Shown piece by piece: positions 1 through 64,000 of a DNA stretch of 64,000 nt. The stretch spans positions 12,412,501-12,476,500 of the forward strand of contig NC_091669.1 in NCBI RefSeq assembly GCF_042453785.1. The letters run 5' to 3'. The DNA comes from Malus domestica. Its lineage: Eukaryota > Streptophyta > Magnoliopsida > Rosales > Rosaceae. The translations under genes were made by a program, and so were the position numbers. The notes under the pieces are model-generated. The model was not told the origin of the DNA, did not search any database, and saw only the letters and a list, made by a program, of their open reading frames with translations. The first letter of the stretch is position 1. Every line of letters begins with the position of its first letter.

Positions 1-697
1 TTCTCTTCTTGTTTCTTTGCCTTTGTGCCCTAGCTAGCTAATGGACGTGGTTATCCAACGTCGTTGCAAGGCTATTATCACCCAGCTCAAACATTTTGAA
101 ATAAAGCATATATATGTGCATGGAAAGAACATGTACGGTGACAGATTTTCTGACTGAGTTGAGTTTGTCCATTGATGTAGTGTAGGATCCTCCTTTGAAT
201 TTGCGTATGCCCTCTCTTTTCGGTTAATTATCTCTTCGGATGAACTAGCTGGAGTTGTCAGGCCGAAGGCCGCTTTTATATGCCTAATGAGTTTTTGAGT
301 TGAGTTTTTGAGAAGTGACTACCAAATAAGAATCTTGAACTTAATTGTGACTCAAAATTTGTTTTTGAGTTAGAAGATGTAGAATTCAATTTCAAAATAC
401 CGAACAGGCCCTTCACTTTTTAAATCTTTTATTTGTACCCTTAATTTTAAATTTTGATACGTAGCCTAAGGGCTGGTTTTGTATTCCTGTGCTTTGAAAA
501 AAAAAATGCTTCTACTTTGCTGTGAGAATAAGCTCATTTTTGCTGCTTCATGTTTTCAGCTTTTTTTCACAAAAAACTATGAAAATAAGTTGTTTTTGCA
601 CCTCAGTACCAAACCAGTACTTAATTAATCACGTTGGCCGTACCTTTTGTGGGTACTTAACATTTTTTTCCTTTCAACTTTGAGATTGGTAGATTAC
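1..697. repeat. Segmental duplication, copy 1
   Basis: This segment is closely repeated at 13684-14567 in the same orientation. Shared landmarks are the CTAGCTAGCTAATGGACGT stretch, the GATGAACTAGCTGGAGTTG stretch and the TTTTGTGGGTACTTAACA stretch. Copy 1 carries a small TIR element (470-621) that copy 2 lacks, and copy 2 carries a 331-bp insertion that copy 1 lacks. I see no coding capacity. Copy 1 begins at the window edge, so its true left end is not visible. Confidence 0.8.
470..621. mobile_element. Small TIR element (MITE), TAA target site
   Basis: The ends read GGGCTGGTTTTGTA and, inverted, TACCAAACCAGTAC, flanked on both sides by TAA. The duplicated segment near 14500 reads CCTAAATCA with nothing between, which is the empty site. 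The termini match the element at 5042-5386. A 3-bp TAA duplication is typical of PIF/Harbinger-like MITEs. Confidence 0.65.
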
Positions 698-2725
698 TAT
701 CAAAAGTGTCCCCAGGCGATGCTGCGGGTTTTAAAACCATATAAAACATATAGAAAGTTATAAATGTATATACAATAGGCAATACTATTTACATACATTT
801 GAAAATCTTACAACTCTATTTACAAAAAAAGGAACAAAATAAGAAATAATTTTGGCAATACCATTTATATACGGTGACTTCATATTATGCAAAATTTGTG
901 CAGACCCATTTTAAGAATAACATTATGTGATTCTTCATTGTACATATAATTAAATTGTTACCCCATTCTTCAACACTATCAATCTGTTTTTGCCTGGCTT
1001 ACCGTCTCAATAACAAATCTCTCCCACTGAACACAAACACACACAACCAACTACAACTTCATTAAACTGGTTCTACAAAGTTTGAATTGATGGTACACAA
1101 TTCTGTGATTAGATGGGTCAAGCAAAACCGTATGCTTTTCATGCTTATCTAGGTTCAAGTGTATCCCTAATCTATACATTACCTATGAAATCCTTGTAAT
1201 TCACAATGAACATGTTCTGCTCAGGATCAGTGGTGTTGGAGAATCATCCCACTGCACATACACAACCCCACGAAAATTGAAAGATACTTAGAATGAAGGC
1301 ATGAGAAATTTAGATTTATTTCTAGCTTTTGAATTAAATAAAATCAAGCAACAAAATACGCAAAAACGTGCATAAGAAAAAAAAAAGTGTGTGAAAATCA
1401 TTTTCCTTTGAGTAAAATGAAGAAATTACATGAATTGGGCCTGGGAATTTTGTTCGAAAATGTCAAAAATCATGCAGAATTAAGGGCCTTCTTGATTGGG
1501 ATGAGCGGAGTGGGCGAAATGGGCACATTGGGATGTATTTGTAGATCAAGACCTGGTGTTCTAGCTCCATCCATTAGATTGAGTGAAAGGTCCTCTGCCT
1601 CCTGCTATACTCCATTGCATGGCAGCAACTCCATTACTCAACTCCCACTATTATGCCCTGAAACACAACCAGAAATCGGAAAACCGAAAAAAAAATAAAA
1701 AATATATTTGAAGTTGAAATTTTTTTTTAAAGAAAATTAAGCAATTCAGAGCCTTTGAAATTGGCCAAAAAACAGGAGAACTAAGCTTCTACACCTATAG
1801 TGAATATATTATGTGAACGTGGTTCTTGCTCTCTTTCTCTCAACATCACGATTATGAAACCTTCGACATAATCAAGAAAAAAATTTCTAAAGCCCAATTA
1901 CATTAAATCACAAATTCAAAACATTATTTTAACATGCAATTATCGAAACATAAATACATAACTATAAATAAATCTTCACAGTTTTGGAGGAGAGCAGAGA
2001 GGAGGAGATGTGCGACCACCATGAAGCTCCAGAAGGTTTTCTAGTTGACCAGGAAGGAAGAAATCACGGATCATATGACTTTTTGTTCAATTTTCATAGA
2101 CTATACAAATTGTTCAAACAGATAATTCGGGTCTTTTAACAAATATTTAACAGATAGAACTCAAAAATTTTAAGAACGAAAACAAAAGGTTCGAAATTTA
2201 CTTAAACCCAACAATAACAGACGAAATTAAAATTAATTAGAGCAAAGTCGGTACAAATTCGAAATTCCAAAAACCAAAATTATATGCAAAATATCAAAAT
2301 TTATAACACAAAGAACTCACCAAAATCGAATCAAATGGAGAGAATGAACCATCAGGATATGAGGAATGAGGCAAGGCAGGGGCCACTATGAGTGAGTTTT
2401 GGGTTGTGGATTTCAAATTTCTCATTCGGGGAAAGGATGAGGATTCTAGGTTGGGGAAAGCAAGGAGCAGGGAGAAAAAGGAGGATGCCCAAAAAAGCAA
2501 AACGATTTCTAGGCTTTGATGGAGTCTGTAGCCAGTTGGACTTGCTAGAGTGTTTTATCACTGTGCTGTTGAAGAGAAAGAATGACACCTAAGAACTCAA
2601 CAGAAAGAATGGCAACCTTTTAATAACACAAACTAAGCAAGGGTAAAATCGGAATGACACTGTGCTTATGAACAGTGTTTCAGTTGATTTTCAGTTTTAG
2701 TATATATTGAATTTTCTAAACAAAA
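698..2725. other. AT-rich intergenic sequence, no gene seen
   Basis: The sequence is AT-rich with no recognisable protein, splice-site-supported exon or repeat. Short open frames near 1387-1698 and 2294-2592 have no family resemblance and were not accepted. Confidence 0.5.
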
Positions 2726-2912
2726 ATGAGACTGGCACACTATTTAGTACTATAGTTTAATGATATTCTTTTTTATTTGTAAGTTGTAAGTAAAAGGTCT
2801 TAGGTTCGATTCTCGCCAAAGGTGAATTATTTGAACCACATTATTGCTAACTCATTGTGAGGCTAAGCTTACCCCATCCCCATAGTGTAGGTAATATCGC
2901 CTTGTAAAAAAA
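2726..2912 (+). mobile_element. SINE-like tRNA-derived repeat, copy 1
   Basis: This repeat contains a pol III B-box-like GGTTCGATTC at 2803 and ends in a short A-rich tail. The same unit recurs at 14583-14765 and 59540-59735, with the shared block TTGAACCACATTATTGCTA and its variants. Three copies with a common 3' part and a B box support a SINE family. No clean target duplication was resolved for this copy. Confidence 0.6.
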
Positions 2913-3575
2913 GGTTAATTTTGATGCATGAAGATCTAGAACTATGTTTTAGAAAAATATTAAGAGATGGGTTTCACCCATTTATTGTGTGAAAACGTAA
3001 TTATCCACGAAAATTTGAATAAATTATGAGTAATATCAATGTGCAAGTGTGACAGTCCAAAAGATTATTCAGCATAACATATTCCCAACGACCAAATTAG
3101 TTTCACGAAGCCTAAGACGGGACCAACCAACTTGAGTCAATACATAAAGAAAGTTAAATAGTTTTATACAAGCAATACTAAATTTAAAGGAGGGGGAAGT
3201 TGAACTCGGGACTTTACGTAGATGAGCGAATACATTTAATCAAGTAAGTTACAACTTACGAGTCCCTTGCATATTCCTTAATTAGTTCTTTATCCGATAG
3301 ATTCACTTGTAGGAGATATTTGTGTATTTTGTAGATTAAAAATAGGAAGGCATGGAAATTGCAAAAGAATCTTCAAGAGGGCAATCTAAACTGTATAAAC
3401 CGGTCTGTACTATTGAGTTCAAACAAGCAAAAGGTCTCCAGTTTTAATGGACGAAGGCAATGTTCAAATTTTACCTGTTGCTATTGAAACAAATTTGGAC
3501 CTCTTTTTCTTTTATTTCGAGCCGAAACAAAACAATGATATCCTTTTACGACATGCGGGATCGATGATGTGGTGA

Positions 3576-4793
3576 CAAGGAATAAAATATCGGTAATATC
3601 GGAAATATCGGTAGTTCGAAAACACGGAAATATCGATGGAAATATCGGGATAATATCGATATCGATAAAAATTACATGGAAACCACGGAAATTGTAAGAA
3701 AAACTTAGAAATTTTTATTGAAACTTTGCAGGATGTTTATTTAGTCAATTATCTATTAGTTTATCACAAAAAATTGGAAGGAAATGCATTGCATGATAGA
3801 TTTAACATTATCAAGTTGATTATATAGCGAGCTGACAAACATTGTGAATGTATAAAATATGTAGTAATTAATGAAAGAAATTTAAACACACCAATTGGGG
3901 CTTATTGCGGCAAGTTTTTTAGATATGACCTCGCATCAAGTCGTCTTTTGTGTTAATTTGTAATCTTAACTGGTTTTGTTGTGTTGTGTCAATTAGTTAA
4001 ATTAAGCGGTACATCCAATTGGGGCTTATAAACATTTTAATTCTCCTTAAACATTCTAAACCAAATCTAACAAGGATCAATTACAATTCTAATACGATGT
4101 TGTAATTACTTGGAGTTTTTTAGGGCAATATGTAACACCCACCCCCATTTATAAAGATATATTTGTGTAATTATCCCCTAAACATTTTAATATATCAAAT
4201 TGGTCCTCTTTGACTACCAATTAGGATCCAAAACATTGGATCCCTTTCTTTCTGAAGTGGCCACGTGACAGCCCCCCTCCACTCTTCTCTTTTCTCTCTC
4301 TGTTCTCCCGTGACTCCCTTCTTATTTTCTTCTTCTTTCTGTTTTCTTTTCTTTTTCTTCTGTCTCCCTCTCGGCTCTCTCTCATATCTCCCTCATCTCT
4401 CTTCTCTGCACCGCAGCACGCACGCACCCATCTCCCTGCGAGGAACATCACCATCACCATCTCGTCCGTCGTCCCCATCGGCGCTCTCTACTCCCTCTCC
4501 CTCTGGCTCTCCAACTTCGCCTACATCTTCCTCTCCGTCTCCTTCATCCAGATGCTCAAGGTCCTCATGCCCGTCGCCGTCTACTCCATCGGCGTCGGCG
4601 TCGCCTTTCAAGCAATGTCGCGATAATATCGCTAATATCGCGATATTATTGCTAATATCGCGATATTATCGATATTATCGATATTATCTCGATTTTTTTA
4701 CGAAAACCTATTGGATGTGTGGAAATATCGGACTCCGAAAAAAACAATAATATTGACGAAATATCGTCGCTATTATCGATTTTTTATACCTTG
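3576..4793. mobile_element. hAT-like non-autonomous element with captured gene piece
   Basis: The termini carry the motif AAGG(A/T)ATAAAATATCG and its inverse ...TTTTATACCTTG. GGTGA lies at both outer edges (3571-3575, 4794-4798). The left part (about 3650-3890) is the reverse complement of a stretch in the smaller element at 51307-51819, which has the same ends and a clean 8-bp duplication. That makes the family hAT-like. Many ATATCG motifs lie near both ends. The GC-rich block 4444-4612 is foreign to the family copy at 51307 and is annotated separately as a captured exon. Confidence 0.65.
4444..4612 (+). pseudogene. Captured exon fragment of a sugar-phosphate/nucleotide-sugar translocator
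   Basis: Frame 1 from 4444 reads a membrane-protein segment containing [13 protein letters not shown], followed by [18 protein letters not shown]. This matches the conserved transmembrane core of the plant TPT/nucleotide-sugar transporter family (DMT superfamily), which moves phosphorylated sugars across organelle or Golgi membranes. Only about 56 codons are present, with no start, stop or other exons. The piece lies inside a hAT-like element and is GC-rich with C-ending codons, unlike its AT-rich surroundings. Capture by the transposon is the simplest reading. It is not expected to make a working transporter. Confidence 0.7.
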
Positions 4794-5041
4794 GGTGACA
4801 CAACTTAGGAACATGTTACGCGATGCTCAAATCATGAAAAGTTTGGCTCCAACAAATATTTTTGTGAGAAAATTCTTTCAACATTTTATTTAGCAGTAAG
4901 TACACATAACAACTCAATCTTTAAGGTTGAGTCTGAATTGATTCAGGCCTTTAAAAAAAAATTTCAAATAAATATATATTGTTTTGAAAATTGCACATTT
5001 GTTAAATCACTAGAGTCAAGTGACATCCTCAGCAAAGTTAA

Positions 5042-5386
5042 GGCCTGGTTTGGTACTGAGGTGATTCTGAAAAAAGCTGGTATAAAAAAAAGCTGGGAGC
5101 TTTTTTTGTGTTTGGTAAACATTCAGCTTCAGTTTTTTTTCACAGTTTTGGGTGAAAAAAAGCCAAAAACAAGAAGTTGCAAAACCCAGCTTTGAAAAAC
5201 CGGCTTTTTTTTCACATTTGTTTTACATAAAAGTTTACCAAACACTATAATACTGCTTTTTTTTTTCAAAAGCATTTTTACAAAAAAAGTTTACCAAACA
5301 CTCTACAAATTTATTTCACAGCCACTTACTCTCACAACATAGGAGAATCAGTTTTTTTTCAAAACACAGCAATACCAAACCAGCCC
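5042..5386. mobile_element. MITE, 345 bp, TAA target duplication
   Basis: The ends read GGCCTGGTTTGGTACTG and, inverted, AATACCAAACCAGCCC, flanked by TAA on both sides (5039-5041, 5387-5389). Subterminal regions are full of runs such as AAAAAAAGCTGG and their inverses, so the element can fold on itself. It belongs to the same family as 470-621. No coding sequence is seen. Confidence 0.75.
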
Positions 5387-6051
5387 TAAGTCATGACGTG
5401 GACAAATAAATTGAAGGGCATGGCCCAAAGCTGGCAGTTTTAGCCAAACTAGTATAGGGTTAAACTTGGCTAAAACGGGTTAATTTGAGGATCCATAACT
5501 GACGTGTATGTGAAAACGCAAACTTGCCCTATAAGTATATTTGTCCCAAGGCATTATTTAAATCTAGTAAATGTCCAGTTTTACAAAACATTAATTAGGT
5601 AGGTATTTGGAATGCTTAAAAATTTAGATGTTTGTGGGTATTTAACATTTTACCTGTGTTGGTTTATTAATTACTCAATGAGAAATGTCAAAAAGACTTT
5701 CTCTCAAAATGTGAGATTCTTCATGAATTCTCCCTCACAAAACATCATATTTTTTATATTAAAATATAACGTTGGTACGAAAATTCCATGAGATGATAAA
5801 GAATTCATAAAGAATGAAGACTCATCATAACATTTCTCTTGACGACAAGCTTTCATTGAAAAAATGATAAGAAAAAGTTGGCCAAAAGTAGTTTGCTATG
5901 TACACCTGTTCGTGTTTGATAGGCTAACCCTGTTTTTCTTTACACTAGTACAAAAGCACAGCTTCACTTCACCCCACTCCCCACAAACACCCCCCCAGAC
6001 ACACACTATTCCCCTGAAAAAATATTCCCCCTCTCTCGTCTGCCCTAAAAG
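5387..6051. other. Upstream region of the 6052 gene
   Basis: AT-rich sequence without repeats that I recognise. The last ~100 bp is C-rich and pyrimidine-rich (5968-6050), as in a plant 5' leader just before the ATG at 6052. No convincing TATA box could be assigned. Confidence 0.3.
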
Positions 6052-7022
6052 ATGAGCTCTTCGGAACCGCCCAAGCCTCCCGCTGATGGGAAGAAAAGAA
6101 AATCAATATTCTCATCAGCTGAAGGGGAAAGCAAACTTCAAAAACTCTCTTCGGAACCGCCCAAGTCTCCCGCTGATGGGATGAAAAGAAAATCAAAATT
6201 CTCTTCAGCTCATGGGGAAAGCAAACTTCAAAAACTCTCAAGTAAGTAGTGGATCCTATTTCAAAACACTAAAAGTCTCCATCTTTTCAGCCTTTTGGGA
6301 TTTTAATGCTTGTGTTCTCTTATTTTTGTTTTTTTTAGTTTCTTCTGGTGATGGTGGCAGCAGCGTTCATCAAGCAGCTAAAGCTAAAGGTCAGATCTTG
6401 TTTTCCATCTTTTGTTTCAAAGTTGTCATTTTTAATGCATGGGGCTTCTGATTCTATATGTTTCAACTTGTTTTTGGAATATAGTGTTGTGTGATCTCCA
6501 AAAAAGTTGGCACCTTTTTCATTTTTTCTTCTTGTTTCCAGTTTCTTGCTTTATTTTATTTTATTTTCCTTAAACCCCTATATGAAATTGAGAGATTCTT
6601 ATCATATTTCTTCCAAAGTTGTTAGACAAAAACTAAAACGAAAATGTTTCATCTTTCCGGGCGTTTTGGGATTTTAAATATGTTTTTTTTTTAATTTTTT
6701 TTAGTAGTTTTTTCCGGTGATGGCAGCAGGTTAAGTTGTGAAGTTTATTTCGTTTTCAACCGATCTGTTACCAAACCTTATTTGTTGTTATTAGGGATCG
6801 AGGAGGAGAAGGAGGCTGTTGATGAAAAAAACAACTGAACAGGCTGATGATGAGGAAACACAAGAGGATCGTGCTGATGAGGAACCAGAGGAGGATGAGC
6901 CAGACGAGGTCCTTGTGCTAAATGACCCTGATCGCTGGCCAGAGAGGCGTCCGGTGGCGAGGAGACCAACTGGTTCACCAGATTCCGACGAGATGCTGGG
7001 CGATGATGGATATGACGATTGA
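6052..7022 (+). pseudogene. Small acidic/basic repeat protein gene, last exon frameshifted
   Basis: I do not recognise the family. Exon 1 (6052-about 6241) starts with ATG after a pyrimidine-rich leader and encodes two tandem copies of a 30-residue unit beginning SSEPPK.PADG.KRKS, lysine-rich and nucleus-like. A good donor (A|GTAAGT) follows. A second small exon (about 6339-6391) reads ISSGDGGSSVHQAAKAK, and a similar SGDG block lies near 6715-6729. The last exon (6795-7022) is very acidic and ends ...DEMLGDDGYDD before TGA at 7020. Joined through the visible splice sites, that exon meets TGA at once. The acidic frame is recovered only one base later, across a run of seven A (6825-6831). This is either a real one-base insertion or a homopolymer sequencing error. 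Confidence 0.45.
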
Positions 7023-7531
7023 GTGATGATTTACCCCTTACAAATTCATGATGAAAGTTAATATGTTTAAGACTAAAAGTTTAGTTCCGCGTAGTTAACA
7101 TGCTAGCTACTTATATAGTTAATTATCCACTCATAGTTAGGTACTCTTGGCCTCTGGTTGGACCAGATCAGAGAGGTTTATGGAGCTTCTTTATGCTACT
7201 GATGAAATGAAGACCCAACTTATAATTAATTAAATTTTCTTCAAGACTTAATTATAATTATGCTACATACTTAATTTTTCACTAATTATAATGATGATTG
7301 TGTTGGTTGCCATCTAATCAAAGACTAAAAATCTAATTTTTCACTAACATTGGTAACAACTAACATGGTAAGGTATGCTATTATCGTGTCATTCCATGCT
7401 AATAATACAAAAATATATGCATGACCTTGTATCAGGGTTGGGGTTGAGATTTTAGAGGTCTTGTGCAAGACTTAAATGGGGATCCTTATCAGTACCAGCG
7501 CTTGACAACTCTACCAAGAAAGCATTGTGAT

Positions 7532-7562
<31 letters not shown>

Positions 7563-8458
7563 AAGGTTTTTAGAATTTGGGGGCCCCAAAAAACGGGGGA
7601 CACTAGGTGATCGCACACTTTGCACGCTTCAAGGTCGGCCCTGCCTTGTATCATTGACATAAAACGTTGGTGTATTAGTATAATGGGACTAAATAAGTTG
7701 TTTTCGTATCATAGACGAGCAAAATTAGGGGTGCACATTTTAATGGGTATATTGACCAACCGATATAAATTGGGTTGAGTTGGGTTGGGTTGGGTTCTAA
7801 ACATTAGAACTTATTTTCGAGTAAAAACCTAACTCACTAGAATCACTATAATTTTTAAACTTAGTAGTATATTGAATAGATATATTCACAAACTTTAGTA
7901 ACTTTTAAATGCACTTGTATATTAATACTTGCTTTGACTAGTGAAATTTATTATTAACATATAGTGATTCTTTAACATTAAATTCACATAATTTGGGCCT
8001 AATTGATGTAATTGTTGATTATTTGTCGCTCAAACTCATATTAGAGCATCTCCAATCATGCTAAAAGTTACTTTAGAAGTTCCCTAAAAAATACTCCAAT
8101 CATACTCTCTAGTTTAGGGAATCATTTTTTATTCTTTGAAATTTAAGATCTCCTACGAGAATTCAGAATTCCTATCTTTGGTGGTGGATAGCGAGTGTAA
8201 CTGAAGATAAAAAAAATTCAAATCCTCTCTGAAATTTAGCTACAAGCTTATTTAAGGAGCTCATTAAAGATGCACTTATGCATAAGAAAGAAACCAATTA
8301 GCCCAACCAGGGAAACACATCATACCCAAAACCGCCAAAACAATGGTTTGCCCATTTTAATAGGTAGCAATGAGCTTGAAGAATTCCAATCCGAGCCCAT
8401 TGAGTTGGCCTATGAGTTGAAGTCCAACCCGACCAATCCAACTCTTATTCATCCCTAA
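7023..8458. other. AT-rich intergenic DNA with microsatellite
   Basis: No gene is seen. It contains a (CA)n(TA)n microsatellite at about 7530-7562 and a GGGTT-rich stretch near 7773-7795. Text around 7297-7335 (GTTGGTTGCCATCTAATCAA) recurs at 8980-9000. A fragment of another TIR family (GAGCATCTCCAATCATGCTA) begins near 8044. Confidence 0.5.
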
Positions 8459-8990
8459 GACCATCTCCAATGGTGACCTAAAACCTAAAAATATTTAGTC
8501 CAGAAAATTTAGGTTTTAGCCCAGAAATAGTTTTTCTACTCCAACCCTTTTGGCTTAAAATTTTAGCTCGAGATTATCAAATAATGAATTAAGGCTAATT
8601 TTTTTTTTAAAAACAAATTTATGTTGACTATCCTAAATTAATTATATGAACATTTTAACCTAAAAATATTTAAATTCAAATAAATTTTGAAAAATCACTA
8701 AATCAATACATGAAAATCATGATAAACCATATAAACTTAATACAAATGACATTTAATAAACCATATAAACTTAATACAAATGACAATTAATAAACCACAT
8801 AAACTTAATATAATCGAAAACTCATAAACTTAATAATGATATCTACCATCTTGACTTGGTGATGGACTTGGGTGATAGTCTTGAGATGAATCGTGATCTT
8901 GAAATATACTCCTTGTGGCATTCCTTCGTAAAATGTCATTTTGCTTACCACGTAAGTATTTCTTCATCTCTAGAGTGTTGGTTGCCATCT
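8459..8990. mobile_element. PIF/Harbinger-like element, left end with internal sequence
   Basis: The left end GACCATCTCCAA is preceded by TAA and matches the complete MITE at 60414-60793. The two share their first ~200 bp (TTTAGCCCAGAAA, CTCCAACCCTT and ACTTAGGCTAA-type blocks). Unlike the MITE, this copy continues into unique sequence with a short minus-strand reading frame (8830-8967). No right terminus was found, so the copy is probably truncated. It may be a less-deleted relative of the MITE. Confidence 0.4.
8830..8967 (-). CDS. Short C-terminal-like frame inside the Harbinger-like element
   Basis: A 45-codon frame begins MKKYLRGKQNDILRR and ends in a Ser/Pro/Asp-rich tail before TAA. 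The basic start and polar tail resemble the C-terminal tails of SANT/myb-like accessory proteins of PIF/Harbinger elements. That is a resemblance only, since the conserved upstream domain is absent. It is probably a remnant, not a gene. Confidence 0.2.
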   Translation of the reverse strand: MKKYLRGKQNDILRRNATRSIFQDHDSSQDYHPSPSPSQDGRYHY

Positions 8991-9063
8991 AATCAAAGAC
9001 TAAAAGTTTAGCTTTCTTGCTACTTAGCACTAATTATAATTATGTTACATACTTAATTATCAG

Positions 9064-9090
9064 GCTGCACACACACACACACACACACAC
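9064..9090. repeat. (CA)n microsatellite
   Basis: A perfect run of CA dinucleotides is followed by GATATATG. Confidence 0.9.
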
Positions 9091-9179
9091 AGATATATGT
9101 ATACAGTCTATCTATCTGCCTATGTCCGCATGAATTAACCACACAAGAGCTCCTTTGCAGCTTATTATTATTTCTGCTA

Positions 9180-9640
9180 AAGCAAGAGTACTCTTACTTC
9201 AGATGTGTTGCATGTGTTTGCAAGTCCCTCCCCCGGCCCCCGTATGCGTATAGTGTTGGTGGTCTCCTATATATTTACTTGTAATTCTTTTTCTTGTTTC
9301 CCTGCCCTTGTCTCCTAGTTGGAGTCTAATCGAATTACATTGTTTACCATGTTTAAAACGAGATTCTAATAATTGATTAAGGATCTTTTGATATTTTGTT
9401 ACTTGTTTAATTTTTTTCCAATATGAATTTGTAGGGTTTCTAGGGTTATCTTAGATTATAACTAGGTCATGTCGCCATTAGGTTTGCAATCAATTGATAT
9501 TATTATCCATAAACTTTGGAGTTTACTCTATTTTTCGGTGAATTCCAAATTACAGGCGACTTCAGCTTATTTGGTAATGGATTCTAGCGTGAGGATTTTT
9601 GCTCAATATCACTTGTTGTGTATCCCGCTGCGTGAGGTGC
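9180..9640. repeat. Dispersed duplicate of 13570-13730 and 15390-15690
   Basis: The block CTCCCCCGGCCCCCGTATGC at about 9228 recurs at 13619. The block TTTAAAACGAGATTCTAAT through TTCAGCTTATTTGGTA (about 9351-9575) recurs at 15414-15635 with many substitutions. In the second locus the two parts are separated by about 1.7 kb, so the locus was expanded by insertions or this copy was shortened. No coding content is seen. Confidence 0.7.
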
Positions 9641-10374
9641 GCTTGTTTTTTTTTTTTTTTTCTGTTTTTTTTTTCTTAAATAAAAAGTAAGCCCAATTTG
9701 GTTAGTTTAGCATCCATGGTCCAACTTTGACCGATCGCCGTAACGTCTTATGGAAATTAGACAGAACCCTTGGAATTTGGAAAGAGGAAAAAGTAAGCTA
9801 GCTAGGTTAAGGATTCCCCAACTCATGAAATAATTAGTACTCAGAACCCAGCAAACTGAACTCTCTCTCTCTCTCCGAGAAGGGGATTGTTGAAATTTTC
9901 CGGCTCACTGGAGTATTGAAAGGGGTTTACATATATGTATGAAGTTTTTTTGTTTTGGTTTTTTTACTGATGTCAATTATATAAGATGACCAGTGACCAC
10001 ACATGGAAAACCCAAAGAAATTAACGTCACCTATATATAAAGATCTCAAGAACATTGTAGCAAAATCTTAGAATTATCTGTGCATAGGTGCGATGTCGCC
10101 TACCACTCTTCTCCTCGCCATTGGCTTGGTGTGACTATTCAAACACAAATGAAATCTCTTTGATTTCTATCGACGATTACAGTTCGCGCGCATTTCAGTT
10201 CCCAATTCAAGCTCAAACGATGAACACCTACATCGCGGTTTCATCATTTCAGATTGAGATTGTGGCTGACTTGGATTTTTATTTTATTTATGTTCTTGTT
10301 TTGTATTATTTTTTTTATTTTGGGTCTTAACACATAATTGGTTAAATGGAAAGGACAAATATGTTGTAACAACC

Positions 10375-12613
10375 CGTTCTAGGATTTATGGAACAAAAAG
10401 GGTATTTTTGTATTTTCACTAAGTTTGGGAGATATTTTCCTTTTTAAAATGATTTTTGGGTCTTAAATGGTGTGCCCAAAGGGCCCACCCCCTGTTTTGT
10501 CCCCCGGTTCCCATCCCATTTTCCTTCTTTTTCTGGTTTTTATAACTCTCTTTCTCTCCTTCAGCTTTCTCCCCTCTTTTCTCACCCTCAAGCTCACCTC
10601 TCTCTCGGACTCTTTCCCGATCGACACCCGCACCCATAGATACAAACGCACGTAGGCCACCAACCTTTTCTCTGTACTCCTTCACCATTCAGAGAGCCTC
10701 TCCCGTACCTTTTGTTCCTCCTTTCCCTCTGCGAGTAAAAGTCTGAGACCACCCATCGATTTCTCCGGCGAGTTCCTCGTCCTTCCGATTTGGGTAAGCT
10801 TCAAAACACTCCAAATGCTTCTCTTTTCATCCTATAATTCCTTTCTGACCATGTTGTTGTGTTTTGGACGTCAACATAAGAAGAAACAACTCGGAGGGTG
10901 TTTTTCCAGTTTTACCGGCTAGTTCGACCGCTTTCGATGCATTTTTCGGTCAAACCATGACGAGTTAGATGTCATGTGAGATACCATTCTCTTCGTCTCA
11001 TCGAGAACTATGATTTCCGTTTTTTGAATCACTCGATTTCGTTGAGTATTTACAAAGTTATGAACGTTTAAAGTTTGTCCCATTTTCCAGTCGAAATCCG
11101 GCCTTCTTCCCTGACGAGTAACAGGCTCCCAAGCCCAACCTTTCAAACCAGGCCCTTTGGGCCTTATCACATTAGGGCCTTTGGCCCGTTAAAACAAAAC
11201 CCAACCCATTTAATTATTCTATATGTTTTCTAAAATTCAAAGTCATGTGGGCCGAGCTCTCAAGCCCAAACCCATTAGAAACCTTGAAACCCTAAGCCCT
11301 TTAAACCTTTTAAACCCGTACCCTTTTTAATTATTAAACCCCAAAGCCTTTTGAGGTCAAAACCCTAAACCCTAAACCCTAACCGGCCCAAACCCTTTAT
11401 GGGGAATATTCTATTGACTTTTACAAAATTTTACCGGGATTATTCTTAGGGTAATTCGACATCCTGAATCCATTTCTGACGTCCGTATTCCCAAATTCAA
11501 TTGTTATAATAGAGTTTTATTAATTGGACTCTTTATGTGCTTAGGTGCATATATTGTGACGTTTCCATGATTACTAGTTTGCATGGCTCTTCGGCGGCTA
11601 AGTATTTGTGAGTGGACCCCTTTTAAAATGCATGTTTTAATAGTAGAAATGCATACATGGAAAAGCATGATTTAGCAATTATGTTTTATGAAGCGCTATG
11701 AGATAACGTGCTTATTGAGGTTATTGTGAATTATTACTATTTTTCCTATAACCCGTGTTCTTATAGAATATCTGATGGATGCAGATATGATATTTAGAAC
11801 ATGTTTAGAACGCCTCTTTATAGTATAGATGATGGATGACTTTATACTATGAAGTTGTTTTTCAATATATATATATATATATATATATGTTCAATGGTTT
11901 TGCATTTACCTAGTGGTCCCTATTCCGCTACGGGATGAAGGGATAGATTCTAGTCCATCCCGGGCGACAGTTATGGTGTTGGCATAAGGCCTAAAGTGTT
12001 TTTCCTCTGGCTATTAGCACAGGGAGGGGGAGCCGGCATGGAGCCTGGGGGTAATTTTCCTTTGACTGTTTGCTCAGAGACGGGGAGTCAGCATGGGGCC
12101 TGGAGAGTTATCGGACATTCACTAGTGGTTATTATATATACAAGTTATGATTTGAGACATTGCACGGCATGCTAGGTTTCGAAAAACCTATGTTTATCAT
12201 GATATATATGTGTTTTCATAAAACATGGGGGTTAGTATGTTGATAATTGTTTTATGATATATATATATCAACTTGGTTCACTCATGTTTGTTTTGCGCCC
12301 CCTTCAGGACTTAGAATCGAGGCACACAATCCCGGCGTCAAGACACTTCCGCATCTGCATCTTTGAGTCCTTTCGGTGTAGGACCCACTCCTTTGTTCAT
12401 TCAATTTTATATTAATTATTTAAGTGTTCTAGATTAGTTGTGTGCTTTGAACACATTCCTAAAATGCATATTCATTATATTTTATATTTATAAGTCTTAT
12501 TTATTCCTTGTTCTCAACATTTGCATTCAATAAAAGACTTTCGTCACCTTTGAGTGTCAGTCAGCACGTGTCTATCCTGGAATTTCGAGGAATATCGGGA
12601 TCGGGGTGTGTCA
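10375..12613 (+). mobile_element. Solo LTR, about 2.24 kb
   Basis: It starts TGTAACAACCCGTTC and ends GGGGTGTGTCA (TG...CA), flanked by TATGT (10370-10374) and TATAT (12614-12618), a 5-bp target duplication with one difference. No gag-pol sequence or second LTR lies nearby, so it is best read as the product of LTR-LTR recombination. Internal signatures include a polypyrimidine leader-like block near 10550-10620, two related cassettes containing GGGGGAGCCGGCATGGAGCC (12026) and GGGGAGTCAGCATGGGGCC (12079), an (AT)n run at 11866-11888, and three telomere-like CCCTAAA units at 11363-11382. The length and terminal sequence suggest a Ty3/gypsy or LARD-type parent; this is inference. Confidence 0.75.
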
Positions 12614-12979
12614 TATATCCTTACACGTGAGGCTTACGCTGAGACTATGAACGGATAGTTGACGAAACTTTCAATGTTGACAGATTTCACCACAAGGGTT
12701 TAAATTCTAATTTTCTCACCATGGGGGCTATCTTCCAGCTACCCTATCACCACCGGGACCATTAGTCCAATTAGACCAAAATATTAAGTGCTCATGAAGA
12801 AAATGTCCTATTTTTTTTAATTTGACTCTTAATAGTTTTGTTTTGTGTTAAAAAAAAAAACCCTAAATACTGAGGATTGAATGGATTATGTAACATGAGA
12901 AACAGAAAGCATTGTGGGCCCCCCTATACATGTATATATTATAGACAAATAGAGGGGAGGGAGCGAAATGATGGACTGC

Positions 12980-13376
12980 ATTTGCATGTGATCCCTAAGT
13001 ACTCGTAATGGAAATTTGTTATTGTTGTTTTATATTTTGACCCAAAAGATTTTCTTACCCTTTTAGGATACAAAAAAATTGATTGTGTAAATTAACTGGC
13101 GTGGTGTCCAAGTTAATGTCTATCTCAGTAGACAGTATCAGCAGCATATCTTTATATATAAATTCAACAAACTCTTTTGGGATCCCAAGCTTCACTAAAT
13201 TGTTTTGCATGTGATCCCTAAGTACTCGTAATAGAAAGTTTGCTTTTTATTTTATATTCAGACCCAAAACGTATTCTTTCCCTTTTACGGACACAAAAAA
13301 TTGATGGTGTAGATTAACTGGCGGGGTGTCAAGTTGATGTCTATCTCAGTAGAAAGTAGCAGCAGCATATGCATTG
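12980..13376. repeat. Tandem duplication, about 0.2-kb unit
   Basis: The block from GCATGTGATCCCTAAGTACT through GTCTATCTCAGTAGA and CAGCAGCATAT occurs twice in tandem (about 12985-13152 and 13207-13369). The copies differ by several substitutions and small gaps. No coding content is seen. Confidence 0.8.
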
Positions 13377-13683
13377 GCGCCATTTGCCATGCATGGTTTA
13401 TTTCTCGATCTCCAGAAGAGCTGCAGAAGCATCATGAGCCTGAAAAAAAAAAAACAATTAATGGAAGAAATAAAGTTTTTACTTTTTACACGCTTTTTCC
13501 TCTTGTTTGGTACAACACATAGCCTTGTATATGCACGAACTAACCACAGAAAAGCTCGTTTGCAGCTTATTGATTTCTGCTAAAGCAAAACTACTCTTAC
13601 TGCAGATGTGTTTCAGTCTCTCCCCCGGCCCCCGTATGCATACACTGTTAGTACGTGCACGGTCTCCTGTATATTTACTCGTA

Positions 13684-14567
13684 TTTCTCTTCTTGTTTCT
13701 CTGCCTTTGTGCCCTAGCTAGCTAATGGACGTAGTTATCTAACGTCGTTATTGGAAGAAAGAATGACAACTAGGGTTAGGTTAGGTTGTATGTTCACCGT
13801 ACAAAGGATTTTAGGGTGACATATAGTGTTGTCAATTCCCTTAATTCAAGGGATGTGTCTCTTGTTATCAATTCCCTTAATTCAAGGGATGTGTCTTATT
13901 TGTCTTGTTGTCAATTCCCTTCATTCAAGAGATGTGTCTTATTTGTTCTTTTTTTGTTAGCTTTAGAAGTAAATCAAGGAGGGATAGGTAGTCTTGTTTT
14001 CTTCCCTCTAGCACATATATATTTGCTATCTCTTGTACCTGATTGTCTCATGATGAATATATCACTCACAAAATTCAATAGTCGTTGCAAGCTATTATCA
14101 CCCAGCTCAAGCATTTTGAAATGAAGCATATATATGTGCATGGAGAAGAACACTTACGGCGACAGATTTTCTGACTGAGTTGAGTTTTTCCATTGCTGTA
14201 GGATCCTCTTTTGAATCTACGTACGCCCTCTCTTTTCGGTTAATTATCTCTTCGGATGAACTAGCTGGAGTTGTCAGCCTGAAGGCCGCTTTTATATGCC
14301 TAGTGAGTTTTGAGTTGTTTTTTAGTTGAGTTTTTGAGAAGTGCCTACCAAATAAGAATCTCGAACTTAATTGTGACTCAAAATTAATTTGTTTGTGAAT
14401 TTAAAGAAGTAGAACTCTATTTCAAAATACCAAATAGGCCCTTCACTTTTTTAAATCTTTTATTTGTACACTTGATTTTAAATTTTGATATGTAACCTAA
14501 ATCAGGTTGGCTGTACCTTTTGTGGGTACTTAACACTTTTATCCTTTCAACTTTGACATTGGTAGAT
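13684..14567. repeat. Segmental duplication, copy 2
   Basis: Direct repeat of 1-697. It is longer because it holds a 331-bp insertion (13750-14080), and it lacks the small TIR element of copy 1. Homology ends near 14567, where SINE-bearing sequence begins. Confidence 0.8.
13750..14080. mobile_element. 331-bp insertion of unknown class, 6-bp target duplication
   Basis: GTCGTT flanks the insert on both sides (13744-13749 and 14081-14086). Copy 1 of the duplicated segment (about 60-66) has a single GTCGTT and no insert, so the borders are exact. The inside holds three tandem ~40-bp units with the core TCAATTCCCTTAATTCAAGG. No TIR, poly-A tail or TG...CA ends are obvious, so I cannot name the class. 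Confidence 0.75.
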
Positions 14568-14582
14568 TTTTTTTCTAAACAA

Positions 14583-14765
14583 AAATAAGACCGGCACGCC
14601 ATTTAATATTATGGTTTAGTGATATTCTTCTTCACTTGTAATTAAGAGATCTTAGGTTCGATTCTTGCCAAATGAGAATTTGAACCACATTATTGCTAGC
14701 CCGTTGTGAGGCTAAACCTACTCCCTTTAGTGTAGATAATATTGTCTGTTAAAAAAAAAAAAAGT
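14583..14765 (+). mobile_element. SINE-like tRNA-derived repeat, copy 2
   Basis: Same family as 2726-2912: a B-box-like GGTTCGATTC at 14655, the TTGAACCACATTATTGCTAG block and a 3' A-run (about 14750-14763). The motif (G)(A/T)C(C/T)GGCACG occurs at both ends and may be a diverged target duplication. Confidence 0.6.
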
Positions 14766-15690
14766 CTGGCACGTTCTTTTAATGTGGACAATGTGTATAT
14801 ATGTGGGTGACTATTTTTTATACATTTAGAACTATATATACGAGTGAGAATATTTATTCTTAGTTTTTTTATATCACACAAATTAGGGCTTTTAAATAAT
14901 ATCCCATATTTATAGTAAAAGAGAAAAGGGAAAAAAAAAAGTAAGGATATTCCCATAAAATGGAGAGTTATAAATTTCATAATTTCGTAACGTCCATAAA
15001 AAAGTTAAGATGGAAATACATTACATTAATATTAATATGCATTTGTAAGCATACATCCATCATGCACACGCATCATTCATGCGTAATGTATACATGCGTT
15101 GCACAAGAATGGTAGTATGGCTGGTCACACAAGAATCGCATTATTTTATTGTATATAAAATAAGAAGGAAGAATCGATGTTTAATGAAGAAAAGTGATTT
15201 GGTGAATTGACAATTCAATAGTTAATATATTATCTGTTGATGCCATATTGGTATATCTCAAAAGTGGGATATTTTGAATTTTTCAAGTTGTTCGGATTAA
15301 CATAACTTTTATTTGACATGTCATGTTGGGCCTGTAATGTGTGAATTAGAAGAGAACGATGAGATTTGCATGAGGTGTTCTCCGTTGGAGTGTGATCGAT
15401 TTATGTCGTTTACCGTTTAAAACGAGATTCTAATATATTAATTAGAATCTTTTTGATATTTTGATATTTGGTTAATTTCTTGCCTATTTGAATTTATAGG
15501 GTTAAGTTCCATTATAAGTAGGTCATATTAGCATTAAGTTTGCAATCAATTCATATTATTACCAATAAACTTTAAAGTTTTCTCTATTTTTTGGTGAATT
15601 CCGAAGTAATGGCTACTTCAGCTTATTTGGTAGTCGATTAGGGTGAGGATTTTGTTCGATATCCCTTGTCGTATATTCCGCTGCGTGAGC
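14766..15690. other. Intergenic DNA, right part a diverged repeat of 9350-9640
   Basis: The first 600 bp is AT-rich with no recognisable feature. From about 15390 it matches the 9351-9640 block. No gene is seen. Confidence 0.5.
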
Positions 15691-15879
15691 ATGGAAAACA
15701 ACGAAAACGGCCTCGTGGAGCAGCACGAGGAGTCGAAGATGGTGGATTTTGGCCCTTCATCAAAGGGATTCAAGGCCCTTCCAACAAAAAAACTGAAGCT
15801 CAGATTTTTCCGTACACCCGTCCCGAAATTTTTTAGTGCGTTCTCTCCTGTTCCTTATCTTGTTTGTCTGTTTGGCTGA
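15691..15879 (+). CDS. Possible small ORF, unrecognised
   Basis: An ATG frame of 62 codons begins MENNENGLVEQHEESK. It contains a basic stretch (TKKLKLRFF) and ends at TGA. Its upstream flank is the repeat shared with 9640, but the coding part is not. No splice partner or family is recognised. The composition is gene-like at the start, so it may be a first exon or an exon fragment. Confidence is low. Confidence 0.2.
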   Translation: MENNENGLVEQHEESKMVDFGPSSKGFKALPTKKLKLRFFRTPVPKFFSAFSPVPYLVCLFG

Positions 15880-16083
15880 TTCTTTTTCATCGATCGATTT
15901 CTTTGAGTGTCGATATTTTCTGTCATGTCGGTATTTAGGAATTTTCTTGAATGGAAATGGTGGGACGATTTGGACAAATTTCCCAAATTTTCTTTTGGGA
16001 TTATTTATAGTGTATTAAGCTATTACTTCATTCTTTTAAGCCCCATTTGGATGGACGAATTTTCTTTGAAAACATAATAATTA

Positions 16084-17050
16084 GGGTTTTTATCACAAAT
16101 GGTCCCTGACATTGATCAAACACATTATTTTAGCCCCTGACATTGAAAATCAATAGAAATGGTCCCTGAGATTGATCACACACATCACAAATGGTCCTTC
16201 CGTTAAAAACTCTCTGGGCAATTTTCAAAGCTTCGTAACTTAATCGTTTCTTAACCAAATTCGACCCATAATATATCAAAATGAAGGTAGGAAAGTGTCG
16301 AACAAGATTATATCTATTTTGAAGCCCAATGATTGCCGGAGATGGCCAGAAAATAGCCTCAAATGTGACTGATCCGCAGAAAAACTGGAAAACTCACCTG
16401 AAACTGGGTAAATTTTAAACGTTCATAACTTCTTTAATAATTAACGAAATCGAGTGATTCAAAAATGAAAATCATACTTCTCGACGAGATGAAGAGAGTG
16501 ATATCTTTCTTGATGGCTAACACGCCATAGTTTGGCCGAAAAAGGGCTCGGAATTGGCTAACTTGAAAATGGTTATCCAATTTCTAGCCATTTTCCGGTT
16601 AAACCACGGTGAATTAGCAGTCAATAAAGGTACCAATCTCTTTTTCTCATTGATAACTATGATTTTCATTTTTGAATCACTCAATTTTGTTGAGTATTGA
16701 AGAAGTTATGAATGTTTAAGGTTTACCCAATTTCCGGCGAGTTTTCCAGTTTTTCCGCAAACCAGTCACATTTGAGGCTATTTTCCGGCCATCTCTGGTA
16801 ACTATTGGGCTTCCAAATAGGTATAATCTTGTTCCACACTTTCCTATCTTCATTTTGATATATCATGGGTCGAATTTGGTTAAGAAACGATTGAGTTACG
16901 AAGCTCTGAAAATTGCCCAAAGAGTTTTTAACGGAAGGACCATTTGTGATGTGTTTGATCAATGTCAGGGACCATTTCTATTGATTTTCAATGTCAGGGA
17001 CCAAAATGATGTGTTTGATCAATGTCAGGGACTATTTGTGATAAAAACCC
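16084..17050. mobile_element. Fold-back (long inverted repeat) element, 9-bp target duplication
   Basis: The two halves are inverted repeats of each other over roughly 470 bp each. The left half begins GGGTTTTTATCACAAATGG and the right half ends with its complement. Inner blocks such as CAGTCACATTTGAGGCTATT appear in both orientations (left about 16350, right about 16765). The flanks read TAATAATTA (16075-16083) and TTATAATTA (17051-17059), a 9-bp duplication with one mismatch, as expected for Mutator-like elements. Subterminal GGTCCCTGACATTGATCA units are repeated two to three times in each arm. No protein is encoded. Confidence 0.85.
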
Positions 17051-17466
17051 TTATAATTATATCCACATGGAATGCCCTCTATCCAAACGGGCCCTAACTT
17101 TTCAAAAGCACAAATCTTTTTGGTGCTTCTACTTTGTTGCTTGACAAACACGTAATAGGCTATTTATTGGGTTTCAGGAAATTGTTGGCTCAAGTTCTTT
17201 TGAGGAGAAACTGTTAGTGTTACCCAATTTGGTATCTGTATGGTGATCGAGTCGTTGATCGGGATGAAAGAAATAAGGTTTGGATAAAATGAGAGTTTCA
17301 TATATGGGCGTACCTAATGAAAAGGGTTTGAAAACTTTAAGTTTTAACAAAAATGACAAAATAAAGGGTAAAGTGAATAGTATCAGGATTGACGTTTTAG
17401 TGTAAAATGTGGTTTTTCGTTAAAGTGAACAGTACCGAGATTTACTATCTTTATACATCCCCACAA

Positions 17467-17603
17467 GTGCCTTCGCCCATGAGCGGTAGGTCTCGGGTTC
17501 GAGACTTGGGAGCAGCCTCTCCATAAATAAGGGTAAGGCTAGCCGACATTCACCTCTCCCAGACCCTGCGTAAAGCGGGAGCCTTGTGCACTGGGTACGA
17601 CCC
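17467..17603 (+). mobile_element. Au-type SINE (5'-truncated), 14-bp target duplication
   Basis: The body matches the widespread plant Au SINE as I know it: a B box within GGTCTCGGGTTCGAGACT, the central block GACATTCACCTCTCCCAGAC and the end GTGCACTGGGTACGACC. It is flanked by the perfect direct repeat ATACATCCCCACAA (17453-17466 and 17604-17617). The A-box end is short or missing, so the copy is probably 5'-truncated. Confidence 0.9.
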
Positions 17604-17944
17604 ATACATCCCCACAATATCTAACGCATATATGTAATGCTTTTTTGGTATGTCTCAGGCACTCAGATGGCCTCTGGTGGATGGTGAAAACTGAAACCAT
17701 CCAATTTTAATAGAAGCGAAAGGGCTTAAAACTATTTCAAATTGTATTGGCTAAATCTTAGGGTAACACTGTACCCTCGAACTAAACTGTTTCATCTCTC
17801 TGTCTGCCTTTGCCTTGTTATGTGCAGAAAATAATATAACATAGGTTTGGCCGGTGGTAGAATCTGCTCTACTAGAGCATGACATGTCAGGTGAACTGGT
17901 ATGTCATAATAAATGTTGTTTACGGAAAGTCTTATGTTGAGTTT

Positions 17945-18221
17945 TGTTGAGATTTAAGTTCAACAAAGTGTGTATGTATTCATGAAAAAGAATTACAAGG
18001 GAGAGGTCTCATTAAAAGGAGGCAAAGCAACGAAGGAAAAACCTACCCAATAAACAAATGCAAACAGCTACAAAGTAGTAGCTAGAGAGAAAAAGGCTAA
18101 CCCTAGATACAACTCACAAGAAATCTCCTAGAAGACATAAACCCTAAAATTAAGGAATAACACTTTAACACAAACTGAATAACACTTTAACAGAACTGAT
18201 GGCCACCCATCAGTTTAAATA
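17945..18221 (-). repeat. Copia A 3' LTR
   Basis: 277 bp, longer than its partner. The extra sequence includes a partial repeat of the block AATAACACTTTAACA (18165-18192). The polypurine tract (complement of CTCCCCCTCAAGC) follows directly at 18222. Confidence 0.88.
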
Positions 18222-18375
18222 CTCCCCCTCAAGCTGGATCAAGGGGGTTGATTGATCCAAGCTTGCTCAGCAATCTTTGGAAATGAGTAAAGTCGAGAGC
18301 TTTTGTAAACAAGTCAGCAAGTTGATCATTACTTCGAGTGTACACGGTGTTGATGACTTTGGATTGGACTTGTGC

Positions 18376-21300
18376 TCAGATGTAATGGCAATCAACTTCA
18401 ATGTGCTTTGTTCTTTCGTGGAATACCGGATTTGAAGTTATATGCATGGTAGCTTGGTTGTCACAAAACAAGGACATAGGTTCCTTGTTGACGCAACCAA
18501 GATCCGTTAGGAGACTTTTTAACCATATTAATTCACAAGTCGTGGCTGCCATGGCTCTATATTTAGCCTCAGCACTTGATCTTGTAACCACGATTTGTTT
18601 TTTACTCTTCCATGTCATAAGATTGCCACCAACAAAAGTACAGAAACCAGTGGTAGACTTGCGATCGAGGGCATTACCCACCCAATCAGCATCAGTGTAT
18701 GCCATGATATGATTTGAACCATGTTTTTGCATGAGTAAACCTCTGCCAATGGATCCCTTCAAGTATCTGAGTATCCTTTTGACACTCTCCCAGTGAATCA
18801 TCGAGGGAGAGTGCATAAATTGACTGACAAAACTTACAGAATAAGCAATATCAAGTCTGGTGATAGTGAGGTAGATGAGTTTTCCTACCACACGTTGATA
18901 AACCCTAGGGTTTGGTAGTGGTTCACTGGGTGCATCTATTTGAAGTCTACTCACCAAAGGAGTAGAAGCGGGCTTGCAATTCAACATGCCAGCTTCATCC
19001 AATAGATCAAGAACATACCTCCTTTGATTTAAGAACAAACCCTTGAAGGAAGTAGCCATTTCAATGCCAAGAAAGTACTTTAAGATTCCCAAATCCTTAA
19101 TGGAAAATTGTTGATGAAGAGAGGATTTAAGGGCATTGATTTCTTCTATGTTATCATCTGTTATAATAAGATCATCAACATATATAAGAACAACTAGTTT
19201 GCCACTTTTACCAGTGCGAACAAATAACGAGGAATCGGCATGGCTCCTTGTGAATCCTGCAGCTTCAAGGACTGAACTTAACTTCGAGTACTAGGCTCAG
19301 GGAAATTGCTTCAGTCCATATATGGCCTTATGGAGCTTGCAAACTTTGTTAGTTTCATGCTTTTATGGATGTCCGGAAGGAAGCTTCATGTACACTTCCT
19401 CTTCGAGGTCACCATGAAGAAATGCATTCTTCACATCCATTTGAAATAGGGACCAATCGAGATTGACTGCCACAGATAACAACACTTGTACAGTACTCAT
19501 TTTGGCTACGGGAGCAAATGTCTCCTTGTAGTCAATGCTATAAGTTTGAGTAAAGCCACGGGCTACTAAACAAGCCTTATGTATTTCAATATTGCCATTT
19601 GAATGAAACTTGGTCTTGTATATCCACCTACTCCCTACGACCCTTTTTCCTTTTGGAAGATCAACCACTCCATGTTTGGTTGTTGTTCAGTGCTTAAAGC
19701 TCTTCTTTCATAGCTTTCTGCCATACTGGAATGTGAACAGCTTCATTAAAATTTCTTGGTTCATCATTAGTGGACAGTTGATGTAGAAAGGCTGCATGGG
19801 ATGGTGACAATTTTTGATAGGTTAAGGCTTTGGAAATGGGATGTCTTGCCGTGTACGTAACATACTCTTGCAGCCTTAGAGGAGGATGCCTGTCACGAGT
19901 AAGGTTTCATCGTGGTGCCAAGACAGGTTGAGGAGTAGTGCTTGAGCTTCCTTGATCAGGAGATGTTTCCTCATCATCATGTTGTTCTGAGTGGTGGTCG
20001 AGATAAACATTGAATTCATGTAAATTTGCTGGAGTGGGCAGAGGAAAAATGTCCAGTAGGTTCTCCCCCTGAGGTTCTTCACTGCTATTTTTGTGAAAGA
20101 ATGAAGCATTCTCACCAAATCGAACATCCCTTGAGACACCAATCTTTCCATTAAGAGGATTGTAATATTTGTATCCTTTTTTAGTGCTCGAGTATCCCAT
20201 GAAGGCACTCTTGACAGCTCTGGGATCGAGCTTGTCTCGATGTGCAGCTTGAATATGGACATAACATGTGCATCCAAAAGTTCTCAGGTGTGAGATGTCA
20301 ATAGTTCTTCCCTTCATTACTTCAACAGGTGATTTGAATTCAATACACGGGTAGGTAACCTGTTGATGATGTAGGCTGCAGTGAGGAGAGCCTGAGACCA
20401 AAACCTTCTAGGAACATGCATTTGAAGCATAAGAGATCTGGATTTCTCTAATAAGTCACGGTTTTTTCTCTCGGCTACACCATTCTGTTGTGGTGTACCA
20501 ACACAGCTGGTTTGATGTAAAATCCCATGATTGCTCAAATAATTAGACATATTGTTGGATGTATACTCAGTGCCATTATCCGATTGTAAAATGTTTAACT
20601 TAGAGGAGAATTGGTTTAAGATTAATTGATGAAAGTCTTTGAAAGCATCAAAGAATTCACTTTTGAATTTTAAGAGGTAAATCCAAGTGCAACGAGAATA
20701 GTCATCAATAAAGGTGGCATAATATTTATATCCATCAAATGATTCTACACGGGAATGACCGCAAATATCTGAATGAACAACCTCAAACAGTTTACTGGTT
20801 CTAGACTTGGAAGAAACAAAAAGAATCCTAGTAGCATTTGACATTTGATAGACTTCACATTCATGTGTGGCTTTACAAAAATTTGGAAATAGTTGTTCAT
20901 CACAGGTTCTGAGGGATGCCCCAATCGAAGGTGCCAAAGTTGGTACTCTTGAGGAAGACTTAGGCTGGCAAAAGCATGCTTAACAGGCTTTAGCTTCTTT
21001 GAAAGATAGTAGAGTCCATTCAATAGAAACCCTTCACCAATCTTCTTCTAGGTGACTCGGTCCTGAAATACAACATTGTGAGGAGAGAATATGGCAAGGC
21101 AATTTAGTGTGTTTGTGAGTTTTCCTATGGACAAAAGCTGGAAAGGAAATGAAGGCACATACAAAGCTGTTGACTCAATCTCATCACTTAACAGTTTAAG
21201 TTTACCTTTTCCTATAATAGGTTCTCCTTTCCCATTTGCTACAGACACAAGTGAAGACTCAGGCATATTTTGAAACTTATCTAAGCAAGAGGACTTATTT

Positions 21301-21400
21301 GTTATATGATCTGTGGCACCTGAGTCTATGATCCAACAATCATGCGTAATTTCATTGAGAGCAGTGGAGAGGGCAGAGATAATACCTGAAACATTGTCTT
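18376..21400 (-). pseudogene. Copia A pol region (protease-integrase-RT-RNase H), frameshifted
   Basis: Read on the minus strand from high to low coordinates. A protease DSGAT motif lies near 21320. Integrase pieces (about 20937-20317) show LWHLRLGHPS, then the DDE-type sites HSDICGHS, SDNGTEY and NGVAERKNR. RT pieces (19668-19363) contain QMDVKNAFLHG, with a YVDD active-site motif near 19180 in another frame. RNase H (19092-18376) has DADWVG and RSSAEAKYRAM. At least four frame changes and an in-frame TGA near 18375 separate the parts, so no single polyprotein can be made. Confidence 0.85.
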
Positions 21401-21488
21401 AGGTTGTGGTCTTATTCAAGAAGCCTGCAAATTTTCCAAGCATGGCAGTAAGATTCTTAGAGATCACTTCCTTTTCCTCAGTGGTGCA

Positions 21489-22475
21489 TCATCTCCTTTG
21501 AAGAAAGCTTGCAAATTCATTTATCAAATCTATGGGATTTGCAGTGAAGTTTGATAAACCACCAGTCAACGAGCTAGTTGAATGGAGAGCATTTGGAAAA
21601 ATTCCCTTGCCTTTTTTTATCATTCTTCCTTCCTTATCAAACTTTGGCTTTAACTCCGGATCTAGGATCCAACATTTTTCCCTTATGTGCCCATTCATGT
21701 TGCAGTAGGTACATTTCCAATTTGCCTTTTTTCTAGTAAAAAAATTTTCACCAGTGTGTTTATGATTGTTGGTGAAAACCCTTGCCTCAGAGTTGGACTT
21801 GGGTTCAATGTGCATGCCTTTTCTTTGAGTTTCCTCCTGTTGGACAGCTTGACAAACACTATTAAACGAAGGCAGATCTGCAGTCATCAGCAAGTGACTT
21901 CTAGGATCTTTATATTCTGCTCCAAGACTTGCCAGAAGTTGAAACACTTTGTCTTCATCGGCTCTTTTGAGGAGTGTAGCGGAATCTGTTGTATGTGGAC
22001 GATACATGTCAAGTTCGTTCCACATGGACTTAATGCTCCCAAGGTGTTGCATGAAGGATTGATCACCTTGCCTTAGCCCAGTGGGATCCTTCTTGAGTTG
22101 AAATATACGAGCAGCATTGTTTTGGCTGCCATACATCTCTTTGATAGATTCCCACAAAACATGAGAGGAGAGTTCAGACAGATTAGGTTCCTTAGAGTTA
22201 AGTATCCAGGACATAACAAGCTGATCGTTTGCATGCCATGCACCATACGATGTAGAGGATGGTTCAGGTGCTTTAATGCTTCCATTGGCATACCCTAGCT
22301 TCGATCTTCCACCTAGGGCAAGAGAGATGGCGCGAGACCATGGTAGGTAATTAAACTCGTTTAATAACACTGAGCACATGTGCAGATTTGGATTGATTTC
22401 ACCATGAATCACACTGGAAGATAAAGTGTTTGACGAGCTTGCTGCCTCTCGGCTTAAAGTCTGGTTTTCTGCCAT
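21489..22475 (-). CDS. Copia A gag, 328 aa open frame
   Basis: This is the capsid-like Gag of a Ty1/copia element, which packages element RNA. It has an N-terminal region with LNEFNYLPWSRAISLALGG, the UBN2/retrotran-gag core with ALLKRADEDKVFQLLASLG-type sequence, and a zinc knuckle CTYCNMNGHIREKC (C-x2-C-x4-H-x4-C) near residue 255. The ATG is about 108 bp inside the 5' LTR. The frame is open to TGA-side decay before protease. Gag has survived better than pol in this copy. Confidence 0.85.
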   Translation of the reverse strand: MAENQTLSREAASSSNTLSSSVIHGEINPNLHMCSVLLNEFNYLPWSRAISLALGGRSKLGYANGSIKAPEPSSTSYGAWHANDQLVMSWILNSKEPNLSELSSHVLWESIKEMYGSQNNAARIFQLKKDPTGLRQGDQSFMQHLGSIKSMWNELDMYRPHTTDSATLLKRADEDKVFQLLASLGAEYKDPRSHLLMTADLPSFNSVCQAVQQEETQRKGMHIEPKSNSEARVFTNNHKHTGENFFTRKKANWKCTYCNMNGHIREKCWILDPELKPKFDKEGRMIKKGKGIFPNALHSTSSLTGGLSNFTANPIDLINEFASFLQRR

Positions 22476-22570
22476 GACAGTGAACGAAGAGCAGAAGACA
22501 CCAAGAAAGAAAGAAATTTTTTTTTTGAATGGAATGGATTGAACAACAAAGGCAGGACCCTATGGTTCCT

Positions 22571-22582
22571 GCTCTGATACCA
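22571..22582 (-). promoter_or_regulatory. Copia A primer-binding site (tRNA-iMet)
   Basis: The minus strand reads TGGTATCAGAGC directly next to the LTR end. This is complementary to the 3' end of plant initiator methionine tRNA. Confidence 0.9.
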
Positions 22583-22814
22583 TTTTGAAATTTAAGTTCA
22601 ACAAAGTGTGTATGTATTCATGAAAAAAAAATTACAAGGGAGAGGTCTCATTAAAAGGAGACGAAGCAAGGAAGGAAAAACCTACCCAATAAACAAATGC
22701 AAACAGCTACAAAGTAGTAGCTAGAGAGAAAAAGGCTAGCCCTAGATGACATAAACCCTAATATTAAGGAATAACACTTTAACACAAGGTGATGGCCACC
22801 CATCAGTTTCAATA
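22583..22814 (-). repeat. Copia A 5' LTR
   Basis: 232 bp. It pairs with 17945-18221 and abuts the primer-binding site. Confidence 0.88.
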
Positions 22815-23544
22815 AGTTTGTACATCGGTTATCAATATTTGTGTTCTCGACTGCGTATCTGGATTGATGAGATTTTATTTCAAATTATGGTCAGGTTGAT
22901 AATTGCATGAGAGTCTCAACTACTGAAAAGACTAGAGACCCAAAAGTTCTTGACAAGGCTAAGGGTCTTACTCGCCTTTTGGCAAGAAATTTTCCTGCAC
23001 GTCTGGTACAAATGCCAGATTCTTTGTGATTGTTTTGTTATATGCAACTTATGATTGTTCTTTGTGTTCAAATGATTTGAAGTAGTTCTTAATGTCTTTG
23101 TTCCTTCCATGCAATGTTGTTTTTCTCTTTAAAGACAACAGCATCCCAAGAATATGTGTGTGTATGTAATAATGTATATAGATAGGATAGGAACCCCTTT
23201 TCAGGATCCCGCTTATGATTATCCTCCTATATACATCTATAGCTTTATATCAGAACAGTTTTACATTTGAATGAAAAATTAAGAATCAAATTTATCTACC
23301 TTTAGTTAAGAATCTAAGATATGATATTTATGCTGATTTTTGTTTCTTGCTTGAAAACTCCAAGCATTTCTTTTTGGTCTTTATTTCAGCTATCCTCAAT
23401 TAGTTTCTCATTTGAGTGCTCAAGATTTTGATTTCAGGCAATAAAATTACTAAATGACGAAATGGAATAGACTATGATTATGATTGGGCCAAAAAAATAT
23501 GGGATTGACATGGTGGGTATCTCGTAAATTCCTCTCCTTATTTG

Positions 23545-24037
23545 TGTAAGATTGTGAGTGTCAAGAAGAATGACTTCTGGTTCTCAACAGCTTGTAATTC
23601 GGTTATGAGTTATTGTTGAGAAGATTACGCTATTACTTGGCTGAGGTTGAGAGTCCTAATGACATGCAACTATATGTGAGAAACCTTATCAGGTATTTGA
23701 CAAGAGTTCAGCAGCAAGTTGGACTGCTGCGAAACCCTAATTGATATGGTATATCTGGGTATCGGTTGATAGGCCTGGTATCCGAATTGTTAGCTATATA
23801 TAAGGAGCATCCCTGCACTCACGGCATCAATCCATTACGAGCAAAACCCTATTCTATGCTGGAACTTCAGGCCGTTGAGTGTAGAAGATTCCTTATGAAA
23901 CCCTAGCAGTCATGGCTTCTTCTTCTTCCTCCACTTCAACAGATAAGTTTAATATAATTAGTTAATCTCTATTTTATATTGATTTGATTTATTCGTGATC
24001 CTAATGTCTTGTTGTTGTGATTTCAGAATGTCTTACA
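23545..24037 (+). repeat. Left LTR of the inverted-LTR element
   Basis: 493 bp with terminal TGTAAGA/TCTTACA inverted repeats. Near the 3' end there is an ATG followed by a Ser-rich start (MASSSSSSTSTDKF), as in many Copia gag leaders, followed by an intron-like end GTGATTTCAG. Confidence 0.88.
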
Positions 24038-24039
24038 TG

Positions 24040-24052
24040 TGGTATCAGAGCC
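24040..24052 (+). promoter_or_regulatory. tRNA-iMet primer-binding site
   Basis: TGGTATCAGAGCC lies 2 bp inside the left LTR, on the plus strand. It supports a retroelement rather than a DNA-transposon origin. Confidence 0.85.
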
Positions 24053-25209
24053 ACACAACAAGCTTAGGGTTCGGATGAAAGAGAGCCGTGATATAATTCT
24101 ATTTGGTATGATTCCTATTGACTATAACATATGGACTGGTCTGGGTGGTGACTATGGATACTGCTGCCGCTAAGTAGTATTCATGAAATTTTATTTTTCC
24201 TTTTGGCTCTCGCTTAATTATTAGGAATGGGTTTGTTTTGCTTTCATGGATAAGACATAAAGAAGTGAGTTTTCTCAGGTTTCTTTGTCTCCTATAAACC
24301 CTAAAATTATATATTGGTTCAAGTCGAACCGTTCGACTAATCATGCTCTAGTGCTATGATTCTGGTGTTTTTTTTTTCTTGCTTCCGCTTATTGCCATAT
24401 AAACTAGCCTTTAAATTTTTAAATTTGGTAAGTTTGCTTGTATTCATATTATTTTGAGTTGATAGATCAAATTTACCTTATGGATACATACTTCCTGGGT
24501 GAGCCATTGTGATCTTATATCATGTTCACATTTTATGTTTTCTGGGCCTTTAATTCCTAATGCCTAGAATGAGGCTTTGAGGATTTTCCTCAATTGCATT
24601 TAATTTCGTTTATTCCAGTCCGCTGCATATTTTTGAGTAATGATTTACAAGAATAATGGTATGGCCACTTTGGTGTATTAGTTGATTAGTTGAACTAATT
24701 TGAATATAAAGTCCATCTGCTTTTGCAAACTAACTTTCCCATACATATTAATTAAGTTGATTACGCTTCCATCTATTGTTATGCTTGGAAGCATCCCTCT
24801 TCAGTAATAAGAATTTGGTAACTTTTGATTTCCCTTATGCTTCTATGACTGATGGTTGGGACCAATTAATGTTGAGACTTTCTTTGCTACGTTTGTCCTT
24901 TGTGACTTTCATCTTCAAACATAAAATTGCAAAGTTGAGACTCAAGTGCTTTTGGGAAATTTCTCAAATACACACACTAATGACTGGGCGTTTTTGGTTT
25001 CCCTTTTGAATTATGTTCTTATCTTAAAGGGAGATTTTGATACATTATGGACATGCTAAAGGTTATTTTAAAACTACTCATGGTCAGTTGTGAATTATTA
25101 TGTAATTTTATCATGCTATGTTAGTATATGATTTTTATAATTAAAAGTTCTCACGTCATTTTGGCATGACATGAAATCATTGTAAAATTTAAAAAGGAGA
25201 TTATGCTAC

Positions 25210-25784
25210 TGAAATTTTCAAATTTCTGCAACATTGTCTGTTTGTGATATTATTTTGGTATACCCATTCAACTCCTAAATTCATGAAATTTTAGTATGAT
25301 ATAGATCGATATATCTAGTTTAAATCTGAAAATTTGCACGATAATTGGCTGCAAAATGAATTATTGGTGAATTTTGTTTTAGTCTCGGGTATGTAGTTCG
25401 GAATTTCTACAGCTTCTGCAGCACATTCCATTTCGACTTTATTTTTAGCCCACTTATAAAATCTCAAAAATTATGAAATTTTGTGATATTTCAGATTTAT
25501 GTATCTACTTCACTTCTGGAAATTTTCATATACATTGGATGGAAAATGAATGTTTAGTCAATTTTCATCTCAGTTGTGCTGCAGATTTTCTGCACTTTCT
25601 GCAGCATATCCCATTTCGAATTTGCCTCTCGTATACTAGTCAAACTTCAAAAAAAAAAAAAAAAAAATTTATAAACCCTTAGGAAATAGTAGCATTGTAT
25701 GTCTACTTTATGTCTGGAAATTTTTATGCACATTGAATGAAAAAGGAGTATTTAGTGAATTTTTTTTAATCTCAGGTCTGCATG

Positions 25785-25823
<39 letters not shown>

Positions 25824-25990
25824 AGTTTCTGCAGCACATCTCCTTTCGAATTCATTTTTGGCTTGCTTATAAAATTTTAACAATCATGAAATTTTGCGAA
25901 ATAGTAGCCATATATGTCTAGTGCATACCTAAAAATTTTCATGACCATCTAAAGAGAAGTGATTTTTTAGTGAATTTGCAAACTAAAGTA
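25210..25990. repeat. Diverged tandem repeats, about 200-bp unit, four copies
   Basis: The pair of landmarks TTTCTGCAGCA(C/T)AT and ATGAAATTTTG(T/C)GA recurs about every 190-230 bp (about 25219, 25414, 25597 and 25827 for the first). Long A and T runs (25649-25667, 25790-25820) lie between copies. The array sits inside the inverted-LTR element. Confidence 0.75.
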
Positions 25991-27071
25991 GTACTGCTGA
26001 ATTTTGGTACTTCAAAACTAGTTTTGTTATGTGATATTGTTTTCACTTATTTGTGCACATCTATTGGTACCGATTATTATACAAGTTTATTATTCCAATA
26101 TGTCTTTATTTAATGCGAATTCTTAATACTAATGACTTTTATTAGACAACACTGATTAAATTATTGATTTAAAGATGTATTGGTTTGTTTTGCTTAAACC
26201 AATGTTTTGTTTAAACCAATGTTTTGTTTAGTCATCAATTCTGATTATGATGATAATTGTCTTTTGAAAGAAAATTGGAAAGTGGCATCAGTTTACTAAT
26301 TAATCATTTTGGTCCCTATCGAATAACTGAATAACCATATTTCCTCTTTCGAGAACTCTATTGTTCAATGTCAATAACGACATATTTTGTGTCTGATTGA
26401 ATCTTTTGAGAATCATTGAATATCCAACAAAACGGTTATTTAATACTGTTCTAAAGGATTATTTTGAAAAATCAGAATTCTAATTTATATGGTGAATATT
26501 TTTGTCCCAATGGGAATTTTAGGACATAACTCACCAATTATAAATTAGTATTATAGCAAATCATAAAGTACTTCTAACATATTTTCATCTGGCCAAAGTT
26601 GTTGAAGCTATATGTATTTTGTGTATTTTATGTTTTGGCTAGCTATGCAGGTATTTTCTTTGCATGATTAGTTTCTGCCCAAAGGTGTAACAATCATGCA
26701 ATTTGGAGTTAGTTCGATCCTCCACAACTCGACTACATCCATGATGAATCTTGCAGAATCGAGAATGAGTAGGTAAATTTGCCAATATTTTGCCTTAATT
26801 TTATGTGAGTTCTAAATTGGATTAAAATTATTGTTGGAAAATTGATGTTGTTGAGATATCTATGTGTTTACCTTAATCGACTTTGTTTTAGAATTAAAAA
26901 AAAAAAATTTGAGTTTGGATTCTTTTATTAGGTTTCATTTTAATTTATGACCTAATCTTTAACACATATGTGAGTCTTCTCTCATACACTAAAATAAATT
27001 TTGTAGCCATTGGTTTATCTAATCACTTGTCACTTTTAGATCACTTAATAATGTTGAGATATTGTTCCACA

Positions 27072-27564
27072 TGTAAGACATTCTGAAATCACAACAACAA
27101 GACATTAGGATCACGAATAAATCAAATCAATATAAAATAGAGATTAACTAATTATATTAAACTTATCTGTTGAAGTGGAGGAAGAAGAAGAAGCCATGAC
27201 TGCTAGGGTTTCATAAGGAATCTTCTACACTCAACGGCCTGAAGTTCCAGCATAGAATAGGGTTTTGCTCGTAATGGATTGATGCCGTGAGTGCAGGGAT
27301 GCTCCTTATATATAGCTAACAATTCGGATACCAGGCCTATCAACCGATACCCAGATATACCATATCAATTAGGGTTTCGCAGCAGTCCAACTTGCTGCTG
27401 AACTCTTGTCAAATACCTGATAAGGTTTCTCACATATAGTTGCATGTCATTAGGACTCTCAACCTCAGCCAAGTAATAGCGTAATCTTCTCAACAATAAC
27501 TCATAACCGAATTACAAGCTGTTGAGAACCAGAAGTCATTCTTCTTGACACTCACAATCTTACA
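27072..27564 (-). repeat. Right LTR of the inverted-LTR element
   Basis: 493 bp, the reverse complement of 23545-24037 with very few differences. Inside it the minus strand continues TGTGGAACAATATC, so after TGTGG it departs from the primer-site sequence next to the left copy. Confidence 0.88.
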
Positions 27565-28479
27565 ATTTGTAGCTGGGACAATTTAGTTTCAGCCATTTAA
27601 CCTGGTGATTAGAACATATAACTTTTGTATGATGTTAGAAAAGTATAAATTTTGTTTACGAGGACTATATCAGGAATATGAGCCTTTGGGTGTTCCATCA
27701 CCTACTTGATGAAGAGAGCTATGCAAACTTTACTTTCCCTTCTTCTAATCTCTACAATTGTGTACAGGAGAATTTCTATAAACGGCGTGGACGTCCCATA
27801 GGTCCAGAGAAATCCACTTTAAAGGTGCATAAAGTGATATAGATTCTGCGCTTTACTGATCTTCCCACTAAAAGAAAATTAATTCTTTCTTCTGCCTGAT
27901 TCTCTAATTTTTTACGATATGATTGGGACTCAGGCACTTTGCAAAGTGACGGGCTGTTATGTTATTGTTTCTGTAAGTGTTACCGTTCCTTTTGATTTCG
28001 TTGGTCCCATTGCATAGTTGTTTTTCTAGTGTTCCGACCCAGATAAGGTATGAATTATAGATTTGATGATTTTTTATTTACCTGTAAACTAGGGGTTCAG
28101 TGTTCCCGCTACTGGTTCATCTGAAGGATTACAGGTAGTCAAGAGGATTGTGGACGATTGCTTTCAGAATGGAACGTCCCCTGCATCCCTTATCTGGCTT
28201 GAAAGGAGACGTAAAGTGGTGAATATTCTCAAGGCAGTGTGTTTCTGAATTATGTTCTTCTGTCACCAGTGTGGCAACATTATGTTTCCAGTGAATAGAC
28301 CATCGATGGTGTTGATCTTTGTTTAAATGCACGGTCCAGATTCAGTCTTATAATGTCATTATGTGAAACAGTCCGGCAAGAGAACATGACACCATATATG
28401 TCGCATTTTTTCTCAGTTTAAAGAAGTTATTTGCTTCCTAAGGTATTGCTGATCACATGTGCTCTCCTCCTGTGGGCAT

Positions 28480-28580
28480 GGGCAGGCTGATAAAATTACC
28501 GTCGATAACCCATTTTACCAAATTGGAATTAGACCTAGCATTGATGTTGGTCGACCTTTGTTCATCCCTACTGGTAATAC
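28480..28580 (+). pseudogene. Coding-like fragment, unidentified
   Basis: One frame reads ADKITVDNPFYQIG followed by IRPSIDVGRPLFIPTG without a stop, in an otherwise stop-rich region. I do not recognise it. It lies between the KRR1-like and SAPS-like fragments and has the same orientation. Confidence 0.3.
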
Positions 28581-29217
28581 TTCTGGAGTTCCTACTTTTT
28601 AACATTTTACAACAGTGAATAGGATCTAGAGCTTTTGATTGTTACTTCTTATATAAGAGGCAACTTCTTGAGATTTTAGATATTGACATGCTTCGAATTG
28701 GTTGTTGTCAACAGGAATTCGTGAAAACCCAATTGATTTGCTGTGAACACACACATAAAAAGTTTTCTGAGGCACTGCATCAGGGACATTTTAGAGATGT
28801 GCTGGAGATGATACAGGATACAGATGTGCTGGAGAAAATAGCAGAAAAGTTCAGCTCTTGGGTAAGTAATTAATTAATTTTACATTTAAGCTATATTAAT
28901 GCAACCGAATAGGCTTCTTAGTTTTTTCCCTGTAAGTGCGCGCTATGCGCTAAACATTTTTTCACTGATAGCTAGCTCGTGTATAACTTATAGGGTTAAA
29001 ACCATGATTAGTGTGCTGGAAATATCAATATTTCCATTTTGGTATCCCTTTTATGTTTAAAAGCATTGCCAGTCTCAATACAGGATGGCTTGTTTGCTGT
29101 TAATGAGCAAGTTTTCTACAGGATTCTCCGGAAGTGCTTGCTAATACAGCAGAGACACTTTGTGCTGTACCAAGGTTCGCTCCAACTGGACTTTCTACTA
29201 AAATATCTAGCCCAAGG

Positions 29218-29399
29218 TGCAGAAACTGTTGAAGAAGATATTTCTCATTCATTTCTTAATTGACAGTACACAGAGATATATATAGTCACAAAGACTCTTT
29301 ACATAAGTGACCTTATCTTCTACAACTAATTACACAAATACCACAACTAACTATTTACTGTTGTAACTAAATTGTGACTGGTTTAGGTCTCTCAATACA
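29218..29399 (-). repeat. Copia B 3' LTR
   Basis: 182 bp, TGTATTG...CTGCA on the minus strand, essentially identical to 33933-34114. Confidence 0.9.
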
Positions 29400-31790
29400 C
29401 CCCCTCAAGCTGAGCTTGGGATCAATTGAAGAACCAAGAGGAAGCTTGGATTTTAGAGCAGCAAATCGACCTTTGGACAGAGACTTGGTGTGTATGTCAG
29501 CGAGCTGATCCTGACTACAAACAAAGTGAACCTTGATGAGATTAGCTAAGACCAACTCGCGAATATAATGATAGTCAATCTCCACGTGTTTAGTTCGGGC
29601 ATGAAAGACCGGATTAGAAGCAAGAGAGATGGCTGAAATGTTATCACACCAGAGAGTGGGAGCCTGAGAGAGAGGAAAACCAAGGTCACGAAAATTTTTA
29701 CAGATCCAAGTCAGTTCAGCTGCAGTGTGGGCTAGAGATCTGTATTCCGCCTCTGTGGATGACCTTGCCACAGTAGCCTGTTTCTTGGCACTCCAACTGA
29801 TAAGATTGGATCCGAGAAAGACATTGTAACCACTAGTAGAACGGCGATCAAATAGATAGCTAGCCCAGCTGCATCGGAGAAGGCTGTGAGATTAGTGGCA
29901 CCCTTTCTGAACCATAGACCTTCAGAGACAGTACCCTTGAGATAACGAAGAATTCGTTTGGCAGCTTGCATGTGTTGGTCTCGAGGAGCATGCATGAACT
30001 GACAGATTTGATTCACAGCAAACGAAATATCGGGACGTGTCCATGTCAAATACTGTAAACCACCAACAATAGATCGATACTCAGTTGGATTAGAGAAAAG
30101 ATGACCACTGTGATCCAATTTGTTAGAGCCAAGGGGAGTGCAGCAAGGCTTCGCACCAGCCATATTAGTTTTCCGGAGAAGATCAAGTAAATACTTTGTT
30201 TGATGGAGGAAGAGACCTGTGGAAGATCTTTGAATCTCTAAACCCAGGAAGTAGTGCAGTGGACCTAAATCCTTGACTGGAAAAATATCACTGAGATTTT
30301 GAATGAAGAGACTGCATAAGGAAGAGTCAGGTCCAGTGACTAAGATATCATCGACATACACAAGCACCATGACAGGAGTAGGACCAGGGAGAACAAATAA
30401 GGAAGCATCGGAGGAAGATTGTTGAAAACCAAGCTGAAGAAGAGCTTGAAACAGTTTGTCAAACCAAGCCCAAGGGGCTTGTTTGAGACCATAAAGGGAT
30501 TTCCTTAATTTGCAGACATGATGCGGCATAGTAGGATCAGAGAAACCGGGAGGCTGCTGCATGTACACATCTTCCTTCAAATCACCATGAAGAAAGGCAT
30601 TACTGATGTCTAACTGATTTAGAAACCAATTGAACTGCACAACAAGGGACAAAAGGATTCTAATTGTGACTGGTTTAGCCACAGGACTGAAGGTCTCTTG
30701 AAAATCGATACCTTCCTGCTGATGATACCCCTTTGCAACTAAACGAGCTTTAAAGTGCTCAACAGTACCATCAGGTTTCTTCTTGATTCGGAACACCCAC
30801 TTGCAGCCAACCACATTGTAGGAGGAAGATGGAGGAACAAGGGTCCAGGTGCCTGTTGATTGTAATGCATTAAACTCATCTTGCATGGCAGATCTCCAAT
30901 GAGCATGTTTAGAGGCTTGCAGATATGTAGTTGGAATAAAGTCAATATCAGATGGAAGAGGATGTTTGGTAGCTGGATAAACTTTGGGCTTGAAGATACC
31001 AGCTTTGGAGCGAGTGATCATAGGGTGAGTATTGGAAGGGGGCAGTGACATAGTTGTTGCAGGGGAAGATACGGATGCATTAGTCAGAGAATCTGTACTT
31101 GGAGCAGCAGTAGGAGGAATGGACTCTTGAGTATGGCCAACGTGTCCAGGAGGAACACCAGTATGCTGAGGAACGGAAAACTGCAGATCCATGGGAGCGA
31201 TAACAGAGTCTGAAGACAGAACATGGATGGTAGGAGAAGACTGAAAAGGATATGTTGCTTCATCAAACTGCACATGTCTGGAAATATAGAGACGATTAGA
31301 GACTGGATCAAGGCATCTATATCCTTTGTGCTGTAAACTGTACCCGAGAAACACACAGCTTTTGCTCTTAGCATCCAGCTTGGAATGAGTGTAAGGTTTG
31401 AGCCACAGGAAACATCGACAGCCAAAGACTTTGAGTCTGGAGTAATCTGGGGGCTTGAAGAAGATTAATTCCCAAGGAGATGTAGAAAGGCCAGAGATTG
31501 GCAACCTGTTAATAAGATACACAGCCGTGGAAAAAGCTTCCACCCAATAAAGATGTGGAACATTAGAAGCAACAAGTAATGTACGGGCAGTTTCCACAAT
31601 ATGGCGGTGTTTTCTTTCAGCACAGCCATTTTGTTCAGGAGTGTGAGGACATGTTAATCGATGAAGAATACCATGAGTGTGAAGAAAAGACTCAAACTTA
31701 GCACCAATGAATTCACCCCCTGAATCGGACTGCACAACTTTGATTTTATTTCCAAGTAGATTTTCTACATATTGTTTGAATACAACAAAG
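29367..31790 (-). pseudogene. Copia B integrase C-part, RT and RNase H, two frameshifts
   Basis: The main open frame (31735-29732) starts in integrase at SDSGGEF and continues through NGCAERKHRHIVETART. Next come the RT domain with FKARLVAKGYHQQEG, QLDISNAFLHGDL and the catalytic YVDDILV, then the start of RNase H (TAFSDA). A one-base change near 29870 moves the reading to a second frame (29771-29367) that holds the rest of RNase H: RSSTEAEYRSLAHTAAEL and CDNISAISLASNPVFHARTK. Another one-base change near 31770 separates it from upstream integrase. The rest is uninterrupted, unlike copia A. Confidence 0.88.
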
Positions 31791-33132
31791 TAGAATAGGC
31801 ATCAGATTTGGCCTTTAATGGAAATAACCAACTATATCTACTGTAATCATCTACAAGCAACAAGTAGTACTTAAAGCCACTAGGAGAAGTGATGGAGGCA
31901 GGACCCCAAACATCACAGTGTAGTAGTTGAAGACTGTGAGTACTTGTAGAATTGGCAGAACCAAAAGGAAGCTTGTGACTTTTAGCTAAAGCACAATCTG
32001 AGCAGAAAAGATCACCAGCAGGTTTGCCTTGCACGACAAGCTTATTTCCTGAAAGAACCTTGCGAAAAATAGAAGAAGATGGATGACCCAATCTTCGGTG
32101 CCAAATCTGTACAGGAGCTTTGACACTTACTAAAGCCGAGGGTGATGAGGAGGTGGGAGGACTAGAGCCTTGAAGAGGATAGAAGCCATCTTCAACTCGT
32201 CCCCGCAAAAGCGTCTTCCCCGAAACTCGATCCTTTACAGTGGATCCATCAGGGTCAAGAGTCAAGGCACAATTATTATCTTTTAAAAATTGATAGGCAG
32301 ATAATAAGTTGTGTTTCATAGCAGGTACATGTAAGACATTACGCAACTTAAAGGAAGTATGAGATGTATCTAAAGAAGAGATACCAATATTGTGAATAGG
32401 CAGACCTTTACCATCTCCTATATAGACCTTGTCTTCACCAGTGTAAGGAGAGATAACAGAGAGATTTGCAATGTCATTCGTGATATGTGAGGTGGCTCCA
32501 GAATCCAATAGCCAAGATGGGGATGGTTTGGATGAGTAGTGAGCACAAAGAGCTGCAAGTTTGGCTGGTGGCACCCGTCCAAAGATCTCAGGGTTCATCC
32601 TGTCAAAGCAATCAATTGCTTCGTGGCTGGTGGAACCACATATTTGACAGGTGGTCTTGTGATTTGATGAAGAACCTTGGTTGTGAGATCGGGAGCCTTG
32701 ATGAAAGGCACGAGGCTGACTTGGACGATAAGTACCAGTGGAGTTGCCACGTGAATTACTGACAGTTCGATTGCCTCTGAAAAAATTGCGATTGTTCCGG
32801 CCTCTATTAGAATTGTACCGAGAAGAAGATTGAAGAGGCTGACTATATGCAGCAAATGCCTGTGAAGAAGGCGTTGGGAGCAAAGGTGATTGAGACTGAA
32901 CAGAGAATGCTTGAAAGGGCTCCGTAGCAGTGGTGGACAGAGTGTGCTTTCGACGAGCCATAGAAAGCTCTTTGGTCAGCAACAGACCATGCAATTCATC
33001 AAGAGAAGTAGAAGACAATCGCAGCATGATGGAGTCAATGAAGGACTCGAATTCATCAGGAATACCGTGAAGCGTTGCAGCAATGAGATCACGATCAGAT
33101 ACAGTGGCGCCAGCAGCATTGAGAGAATCCAA
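31765..33132 (-). CDS. Copia B gag C-part, protease and integrase N-part
   Basis: An open frame of about 455 codons. A Gag C-terminal half with a zinc knuckle CQICGSTSHEAIDC (near residue 165) is followed by an aspartic protease SWLLDSGATSHIT, the GAG-pre-integrase region with IWHRRLGHPS, and CSDCALAKSHKLPF. It ends in the integrase core (HCDVWGPA, VDDYSRYSWLFPL). It is in the same frame as the upstream gag piece, separated only by a TAG. It ends at a one-base frameshift into the RT part. Confidence 0.85.
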   Translation of the reverse strand: MDSLNAAGATVSDRDLIAATLHGIPDEFESFIDSIMLRLSSTSLDELHGLLLTKELSMARRKHTLSTTATEPFQAFSVQSQSPLLPTPSSQAFAAYSQPLQSSSRYNSNRGRNNRNFFRGNRTVSNSRGNSTGTYRPSQPRAFHQGSRSHNQGSSSNHKTTCQICGSTSHEAIDCFDRMNPEIFGRVPPAKLAALCAHYSSKPSPSWLLDSGATSHITNDIANLSVISPYTGEDKVYIGDGKGLPIHNIGISSLDTSHTSFKLRNVLHVPAMKHNLLSAYQFLKDNNCALTLDPDGSTVKDRVSGKTLLRGRVEDGFYPLQGSSPPTSSSPSALVSVKAPVQIWHRRLGHPSSSIFRKVLSGNKLVVQGKPAGDLFCSDCALAKSHKLPFGSANSTSTHSLQLLHCDVWGPASITSPSGFKYYLLLVDDYSRYSWLFPLKAKSDAYSTLLYSNNM

Positions 33133-33147
33133 AATTTCCTTGATTTG

Positions 33148-33636
33148 CTATAGATATGCCGAGATCGATTGAGAGCCTTTTTGAATCGATTGAAGACGAG
33201 AACGAAGCTGGTGAATGTGAGCTTCAGAGACGCCACCAAAGCGTTGTTCAAGCTTCTGCCAAAGTTCTCGAGATGTGGACACCCCTACCGTGAAGGGAAT
33301 GAGATCTTCGGATAAAGTCGAGTTGAGCCAAATCAAGAGGTTTTGATCTTTTTCAAACCACTGCTCAAATGCTGGATTCAGGGAGCGATCAGGGAGAAGG
33401 GGAGCCGGACATGGCTCAGTACCGTCGACGAGGCCAAGAAGTTTGTATCGGCGCAAGATCGGAGAAAATAACGCACGCCATGGAAGGTAATTAGTGTGTT
33501 TGAGCTTGATTGGCACCATGCTACCAATATTCTGGATCGTAAGAGACATATACGAGTTCTGAGGATTTGCAGAGAAATTAGGGTTTGGCGACGGAGACGA
33601 AGAGTCAGAGGGGGAGGCCATGATATACAAGCGCAA
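33148..33636 (-). CDS. Copia B gag N-part, 162 codons
   Basis: N-terminal Gag with the typical VPIKLKHTNYLPWRALF block and a LWQKLEQRFGG motif. It is closed by TAG just before the in-frame continuation at 33132. The single stop suggests a point mutation, or less likely suppression. The ATG near 33621 (start of MASPSDSSS) fits Copia gag starts better than the more upstream in-frame triplet. Confidence 0.8.
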   Translation of the reverse strand: MRLYIMASPSDSSSPSPNPNFSANPQNSYMSLTIQNIGSMVPIKLKHTNYLPWRALFSPILRRYKLLGLVDGTEPCPAPLLPDRSLNPAFEQWFEKDQNLLIWLNSTLSEDLIPFTVGVSTSRELWQKLEQRFGGVSEAHIHQLRSRLQSIQKGSQSISAYL

Positions 33637-33932
33637 GATGCGAGAGAGAAGGAAGAATCAAAGACAGAAAACACAAGATCGATCACGAAATCGATCGAGA
33701 AAGAGAGAAATTGATCAAAAAATCACCAAATCAACGAAATGGTAAGAAAACTCAGATGTATCACCGACTCAAAATTGAAAGAAATTGTAGACAAAAAACA
33801 CCATGACAGATCAAGAACAGTGATCAGAATACCAAATCAACGAAGAAATATGATCAATGTGAACAGAAATCAGAGAAGTAGAGCGGAAGAAATGGAGGAT
33901 CGAATGCCGGAAGGCTTTTGGCGATGAAACCA

Positions 33933-34114
33933 TGTAGAAACTGTTGAAGAAGATATTTCTCATTCATTTCTTAATTGACAGTACACAGAGATATATATAG
34001 TCACAAAGACTCTTTACATAAGTGACCTTATCTTCTACAACTAATTACACAAATACCACAACTAACTATTTACTGTTGTAACTAAATTGTGACTGGTTTA
34101 GGTCTCTCAATACA
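33933..34114 (-). repeat. Copia B 5' LTR
   Basis: 182 bp, the partner of 29218-29399. Confidence 0.9.
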
Positions 34115-34641
34115 AGGTAGTATTATTTCTTCTTACATTTATGATAAATTGATGCTGCGTGCATTTCTTCTCTAAGATTCTGCAGTGAGTTCATTTTGTG
34201 CACATTTTACGCAGTTTTATGGGAAGATTGTTCCGGCATGCTTTGGAGGACTCAAGACCGCATTATGTTCTTATTAACTTATTGTCAGTGTGCTTGTATA
34301 TGTTAGACCCTACGAGGCTAAATTCGAGAACATATGAGAATTTCGGTGGACTTCAAATTACTCATGGATCTGTAGATACTGCTAATTCCGAGACTGTTGT
34401 TGGCATGCTGGAGATCGTAGGTAAAGTTAACTCCTTAGTTTGGTCATTTGGTACGTGGTACTTGCATTCAGTTAGGTTGGTGCTCACGACTACTTGCATT
34501 ATGTTTTCGGTTTTAATTTTAAATTAGTGCGGTCTGATCTTTCCTTGATCCCACATGGGATTAAACAAAAACCTGTAATGTAATGAGGCTGCCGTTGTAT
34601 TTTCATAATATTTTCTGGAACAAATTGCTTTATTTTAAGAT

Positions 34642-34876
34642 TAATTAGTTACTTTCAGTTTTTTTATGAGCTTTGAATTATTCGAGCTCTGGACTGCAAA
34701 TTGGTTATGGTAGCTATTTTGAATGAAGCGTAAAGGTGTGGCCTTCTAGGTGATGGTGGTTAATTAGTTACTTTCAGTTTTCTTATGAGCTTTGAATTAT
34801 TGGAGCTTTGTACTGCAAATTGTTTATGGTAGCTATTTTGAATGAAGCATAAAGGTGTGGCCTTTTAGGTGATGGT
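34642..34876. repeat. Tandem duplication, about 117-bp unit
   Basis: TTAATTAGTTACTTTCAGTT through AAAGGTGTGGCCTT occurs twice in a row (34642-34758 and 34760-34876) with about seven differences. Non-coding. Confidence 0.85.
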
Positions 34877-35337
34877 TGTTTAGTATAACTATAAGCAGCA
34901 TGACTATATTATTTGCTACTAACTGAGAGAGTGCACCTACAATTCAAGCCCTTAATGTGTTCTTTATTTTTTTAATTGAAAATCATGTTTTTGTACCCTA
35001 TGTTTCCACCTTTAATTAAGGAAGTGGTGAGGTGTTGGATTGGCTACTGATGTGTTATCTGATTCAGTGTTTGGGTGATGCCTAAATCAGTTGTGGCTCT
35101 TGCTGATTGTTCACATGTTCTCAAGCATAAATCAATAAATCTAGAAAAAAAGCATTTTCTTTGGTACCTGTACACAGTTGAACTTTTTTTTTTTTCATAA
35201 TATTTTCAGCTGGTTCTTTTCCGTGATTTCAGAAATTGAGGATCCATTTGAAAGACAGTAGTACCTATAGAAAATAGGGTTTAGGTACTTTTAATCACAA
35301 TCCCTGCCTTATGCTTTCATAATTCATCATTCCAGCA

Positions 35338-36413
35338 TTGTTTTCTATCTTAATTCTTAACCCTTGACAAAATCACGTAGAATTCATATTCTTTGGAATG
35401 ATTCAAAATGATATCATGTGAAGAAGTTTCATCACTGCTTTGATATCGTGACTTTCAATGTGCTTAAGAGCTTATGTGCAGTTGCATTTTTCTCTGTGCA
35501 CTGCAGTTGATATCATGACTTTCAATGTACAAGTTTGATGGTTTTAAAATTTTAATTGTGGAAATGGGTTGAATTGATTATGTTATTAATTTAGCCTAGA
35601 AAGATTGAAGACTTTGTGTTTATGCTTGCAAGCTTGGTTTTTGAGAGGTTTTTGGTCAGGGAATTAATTTTGTGTTTATGGTTCATGTATTATTAAAGTT
35701 TTTGTATAGTTTTATATTGGGTTGCAGATGCTTTGGAAGTACAAGAATTTGTGCTTTTGTGGATACGAAGAATTTGTGCGTACTGAACTTGATAATGAGT
35801 TGCCGATAGATAACAACCCTGTGTAGTTTGTCGGAGTTTAGAGCGAGTTCATTGAACTCTTTAACTCAAACCTATAGAAATAGCGTTGTTTTCTATCTTA
35901 ATTTTTGCATCAGTTGTTACCCTTGACAAAATCACGTAGAATTCATATTCTTTGGAATGGTTAAAAATGATATCATGTGAAGCAGTTTCATCACTGCTTT
36001 GATATCGTGACTTTCAATGTGTTTAAGAGCATATGTGCAGTTGATATCATGACTTTCAATGTACAAATTTGATGGTTTTAAAATTTTAATTGTGGAAATG
36101 GGGTTGAATTGATTATGTTATTAATTTAGCCCAGAAAGATTGAAGACTTTGTGTTTATGCTTGCAAGCTTGGATTTTGAGAGGTTTTTGGTCAGGGAATT
36201 AATTTTGTGTTTATGGTTCATGTATTATTAAAGTTTTTGCCTAGTTTTATATTGGGTTGCGGATGCTTTTGGAAGTACAAGAATTTGTGCTTTTGTGGAT
36301 ACGAAGAATTTGTGTGTACTGAGCTGGATAATGAGTTGCCGATAGATAACGGCCCTGTAAGTTATTGGAGTTTAGAGCGAGTTCACTGAATTCTTTAACT
36401 CAAACCCATAGAA
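35338..36413. repeat. Tandem duplication, about 0.54-kb unit
   Basis: Unit 1 is 35338-35885 and unit 2 is 35886-36413. Shared landmarks are TTGACAAAATCACGTAGAAT, GATATCATGTGAAG, and a coding-like stretch TTTGTGCTTTTGTGGATACG. The units differ by small gaps and scattered substitutions. Each contains a 30-codon open stretch after a GTTGC(A/G)G acceptor-like site (reads MLWKYKNLCFCGYEEF in unit 1) that I cannot identify. Confidence 0.85.
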
Positions 36414-36820
36414 ATCTATGAACTCTGCACCAGAATCCAGTGACCTTGATATGGACACTTGGACACCTATATATATGTAAGTTATTGTAAATATTTTAGA
36501 CATTGTAAATGTGGTTGTAAATAGATTTTCACATTTATGTAAATATGTTAGTCATTGCAGTTTCTGGTCTTTTTTTACTGAAATTGTTTTGGTCCCTGCC
36601 ACTAAACTCTGATTTCTGCTATTAATTGCTGCTGAAATGTGACTTTTGCTATTAATTTTTTACCCTTTATATTTATGTTGCTTTTGGATTCCATTCGAAT
36701 TAAATAATGTAGTTAATCTTGATATGAATTCTCTCTGCAACAATAGTTAGGGATTTTAGTTTAAATTATTACTGATTTGTTCTTGATCTGGCATTGAATC
36801 TTTCTTAATTTGGACTGCAG

Positions 36821-36874
36821 GTGGTTCTGATGCGAAGGAGAAGCTGTAAGAGGTTATGATCTTGCTGCAACTAG
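36821..36874 (+). pseudogene. Possible AP2-domain exon fragment, frameshifted
   Basis: After a TGCAG acceptor the reading starts GGSDAKEK. After a one-base shift it continues AVRGYDLAATRY, which resembles the YDLAALKYWG core of an AINTEGUMENTA/AP2 DNA-binding repeat. Only about 18 codons are present. The match is short and needs the frameshift, so it is tentative. Confidence 0.35.
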
Positions 36875-36879
36875 GTACA

Positions 36880-38809
36880 ACTGTTCTTCAACTCATATAA
36901 ACTTTATGGTAGGGTTCAAACGGTTAAAGAGTTTTATGATTTTGTAAAAGCTTTTTTGCAGCAGAAGCTTGGTCTTTTCGTATTTGCGTATGGGTTTCTT
37001 GCTAACTGATATGACTTAGGAATTCTAAATGCAGTTGCATTTTACAATATACAACTTCAGTTAGTATCAGTTTCTTAATGAGTGGCATGTGAATTCTTAA
37101 TTTAATTTCGGAAGGAGATCTGTTTAAAGTTGGTGCTATGTGATGAATTTAGCATTCGGTATTTTATTATATACTGGTGGTGAACATTTTTAGCATATTG
37201 GTTGAGAAAGATTTATCATTTTCTATAAAATAAATCTTCATTCTCACCATGTTGTTGATGTTTTTTGTAATTTGAGTTTATAGTGCTTCTAAATGCTGTT
37301 TTAATTTAGAAATTTGAATAATTGTTTTAATTTCGGTTAATGCAAGATTTTAAATTTGTGATGATCATTTTCATATTCCTATAAATTTTGAGAGAAAAAA
37401 GCATGTGAAAAACCACATTAGTCTAATTATGGCTAGGATAAAAAACCATGTGATAAACTATGGCTTTTCAATTATTTTATCATGCATCTATAAACCAGAA
37501 TTTCGATTAGCAAAATAAAATTTCTCACATACCTGTAGTTTTCTTGCACTTCTCTCAACTTTAGACTCTAGCAGATGATCCTATTAGTCTTTTTCTTTGC
37601 ACTTCCAATCTTGCCTGTTATTACACCGTTGCCTAAGTGTACCACACAGAACAAAACGGATTCCTACAGCTCCTTAAACTATGCATTAGGAGATTTTCAC
37701 AACCACACTAAGAATGAATAGGATATGATTAGAACTTCTGAAGACTGGGTCTTTCAAATAATATATTCAGCTTTATCCAATTCAATTTAAAACGTACAAT
37801 CCCCGAATCTGAAAGATGTTGAGTGTATATCTTTCATCAACATGAAAACTTCTCTTCCCCATAAATTGTGCTACTTCTGTAATTAAGGTGGAAGAGAAAT
37901 AGAATTGCCAAAACACTACTACGTCGTCGGGTCTAAATCTTTAAGACACGGTTAGGTTGATTTAGGAAAAGTTTAGGACAAAGTTAAGTCTTCGTTCTTC
38001 AAAAATCAGAAAGGTGACAATGTAGTAAGGGTGTAAAAGTTGCCCAAGATCAAGCAAAAAGAGGAATACATTCAACATTTACACACTAAAATAGGCCAAG
38101 AGTGAAAACCAACCAGCAAAGATTATGGTATTTCACTAATTTAAACATAAACCAGCTTTGAGAGTGATACTCACCCATTGTCAGTTTTCCTTGCAAGCAT
38201 ATTTTCTACCCAAAGTTTCCCAAACTGTTCTCCAACCGCTGAATCGGCATATCTTTCCAACTTCTAATAGTCTCTGGTGCTAGAACATCTTCTAACTTCA
38301 TTCTAAAAAAATAGATTCATAAGTAGAGACTAGAAGCAGGTAAGTAAACAATTTAATGAAGAGGAAATTCAGAAGTATAACCAAATAAACCACAATCCAA
38401 CTTTCGCGTACCCTCCGGCGTAATTTAATATCAGAAACTGTCTCCTGAATATAGAAAATTAATGGATCATTTACATAAAACTCACAAATTATGAGTGTTA
38501 TTGCATATGCACATACTGCTCCTAAATCCTTATCAATCAGTATAATTTGCTTTTGGAAAACTAAGTTTAATTCTGGATAGAGGTAGGTAGGGATTAATTC
38601 TGAGAATCATTACCCTATGAGGATATTCACAGTTAATGGTGAAAGTTATTTTATTTTTTAAATTATCTCATGAATAATCTGTTGAGGGAGATGATAGTTT
38701 TCTTAAAAATAGCATCAGAGGGGAAAATGGATATTGAATTTTTGGGTGGTTTGTTTCTGCATTTGCATCTTTCTGATTTTTCCTTTGCTGTGTGCTAATC
38801 TATTATCAG
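36880..38809. other. AT-rich non-coding DNA between gene fragments
   Basis: I see no exon, repeat with defined ends or RNA gene. It presumably forms intron or spacer of the gene-fragment block. Confidence 0.4.
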
Positions 38810-39099
38810 AGTAACGTTTACAATTACCTTGGGCAGTTTTATACTAAACTGGAGGAAAAGATACATGCAAAGGAGATGGAGAAGAATAATTTGCAAGCCA
38901 AGCATGAGGTGGTATTCAATCAATGGTGGTCAACTGAAACCTGTGTGTGCAAGTACATTCTTATTATGAATGTTGTCTGTTCTTTTACTGGAAACTCTAG
39001 AAGCTGACATTAGGATGTTCAGGAAGAAACTGACTTAAAACAACTCCAATGCCAATCTTCTATCAAGAGCCTCCACCTCCTAAAGCGGACATGAAGAAG
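38810..39099 (+). pseudogene. WVD2-like / TPX2-family exon fragments, frameshifted
   Basis: Exon piece 38810-38908 reads FYTKLEEKIHAKEMEKNN, the KLEEK motif region of the TPX2 domain of WAVE-DAMPENED2-like microtubule-binding proteins. The next piece (39001-39099) starts ADIRMFRKKLT, and its continuation MPIFYQEPPPPKADMKK is found one base out of frame after an in-frame TAA. Acceptor AG and donor GT lie at the expected sites. In intact relatives these two exons are adjacent in the protein. With only two exons and a frameshift it is a fragment. Confidence 0.75.
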
Positions 39100-39451
39100 G
39101 TATTCTTTTTTTCTTTCAAAATCACGGCATGATGTATATTATTTTGTTCATGTGCGATTTCCAGTTCTCTGGTGAATCTAATTTCATGCTTGAGTTTGGA
39201 GAACTTTTAATTTTTGTCATATATAGAAAAGTGGTGTGGCTTTTATATGATTGGTTGACAAATAATGCTTTTAGCACTAACTTCTCTCTCACTGAGCCCT
39301 AGCTCAACCCCTCATCCGCCGCCATTATCCTGCACCCTCCACTGCCCGCACTTCGAATCATAACTCTCAGCTCAAATCCTTTTGTTTTTTTTTTCTCATA
39401 ATTATTGTTCGACTTGATTTAAATTTTGTTTTATGTTCGGTGTATAATCAG

Positions 39452-39955
39452 GTGCTCCGGGTCTACGCACCAATTCAATCTCCACCATCCGGTCATGGTC
39501 GATGAGGCGACAGAGTTCTTCAACACAGTTGGAGTCTCAGATTTCACTTTGACAGTTGCAAATTGGTGCTTTACTTAACCTTTTTTTTCCTCTTAATTTC
39601 ATAAAGTTTAGGCCTTTTCTTAAAATTTAAATAAAAAGAAATATCTTTCTGGTATTGGTTAGTTTTGTTCTTGATATTATCTGGGTTTGGTGTTAGTGGG
39701 GATGGCGGTGTCGTGCAAAGTTAACCGTTCGTGGCTCACCGGAAAACTCCCTGATTGGGCTTTATAAGGAGGGAACTCATAATGTAGTAGATATTCCTCA
39801 ATGCAAAGGTCCCAATCCTATTGACTTTATACTTGACGTTTAATCCTTGGATTAGTGTTAAATTCTATATATTTTTTGTTTAATTTGTGTTTTCTTTTCT
39901 GTTTTTGCCACTCATCGTCCAAGTATAAATGATGTTGTGGAGCTGCTTAAACAAG
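39452..39955 (+). pseudogene. RlmD/TrmA-type RNA (uracil-5-)methyltransferase gene fragment
   Basis: Three consecutive exon-like pieces read the N-terminal part of a plant rRNA/tRNA m5U methyltransferase. They are 39452-39565 (contains DEATEFFNTVGVSDFTLTV and ends ...AN), about 39697-39808 (WRCRAKLTVRGSPENSLIG, ending KEGTHNVVDIPQCK) and about 39908-39955 (PSINDVVELLKQ). The second piece follows a TTAG acceptor that would give the wrong phase for the family's W-G-W, so the acceptor has probably mutated. The catalytic SAM-binding C-terminal half is absent. A fragment, not a working enzyme. Confidence 0.75.
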
Positions 39956-40567
39956 GTCCCTTTTTGGTTATTAAAACTCAATGTTACCTGTTTTCATTTC
40001 CAGTTTTTGAGTCTTTTATTTGTTTGCTTGCTGCAATTATTCAACTTATGCCACTAAATATTTGTTTCCTTCTATTTTGTCCTCTGCATTAACTACCATT
40101 TGGATCATGTGAATGACAACTTTCATGCATATTTCGAATAATGAGAGGTTTATTGCTGTTAATCTTTTGATCACTGTGTATGTTGCTAATTTACCTTCTC
40201 AAACAACTTACATGTAAACATTGATATATAAAACTTATTTATATGTTAATAGTATGGTTTCTTTACTTTTGAGTTTGGTTGAACAACAACATTTTCTACT
40301 TTCTAGAGTTCATCCTCTTTATTTTAGCCCAGGCCGTCCTTAATCTACATATATGCAATGTGTAAAATTACATATGTTCTTAAGAATGAACCTGTTTTGT
40401 TCCATCATTTTCTTAAGGATTATAATTTATATAGAATTTATAAGTTTTCTCTCTTTCGGGCTCTTTCAGGTTGCTTTATGTTTCGGATTAATTGGATTTA
40501 GCATTCTTCCCAAGCTTTGATAATTGTTTAATTTCTAAGTTTTGTTTAATGCATGGTTGATTTACAG

Positions 40568-40656
40568 TTTGACATTCTCGACGATGATGATAATGGAGTT
40601 CAGGATTATGATTCGCCCCGAACAAGGACGGATATGCTATCTATGCCAACAAGGGG
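40568..40656 (+). pseudogene. Exon-like fragment, unidentified acidic peptide
   Basis: Between a TTTACAG acceptor and a GTAAGG donor the frame reads FDILDDDDNGVQDYDSP and then RTRTDMLSMPTR. It looks like a real exon, but I do not recognise the protein. It is the last coding-like piece before the Helitron-like end. Confidence 0.35.
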
Positions 40657-40932
40657 GTAAGGTGAGATATAGTTTTCGTCATGTCTTTAGTAGCTAGGCA
40701 TTTTTCAAGGACTTTTAATTGCTGCTGCATTGTTGAATACAATAAGAATGATACGATAAACCAGAGAGGGAGTCATCAGCTTATGGATTGTTAACACATC
40801 CAAAGTGTTGTAATCTTTTTGCTACTTAAACATGTTAAGAATCTATATTCATCTTAATGTATTCATAATTGTGTTGAATTTATTCAACTTAAATGTGTTT
40901 TATTCATTCGATTATGCCTGAAACAGCTGGTT

Positions 40933-40961
40933 CCGCAGCAACGTGCGGACGTAATTTCTAG
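40933..40961 (+). mobile_element. Helitron-like 3' terminus
   Basis: A short hairpin CCGCA-GCAACG-TGCGG (40933-40948) is followed by 13 bases ending in CTAG, then T. This is the form of plant Helitron 3' ends: a GC-rich palindrome about 10 bp before CTRR, with T in the host. All gene fragments to its left are on the plus strand. No confident 5' TC terminus was found, so only this end is annotated. Confidence 0.6.
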
Positions 40962-41261
40962 TTAGTTCAATTTCGGTGTTTTCATCTCCAATTTATTTTC
41001 ACATAATTGAAATCAAAACACACTTAGCTCATATGGCATCAAATCAAAACACACTTGGTACTGAGTAACACTGCTTCGAACACACTTTGTTATTCCTCCT
41101 CTGGAATCTCTTCTTCACCAGGCATTGGACCTCCTCCCATCGTCAACTGTCAGTGCACGTCAGCAGCGCAGCCTTGTCTCCATCACTGTTTTCACTTGAG
41201 TCAGTATTATCGATGCCTTGCCCTCTAAGTTTCTGCCAAAATGCAAAACACAATAACTGCA
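40962..41261. other. Spacer between Helitron-like end and ABCE pseudogene
   Basis: No feature is recognised apart from downstream sequence read through by the stop-less ABCE copy. Confidence 0.4.
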
Positions 41262-42246
41262 CTATGTATCAAGATGCCATGAATATACAGCATAAACAGA
41301 GGAAAATCGGGCATTAGTGTTGGAATGAGTAAACCGTACCTGACCCGTTTGGGGTCTGAGGCTTAGTCGAGTCTTGTCCCATGGAGTCCCGCCCTTGGGG
41401 ACGGGCGGAGGGGACTTGTTAAAATCGTCCAAGTAATAATACGTCCCCGCAGCTTTTTGTTCCCTATCTTTGGTTGAGTTCAACTTGTTGATTCTCGGGC
41501 GATAATTAGTAGGATCACGTCTGAATGTGATATCCAGTTGCTGCATTTGCCACATTACAAAACTTACTCGGATTTATTCTTGTTTATGTAAAAAAACGTT
41601 AAAGACGAAAAGGTTGCAAGACTTACAGATAAGAAAAGGTTCATCCCGGTTAACAATGATCGAGGAGAAATGGCAGTACAATCAACTGCTGGCTTCCCGT
41701 CATAGACGATCACTCTATCTGCCAGGTACGTAGCCATAATGAAATCGTGCTCAACCACAAACGCACTTTTCTTCGCATGGAGGATAAACCTCTTTATGAC
41801 TTTTGCAGCGACGATGCGCTGCTCAGAGTCAAGGTACGCGCTTGGTTCGTCAATCAGATAGATATCTGCAGGCTGTAATATGAAGCGAAAAATAAAGACA
41901 TACGTTATAAGATTCCATAAGTAAAAGCAGATGACGCATCATAAACTTGATCATAAATTAAAACTGGTTACCTGTCCAAGGCATAGACATAAAGCAACCC
42001 TTTGCATCTCTCCACCGGAGAGTTTCTCAACTTTTTGATCCAATAAATTTCGATTTGGAGAGGCTTCATCACGTCTGTCACAAACTGCTGATGAGCGAAT
42101 ATTGTTTGGAAGCCAGTCCTTGACAGTTAGTTTGGACTTTGGACTAATTTTCTGAGGCTTGTAAGAAACTTGAAGATTTGGCATCTCCAAATCAGCATCG
42201 GGTTTCAGTATACCAGCCTACAATTTGAACGAGTACAATGACTCTA

Positions 42247-42860
42247 CACAACAACAACAACAACAAAGCCTTTTCCCACTAAGTGGGGTCGGCTATATGA
42301 ATCCTAGAACGCCATTGCGCTCGGTTTTGTGTCATGTCCTCCGTTAGATCCAAGTACTCGAAGTCTTTTCTTAGAGTCTCTTCCAAAGTTTTCCTAGGTC
42401 TTCCTCTACCCCTTCGGCCCTGAACCTCTGTCCCGTAGTCACATCTTCGAACCGGAGCGTCAGTCGGCCTTCTTTGCCCATGTCCAAATCACCGGAACAG
42501 ATTTTCTCTTATCTTTCCTTCAATTTCGGCTACTCCTACTTTACCTCGGATATCCTCATGCCCAATCTTATCCTTTCTCGTGTGCCCACACATCCCATGA
42601 AGCATCCTCATCTCCGCTACACCCATTTTGTGTACGTGTTGATGCTTCACCGTCCAACATTCTGTGCCATACAACATCGTTGGCCTCATTGTCGTCCTAT
42701 AAAATTTTCCCTTAAGCTTCAGTGGCCTACGACGGTCACATAACACGCCGGATGCACTCTTACACTTCATCCATCCAGCTCGTATTCTATGGTTGAGATC
42801 TCCATCTAATTCTCCGTTCTCTTGCAAGATAGATCCTAGGCAGCAAAAACGGTCGCTTTT
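42247..42860 (-). mobile_element. 5'-truncated RTE 3' fragment with tail
   Basis: The minus-strand frame (42860-42480) encodes the RTE C-terminal region, with [20 protein letters not shown] and [19 protein letters not shown], closely similar to the end of the long ORF at 46564-49722 but with several differences. It includes the 3' UTR and short TTG tail that the long copy lacks. Confidence 0.85.
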
Positions 42861-44299
42861 TGTGATCTTCGCTAGATTGCTCCGGTCATTAGTGTGGATA
42901 AGTATATAAATAAATAGAGATAGGAAAGCAAACACAAGATGTACGTGGTTCACCCAGATTGGCTACGTCCACGGAATAGAAGAGTTCTCATTAATTGTGA
43001 AGGGTTTACACAAGTACATAGGTTCAAGCTCTCCTTTAGTGAGTACAAGTGAATGATTTAGTACAAATGACATTAGGAAATATTGTGAGAGAATGATCTC
43101 GTAATCACGAAACTTCTAAGTATCGGAGTGTGGTATCGTCTTGACTTGCCTTATCTGTCTCATAGGTAGATGTGGCATCTTCTCTGGAAGTACTCTTCCT
43201 CCATCCAGGGGTGGTATCTTTAACTGGTGGAGATGCACAAGGTAATGTATCAATTTCACTTGAAGCTTACTTGTAGTTTCAGGCTTGGTCAAGCGCGATA
43301 CAAACCATGTAGTAGGAGTCCCCCAAGTCGCCGAGCTAGGGGATCTGCTGAAAGAGGTGACAGACAAGGTAAGCAATCAGAGCTCCGGCTGATTGTTCAC
43401 CTTCTCCCCATCTTGCAGCAGCATGAAGGATAAAGAGAAGAAAAATGAGAAGAGATGATATGGGATACTTTTGCTTTTGAAGAAGTAACTTTCCACAGGC
43501 TTATTCTTGAACTGAGCTGGAGGGTTTTCTGGTTTCCTCCAGAGCCGACTGAAGAATTTGAGGGTCAAAACAAGTCCATCAAATCTAGAGTACGTTCGAC
43601 CCTGCTGATATGGGATACTTTTGCTTTTGACAGAGTAATGGATGTATCGGCACGTGTGCTGTTACGCTTGTCTCCACATGCTTCCTTGTATCATTCGCAC
43701 TTGCCCTATCTGTTCCTCAAGCAGATGCGGTATCTTCCCTGGAAACATAAGATGTTGAAGATGAGTACTCGAGAGCAATGCCAGGTAAGTAATCAGGTAA
43801 GGGGTTCCAGGCAGTCAGTTCCTGGTTGGAAGCTTGATTCCAAGTGCTGACTGATTGCTCTCTTTCTCCTTGTCTTGCAGGTAAAAACAAGGCCAAAGGA
43901 AAAGACAGGGAAAAAGCATGATATGGGATACTCTTGCTTTTAACCCTGATGATATGAGATATTCTTGCTCTAGTATAGCTTGTTTGCAGAGGTATTATCG
44001 GGGGGAAAGAAAGCTGAATATTTCGAAAGGCTTCGTTGGGAGTGCCCTCTCAGATATGAGAAAGGGTTGAGCATTTTTGCAGGTCTGCCTGTCCGTTGGG
44101 GATGGAGGTCGACATATATAGGAGTCTCCCTAACAACAAGTAGTAATGCTATTCCTTTACCCTGCTTGGTCATAGCACGGTAGTGGGAGCTGCCAACTTC
44201 ACATGTTTTAACTATGTCAGAGCACTTTGAAAAAGTGGTCTGTGGTATCTGGCTCTCGAGAAGTCTTCGACAGAATGCCCATAATTTCCGCAAAGCTGA

Positions 44300-45480
44300 G
44301 TGTGCGTATGACAGGTGCTGACAAGGCTAGAAAAGTAGGTGCCTCTTCGATTTCTGAGATCGGCCCTCGTGGTCTCTGAGCAGCCCAGCTTTTGAGAAAG
44401 CGAGCGTCTCTTCGATTGATTCGGAGAACGATGCATCTTCGATTTTTAAGAAAGCAATCATGCTGGGGGTCTGGCTCTCGAGATTCGGGGAGCAGTGTCA
44501 CTTCGATTTTTGAGAAAGTAATCATGTTGGGAGTCTGGCTCTGGAGATTCGGAGGGCGGTGCCTCTTCGATTTTGGAGCAAGCAATCTTGTTGGGAGTGT
44601 TTTCTCGAAAGTGAGTAAAGGTTGGACATGTTTGCTAGTCTACCTTGCCACGAAGCACAGAGGTTGACACACAGGGATTTTCCAATTATCCAGCAATGGT
44701 ACTGTTCCTTTACCCTCTCTTCGATTTTTGAGAAAGTAGTCATGTTGGGAGTCTGGCTCTCGAGATTCGGAGGACGGTGCCTCTTCGATTTTGGAGCAAG
44801 CAATCTTATTGGTAGTGTTTTCTCGAGTGTGAGTAAAGGTTGGGCATGTTTGCTAGTCTACCTTGCCACGAAGCACAGAGGTTGACACACAGGGACTTTC
44901 CAATTATCCAGCAGTGGTACTGTTCCTTTACCCTTGTGGGTAATAATATGGTAGCTAGACCTTCAAAATTTATGGGTCTAAACTTTGTTAGTGCTGTTTC
45001 TTTGCTATTCTTTTACCTTTCTTGGTCAGAGCGATATAGTGGGAGCTGCAAGCTTTACGTGCTCAATTTTGGCAGAGAACTTTGGCAAAGTTATCTGTGG
45101 TACCCATGAGCTATTGTTGCGTGTGGGAAGTGGGTGATTGAACAGTAAGATTCATGTGTTTTCTACTTCCTCAGAAGTTTTCGACAGAATGCCCATAATT
45201 TCCGCAAAGCTGAGTGTGCGTGTGACAGGTGCTGACAAGGCTGGAAAAGTAGGTGCCTCTTTGATTTCTGAGATCGGCCCTCGTGGTCTCTGAGGAGCCC
45301 AGCTTTTGAGAAAGCGAGCGCCTCTTCGATTTCTGGGATCGGCCTTCGTGGTCTTTGAGCAGCCTAACTTTTGAGAAAGCAAACGCCTCTTCGATTTCTG
45401 AGATCAACCCTCGTGGTCTCTAAGCAGCCCAGCTTTTGAGAAAGCAAACGCCTCTTCGATTTCTGAGCAGGCGCCTCTTC
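44300..45480. repeat. Tandem and nested repeats with CTCTTCGATTT core
   Basis: A ~215-bp unit with GGAGTCTGGCTCT(C/G)GAGATTC, GCACAGAGGTTGACACACAG and TTTCCAATTATCCAGCA occurs twice (about 44520-44710 and 44740-44920). A ~60-bp unit built on CTCTTCGATTTCTG(A/G)GATC and AGCCCAGCTTTTGAGAAAGC occurs about five times (44340-44410 and 45240-45460). The repeats are non-coding on the plus strand. Confidence 0.8.
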
Positions 45481-45628
45481 GATTTCTGAAGCTCCGTCGA
45501 GTGCAGATTTTTATAGGGGCTGGCATTAAGTTCCAAAGCACACTTGAATCTCCACCAGTAGAAGCTCCATTCTTGCACTTCTAAGATCTTGATTTGTCCA
45601 ACCTCTTCTCTCTTCAACACCTTTGAAA

Positions 45629-46303
45629 ATGTCTGGCCCCTCCGACCGTCGTTTTGACTTGAACCTTGTTGAAGAGGCAGCCCCGCCTTCTCCAGACAAC
45701 ATATGGCGCCCATCCTTCGTCTCCCCTACTGGTCCTCTTACCGTTGGGGATTCCGTGATGAAGAATGATATGACTGCTGCGGTGGTGGCCAGGAACCTTC
45801 TCACTCCCAAAGATAACAGACTACTTTCCAAATGGTCTGATGAGTTAGCTGTTAAGGATTCGCTGGCTCTCAGTGTTCAGTGTGCAGGTTCTGTGTCTAA
45901 TATGGCCCAACGCCTATTTGCTCGAACCCGCCAAGTTGAATCATTGGCGGCTGAGGTGATGAGTCTCAAACAGGAGATTAGAGGGCTCAAGCATGAGAAT
46001 AAACAGTTGCACCGGCTCGCACATGACTATGCTACAAACATGAAGAGGAAGCTTGACCAGATGAAGGAAACTGATGGTCAGGTTTTACTTGATCATCAGA
46101 GATTTGTGGGTTTGTTCCAAAGGCATTTATTGCCTTCGTCTTCTGGGGCTGTACCGCGTAATGAAGCTCCAAATGATCAACCTCTGATGCCTCCTCCTTC
46201 TAGGGTTCTGTCCAGTACTGAGGCTCCGAATGATCTCCCTCCGGTGTCTTCTCTTTCTGGAGCTCTACCGACTGCTGAGACTTCTCCTAAGCAACCCTTG
46301 TGA
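45629..46303 (+). CDS. 224-aa coiled-coil protein of the inserted element
   Basis: The ATG at 45629 starts MSGPSDRRFDLNLVEEAAPP. An N-terminal polar region is followed by a helical heptad region (about residues 95-165) with QVESLAAEVMSLKQEIRGLK and HENKQLHRLAHDYA, a likely coiled coil. A C-terminal tail of about 60 residues has three related Pro/Ser-rich repeats around EAPND. No transmembrane or catalytic motif is visible. Related coiled-coil frames appear in non-autonomous retroelements of Rosaceae as far as I recall; its role is unknown. The reading frame is intact within an otherwise non-coding element. Confidence 0.6.
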   Translation: MSGPSDRRFDLNLVEEAAPPSPDNIWRPSFVSPTGPLTVGDSVMKNDMTAAVVARNLLTPKDNRLLSKWSDELAVKDSLALSVQCAGSVSNMAQRLFARTRQVESLAAEVMSLKQEIRGLKHENKQLHRLAHDYATNMKRKLDQMKETDGQVLLDHQRFVGLFQRHLLPSSSGAVPRNEAPNDQPLMPPPSRVLSSTEAPNDLPPVSSLSGALPTAETSPKQPL

Positions 46304-46563
46304 AGGCTCCCTCTTGTTTGTTTATTTTGACTCATGTATATGTACATATTTGTAGCTTGTCGGGGATATCAATAAATAAGTTTTCCTTCATTTCAACGTA
46401 TTGTGTTAAATACACCAAAACCTTCTTCGCTAAGTTCTTTGAATTTTCTTTTGTTGAAGCTTGTATGTTGAAGCTTTCTGAGTGAAGCATGTAGGTTGGG
46501 GTAGTGTTCCCTTAATTTCCCGAGTGAGGAAAACTTCTCGGTTGGAGACTTGGAAAATCCAAG

Positions 46564-49500
46564 TCACTGAGTGGGATCGGCTATATGAATCTTAGAACGC
46601 CATTGTGCTCGGTCCTGTGTCATGTCCTTCGTTAGATCCAAGTACTCTAAGTCTTTTCTTAGAGTCTCTTCCAAAGTTTTCCTAGGTCTTCCTCTACCCC
46701 TTCGGCCTTGAACCTCTGTCCCATAGTCGCATCTTCTAATCGGAGCGTCAGTAGGCCTTCGTTGCACATGTCCAAACCACCGTAACCGATTTTCTCTCAT
46801 CTTGCCTTCAATTTCGGCTACTCCTACTTTACCCCGGATATCCTCATTCTTAATCTTATCCTTTCTCGTGTGCCCACACATCCAACGAAGCATCCTCATC
46901 TCCGCTACACCCATTTTGTGTATGTGTTGATGCTTCACCGCCCAACATTCTGTGCCATACAGCATCGCTGGCCTTATTGCCGTCCTATAAAATTTTCCCT
47001 TGAGCTTCAGTGGCATACGGCGGTCACACAACACGCCGGATGCACTTTTCCACTTCATCCATCCAGCTTGTATTCTATGGTTGAGATCTCCATCTAATTC
47101 TCCGTTCTTTTGCAAGATAGATCCTAGGTAACGAAAACGGTCGCTCTTTGGTATTTCTTGATCTCCGATCCTCACCCCTAACTCGTTTTGGCCTCCATTT
47201 GCACTGAACTTGCACTCCATATATTCTGTCTTTGATCGGCTTAGGCGAAGACCTTTAGATTCCAACACTTCTCTCCAAAGGTTAAGCTTTGCATTTACCC
47301 CTTCCTGAGTTTCATCTATCAACACTATATCGTCTGCGAAAAGCATACACCAAGGAATATCATCTTGAATATGTCCTGTTAACTCATCCATTACCAACGC
47401 AAAAAGGTAAGGACTTAAGGATGAGCCTTGATGTAATCCTACAGTTATGGGAAAGCTTTCGGTTTGTCCTTCATGAGTTCTTACGGCAGTCTTTGCTCCT
47501 TCATACATATCCTTTATAGCTTGGATATATGCTACTCGTACTCCTTTCTTCTCTAAAATCCTCCAAAGAATGTCTCTTGGGACCCTATCATACGCTTTTT
47601 CCAAATCTATAAAGACCATGTGTAAATCCTTTTTCCCATCTCTATATCTTTCCATCAATCTTCGTAAGAGATAGATTGCCTCCATGGTTAAGCGCCCTGG
47701 CATGAACCCGAATTGGTTGTCCGAAACCCGTGTCTCTTGCCTCAATCTATGCTCAATGACTCTCTCCCAGAGCTTCATTGTATGACTCATTAGCTTAATA
47801 CCTCTATAGTTCATGCAATTTTGTACGTCGCCCTTATTCTTGTAGATAGGCACCAAAGTGCTCGTTCGCCACTCATTTGGCATCTTCTTCGTTTTCAAAA
47901 TCCTATTGAAAAGGTCAGTGAGCCATGTTATACCTGTCTCTCCCAAAACTTTCCACACTTCGATTGGTATATCGTTTGGGCCTACTGCTTTTCTATGCTT
48001 CATCTTCTTCAAAGCTACAACCACTTCTTCCTTCCGGATTCTACGATAAAAAGAGTAGTTTCTACACTCTTCTGAGTTACTCAACTCCCCTAAAGAAGCA
48101 CTCCTTTCATGTCCTTCATTGAAAAGATTATGAAAATAACCTTTCCATCTGTCTTTAACCGCGTTCTCTGTAGCAAGAACCTTTCCATCCGCATCCTTGA
48201 TGCACCTCACTTGGTTTAGGTCCTTTGTCTTCTTTTCCCTTGCTCTAGCTAATTTATAGATATCCAACTCTCCTTCTTTGGTATCTAGTCGCTTATACAT
48301 ATCGTCATAAGCCGCTAACTTAGCTTCTCTCACAGCTTTCTTCGCTTCTTGCTTCGCTTTTCTATACCTTTCACCATTTTCATCGGTCCTATCCTTGTAT
48401 AAGGCTTTACAACATTCCTTCTTAGCCTTCACCTTTGTTTGTACCTCCTCATTCCACCACCAAGATTCCTTTTGGTGTGGGGCAAAACCTTTGGACTCTC
48501 CTAATACCTCTTTTGCTACTTTTCGAATACAACTAGCCATGGAATCCCACATTTGGCTAGCTTCCCTCTCTCTATCCCACACACACTGGGTGATTACTTT
48601 CTCTTTGAAAATGGCTTGTTTTTCTTCTTTTAGATTCCACCATCTAGTCCTTGGGCACTTCCAAGTCTTGTTCTTTTGTCTCACTCTTTTGATATGTACA
48701 TCCATCACCAACAAGCGATGTTGATTAGCCACGCTCTCTCCTGGTATAACTTTGCAATCCTTACAAGTTATACGATCCCCTTTCCTCATTAGGAGAAAAT
48801 CTATTTGTGTTTTTGACGACCCACTCTTGTAGGTGATCACATGTTCTTCTCTCTTCTTAAAGAAGGTGTTGGCTAAGAAAAGATCATATGCCATTGCAAA
48901 ATCCAAGATAGCTTCCCCATCCTCGTTTCTCTCCCCAAAACCATGGCCACCATGGAAACCTCCATAGTTGCCTGTCTCCCTGCCCACGTGTCCATTTAAA
49001 TCTCCTCCTATAAATAACTTCTCCGTCTGAGCAATTCCTTGCACCAAGTCTCCAAGGTCTTCCCAAAATTTATCCTTCGAACTCGTATCCAACCCTACTT
49101 GAGGTGCGTACGCACTAATCACATTGATAAGTTCTTGTCCTATTACAATCTTGATTGCCATGATTCTATCTCCTACCCTCTTGACATCTACAACATCTTG
49201 TGTCAAGGTCTTGTCCACGATGATGCCAACACCGTTTCTTGTTCTATTTGTGCCCGAATACCAAAGTTTAAACCCTGAGTTTTCTAGATCCTTTGCCTTA
49301 CTACCAACCCACTTAGTTTCTTGTAGGCACATAATATTTATCCTTCTCCTCACCATAACTTCCACTACTTCCATAGATTTTCCCGTTAAGGTTCCTATAT
49401 TCCACGTTCCTAAACGCATTTTGCTCTCTTGAACTCTACCCTTCTGTCCTAGCTTCTTCACCCTCCCCCGTCTAATAGGATCAAAGTACTTCTTTTGTGT

Positions 49501-49722
49501 GTCCCGTGTAAAGTTGATAGGAGCATATGCTCCCAAACAACTTTGAGTGGAGTCGTTCGAAAAGAAGTTTCTATGGCCCCCTTGCTCATTTAACACTGCA
49601 TCCGGGTGCCGATGGAGATACAGCGACCCTTGCTCATTTATCACTGTGCTCGGGCCACACAGCGCGCCACTTACGGGTGACGCCCTAGCTTTAGCGCGAT
49701 TTTGTTCTGGATTCATTTTCAT
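46564..49722 (-). CDS. RTE-type LINE polyprotein (endonuclease-reverse transcriptase), 1052 aa
   Basis: A single open frame. An apurinic-type endonuclease runs from about residue 102 ([11 protein letters not shown]), with [20 protein letters not shown] and the final [10 protein letters not shown] (the SDH-like site). The reverse transcriptase (about 590-860) has [52 protein letters not shown] and the catalytic FADDIVLI. The C-terminal region ends [19 protein letters not shown]. This set and the single ORF fit the plant RTE clade. The frame is intact, but its natural stop region is replaced: the sequence leaves the RTE consensus at ...ADPT and uses a TGA from the adjacent element. The normal 3' UTR is missing here. 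It nicks target DNA and copies its own RNA. Confidence 0.92.
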
Positions 49723-51306
49723 AAGGATTCGACGTGATCATGGAGTGCCGGCTGTCGACTACCTGACGCCCTCCCCCTCCTCCTTTATCCGGGCTTGGGA
49801 CCGGCAATGTAAGATACATAGGCGGAGTTAACGAGTACAATGACTCTAATATATCAAAATGAAACTGAAAATCTGATCCAACAGCAAGAAATGAAAAAAA
49901 GCATACCAGCATACGGATAAATGTGGTCTTCCCTGTTCCATTCTCACCGAGCATCACAATAATCTGAGAATCGGTAAATTCACCCTCAATCACGTGAAGC
50001 TTGAACTCTCCCAAATTTTTCGTCATTGAGGGGTATCTGTACAGCTCACATGTCTCAGTTTCCTCATAAATTTCGCGTGGAGTCTCAGAAACCTAGAAAA
50101 GATAACAACTTAATCACAAGATACTGATAAGTAAAAAAAACAGCATTTACATTAACATAACTTATAACCTTACCTTAAAAGTCAAAGATTCATCCCGGAA
50201 ACGTAGATTTTCTGTAGGAACAAATCCAGAGAAGAAGATGTTGATTCCTTCTCTAACCGAGAAAGGTGGAGTTACAACTCCATATGCGCCCGGTTTCCCA
50301 TATAAACAGCATCTGTGATCAGATAAGTAATCAAGGATGCTCAAATCGTGTTCCACAACAATTACGTAGCTGAAATATGTGAGGAAAATGCCTATTACTT
50401 AAACATGCACGGTTAAATATAAATGGAAAAAGATCCTGTAAATATATAATCAATGAAAATTTGAGGCAATAAGATGGATAAGAAAACAAACCTATCAGGC
50501 CTGATCAAAGAACGGATAACTCTCGCTGCTTTGAGCCTTTGCTTCACGTCAAGATAACTTGAAGGTTCATCAAACATATATACATCTGCACTCTGCATGG
50601 CAGAAACAGCAATCGAACCTCTGAAGCTCCCCACCAGACAATTCGCCAACATTGCGATCCAGAACCATGTATAACTCAAGATCAAGGCAGAGTTCTTCCA
50701 TCATCCTCCTCTTGTCTTTCTGTTTTAGAATCTCCCCTACACTGCCTTCAATTACTTTTGGAATGTGGTCTGTGTATTGGGGCTTTATAACGGCCTGTTT
50801 AAGAAAAGACAAGATTTATAATTTTTGAAGAAACCTTATTATTGCACACACGAGCATAAAAGAGAGGACATCACACGAGCATGAAAATCATAAGTCACCT
50901 TCAACTTATCTGGCAAGAGACGAATAAAATAACTTTGCAGCTCCGATCCTGGAAAGTAAGTCAAGATTTCTTGCCAATCTGGAGGATTCTGCAAAAGGAT
51001 CAAAGATATATAGTCTTTAAAAAAAACTAACACATCAACTAAACTTATGAAAAGTTATCATATACTTAGCATAAAATAAAACGATATGTAAAGAGTATTA
51101 CATTGAAACGGCCCAAATTTGGATTCGAACTGCCTGACAAATTTTTTAGGGCAGTTGACTTCCCAATGCCATTAGTTCCGACCAAACCAAGAACTTCCCC
51201 TGGCCTAGGGACCGGTAACCTGTAAGTTGAAATTGTGTTAGATTCTTTCTACCATCTTAAAACACTAAAACATGAAACTGATCGAAGTTCCCGACAAAGT
51301 TATAAG

Positions 51307-51819
51307 CAAGGTCTAAAATATCGATATTATACCGATATTTCCATCGAAATTTCCGTGTTTTTGGATTACCGATATTTATGATATCATCGATATTTTAGAC
51401 CTTGACAGGAACTCTATGTGGTACTAAGTCACTCATATATCTTACCATGCAATGTATGAAGTGTAAAATATTGTACTAATTCATTATATATAAATGATTA
51501 TGGTGTGTTTAAACTTCTTTCATTAATTACTACATATTTTCTACACTCACAATGTTTGCCAGCTCGCTATATAATCAACTTAAATCAGTTAAATCCATCA
51601 TGCAATACATTTTCTTCCAATTGTTTTGTGATAAACTAATAGATAATTGACTAAATAAACATCATGCAAAGTTTTAATAAAAATTTCCAAGTTTTTATTA
51701 CAATTTCCGTGGTTTTTATTCAATTTTTATGGATATAGATAATATCCCAATATTTCTATCGAAATTTCCGTGTTTTTGGACTACCGATATTTCCAATATC
51801 ATCGATATTTTATACCTTG
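51307..51819. mobile_element. hAT-like MITE, 513 bp, 8-bp target duplication
   Basis: The ends CAAGGTCTAAAATATCGAT and ...ATCGATATTTTATACCTTG are inverted repeats. GTTATAAG flanks both sides (51299-51306, 51820-51827). It lies in intron 3 of the ABCE pseudogene and is a shorter relative of the element at 3576-4793, without the captured exon. Confidence 0.88.
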
Positions 51820-52441
51820 GTTATAAGGAACCAACTGATTGAGACTGACCTGTGTAACTTAAAATGGTAAGGCCCATAACGGTGGGTTGTTTCTTTGTCC
51901 AATGCCTTTGGCAGGTTGATGATCTGAATTGCTTTAAACGGGCATTTCTACATGATCACATGATGAGCCAGAGTCAAAAGAATGCCTCTTCAACACAATC
52001 AGTGAAGATAAACAAAAAAGAGGAAACTACAACCAAACCGAATACTATCATTACATACGTGAACACAGATACCACAACCAGTGCACAATTCTTCGGAGAT
52101 TGAAGCGCTCTTGGACGTCGGTGTAACCTCAATACACTTTTTGCCTGCAAATTTGAGGTACACGAAAAATGTAAAGCGGCTCGGGTAAATAGTATTCAGA
52201 CGGTCACTACATGTGATTCAGATAAAGGAAAAAGAAGAAGAAGTTACAGTAGCAATATGTACGGGTGGACAATTGTTGGTTGCATTTGTTGGGCTTGCAT
52301 TTGTCAGTGTTCAGTATTGCTATGCGGGTAGACCGGTTTGCCATCTAAAATTCGAACAAATTGTTTATGACTGGCCAGATAGGTATAAATCAAATGATAC
52401 CGACAGTAACAGACTCGTCAAACTCCTAAACTACTCATTAA

Positions 52442-52568
52442 GGGACTGTTTGGCATCCTTCTTGGATCCGCTTTTTTGTTTTTGAAACTATTGATTACTA
52501 AGTAATTTAGCTACATTTGTCAATTTTGAATACTATAAACTGTTTCAAATTGAATACCAAACAACCCC
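52442..52568. mobile_element. Small MITE, TAA target duplication
   Basis: The ends GGGACTGTTTGGCAT and ATACCAAACAACCCC are inverted repeats flanked by TAA (52439-52441, 52569-52571). 127 bp, non-coding, just upstream of the ABCE pseudogene. Confidence 0.75.
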
Positions 52569-52571
52569 TAA

Positions 52572-53465
52572 ACACTACTAAGAACTTATAAACAATAAGA
52601 AACTCCTAGAAACGCTTGAAAAATTAACAACAATCGCAACCGGAATTCCAAAACATACAAATATACAGAAAGAGATGGAATATTAAGTCGGTTAAGCACA
52701 ATTCTTTGAGAGAGAGCTTGAAGAGGAGTTTACCGGACGAAGTTTGAGAGTTGCTTCGGTGGCTGATCGAGCTCCAATGGCGCAGTTCAACCAAGGATGT
52801 TGAGCTCAGGGATGACAGAATGAGAGAGGAGAAGGACTAGACTAAGTATTTATTTGGTCAATATCTTGGCGTTCAAGTTTTGGACAATCTTCTCCTTATT
52901 CAACCTGAATTTAGACTTCAGTTTCTCTATAAGGGGTTAAAAACTTCTAATTGAGATTTATTGGGTTAGTAAATTTCGATAAATTAAATACTAGCACAAA
53001 ATACGTAAGTTAAGAATCTCGTGTCTATTGTCATCTGGTGACCAAGAATACATAATCATTCACGGTTAGATTTAATATCAAATGTTGAATCAATGGTGGG
53101 TGACCATGCATTCTTTTACTACTAAGTGACCAAGAGAGCATTTGTGGATAAATTAATAAGCTGAATTGTAGCAATGTCTTTAGATAATAGCCTAAGTTGC
53201 ATTTTGGTCTTATTCTCATGCAACAATATGGTTAGCAATGCCCCACCCTGAATTTGATATTAGGGTTGAAATATAATTTAGCTTTAGTTGTCGTCAAAAA
53301 AGACCTCTCGTTACTAGGTCATTTCCGTTAGTACTGAAAAACATTATATTATATTTTAAGAAACATTGAAATTTCATCACAATAAATAGTTTGGAATCGT
53401 TGTAGTTCGTTACATACTAGGACCCACAACTAATCCCTATTTTTACCAAAAAAAAAAAAAAGAAT
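52572..53465. other. Intergenic DNA upstream of the ABCE pseudogene
   Basis: The part near 52700-52840 is purine-rich and may be leftover 5' UTR or promoter of the duplicated gene. The rest is AT-rich and shows nothing recognisable. Confidence 0.4.
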
Positions 53466-53530
53466 AAAGGTCGTACCCAATGCACAAGGCTCCCACTTTA
53501 CGCAGGGTCTGGGAGAGGTGAATGTCGGAT
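53466..53530 (-). mobile_element. Au SINE 3' fragment
   Basis: The minus strand carries the Au SINE end GACATTCACCTCTCCCAGAC to TTGGGTACGACC, followed by an A-run on the same strand (T/A-rich at 53450-53462). Only the 3' ~65 bp is present. Confidence 0.75.
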
Positions 53531-54285
53531 AAAATTCTCTCCCCTCTAGTCCCCCTCCTCTCTCTCCTTTCTCTTTTTCTCTCTATAAAAATGTCAACAC
53601 GAGATGTTGACATTGCTTAATTGCAAGTATTCAAATAGGATACGTCAAAGAGACAATTGGAAGGAAGAGAATCCGGATCCAAAAAATGAGAACCCTTTGG
53701 ATAAAGGCCCTGATTATATATAACCAAAATTAAACATAAGGCTCGTTTGAGAAGTGCTTTCAAATGACTAAAAGCACTTTAGAAAAAACGTTTACCAAGC
53801 CTCAATAAAAATGCAAGTTAATCCTCCAAAAGCACTTGAAGTAAGAGCCATGTCGAACTACAATGTCATTTGGTGAAAATTAAAACGTATTAAACTGATA
53901 TTAAGCATCCCAAAAAAGAACATCCATTTGATTTTTTGATACTCTGAGACCAAAAACTGAATAACTGCAAGCACATTATATGTGCATATTTGACTCGAGT
54001 AGCAACAATATCTAAAGGCCTGGAAACAAACATCACCCTCTTCAACAGACAATGGACCTCCGATCAAATGTCAGCACGCTGTGACTTCGCCGAGATTCCA
54101 TAATAAAATCATACTAACACCCTCTCCATATTCGGCCAAAAACGCAAAGTCGATCTGAAACACCAGCGAAATTATCAAGATGGCGAAGAAACATGAAATC
54201 AACAGAGTAATGAATGAAGCATAGTAATATTTGTACCCCAAATAAAAGAGAACGAAGCAGAGTAACATACCATCATATGGGTTAA
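53531..54285 (-). other. 3' flank and UTR of the ABCE gene
   Basis: It contains a CT-rich microsatellite (about 53539-53585) and then AT-rich DNA. The part next to 54285 is presumably 3' UTR. No other gene is seen. Confidence 0.4.
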
Positions 54286-57200
54286 TCAATCATCCAGGTA
54301 ATAATAGGACCCAGCAGCTTTTTGTTCCCTATCCTTCGTCGACTCCAATTTGTTGATTCTTGGGCGATAGTTAGTCGGGTCACGCCTAAATGTGATATCA
54401 AGATGCTGCACGCATGCATCATTTTGAAAAAATCGATGAAGAGCAAAATTAAATTCTTATCATCACACACTAATATAGTTGGAGGCCAAAACAATAGAGT
54501 GAAACGAAGAAGTTGCAACACTTACAGATAAGAAGAGATTCATCCCCGTCAACAATGACTGCGGAGCATTTGCAGTACAATCAATTGATGCCTGCCCCTC
54601 ATAGACAATAACTCTATCTGCCAAGTAGGTAGCCATGATAAAGTCATGTTCAACGATGAATGCCGTTTTCTTAGCATGTAGGATGAACCTCTTTATGACT
54701 TTGGATGCAACAATACGCTGCTCAGAATCAAGATACGCACTCGGTTCATCTATAAGATATATATCTGCAGGCTGCATTAAGTAAATAGAGACGTAGATTA
54801 GAATGTGTCCGTGATAGCTGATTCGCAAGCATTTTCACCAGTTAGAACAACAAAAAACTATAACTCAGCCTTCCCAGTGAAACAATAAAAAAAAGAGTGA
54901 ATCTGTTATTGTGAACTAATCACTAGATTTACAATGTCAAATTGAAGGCAAAGGATAAACAAATATTTGGCAAGAGAACAAAAAAATTATTTCAAGGTTT
55001 TAGAGCACAAGCATAGGAATGACAGATGGTCATGATATATGCCAAACTTGTTCAAGGACGGAAAATCTAAAACAAAATGGCAGGGACCACACTTAACAGA
55101 CTACAACACAATCCTGATTCCTGTATCCCTTCCTTTTTTCCAAAAATTTGCAAGGCCCCTGGCACTCCCACCTCCCCGTAGGTTAGACATCATAATATCA
55201 TTTGTTTTTTTACCCTCATCCCAACTTCCAAACTCAGATAGACAATTCCCGCCTGCTCAGATGCATCCAAGGCAACAAATAGAAGGGAAACATAAAGTGT
55301 TGAAAAGGATTCATTAGGACAACACAAAGGCCCATTTTATTAATCACATGGGAACCCTATCTCTCCCTTCTTACTCTATACTCACAAGACTGATAATAAG
55401 GAAAAAGTAAACACAACTTCTAATTTTCAGAAGCAGGAAATGAAAAGAAATATATAGCCAGTTGAACCTTGTGACCTTTCACCAAGTATTTCAACTAAAC
55501 TACCAAACCATCTGTTGAAAAACAAGAATCTATGAAAACAATCAATGCTTACAGAGAATATTCAGGCTTCTCAAATTCATAACCAAGACATATAAAAGAG
55601 CTTTCCGCATCAACGTCATATAAGCAACCCAGCAGAACAACAACATTACTTTTACTAATTTGATTTATGTCAAGAATAACAATAATTTACCTTCCCGAGG
55701 CATAGGCATAATGCAACCCTTTGCAACTCTCCACCAGAGAGATTCAGAACTTCTTGATCCATTAATTGTTCAATAAGAAGAGGCTTCATCACATCTGACA
55801 TGAATTGGGGATGAGTATATGAATCACGAATTTTTGAATGTAACAAGGCTCTGACAGTGGATGGAAACTTTGGACTGATTTTCTGGGGCTTGTAAGAAAC
55901 ATTGAATTCAGGTATCTCCACATCGGAATCTTCTACAGAATCAGGTTTCAATAGACCAGCCTGAAAATTGGGCAATATGCTAACTCAACATCTGAAGCTG
56001 CAAAGCAACTATGACTGAAGAAAAAGAAGATGAAAATAAAGAATACCAGCATACGGATGAATGTTGTCTTCCCTGTTCCATTCTCTCCCAGCATTACAAT
56101 AATCTGAGAATCAGTAAATTCACCTTCAACCGCACGAAGCCTGAAGTTCCCCTGAGTTTTAGTCATTGATGGGTATTTATATCGTGCATATGTCTCAATT
56201 TCCTCAGCACTTTCCTGTGGAGTCTCAGCAACCTGGTAAAGACAACAAAGTAAATCACAAAGCAATAATAAGTCAAGGGAGTCTTTCTTTTTTCCCAGTT
56301 ACAAGTCAAAAGAGCATTTCATGGATAAAATTTATAATCTTGCCTTGAAGGTCAGAGATTCATCCCGGAACCTAAGATTTTCTGTAGGAACAAATCCAGC
56401 CAAGAAGATGTTGATTCCTTCTCTAACTGAGAAAGGAAGAGTTACAACTCCATATGCACCCGGTTTCCCGTATAAACAGCAAATGAAGTCTGATAAGTAA
56501 TCCAAGACACTAAGATCATGCTCCACAACAATTACATAGCTGGAAAATATAAGAAAATATGACTATTAGCTAAATATGCAGTAAGACAATCAAGAAATGG
56601 AATCCAAACAAACCATGCAATTCAATTTTGAGAAAATAAGAGAAAATATAAAATTAAACCTATTAGGCCTGAGTAAAGATCGGACAACTTGCGCAGCTTT
56701 AAGCCTTTGTTTGACGTCAAGATAACTTGAAGGTTCGTCAAACATATATATCTCTGCATGCTGTATGGCAACGACAGCAATAGCGAATCTTTGAAGCTCC
56801 CCACCGGATAAATCCCCTACCTTACGCTCTATAACCTGGTTCAGCTCAAGGTCAGCACATAATTTTTCCTTCATATCCCTCTCATCTTTCTGACTGAGCA
56901 CCTCCCCAACATTCCCTTGAACTGCTTTTGGAATGTGATCAACATATTGAGGCTTTATAATGGCCTGTTAAGTAAAAAGAATATTATGCAAATAAGCAAG
57001 AACAAATATAACATAAGACAATATAATGATTAGAGACAACAAAAGATGGCCAAAATATACCCACGATAGAACACACAAAATTATATTCATTTAAATGCTA
57101 AACTTTTAGTACGAAAGATTATGGGCATCAAAATCAAATGGTACCTTCAAATTATCTTCCAGGATACGGGTAAAAAAATTCTGCAACTCGGATCCTCGAA

Positions 57201-58616
57201 AGTAGGTCAAGATTTCCTGCCAATCTGGAGGATTCTGCAAAAATAAAAAATAAAAAACCATCAAGATAAGATAATCGAAGAATGCACCAAACATATTTGA
57301 AACATAATAAACTTGTCGAAGAAGGGGAATTTCTGTAAGGAGTTTTACTTTGAAACGACCTAAATTTGGTTTCAACTTTCCACCCAAAACTTTGAGGGCA
57401 GTTGACTTCCCAATGCCGTTCGTTCCAACCAAACCAAGAACTTGACCTGGCCTTGGGACTGGTAACCTGAAATTGAAAAATTTATGTTATCCCAAACCAC
57501 ATAAATGCAAAAGCGATCACTTCCCGGTAATGTCGTGAGGAGCTAACCTGTGTAGCTTGAAAGTGTTAGGCCCATAGCGATGGGTTGTATCTTTGTCTAA
57601 ATCCTTTGGCAAGTTAATGATTTGGATTGCTTCAAATGGGCATTTCTGCATCATCAGACGGTATAGAGTCCAATTAATGCCTTTAAAACACAAGATAAAC
57701 AGGCAAATGACAGTAACAGCACTTCTTACATACCTTAACACAAATACCACATCCAATGCACAATTCTTCTGAGATGAAAGCAATCTTGGATGCAGGGGTA
57801 ACCTCGACACATAGTTTACCTGCATATAGACTGATTAGTAGTGTGTATGTTTGTAGCACTATAGGAAAACAACATAAATATATTAAGACCACATAAAGAC
57901 AAAGATAATAAAAAAGCAGCTCATTCACAAAAAAGCAAACACAGTTGCTATGATAATGCATAACAGGAACTCGCCAACAGAAACATTAAATCCATTTGAA
58001 GCCACCTCATTATATGCAAGAGCTCATGCCTGTATTTTTAGTAACCTTCAATAGAAGCTTTCCTTGATTTTATAAACCAATAATCTCTTTCTATGGCAAG
58101 CTTTGAGCATAATTAAATTTCTAAGTGTTTCTCCTTGCAGGAGGCATTCCATTACCTTTATCTCCTTTTATTTACTTAACATAATCATCGAGTCATTCTC
58201 CCGTCACAAGTAGCTTCCACGACCATTTGAACACAAATAATATGTTTCAAGATAAATACCAATTCGCATGATAAAAAAAACAGCTGACAAATCCAAGTTA
58301 TCAAGAACCGTGCATCACAGAAACCATATAGAAATATAATAGCAAGATCACAATTCACTTTTGTTTTCAACAAAACAAAACAAACCATTATCTGAGTAAT
58401 CTAATTAGTCCTGATATTTATTTCTTTTATGAAGAGCGACAGACACGTATACACATATTGTTACATAACACTAATGGAAATTATATAAGTAAGAAGGGGT
58501 TACTGTAACATACCTGTGATGACAACAGGACAGCTCCTCTTGCATTCCTGGCGGCACTTCTTGGGTTTGCATCTGTCCGAGCTCACTATAGCTATACGGG
58601 TCAAACGGTCTGTCAT
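54286..58616 (-). CDS. ABC transporter E family protein (RLI/ABCE), ribosome recycling factor, 605 aa
   Basis: A soluble twin-ATPase with Fe-S clusters that splits ribosomes after termination and acts in initiation and silencing suppression. Exons: 58514-58616, 57734-57819, 57548-57645, 57349-57466, 57145-57234, 56660-56964, 56344-56539, 56047-56232, 55691-55960, 54526-54771 and 54286-54405. They sum to 1818 nt, 605 codons plus TGA, the usual plant length. The N terminus [11 protein letters not shown] is followed by two cysteine sets ([30 protein letters not shown]) for 4Fe-4S clusters. NBD1 has [18 protein letters not shown] and [13 protein letters not shown]2 has [18 protein letters not shown] and [10 protein letters not shown]. 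It ends YYYLDD. All junctions are GT-AG except intron 7, which has a GC donor. A non-coding leader exon lies at 59084-59270. Housekeeping gene; the decayed copy lies downstream. Confidence 0.97.
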
Positions 58617-59083
58617 CTCCTAATCTTCTTCTGTCCATCCACAGTAAATCCACAGATCAAATTAAGCAAAGGATCAAATGCACACAGACTGAGCAAGAAT
58701 CAAACTACTGGTGTTGATGGGCCGAAAAATATTTAAATTTGGGCAAAACTAAATCCAGAGCAAGCTGGCTAGTTTGTTAATTTTGCAATCCAATCCAACC
58801 TATTATCCGCACCCAAAGCTGAGAAGCAACCCAACAGCTCAAACCATTCGCCTGAATATGTCTACATGTATGAAAAAATAATAAGCCCCAGCATGAATTT
58901 CAACATTACTAAAAACCCAATCCCTAATTTCACCAAAATCCCCTATAATCACAAATTCACAATCACGTCCCCTCCTTTTCATATTAAAAAAAAAAACCCC
59001 AAATATCACAATCAAAAGATGACTCTTTTAAGCTCAAAAGCAGATTCTTTTGCTCAAATCTCAATCGCAGGCTAAAGAAATAC

Positions 59084-59270
59084 CTGTTTGGCAATAGATG
59101 AGAAAATGGAGGAGAAACTTGAGTCGGATCAGCTGGCGGCTGCAAGCAGAGAAGGAGTAGAAAATACACTGAACAGTTACGGAGAACAACGAAGGGTATC
59201 AAACTGAGGTGGCGGTGGAGGCTGAGACTGAAAAATGGAAGCTAAGAAAGAGAGAGAGGGGATAGAGGGT
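59084..59270 (-). other. 5' UTR exon and core promoter side of ABCE
   Basis: A good donor (CAG|GTATTT on the minus strand at 59083) ends a pyrimidine-rich leader. The acceptor of the leader intron lies just upstream of the ATG at 58616 (near 58635). The transcription start is not defined; no clear TATA box is visible in 59270-59400. Confidence 0.5.
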
Positions 59271-59539
59271 GAGCGACCGTTAAGAGTAGGGAAGGGCAGG
59301 TGTGGAAATTGCGCGATAGTTAGACAAGGGAGGGAAGGGCCTCTCTGTTCTCCCTCACACGCCCAGAACTTTTGCCTTTCCGATTAATACCCTCATGAAG
59401 TTCATTAAATTCTCAATTGTAACCCTAACACACTCATATCACCAACCGTCATCTCAAAATCATACCATATGGTCATGCCTTACTTTTGTTTACATTCATT
59501 GAAGAGCGCAATGCTAAGGGATTATTTTAAAATGAGATA

Positions 59540-59735
59540 ATTCAGCTACTTTGTACTACGGTTTAGTGATATTCTTTTTCACTTGTAAGTGAGAGGTCTT
59601 AGGTTCGATTCCTCGTCGAAGGCGAATTTGAACCATATTATTGCTAGTCCATTGTGAGACTAAGCAACTCCCTCCTTCCAAGTGTAGATAATATGTTTGT
59701 TAAATAAAAATAAAATAAAACAAAAAAGACTTTTC
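59540..59735 (+). mobile_element. SINE-like tRNA-derived repeat, copy 3
   Basis: B-box-like GGTTCGATTCC at 59603, the TTGAACCATATTATTGCTAG block and an A-rich tail (59703-59727). Same family as 2726 and 14583. Confidence 0.6.
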
Positions 59736-60410
59736 ATGAGCTCTCTGCTGAGTTTAATGTTAATTCTCATGTCAATATTATAAAACGTTGTGCCAAAAAT
59801 TAGTTTAGTACAAGAATAATCTTCTAGGATAATCATCATTAAGGTTGTCGTTTTACATTTTATTCATTACAAAATTAATTTTCAAATTGATTGGAATTTT
59901 GTTTCGTTATTAAATTCTTTACTTGCAAAAACTATGAATAATCAGGAATAGTTAAAGGTAAAATTTGATAGGGCGGTTACGCCACTCTCATTTGCAATGA
60001 TACTTTGTATATTGAGAGATTATATGAGTGAGACCTGTTCTACCTGACTATTTAGCTCGTCAGGCTCCCTACCCAAGTTTCTCTCTATTGTATGGGCATT
60101 GGGTTTGCATCTTAATTTGCTAAAAGCTCAAGAAGAGGATAATCGAATACACAGTGGAGTTGTAATTCTAATAGTTAAGTTTGTTTAACCCTGCATTTGA
60201 ATTATTGTGTTGATTCTCCTTCTCCAAAATCACTTGTATAAAAACGCACAATAGCTTAGGTTTGTGGGACTTTTTATAGGAGTCGATGCCACAACATAAA
60301 AGCTTTGAGATTTTCTTTTAAAACAGATATTAAAGTTAACAGAAATAATTGAAATAATGTAGACTTTGAGTGAAAAATAAATGGTAAAACCCTAACACCC
60401 TAAGACCATC
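59736..60410. other. Intergenic, nothing recognised
   Basis: AT-rich sequence without exon-like or terminal-repeat structure. Confidence 0.4.
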
Positions 60411-60413
60411 TCC

Positions 60414-60793
60414 AACCCTTGGGCTAAAAGCCAAATTTTTTAGCCCGAAAAATTTGGCTTTTAGCCCAGAAACATTTTTTCTGCTCCAACCCTTCTGCCC
60501 TAAAATTTTAGCCCCGAATTATTAAAGAATGAACTTAGGCTAATTTTTTTTCTTAAATCAATTTAAAAAAAATAAATATGTAGATTATTGTAAATTAATT
60601 TTATGAACATTTTAATCTAAAAAAAATTTAAATTCCGATAAACATTTGACATTTAGCCCGGGGGGAAAGCTGGGGGGTATTTGGCCCAGAAATAACATTT
60701 GGCATTTAGCCTAAAATTTTAACATGGGTTAGAGAGTGTTTGGGGGGTAATTTGGAGGGTAATTTGGTTTTTAGCCCAGGTTTGGAGATGGTC
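60414..60793. mobile_element. PIF/Harbinger-like MITE, 380 bp, TAA target duplication
   Basis: The ends GACCATCTCCAACCC and ...GGTTTGGAGATGGTC are inverted repeats flanked by TAA (60411-60413, 60794-60796). Both sides also carry TTTAGCCC motifs in inverse order. Its left part matches 8459 onwards. Confidence 0.85.
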
Positions 60794-60796
60794 TAA

Positions 60797-61268
60797 CAAT
60801 TCATATGGAAATCTTAAAAAATAATGAATATTATGCCTTCCCTTGGAGAGATTTTTCAGTGTGACCGGTATATTAAATAGTACACCATATATCACTATAC
60901 AAATGGTGAGATATGTGTGCTAAAAAGTTAATAACTTAAAAAATAAAATGTTTCACCACTTTTATTAAAACACGTGGTGTACCAGTGTTCCCGTCACAAT
61001 TAAAAATTTCTCCTTCCCTTGCCTTCAATCAAATCCATCCTTAAATTTTTGAAAGTTTGACAAAAGAAAGTAGCCGTTATATTTTTTCCAATATTAGACA
61101 AATTTACCACCCTAAGCATTCGTGATTGAATTCGAAATATTCAAACGGATCTATGAACACCTAATATATATTGGAAACAAAATCACTCAGAAATATGTGA
61201 TTTCCTCGAAATTTTGAGAAGCAAAATCTTTTGGTTAGATTGTAAAGAATCTGTGGTAATATCTAAAT
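60797..61268 (+). other. Promoter region of the LBD gene
   Basis: About 470 bp of AT-rich DNA between a MITE and the ATG. No element could be assigned with confidence. Confidence 0.35.
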
Positions 61269-62140
61269 ATGATTTCCAATAATCCAACGAGATGTGCAGC
61301 TTGCAGATTTTTGAGAAGAAGATGCCCTCAAGATTGTGTTTTGGCCCCCTATTTTCCCTCCTCCAATCCAGAGAGATTTGCTTGTGTTCATAAGATCTTT
61401 GGTGCCGGCAACATTACCAAAATGTTAGAGGTAAACAATTAATTAAGATATTGCTCATCATTAATTAAGTAGCATTTGTCCTAAACTGCGGCGAGGTTGG
61501 GATTTGAACTCGGATGCATGAGGAGAGAACATCTACTCTAGCCAATGCCGCTACACTCATGCATGTTCATCACACGGAGGAAGACTTTCTTATTGCCAGT
61601 TGCATAAAACCGTTTTTTTTATTGGTGGAATAAGGGAAATTCGAACTTGAGACCTTTCTAAACATGTATACGAGAAACATATACATGTATTTTCCTCACT
61701 ACCTTAACTCCAAAGTTTTGTCGAAAATATAGAAATAATTGAAATCCTTGTTCTTATTTTTCGGATATGCGAGTGTACCGAATTTGTCTATAATCATAAA
61801 TAATCGTCTAATTGTATTGTAAATGCAGCAACTTCCAGTCCATTTAAGAGAAGCAGCAGCAGACTCCATGTTTTACGAGGCATCGTTACGCGTTGAAGAT
61901 CCAGTTTATGGATGTGTTAGAATTATTTCTCAATTGCAACACCATATATTGGAGGCTCAATCCGAGATACTCAAGACAAACGGTCAAATAGCATCCTACA
62001 TTGCACAACAGCAACTGCACCAGCAGCAGCAAAATGTCGTTCATGGTGCAAGTTACCAGCAAGACATGCAGATCAGTGAATATTCGGGGGTTGGCTGGGA
62101 CGTGCAAACTTTAGCAAATGACTCTTACTTTCACACATAA
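61269..62140 (+). CDS. LOB-domain (LBD) transcription factor, LBD23/24-like, 157 aa
   Basis: Exon 1 (61269-61430) and exon 2 (61829-62140) are joined by a GT-AG intron of 398 bp. This is the conserved intron place right after the GAS block (...NITKMLE|QLPVHLRE). The zinc-finger-like block CAACRFLRRRCPQDC matches C-x2-C-x6-C-x3-C at residues 8-22. The GAS block FACVHKIFGAGN follows, then the DPVYGCVRIISQLQ stretch and a coiled coil with Leu/Ile spacing, so it is class I. The Gln-rich tail (QQQLHQQQQN) may be an activation region. The short length and sequence are closest to LBD23/LBD24, whose targets are poorly known. DNA-binding nuclear protein. A MITE lies 476 bp upstream. Confidence 0.93.
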
Positions 62141-62848
62141 AGATGTGCAAATCTTTGCAGACATGAGCTATGCCAGTTAGCGAGGGCAGTGTGCCGACTA
62201 CATGCATTCAAGTTCAAATTCTTCTCCCTAGAGATTAGAATAGCATAGAATATCGTTTTTGTTAGAACAAACAGATGAGCTTATTTTGTTTAGTCCAATG
62301 ATTGATAAAATTTGTTTCTTCTGAGTGCAAAAGCAATTTCCAAAGAGCAAGATTTTGAAGTGAAAATTCGAAAAAAAATTACTCCAAAACAGTAACAGCT
62401 TTCTATTTACACTTTGCTAATAAATTACACAGCAATTTACTAATTGGATATACAAATCTGTGACGAGCAAACTCTTACACAAAAGCTATAGAAAATAGTG
62501 GTAAGGAAGGAGATGCCATACTATAACCATCCTTTTATGCCGGAATATTTTCAGGCGAAAAAAGAATGATAGATCGCTATTCTCGTGTGCCCTGAGAAAC
62601 GAGGAGGGGGAAAAACCGAAAAGGGCATACCCACGGAGAAGGATTTAATCCGTCTTTGGCCAAATGCATATCCTCCTAGTTTGACAGATCAATAGAGCTG
62701 AGTTTTGAGAACGAGAATCCTCAATTTCCTTATTTATTTCTCATAGTAAGAAGAAACTCGGATGACTAGCGTGATCTTCCAAAGATGTTCTGAAAATTGA
62801 AGGTTTGATAGCATGTACATGTACAGAACATAACTAGGGAGATGCGCA
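62141..62848. other. Convergent 3' regions of LBD and Ca2+-ATPase genes
   Basis: The two genes point at each other across about 700 bp. No further gene is seen. TTTATTTATTT at about 62731 is a possible minus-strand polyadenylation signal for the ATPase. Confidence 0.45.
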
Positions 62849-64000
62849 TTAGGTATTACGATTACGAGAATTTCTGTACCGCTGAATAGGCCGACTGAAG
62901 TACTGGGAAAACGGAGTCTTTGGGACCGGAATTAGTTTTCCAATAACAGCAAGAGGCCAACTATCGGAAAATAAAGGCAGTTAAGTTACTAAGATTTCGA
63001 AACAAAAATAACTGGCATGTTTTATTAAACGTTAGCCAAACTTTAGCCAGTTAGAAAAACATAAGCATTGTTCAAGTTAACTTACCTGACAATGGCAATT
63101 CCCAAGCATATGAGCCATTGCTGCCATGATAGTCTCACTGTTTTTGTAAATTTTCCGAGGAACATAACGATGATTATCTGAAATTGGAGTTAAACTCGGT
63201 AATTGTATACAGGAAGAACCCGAAACCAGAATATAAATGCAGTGGCCTCTCACCTGAAGTACCAATGTGATTCCTATTATTCCCATGAAGAGGTAGTTTT
63301 TGGTCACTCCGATGAACACATTTATTTCTTCAGGTTTTCGAGCATTGAACTCATTGAAAATCTGTCAAAAGTCAAGATAGGTGTTAGAACAAATAATAAA
63401 TCCAGCTTAACTAAACAATTGAAACGCAACTCCTAATCGTAATACCACATAACTATTTTTAAGTCCCATACTTACTTGGCAAAAGACGAATGCATTGAAT
63501 ATGAGAGTATTCTTCACACCAATGGCATGCTTTTGGACATCCTTCTGCAGACCAAGAATGCGATTTCCCTTAAAGTTGAGGACAAGGAGGACGGTAACTT
63601 GATACATAGCCTGTGCCAAGTAAAAGCGATGAAATTAGAGAACAGATTCATACAATGTTAATATATGATGCTTCAACTGCGATGTTTGTAAAAGTGCAAA
63701 ACGATAATCCAAAAGAGAGGAGGTACCTGAACGAGTAGGTTCCTCCACATGATGTTCGTTATAAGAGGTGCCCTAAGAAACAAATATCAGATTATTACTT
63801 CACTCAGACGGAATCTAGAATACAACAAAATTTAACTTTGAATAGTATCAAATTCAGATTGTTAAGAGTATGTAATTGCTGGCACTATCTTATACCTCCG
63901 GCCAACTGGTGTTCTCTGCATAAGGTTGTCTGTAGGTGGTTCGGTAGCCAATGCAAGTGCTCCTAGAGTATCCATGATCAAGTTAACCCACAGAAGCTGT
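62849..64000 (-). CDS. Autoinhibited P2B Ca2+-ATPase (ACA8/9/10-like), C-terminal exons, partial
   Basis: A calcium pump that exports cytosolic Ca2+ at the plasma membrane and is normally regulated by calmodulin at its N terminus, which lies outside the window. Six exons are visible: 63896 to beyond 64000, 63727-63772, 63476-63610, 63254-63361, 63086-63177 and 62849-62960. They read the transmembrane C-terminal region: [20 protein letters not shown] (M6 with the Ca2+-ligating N and D), [86 protein letters not shown] and [16 protein letters not shown]. It ends ...NSRNRNT and TAA. All borders seen are GT-AG and in phase. The subgroup call rests on this C-terminal part only. Confidence 0.93.

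Follow-up and report, generated by a model that had tools for sequence, protein, structure and literature searches.

A high-copy chimeric LINE family in the Malus domestica genome, apparently autonomous and probably founded by 3′ transduction

The 7,583-bp insertion at positions 42247-49829 of the window, the whole 64-kb stretch of DNA that was analysed, is a full-length member of a high-copy family of chimeric LINEs. The composite inserts as a unit in the manner of a LINE: its tailed 3′ end is fixed, 5′ truncations occur, and those full-length copies that were examined have independent target duplications. In LINE orientation, it runs from the 5′ end of one RTE element (RTE-B) through an endonuclease and reverse transcriptase frame into 3.4 to 4.5 kb of antisense LTR-retrotransposon sequence, and ends with the ~616 nt 3′ end of a second RTE element (RTE-A) and a (TTG)n tail. 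Membership of the RTE clade is proposed on the basis of this tail, the architecture, and background knowledge of the clade. We consider it probable (roughly 0.6) that the family arose once, by 3′ transduction, and is still autonomous.

A single insertion in a host intron

The features of the window copy are as follows, with coordinates, strand where one applies, and basis.

42218..49906, minus strand: host intron hit by the insertion, 87 bp without it (flank alignment with the paralogue)
42228..42246: target site duplication, left copy (exact repeat; empty site aligned with the paralogue)
42247..42266, minus strand: (TTG)n tail of the composite LINE (sequence; same tail type in all eight J1 loci fetched)
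42247..42862, minus strand: RTE-A, 5′-truncated 3′-terminal 616 bp of a second RTE (alignment to RTE-B)
42851..42875: junction J1, RTE-A 5′ break against LTR position ~50, shared bases TTTG (2,503 genome matches)
42863..46564, plus strand: LTR-retrotransposon fragment, partial 5′ LTR and internal region, antisense to the LINE (matches to L005, L007, and L013)
44259..45331, plus strand: region with a ~914-bp repeat (repeat analysis; two groups of J1-J2 spacing)
45629..46303, plus strand: ORF of the captured LTR element, antisense to the LINE (related DNA in L013)
46552..46580: junction J2, LTR-element internal region against RTE-B 3′ end (2,413 genome matches)
46564..49737, minus strand: open frame, stop to stop, 1057 codons, predicted APE-type endonuclease and reverse transcriptase (Pfam and PDB matches)
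46565..49829, minus strand: RTE-B, nearly full-length RTE-type LINE (frame and domains; 5′ end equals that of L030 and of five of ten further copies)
49830..49848: target site duplication, right copy (exact repeat)

The two copies of the 19-bp direct repeat AACGAGTACAATGACTCTA, at 42228-42246 and 49830-49848, are identical; the sequence is absent elsewhere in the 64-kb window, and the pair brackets RTE-A, the 3.7-kb antisense LTR-retrotransposon fragment, and RTE-B together. With the insertion taken out and the flanks joined, the sequence aligns right across the paralogue's intron near 55.9-56.0 kb, and the restored host intron measures 87 bp against 86 bp in the paralogue, with GT..AG in both. 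A preliminary description of this DNA had noted both the duplication around all three parts and the restored intron, and the computation bears out each of them. Its further proposal, that the three parts entered the host intron in one LINE-type event, is supported by the single duplication and by the empty-site alignment with the paralogue.

The middle part had been called an unrelated antisense element. It is indeed antisense and foreign, but it is a fragment of an LTR retrotransposon and not a complete element, starting ~50 bp inside a 514-bp LTR and ending at 46564. Its relatives, L005, L007, and L013, came from a random sample of 20 genome stretches of 10 kb each. Window positions 42859-43100 match positions 50-291 of the solo LTR in L005 at 92.6%; that LTR is 514 bp long, has TG...CA ends, and is flanked by a 5-bp target duplication, AATTT, read by eye. 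No paired long terminal repeats at the ends of the 3.7-kb part are found among the repeats listed in the window. The preliminary description had held that independent duplications around this part would speak against its account, and no second pair was seen at the junctions by eye. Insertion of a solo LTR or of a complete LTR element into an RTE was rejected because the fragment starts ~50 bp inside the LTR. Pfam matches of the ORF at 45629..46303 are only weak, of coiled-coil type, and below the cut-off. Three copies elsewhere (L024, L027, and L030) hold one extra unit of the ~914-bp repeat. No relatives were confirmed in viral, phage, or prokaryote collections, where four pattern-matching stretches from one search went unconfirmed, and the plasmid collection held no relatives of the 3.7-kb part. 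It did hold one distant RTE match, 68-70% identical, in an Alicyclobacillus record that resembles a plant BAC clone, and this RTE is too distant for placing A and B.

RTE-B, at 3.27 kb, lacks only the last ~12 nt and the TTG tail; its earlier description as a full-length RTE therefore stands for the 5′ end and the whole frame, but not for the 3′ end. Its single 1057-codon frame matches both RVT_1 (E 2.7e-35) and Exo_endo_phos (E 3.2e-9), its PDB matches are LINE-1 ORF2 and R2, and it is open in all four full-length composites read. The dN/dS of the window copy is 0.20, 0.23, and 0.21 against L030, L051, and L052, respectively, while the values among those three, 0.42-0.56, are not significant. 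Because the frame appears to be under purifying selection between composites, we infer that the composite has stayed autonomous, and the chimeric family as a whole is apparently autonomous.

RTE-A has one internal in-frame stop ahead of the natural stop and carries the only TTG tail in the insertion. Between A (42277-42862) and B (46565-47150), 586 bp align without gaps, with 45 mismatches (92.3% identity). In an unrooted tree that includes one plain RTE, nine A copies and four B copies form separate groups, with A and B copies 92-94% alike and the sole plain RTE about equidistant from both. Because the copies group apart in this way, A and B probably derive from two RTE templates, the outcome that the preliminary description had tied to divergence between them. 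Duplication of one RTE after insertion here was rejected on the same comparison, since A and B are 92.3% alike and each groups with its own copies elsewhere.

Copies of the composite in the host genome

At a tolerance of up to three mismatches, the J1 pattern has 2,503 matches in the host genome and the J2 pattern has 2,413, with none for either reversed control. J1 and J2 lie on one strand, 3,431-4,470 bp apart, at 38 of the 59 exact J1 sites examined, where the spacings fall into two groups, and three of three J2 loci that lack an exact J1 are this composite too. When 301 bp of RTE-B were searched against the whole genome at the DNA level, nothing matched; very common words were skipped in that search, so the result is no evidence of rarity.

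All eight J1 loci fetched share the TTG-tailed 3′ end, while their 5′ ends differ, from window-equivalent position 43411 to 49829, with L030 reaching the same RTE-B 5′ end as the window copy. Independent target duplications flank L030 (18 bp) and L026 (11 bp), and a clear duplication is present in three of the nine copies of the first set, the window copy included, with six lacking one. In a control for this test, 2 of 400 random placements scored at least 10, so the 11-bp repeat of L026 carries little weight by itself. A second set of ten further copies was picked blind to their 5′ ends; five of them are full length, each with its own target duplication. Duplications, 5′ truncation, and a fixed 3′ end are together the marks of LINE insertion by target-primed reverse transcription, and the composite, recurring in many copies at independent sites, constitutes a family. 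The preliminary description had looked to another locus with the same RTE-3.7 kb-RTE order; the order is found at many loci, several of them with duplications of their own.

Two copies differ in detail. L027 sits in an inverted copy of the same chimeric LINE family, and its coordinates indicate a loss of 26 bp in place of a duplication. At its 5′ end, L028 carries an additional RTE piece, and it shows no clear target duplication; the only similarity between its flanks is a 36-bp stretch of 92% identity, perhaps a repeat in its own right, and the extra piece possibly reflects a second template jump.

Origin of the chimera

The favoured founding route, ahead of template switching, is 3′ transduction by an RTE without its last ~12 nt and tail. 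The chimera would have arisen once. An ancestral RTE (B), assumed to have lost its last ~12 nt and TTG tail, would have been transcribed onward into a neighbouring LTR element in the opposite orientation, and this read-through would have reached the tail of a 5′-truncated RTE (A) inserted in the LTR of that element. The reverse transcriptase could then have primed with A's tail, yielding a LINE that was autonomous and had gained a new and very long 3′ region. The founding event would probably have used two RTE templates. J1 is readable as an ordinary LINE 5′-truncation junction inside the LTR, with four shared bases. In a survey table, the tails of all seven plant RTE families are (TTG)n or (TTGATG)n (PMC3747384), which fits a need for A's tail. 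Against transduction we count the loss of B's last ~12 nt, which must be assumed, and the position of J2 within a CACT(A/G)AGTGGG stretch, where template switching is plausible too.

It is unlikely, although it deserves serious weight, that the RTE reverse transcriptase instead made the founding chimera by priming on RTE-A RNA and then switching to an antisense LTR-element transcript and then to RTE-B RNA near its 3′ end, the product being amplified later. Double jumps that yield three-part LINE chimeras with direct repeats are described for Magnaporthe grisea and mouse, and the hallmarks given for such chimeras in the same account include a shared transcriptional orientation (PMC2104539), whereas the LTR piece here is antisense, which disfavours a switch onto an ordinary sense mRNA. 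The 4-base overlap TTTG at J1, the shared-looking motif at J2, and the extra 5′ piece of L028, if it records another jump, are consistent with switching; two jumps would be needed, however, both into internal positions.

We regard an origin at the DNA level as improbable. An RTE insertion could have undergone recombination or repair with a locus (or circle) that had an RTE 3′ fragment beside LTR sequence, and the resulting A-LTR-B order could then have been transcribed and retrotransposed; a single crossover would also leave 586-bp direct repeats around foreign DNA. A recent crossover within one RTE should nevertheless have left closer copies than A and B, which are 92-94% alike and group apart.

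The preliminary description had placed transduction or template switching in the insertion here, as the one target duplication around all three parts might suggest, but the 2,503 and 2,413 junction matches, usually in the same order, and the other full-length copies with their own duplications, make this wholly improbable. Because the junctions are abundant, usually with the same order and spacing, and independent duplications exist elsewhere, the window copy is an ordinary member of a family that was already chimeric. The shared motif at 46563, earlier taken to favour template switching, belongs to a junction that recurs in thousands of places, and does not by itself tell how the ancestor arose. 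Repeats of this kind can mislead assemblers, but an assembly artefact or collapsed repeat is just as improbable given that other sites have the order too, with target duplications specific to each site, and that the flanks here rebuild a normal intron.

Relation to known elements and significance

In 3′ transduction by human L1, read-through into flanking DNA is followed by use of a downstream poly(A). The proposed route shares the read-through and the downstream 3′ end, whereas here that end would be another RTE's 3′ end with a TTG tail, and the transduced segment would have been retained as a stable component of a large family. The SVA and LAVA elements of hominoids are composite in structure and, as here, are multiplied as a unit by LINE machinery, but they are described as non-autonomous and mobilised in trans, whereas the composite here is predicted to encode its own reverse transcriptase and endonuclease. 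Filing it as SVA-like was rejected, since all four full-length copies read keep the open 1057-codon frame and so appear capable of autonomy.

LINEs generally show 5′ truncation and target duplications, as the composite does. Plant RTE LINEs, as described for RTE-1_STu (PMC3747384), likewise have endonuclease and reverse transcriptase in one frame and a (TTG)n tail; relative to that description, the composite adds 3.4-4.5 kb of antisense LTR sequence and a second RTE 3′ end after the frame, and its first 3′ end is broken. The WEIRD / Mg-SINE / MGL element of Magnaporthe grisea resembles it in having three parts within one direct-repeat pair and in its use of LINE machinery. In that account (PMC2104539) a single tripartite element is reported, with three transcript copies as its parts; in the present family the two junctions have more than 2,400 matches each, the reverse transcriptase frame stays open in full-length copies, and the middle part is antisense.

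The LINE chimeras and composites that we found in the literature are single events or non-autonomous, and here a chimera has multiplied with an open reverse transcriptase frame. B's own end, without its ~12 nt and tail, seems to go unused while A's end, 4-5 kb further on, is used, and the family may serve as a natural test of which part of the RNA a plant RTE enzyme recognises. Annotation pipelines could be led by the 586-bp direct repeats and the LTR sequence to misfile pieces of this LINE as LTR elements or as separate families. More tentatively, and at somewhat less than even odds, transduction of an antisense LTR retrotransposon, along with the 3′ recognition end of a second RTE, would have replaced the broken 3′ end of the autonomous LINE, and the chimera would have gone on to be a major RTE lineage in its host genome, perhaps even the dominant one. 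If this is true, LINE 3′ ends would be modules that can be exchanged through 3′ transduction and then kept by selection.

Anatomy of the insertion and its central stretch

The sequence bears out the anatomy given in the preliminary description, in which a 19-bp duplication brackets an RTE LINE, a foreign stretch and a second RTE 3′ piece with the sole TTG tail. The 19-bp direct repeat is exact (42228–42246 and 49830–49848), has no third copy in the window, and encloses three parts:

49829–46565, minus strand: RTE-B, a near-full-length RTE LINE with an open 1057-codon frame within it
46564–42863, between RTE-B and RTE-A: foreign stretch of 3.7 kb
42862–42247, minus strand: RTE-A, a 616-bp RTE 3′ end that ends in the only (TTG)n tail

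Removing the insertion restores an intron, as had been claimed, with the joined flanks aligning across the intron of the neighbouring paralogue (87 bp versus 86 bp). RTE-B is complete except for the final ~12 nt and the tail, and its frame has RVT_1 and Exo_endo_phos matches in a profile comparison and solved-structure relatives that include LINE-1 ORF2 and R2 proteins. RTE-like LINE sequence is also present at 20187–21691 of NZ_CP104070.1, an ‘Alicyclobacillus fastidiosus plasmid’ record typed IncFIA, with catA1. BAC vectors are of IncFIA type with catA1, and the record probably comes from a plant BAC clone that was deposited as a bacterial plasmid.

Among 20 randomly sampled 10-kb segments of the host genome, three (L005, L007 and L013) contain relatives of the 3.7-kb stretch. 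The first 242 bp (42859–43100) correspond to positions 50–291 of a 514-bp sequence in L005, which from its TG...CA ends and flanking AATTT repeat (the latter identified by eye) is a solo LTR. The match of the remaining L005 LTR to the captured stretch is limited to a short piece near the LTR end, so the captured LTR is of a different subtype. L013 has the same LTR start and, at a distance of ~5.5 kb from it, related DNA with an open reading frame starting MSGPSDRRFDLN. Because of the L005 and L013 matches, we regard an LTR-retrotransposon fragment, antisense to the LINE, as the most likely identity of the 3.7-kb stretch.

The window contains other elements. Two 498-bp arms (23545–24042 and 27067–27564), 100% complementary and 3 kb apart, have ATTTG on each flank (by eye); the left arm is LTR-like and is followed by TGGTATCAGAGCC, which we take to be primer-binding-site-like, while the right arm is the inverted left-arm sequence. 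The pair resembles an LTR element in which one LTR has been inverted and the 5-bp target duplication retained. The element at 29218–34114, presumably Copia-like from its frames, is probably young because its 182-bp direct terminal repeats are 99% alike and its open frames are long. At 16074–17060, 489-bp arms that are 88% complementary across a 9-bp gap suggest a foldback or large MITE-like element.

Copies of the composite across the genome

We searched a 651-Mb, 19-contig assembly for two junction patterns, J1 (RTE-A/LTR, 25 nt) and J2 (LTR/RTE-B, 29 nt), allowing three mismatches or fewer in each, and found 2,503 and 2,413 matches, respectively, with 0 for each reversed-pattern control. Positions were compared for the first 100 J1 and 100 J2 matches, all exact and on two contigs, C1 and C2, using 59 of the 100 J1 sites (45 on C1, 14 on C2) and leaving out 41 on C2 past the last J2 site compared. 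Among the matches listed, an exact J2 lies within 20 kb of 39 of these 59 sites, on the same strand, in one case at 14.1 kb. The RTE–3.7 kb–RTE order that the preliminary description proposed to look for at other loci is present at the other 38, where J1 and J2 lie 3,431–4,470 bp apart. These distances split evenly into groups of 19 at 3.4–3.8 kb and 19 at 4.2–4.5 kb; beside these two size groups we note, at 44259–45331 of the window, within the captured LTR region, a unit of ~914 bp of which L024, L027 and L030 carry one more than the window. Among the matches listed, 50 of 79 exact J2 sites on C1 have no nearby exact J1. The expected J1 part was fetched for three of the 50, and all three align through RTE-A, J1 and the LTR piece, with J1 one visible base off the pattern in two.

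Eight of the 45 exact J1 sites on C1 (among the matches listed) were fetched with ~8 kb beyond. All eight start at the common tailed 3′ end and run through RTE-A into the LTR piece.

5′ ends of the eight loci, in window-equivalent positions
L023: 44206
L024: 46447
L025: 49355
L026: 43411
L027: 47664
L028: 43509
L029: 46585
L030: 49829

The full-length L030 has a separate target duplication of 18 bp, and the truncated composite L026 has one of 11 bp; counting the window copy, three of nine have a clear target duplication and six have none. In the duplication test, 289 of 400 random placements score 0 and two score at least 10. A second set comprised ten plus-strand C1 sites with exact J1 and J2, namely the first ten of the 13 pairs that remained once three from the earlier set were put aside; their 5′ ends were not known beforehand, and both edges only were fetched. 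Five end exactly at the 5′ end of the window copy, all with target duplications: four found by script (16–19 bp, in some cases extending into tail or element sequence) and a fifth, matching at 13 of 14 positions, seen by eye in the flanks where the script found 7-mers only. One copy has its 5′ end at 49805 and no target duplication. The other four have no RTE 5′ region within the 421 bases fetched, so are either truncated or shifted by an internal change.

LINE insertion is marked by a fixed 3′ end, 5′ ends that vary and duplications particular to each site, so the composite moves as a single unit. With a probability of about 0.95, the chimera is a family that was already composite and inserts as a unit. 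In L027 (1–9000), a composite is inserted into another, inverted family copy, which has lost ~26 bp at the site rather than gained a duplication. At L028 1680–2116, a 5′-truncated composite abuts an RTE 3′ fragment and has no clear target duplication; the same enzyme may have jumped templates here.

LINEs make up 4.1% of an apple assembly according to one report (PMC13334179). Titles and abstract starts, in a coverage with most subscription papers outside it, gave no description of an RTE/LINE composite family like this one; the comparison was with literature rather than repeat databases, so the family may already have an entry elsewhere under a different name.

Origin of the chimera

In an unrooted tree, nine RTE-A copies and four RTE-B copies form separate groups, with identities of 94.9–98.8% within A, 98.0–99.3% within B and 92.3–94.3% between them. 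The sole plain RTE compared, from L026, branches between the groups (92.0–93.5% to A, 93.0–93.9% to B). In the window, RTE-A and RTE-B align gap-free over 586 bp at 92.3% identity, with one internal in-frame stop in A and none in B. The preliminary description took clear divergence of the two as a sign of two source templates; the identity and the separate groups agree with that, although with one plain RTE they are no proof. The grouping fits one ancestral event involving two RTE templates.

An ordinary LINE 5′ truncation inside an LTR, with a TTTG overlap, would account for J1. A tail-less RTE-B would have been read through the oppositely oriented LTR element into the RTE-A tail, and we lean towards this transduction route because genomic neighbours lie in either orientation, whereas published template-switch chimeras join transcripts in the same orientation, as described in PMC2104539. 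Template switching as the founding event is less likely, given that the LTR piece here is antisense, and DNA recombination less likely still.

Open frame and selection

An open frame of 1057 codons is shared by each of the four full-length copies that were read (the window, L030, and L051 and L052, two of the five full-length copies of the second set); the frame is broken in the 5′-truncated L025. The window and L030 differ at 22 of 586 positions in RTE-A, 61 of 3,026 in the compared LTR parts and 55 of 3,263 in RTE-B. For the window against L030, L051 and L052, dN/dS is 0.20, 0.23 and 0.21 (Fisher p between 1e-8 and 3e-7); it is 0.42–0.56 among those three (p 0.06–0.25) and 0.24–0.34 in pairs with L025 (p 0.001 or less). 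Barring recombination, composites differ from one another by changes that arose after the composite had formed, and these ratios therefore point to selection on the frame while in composite form.
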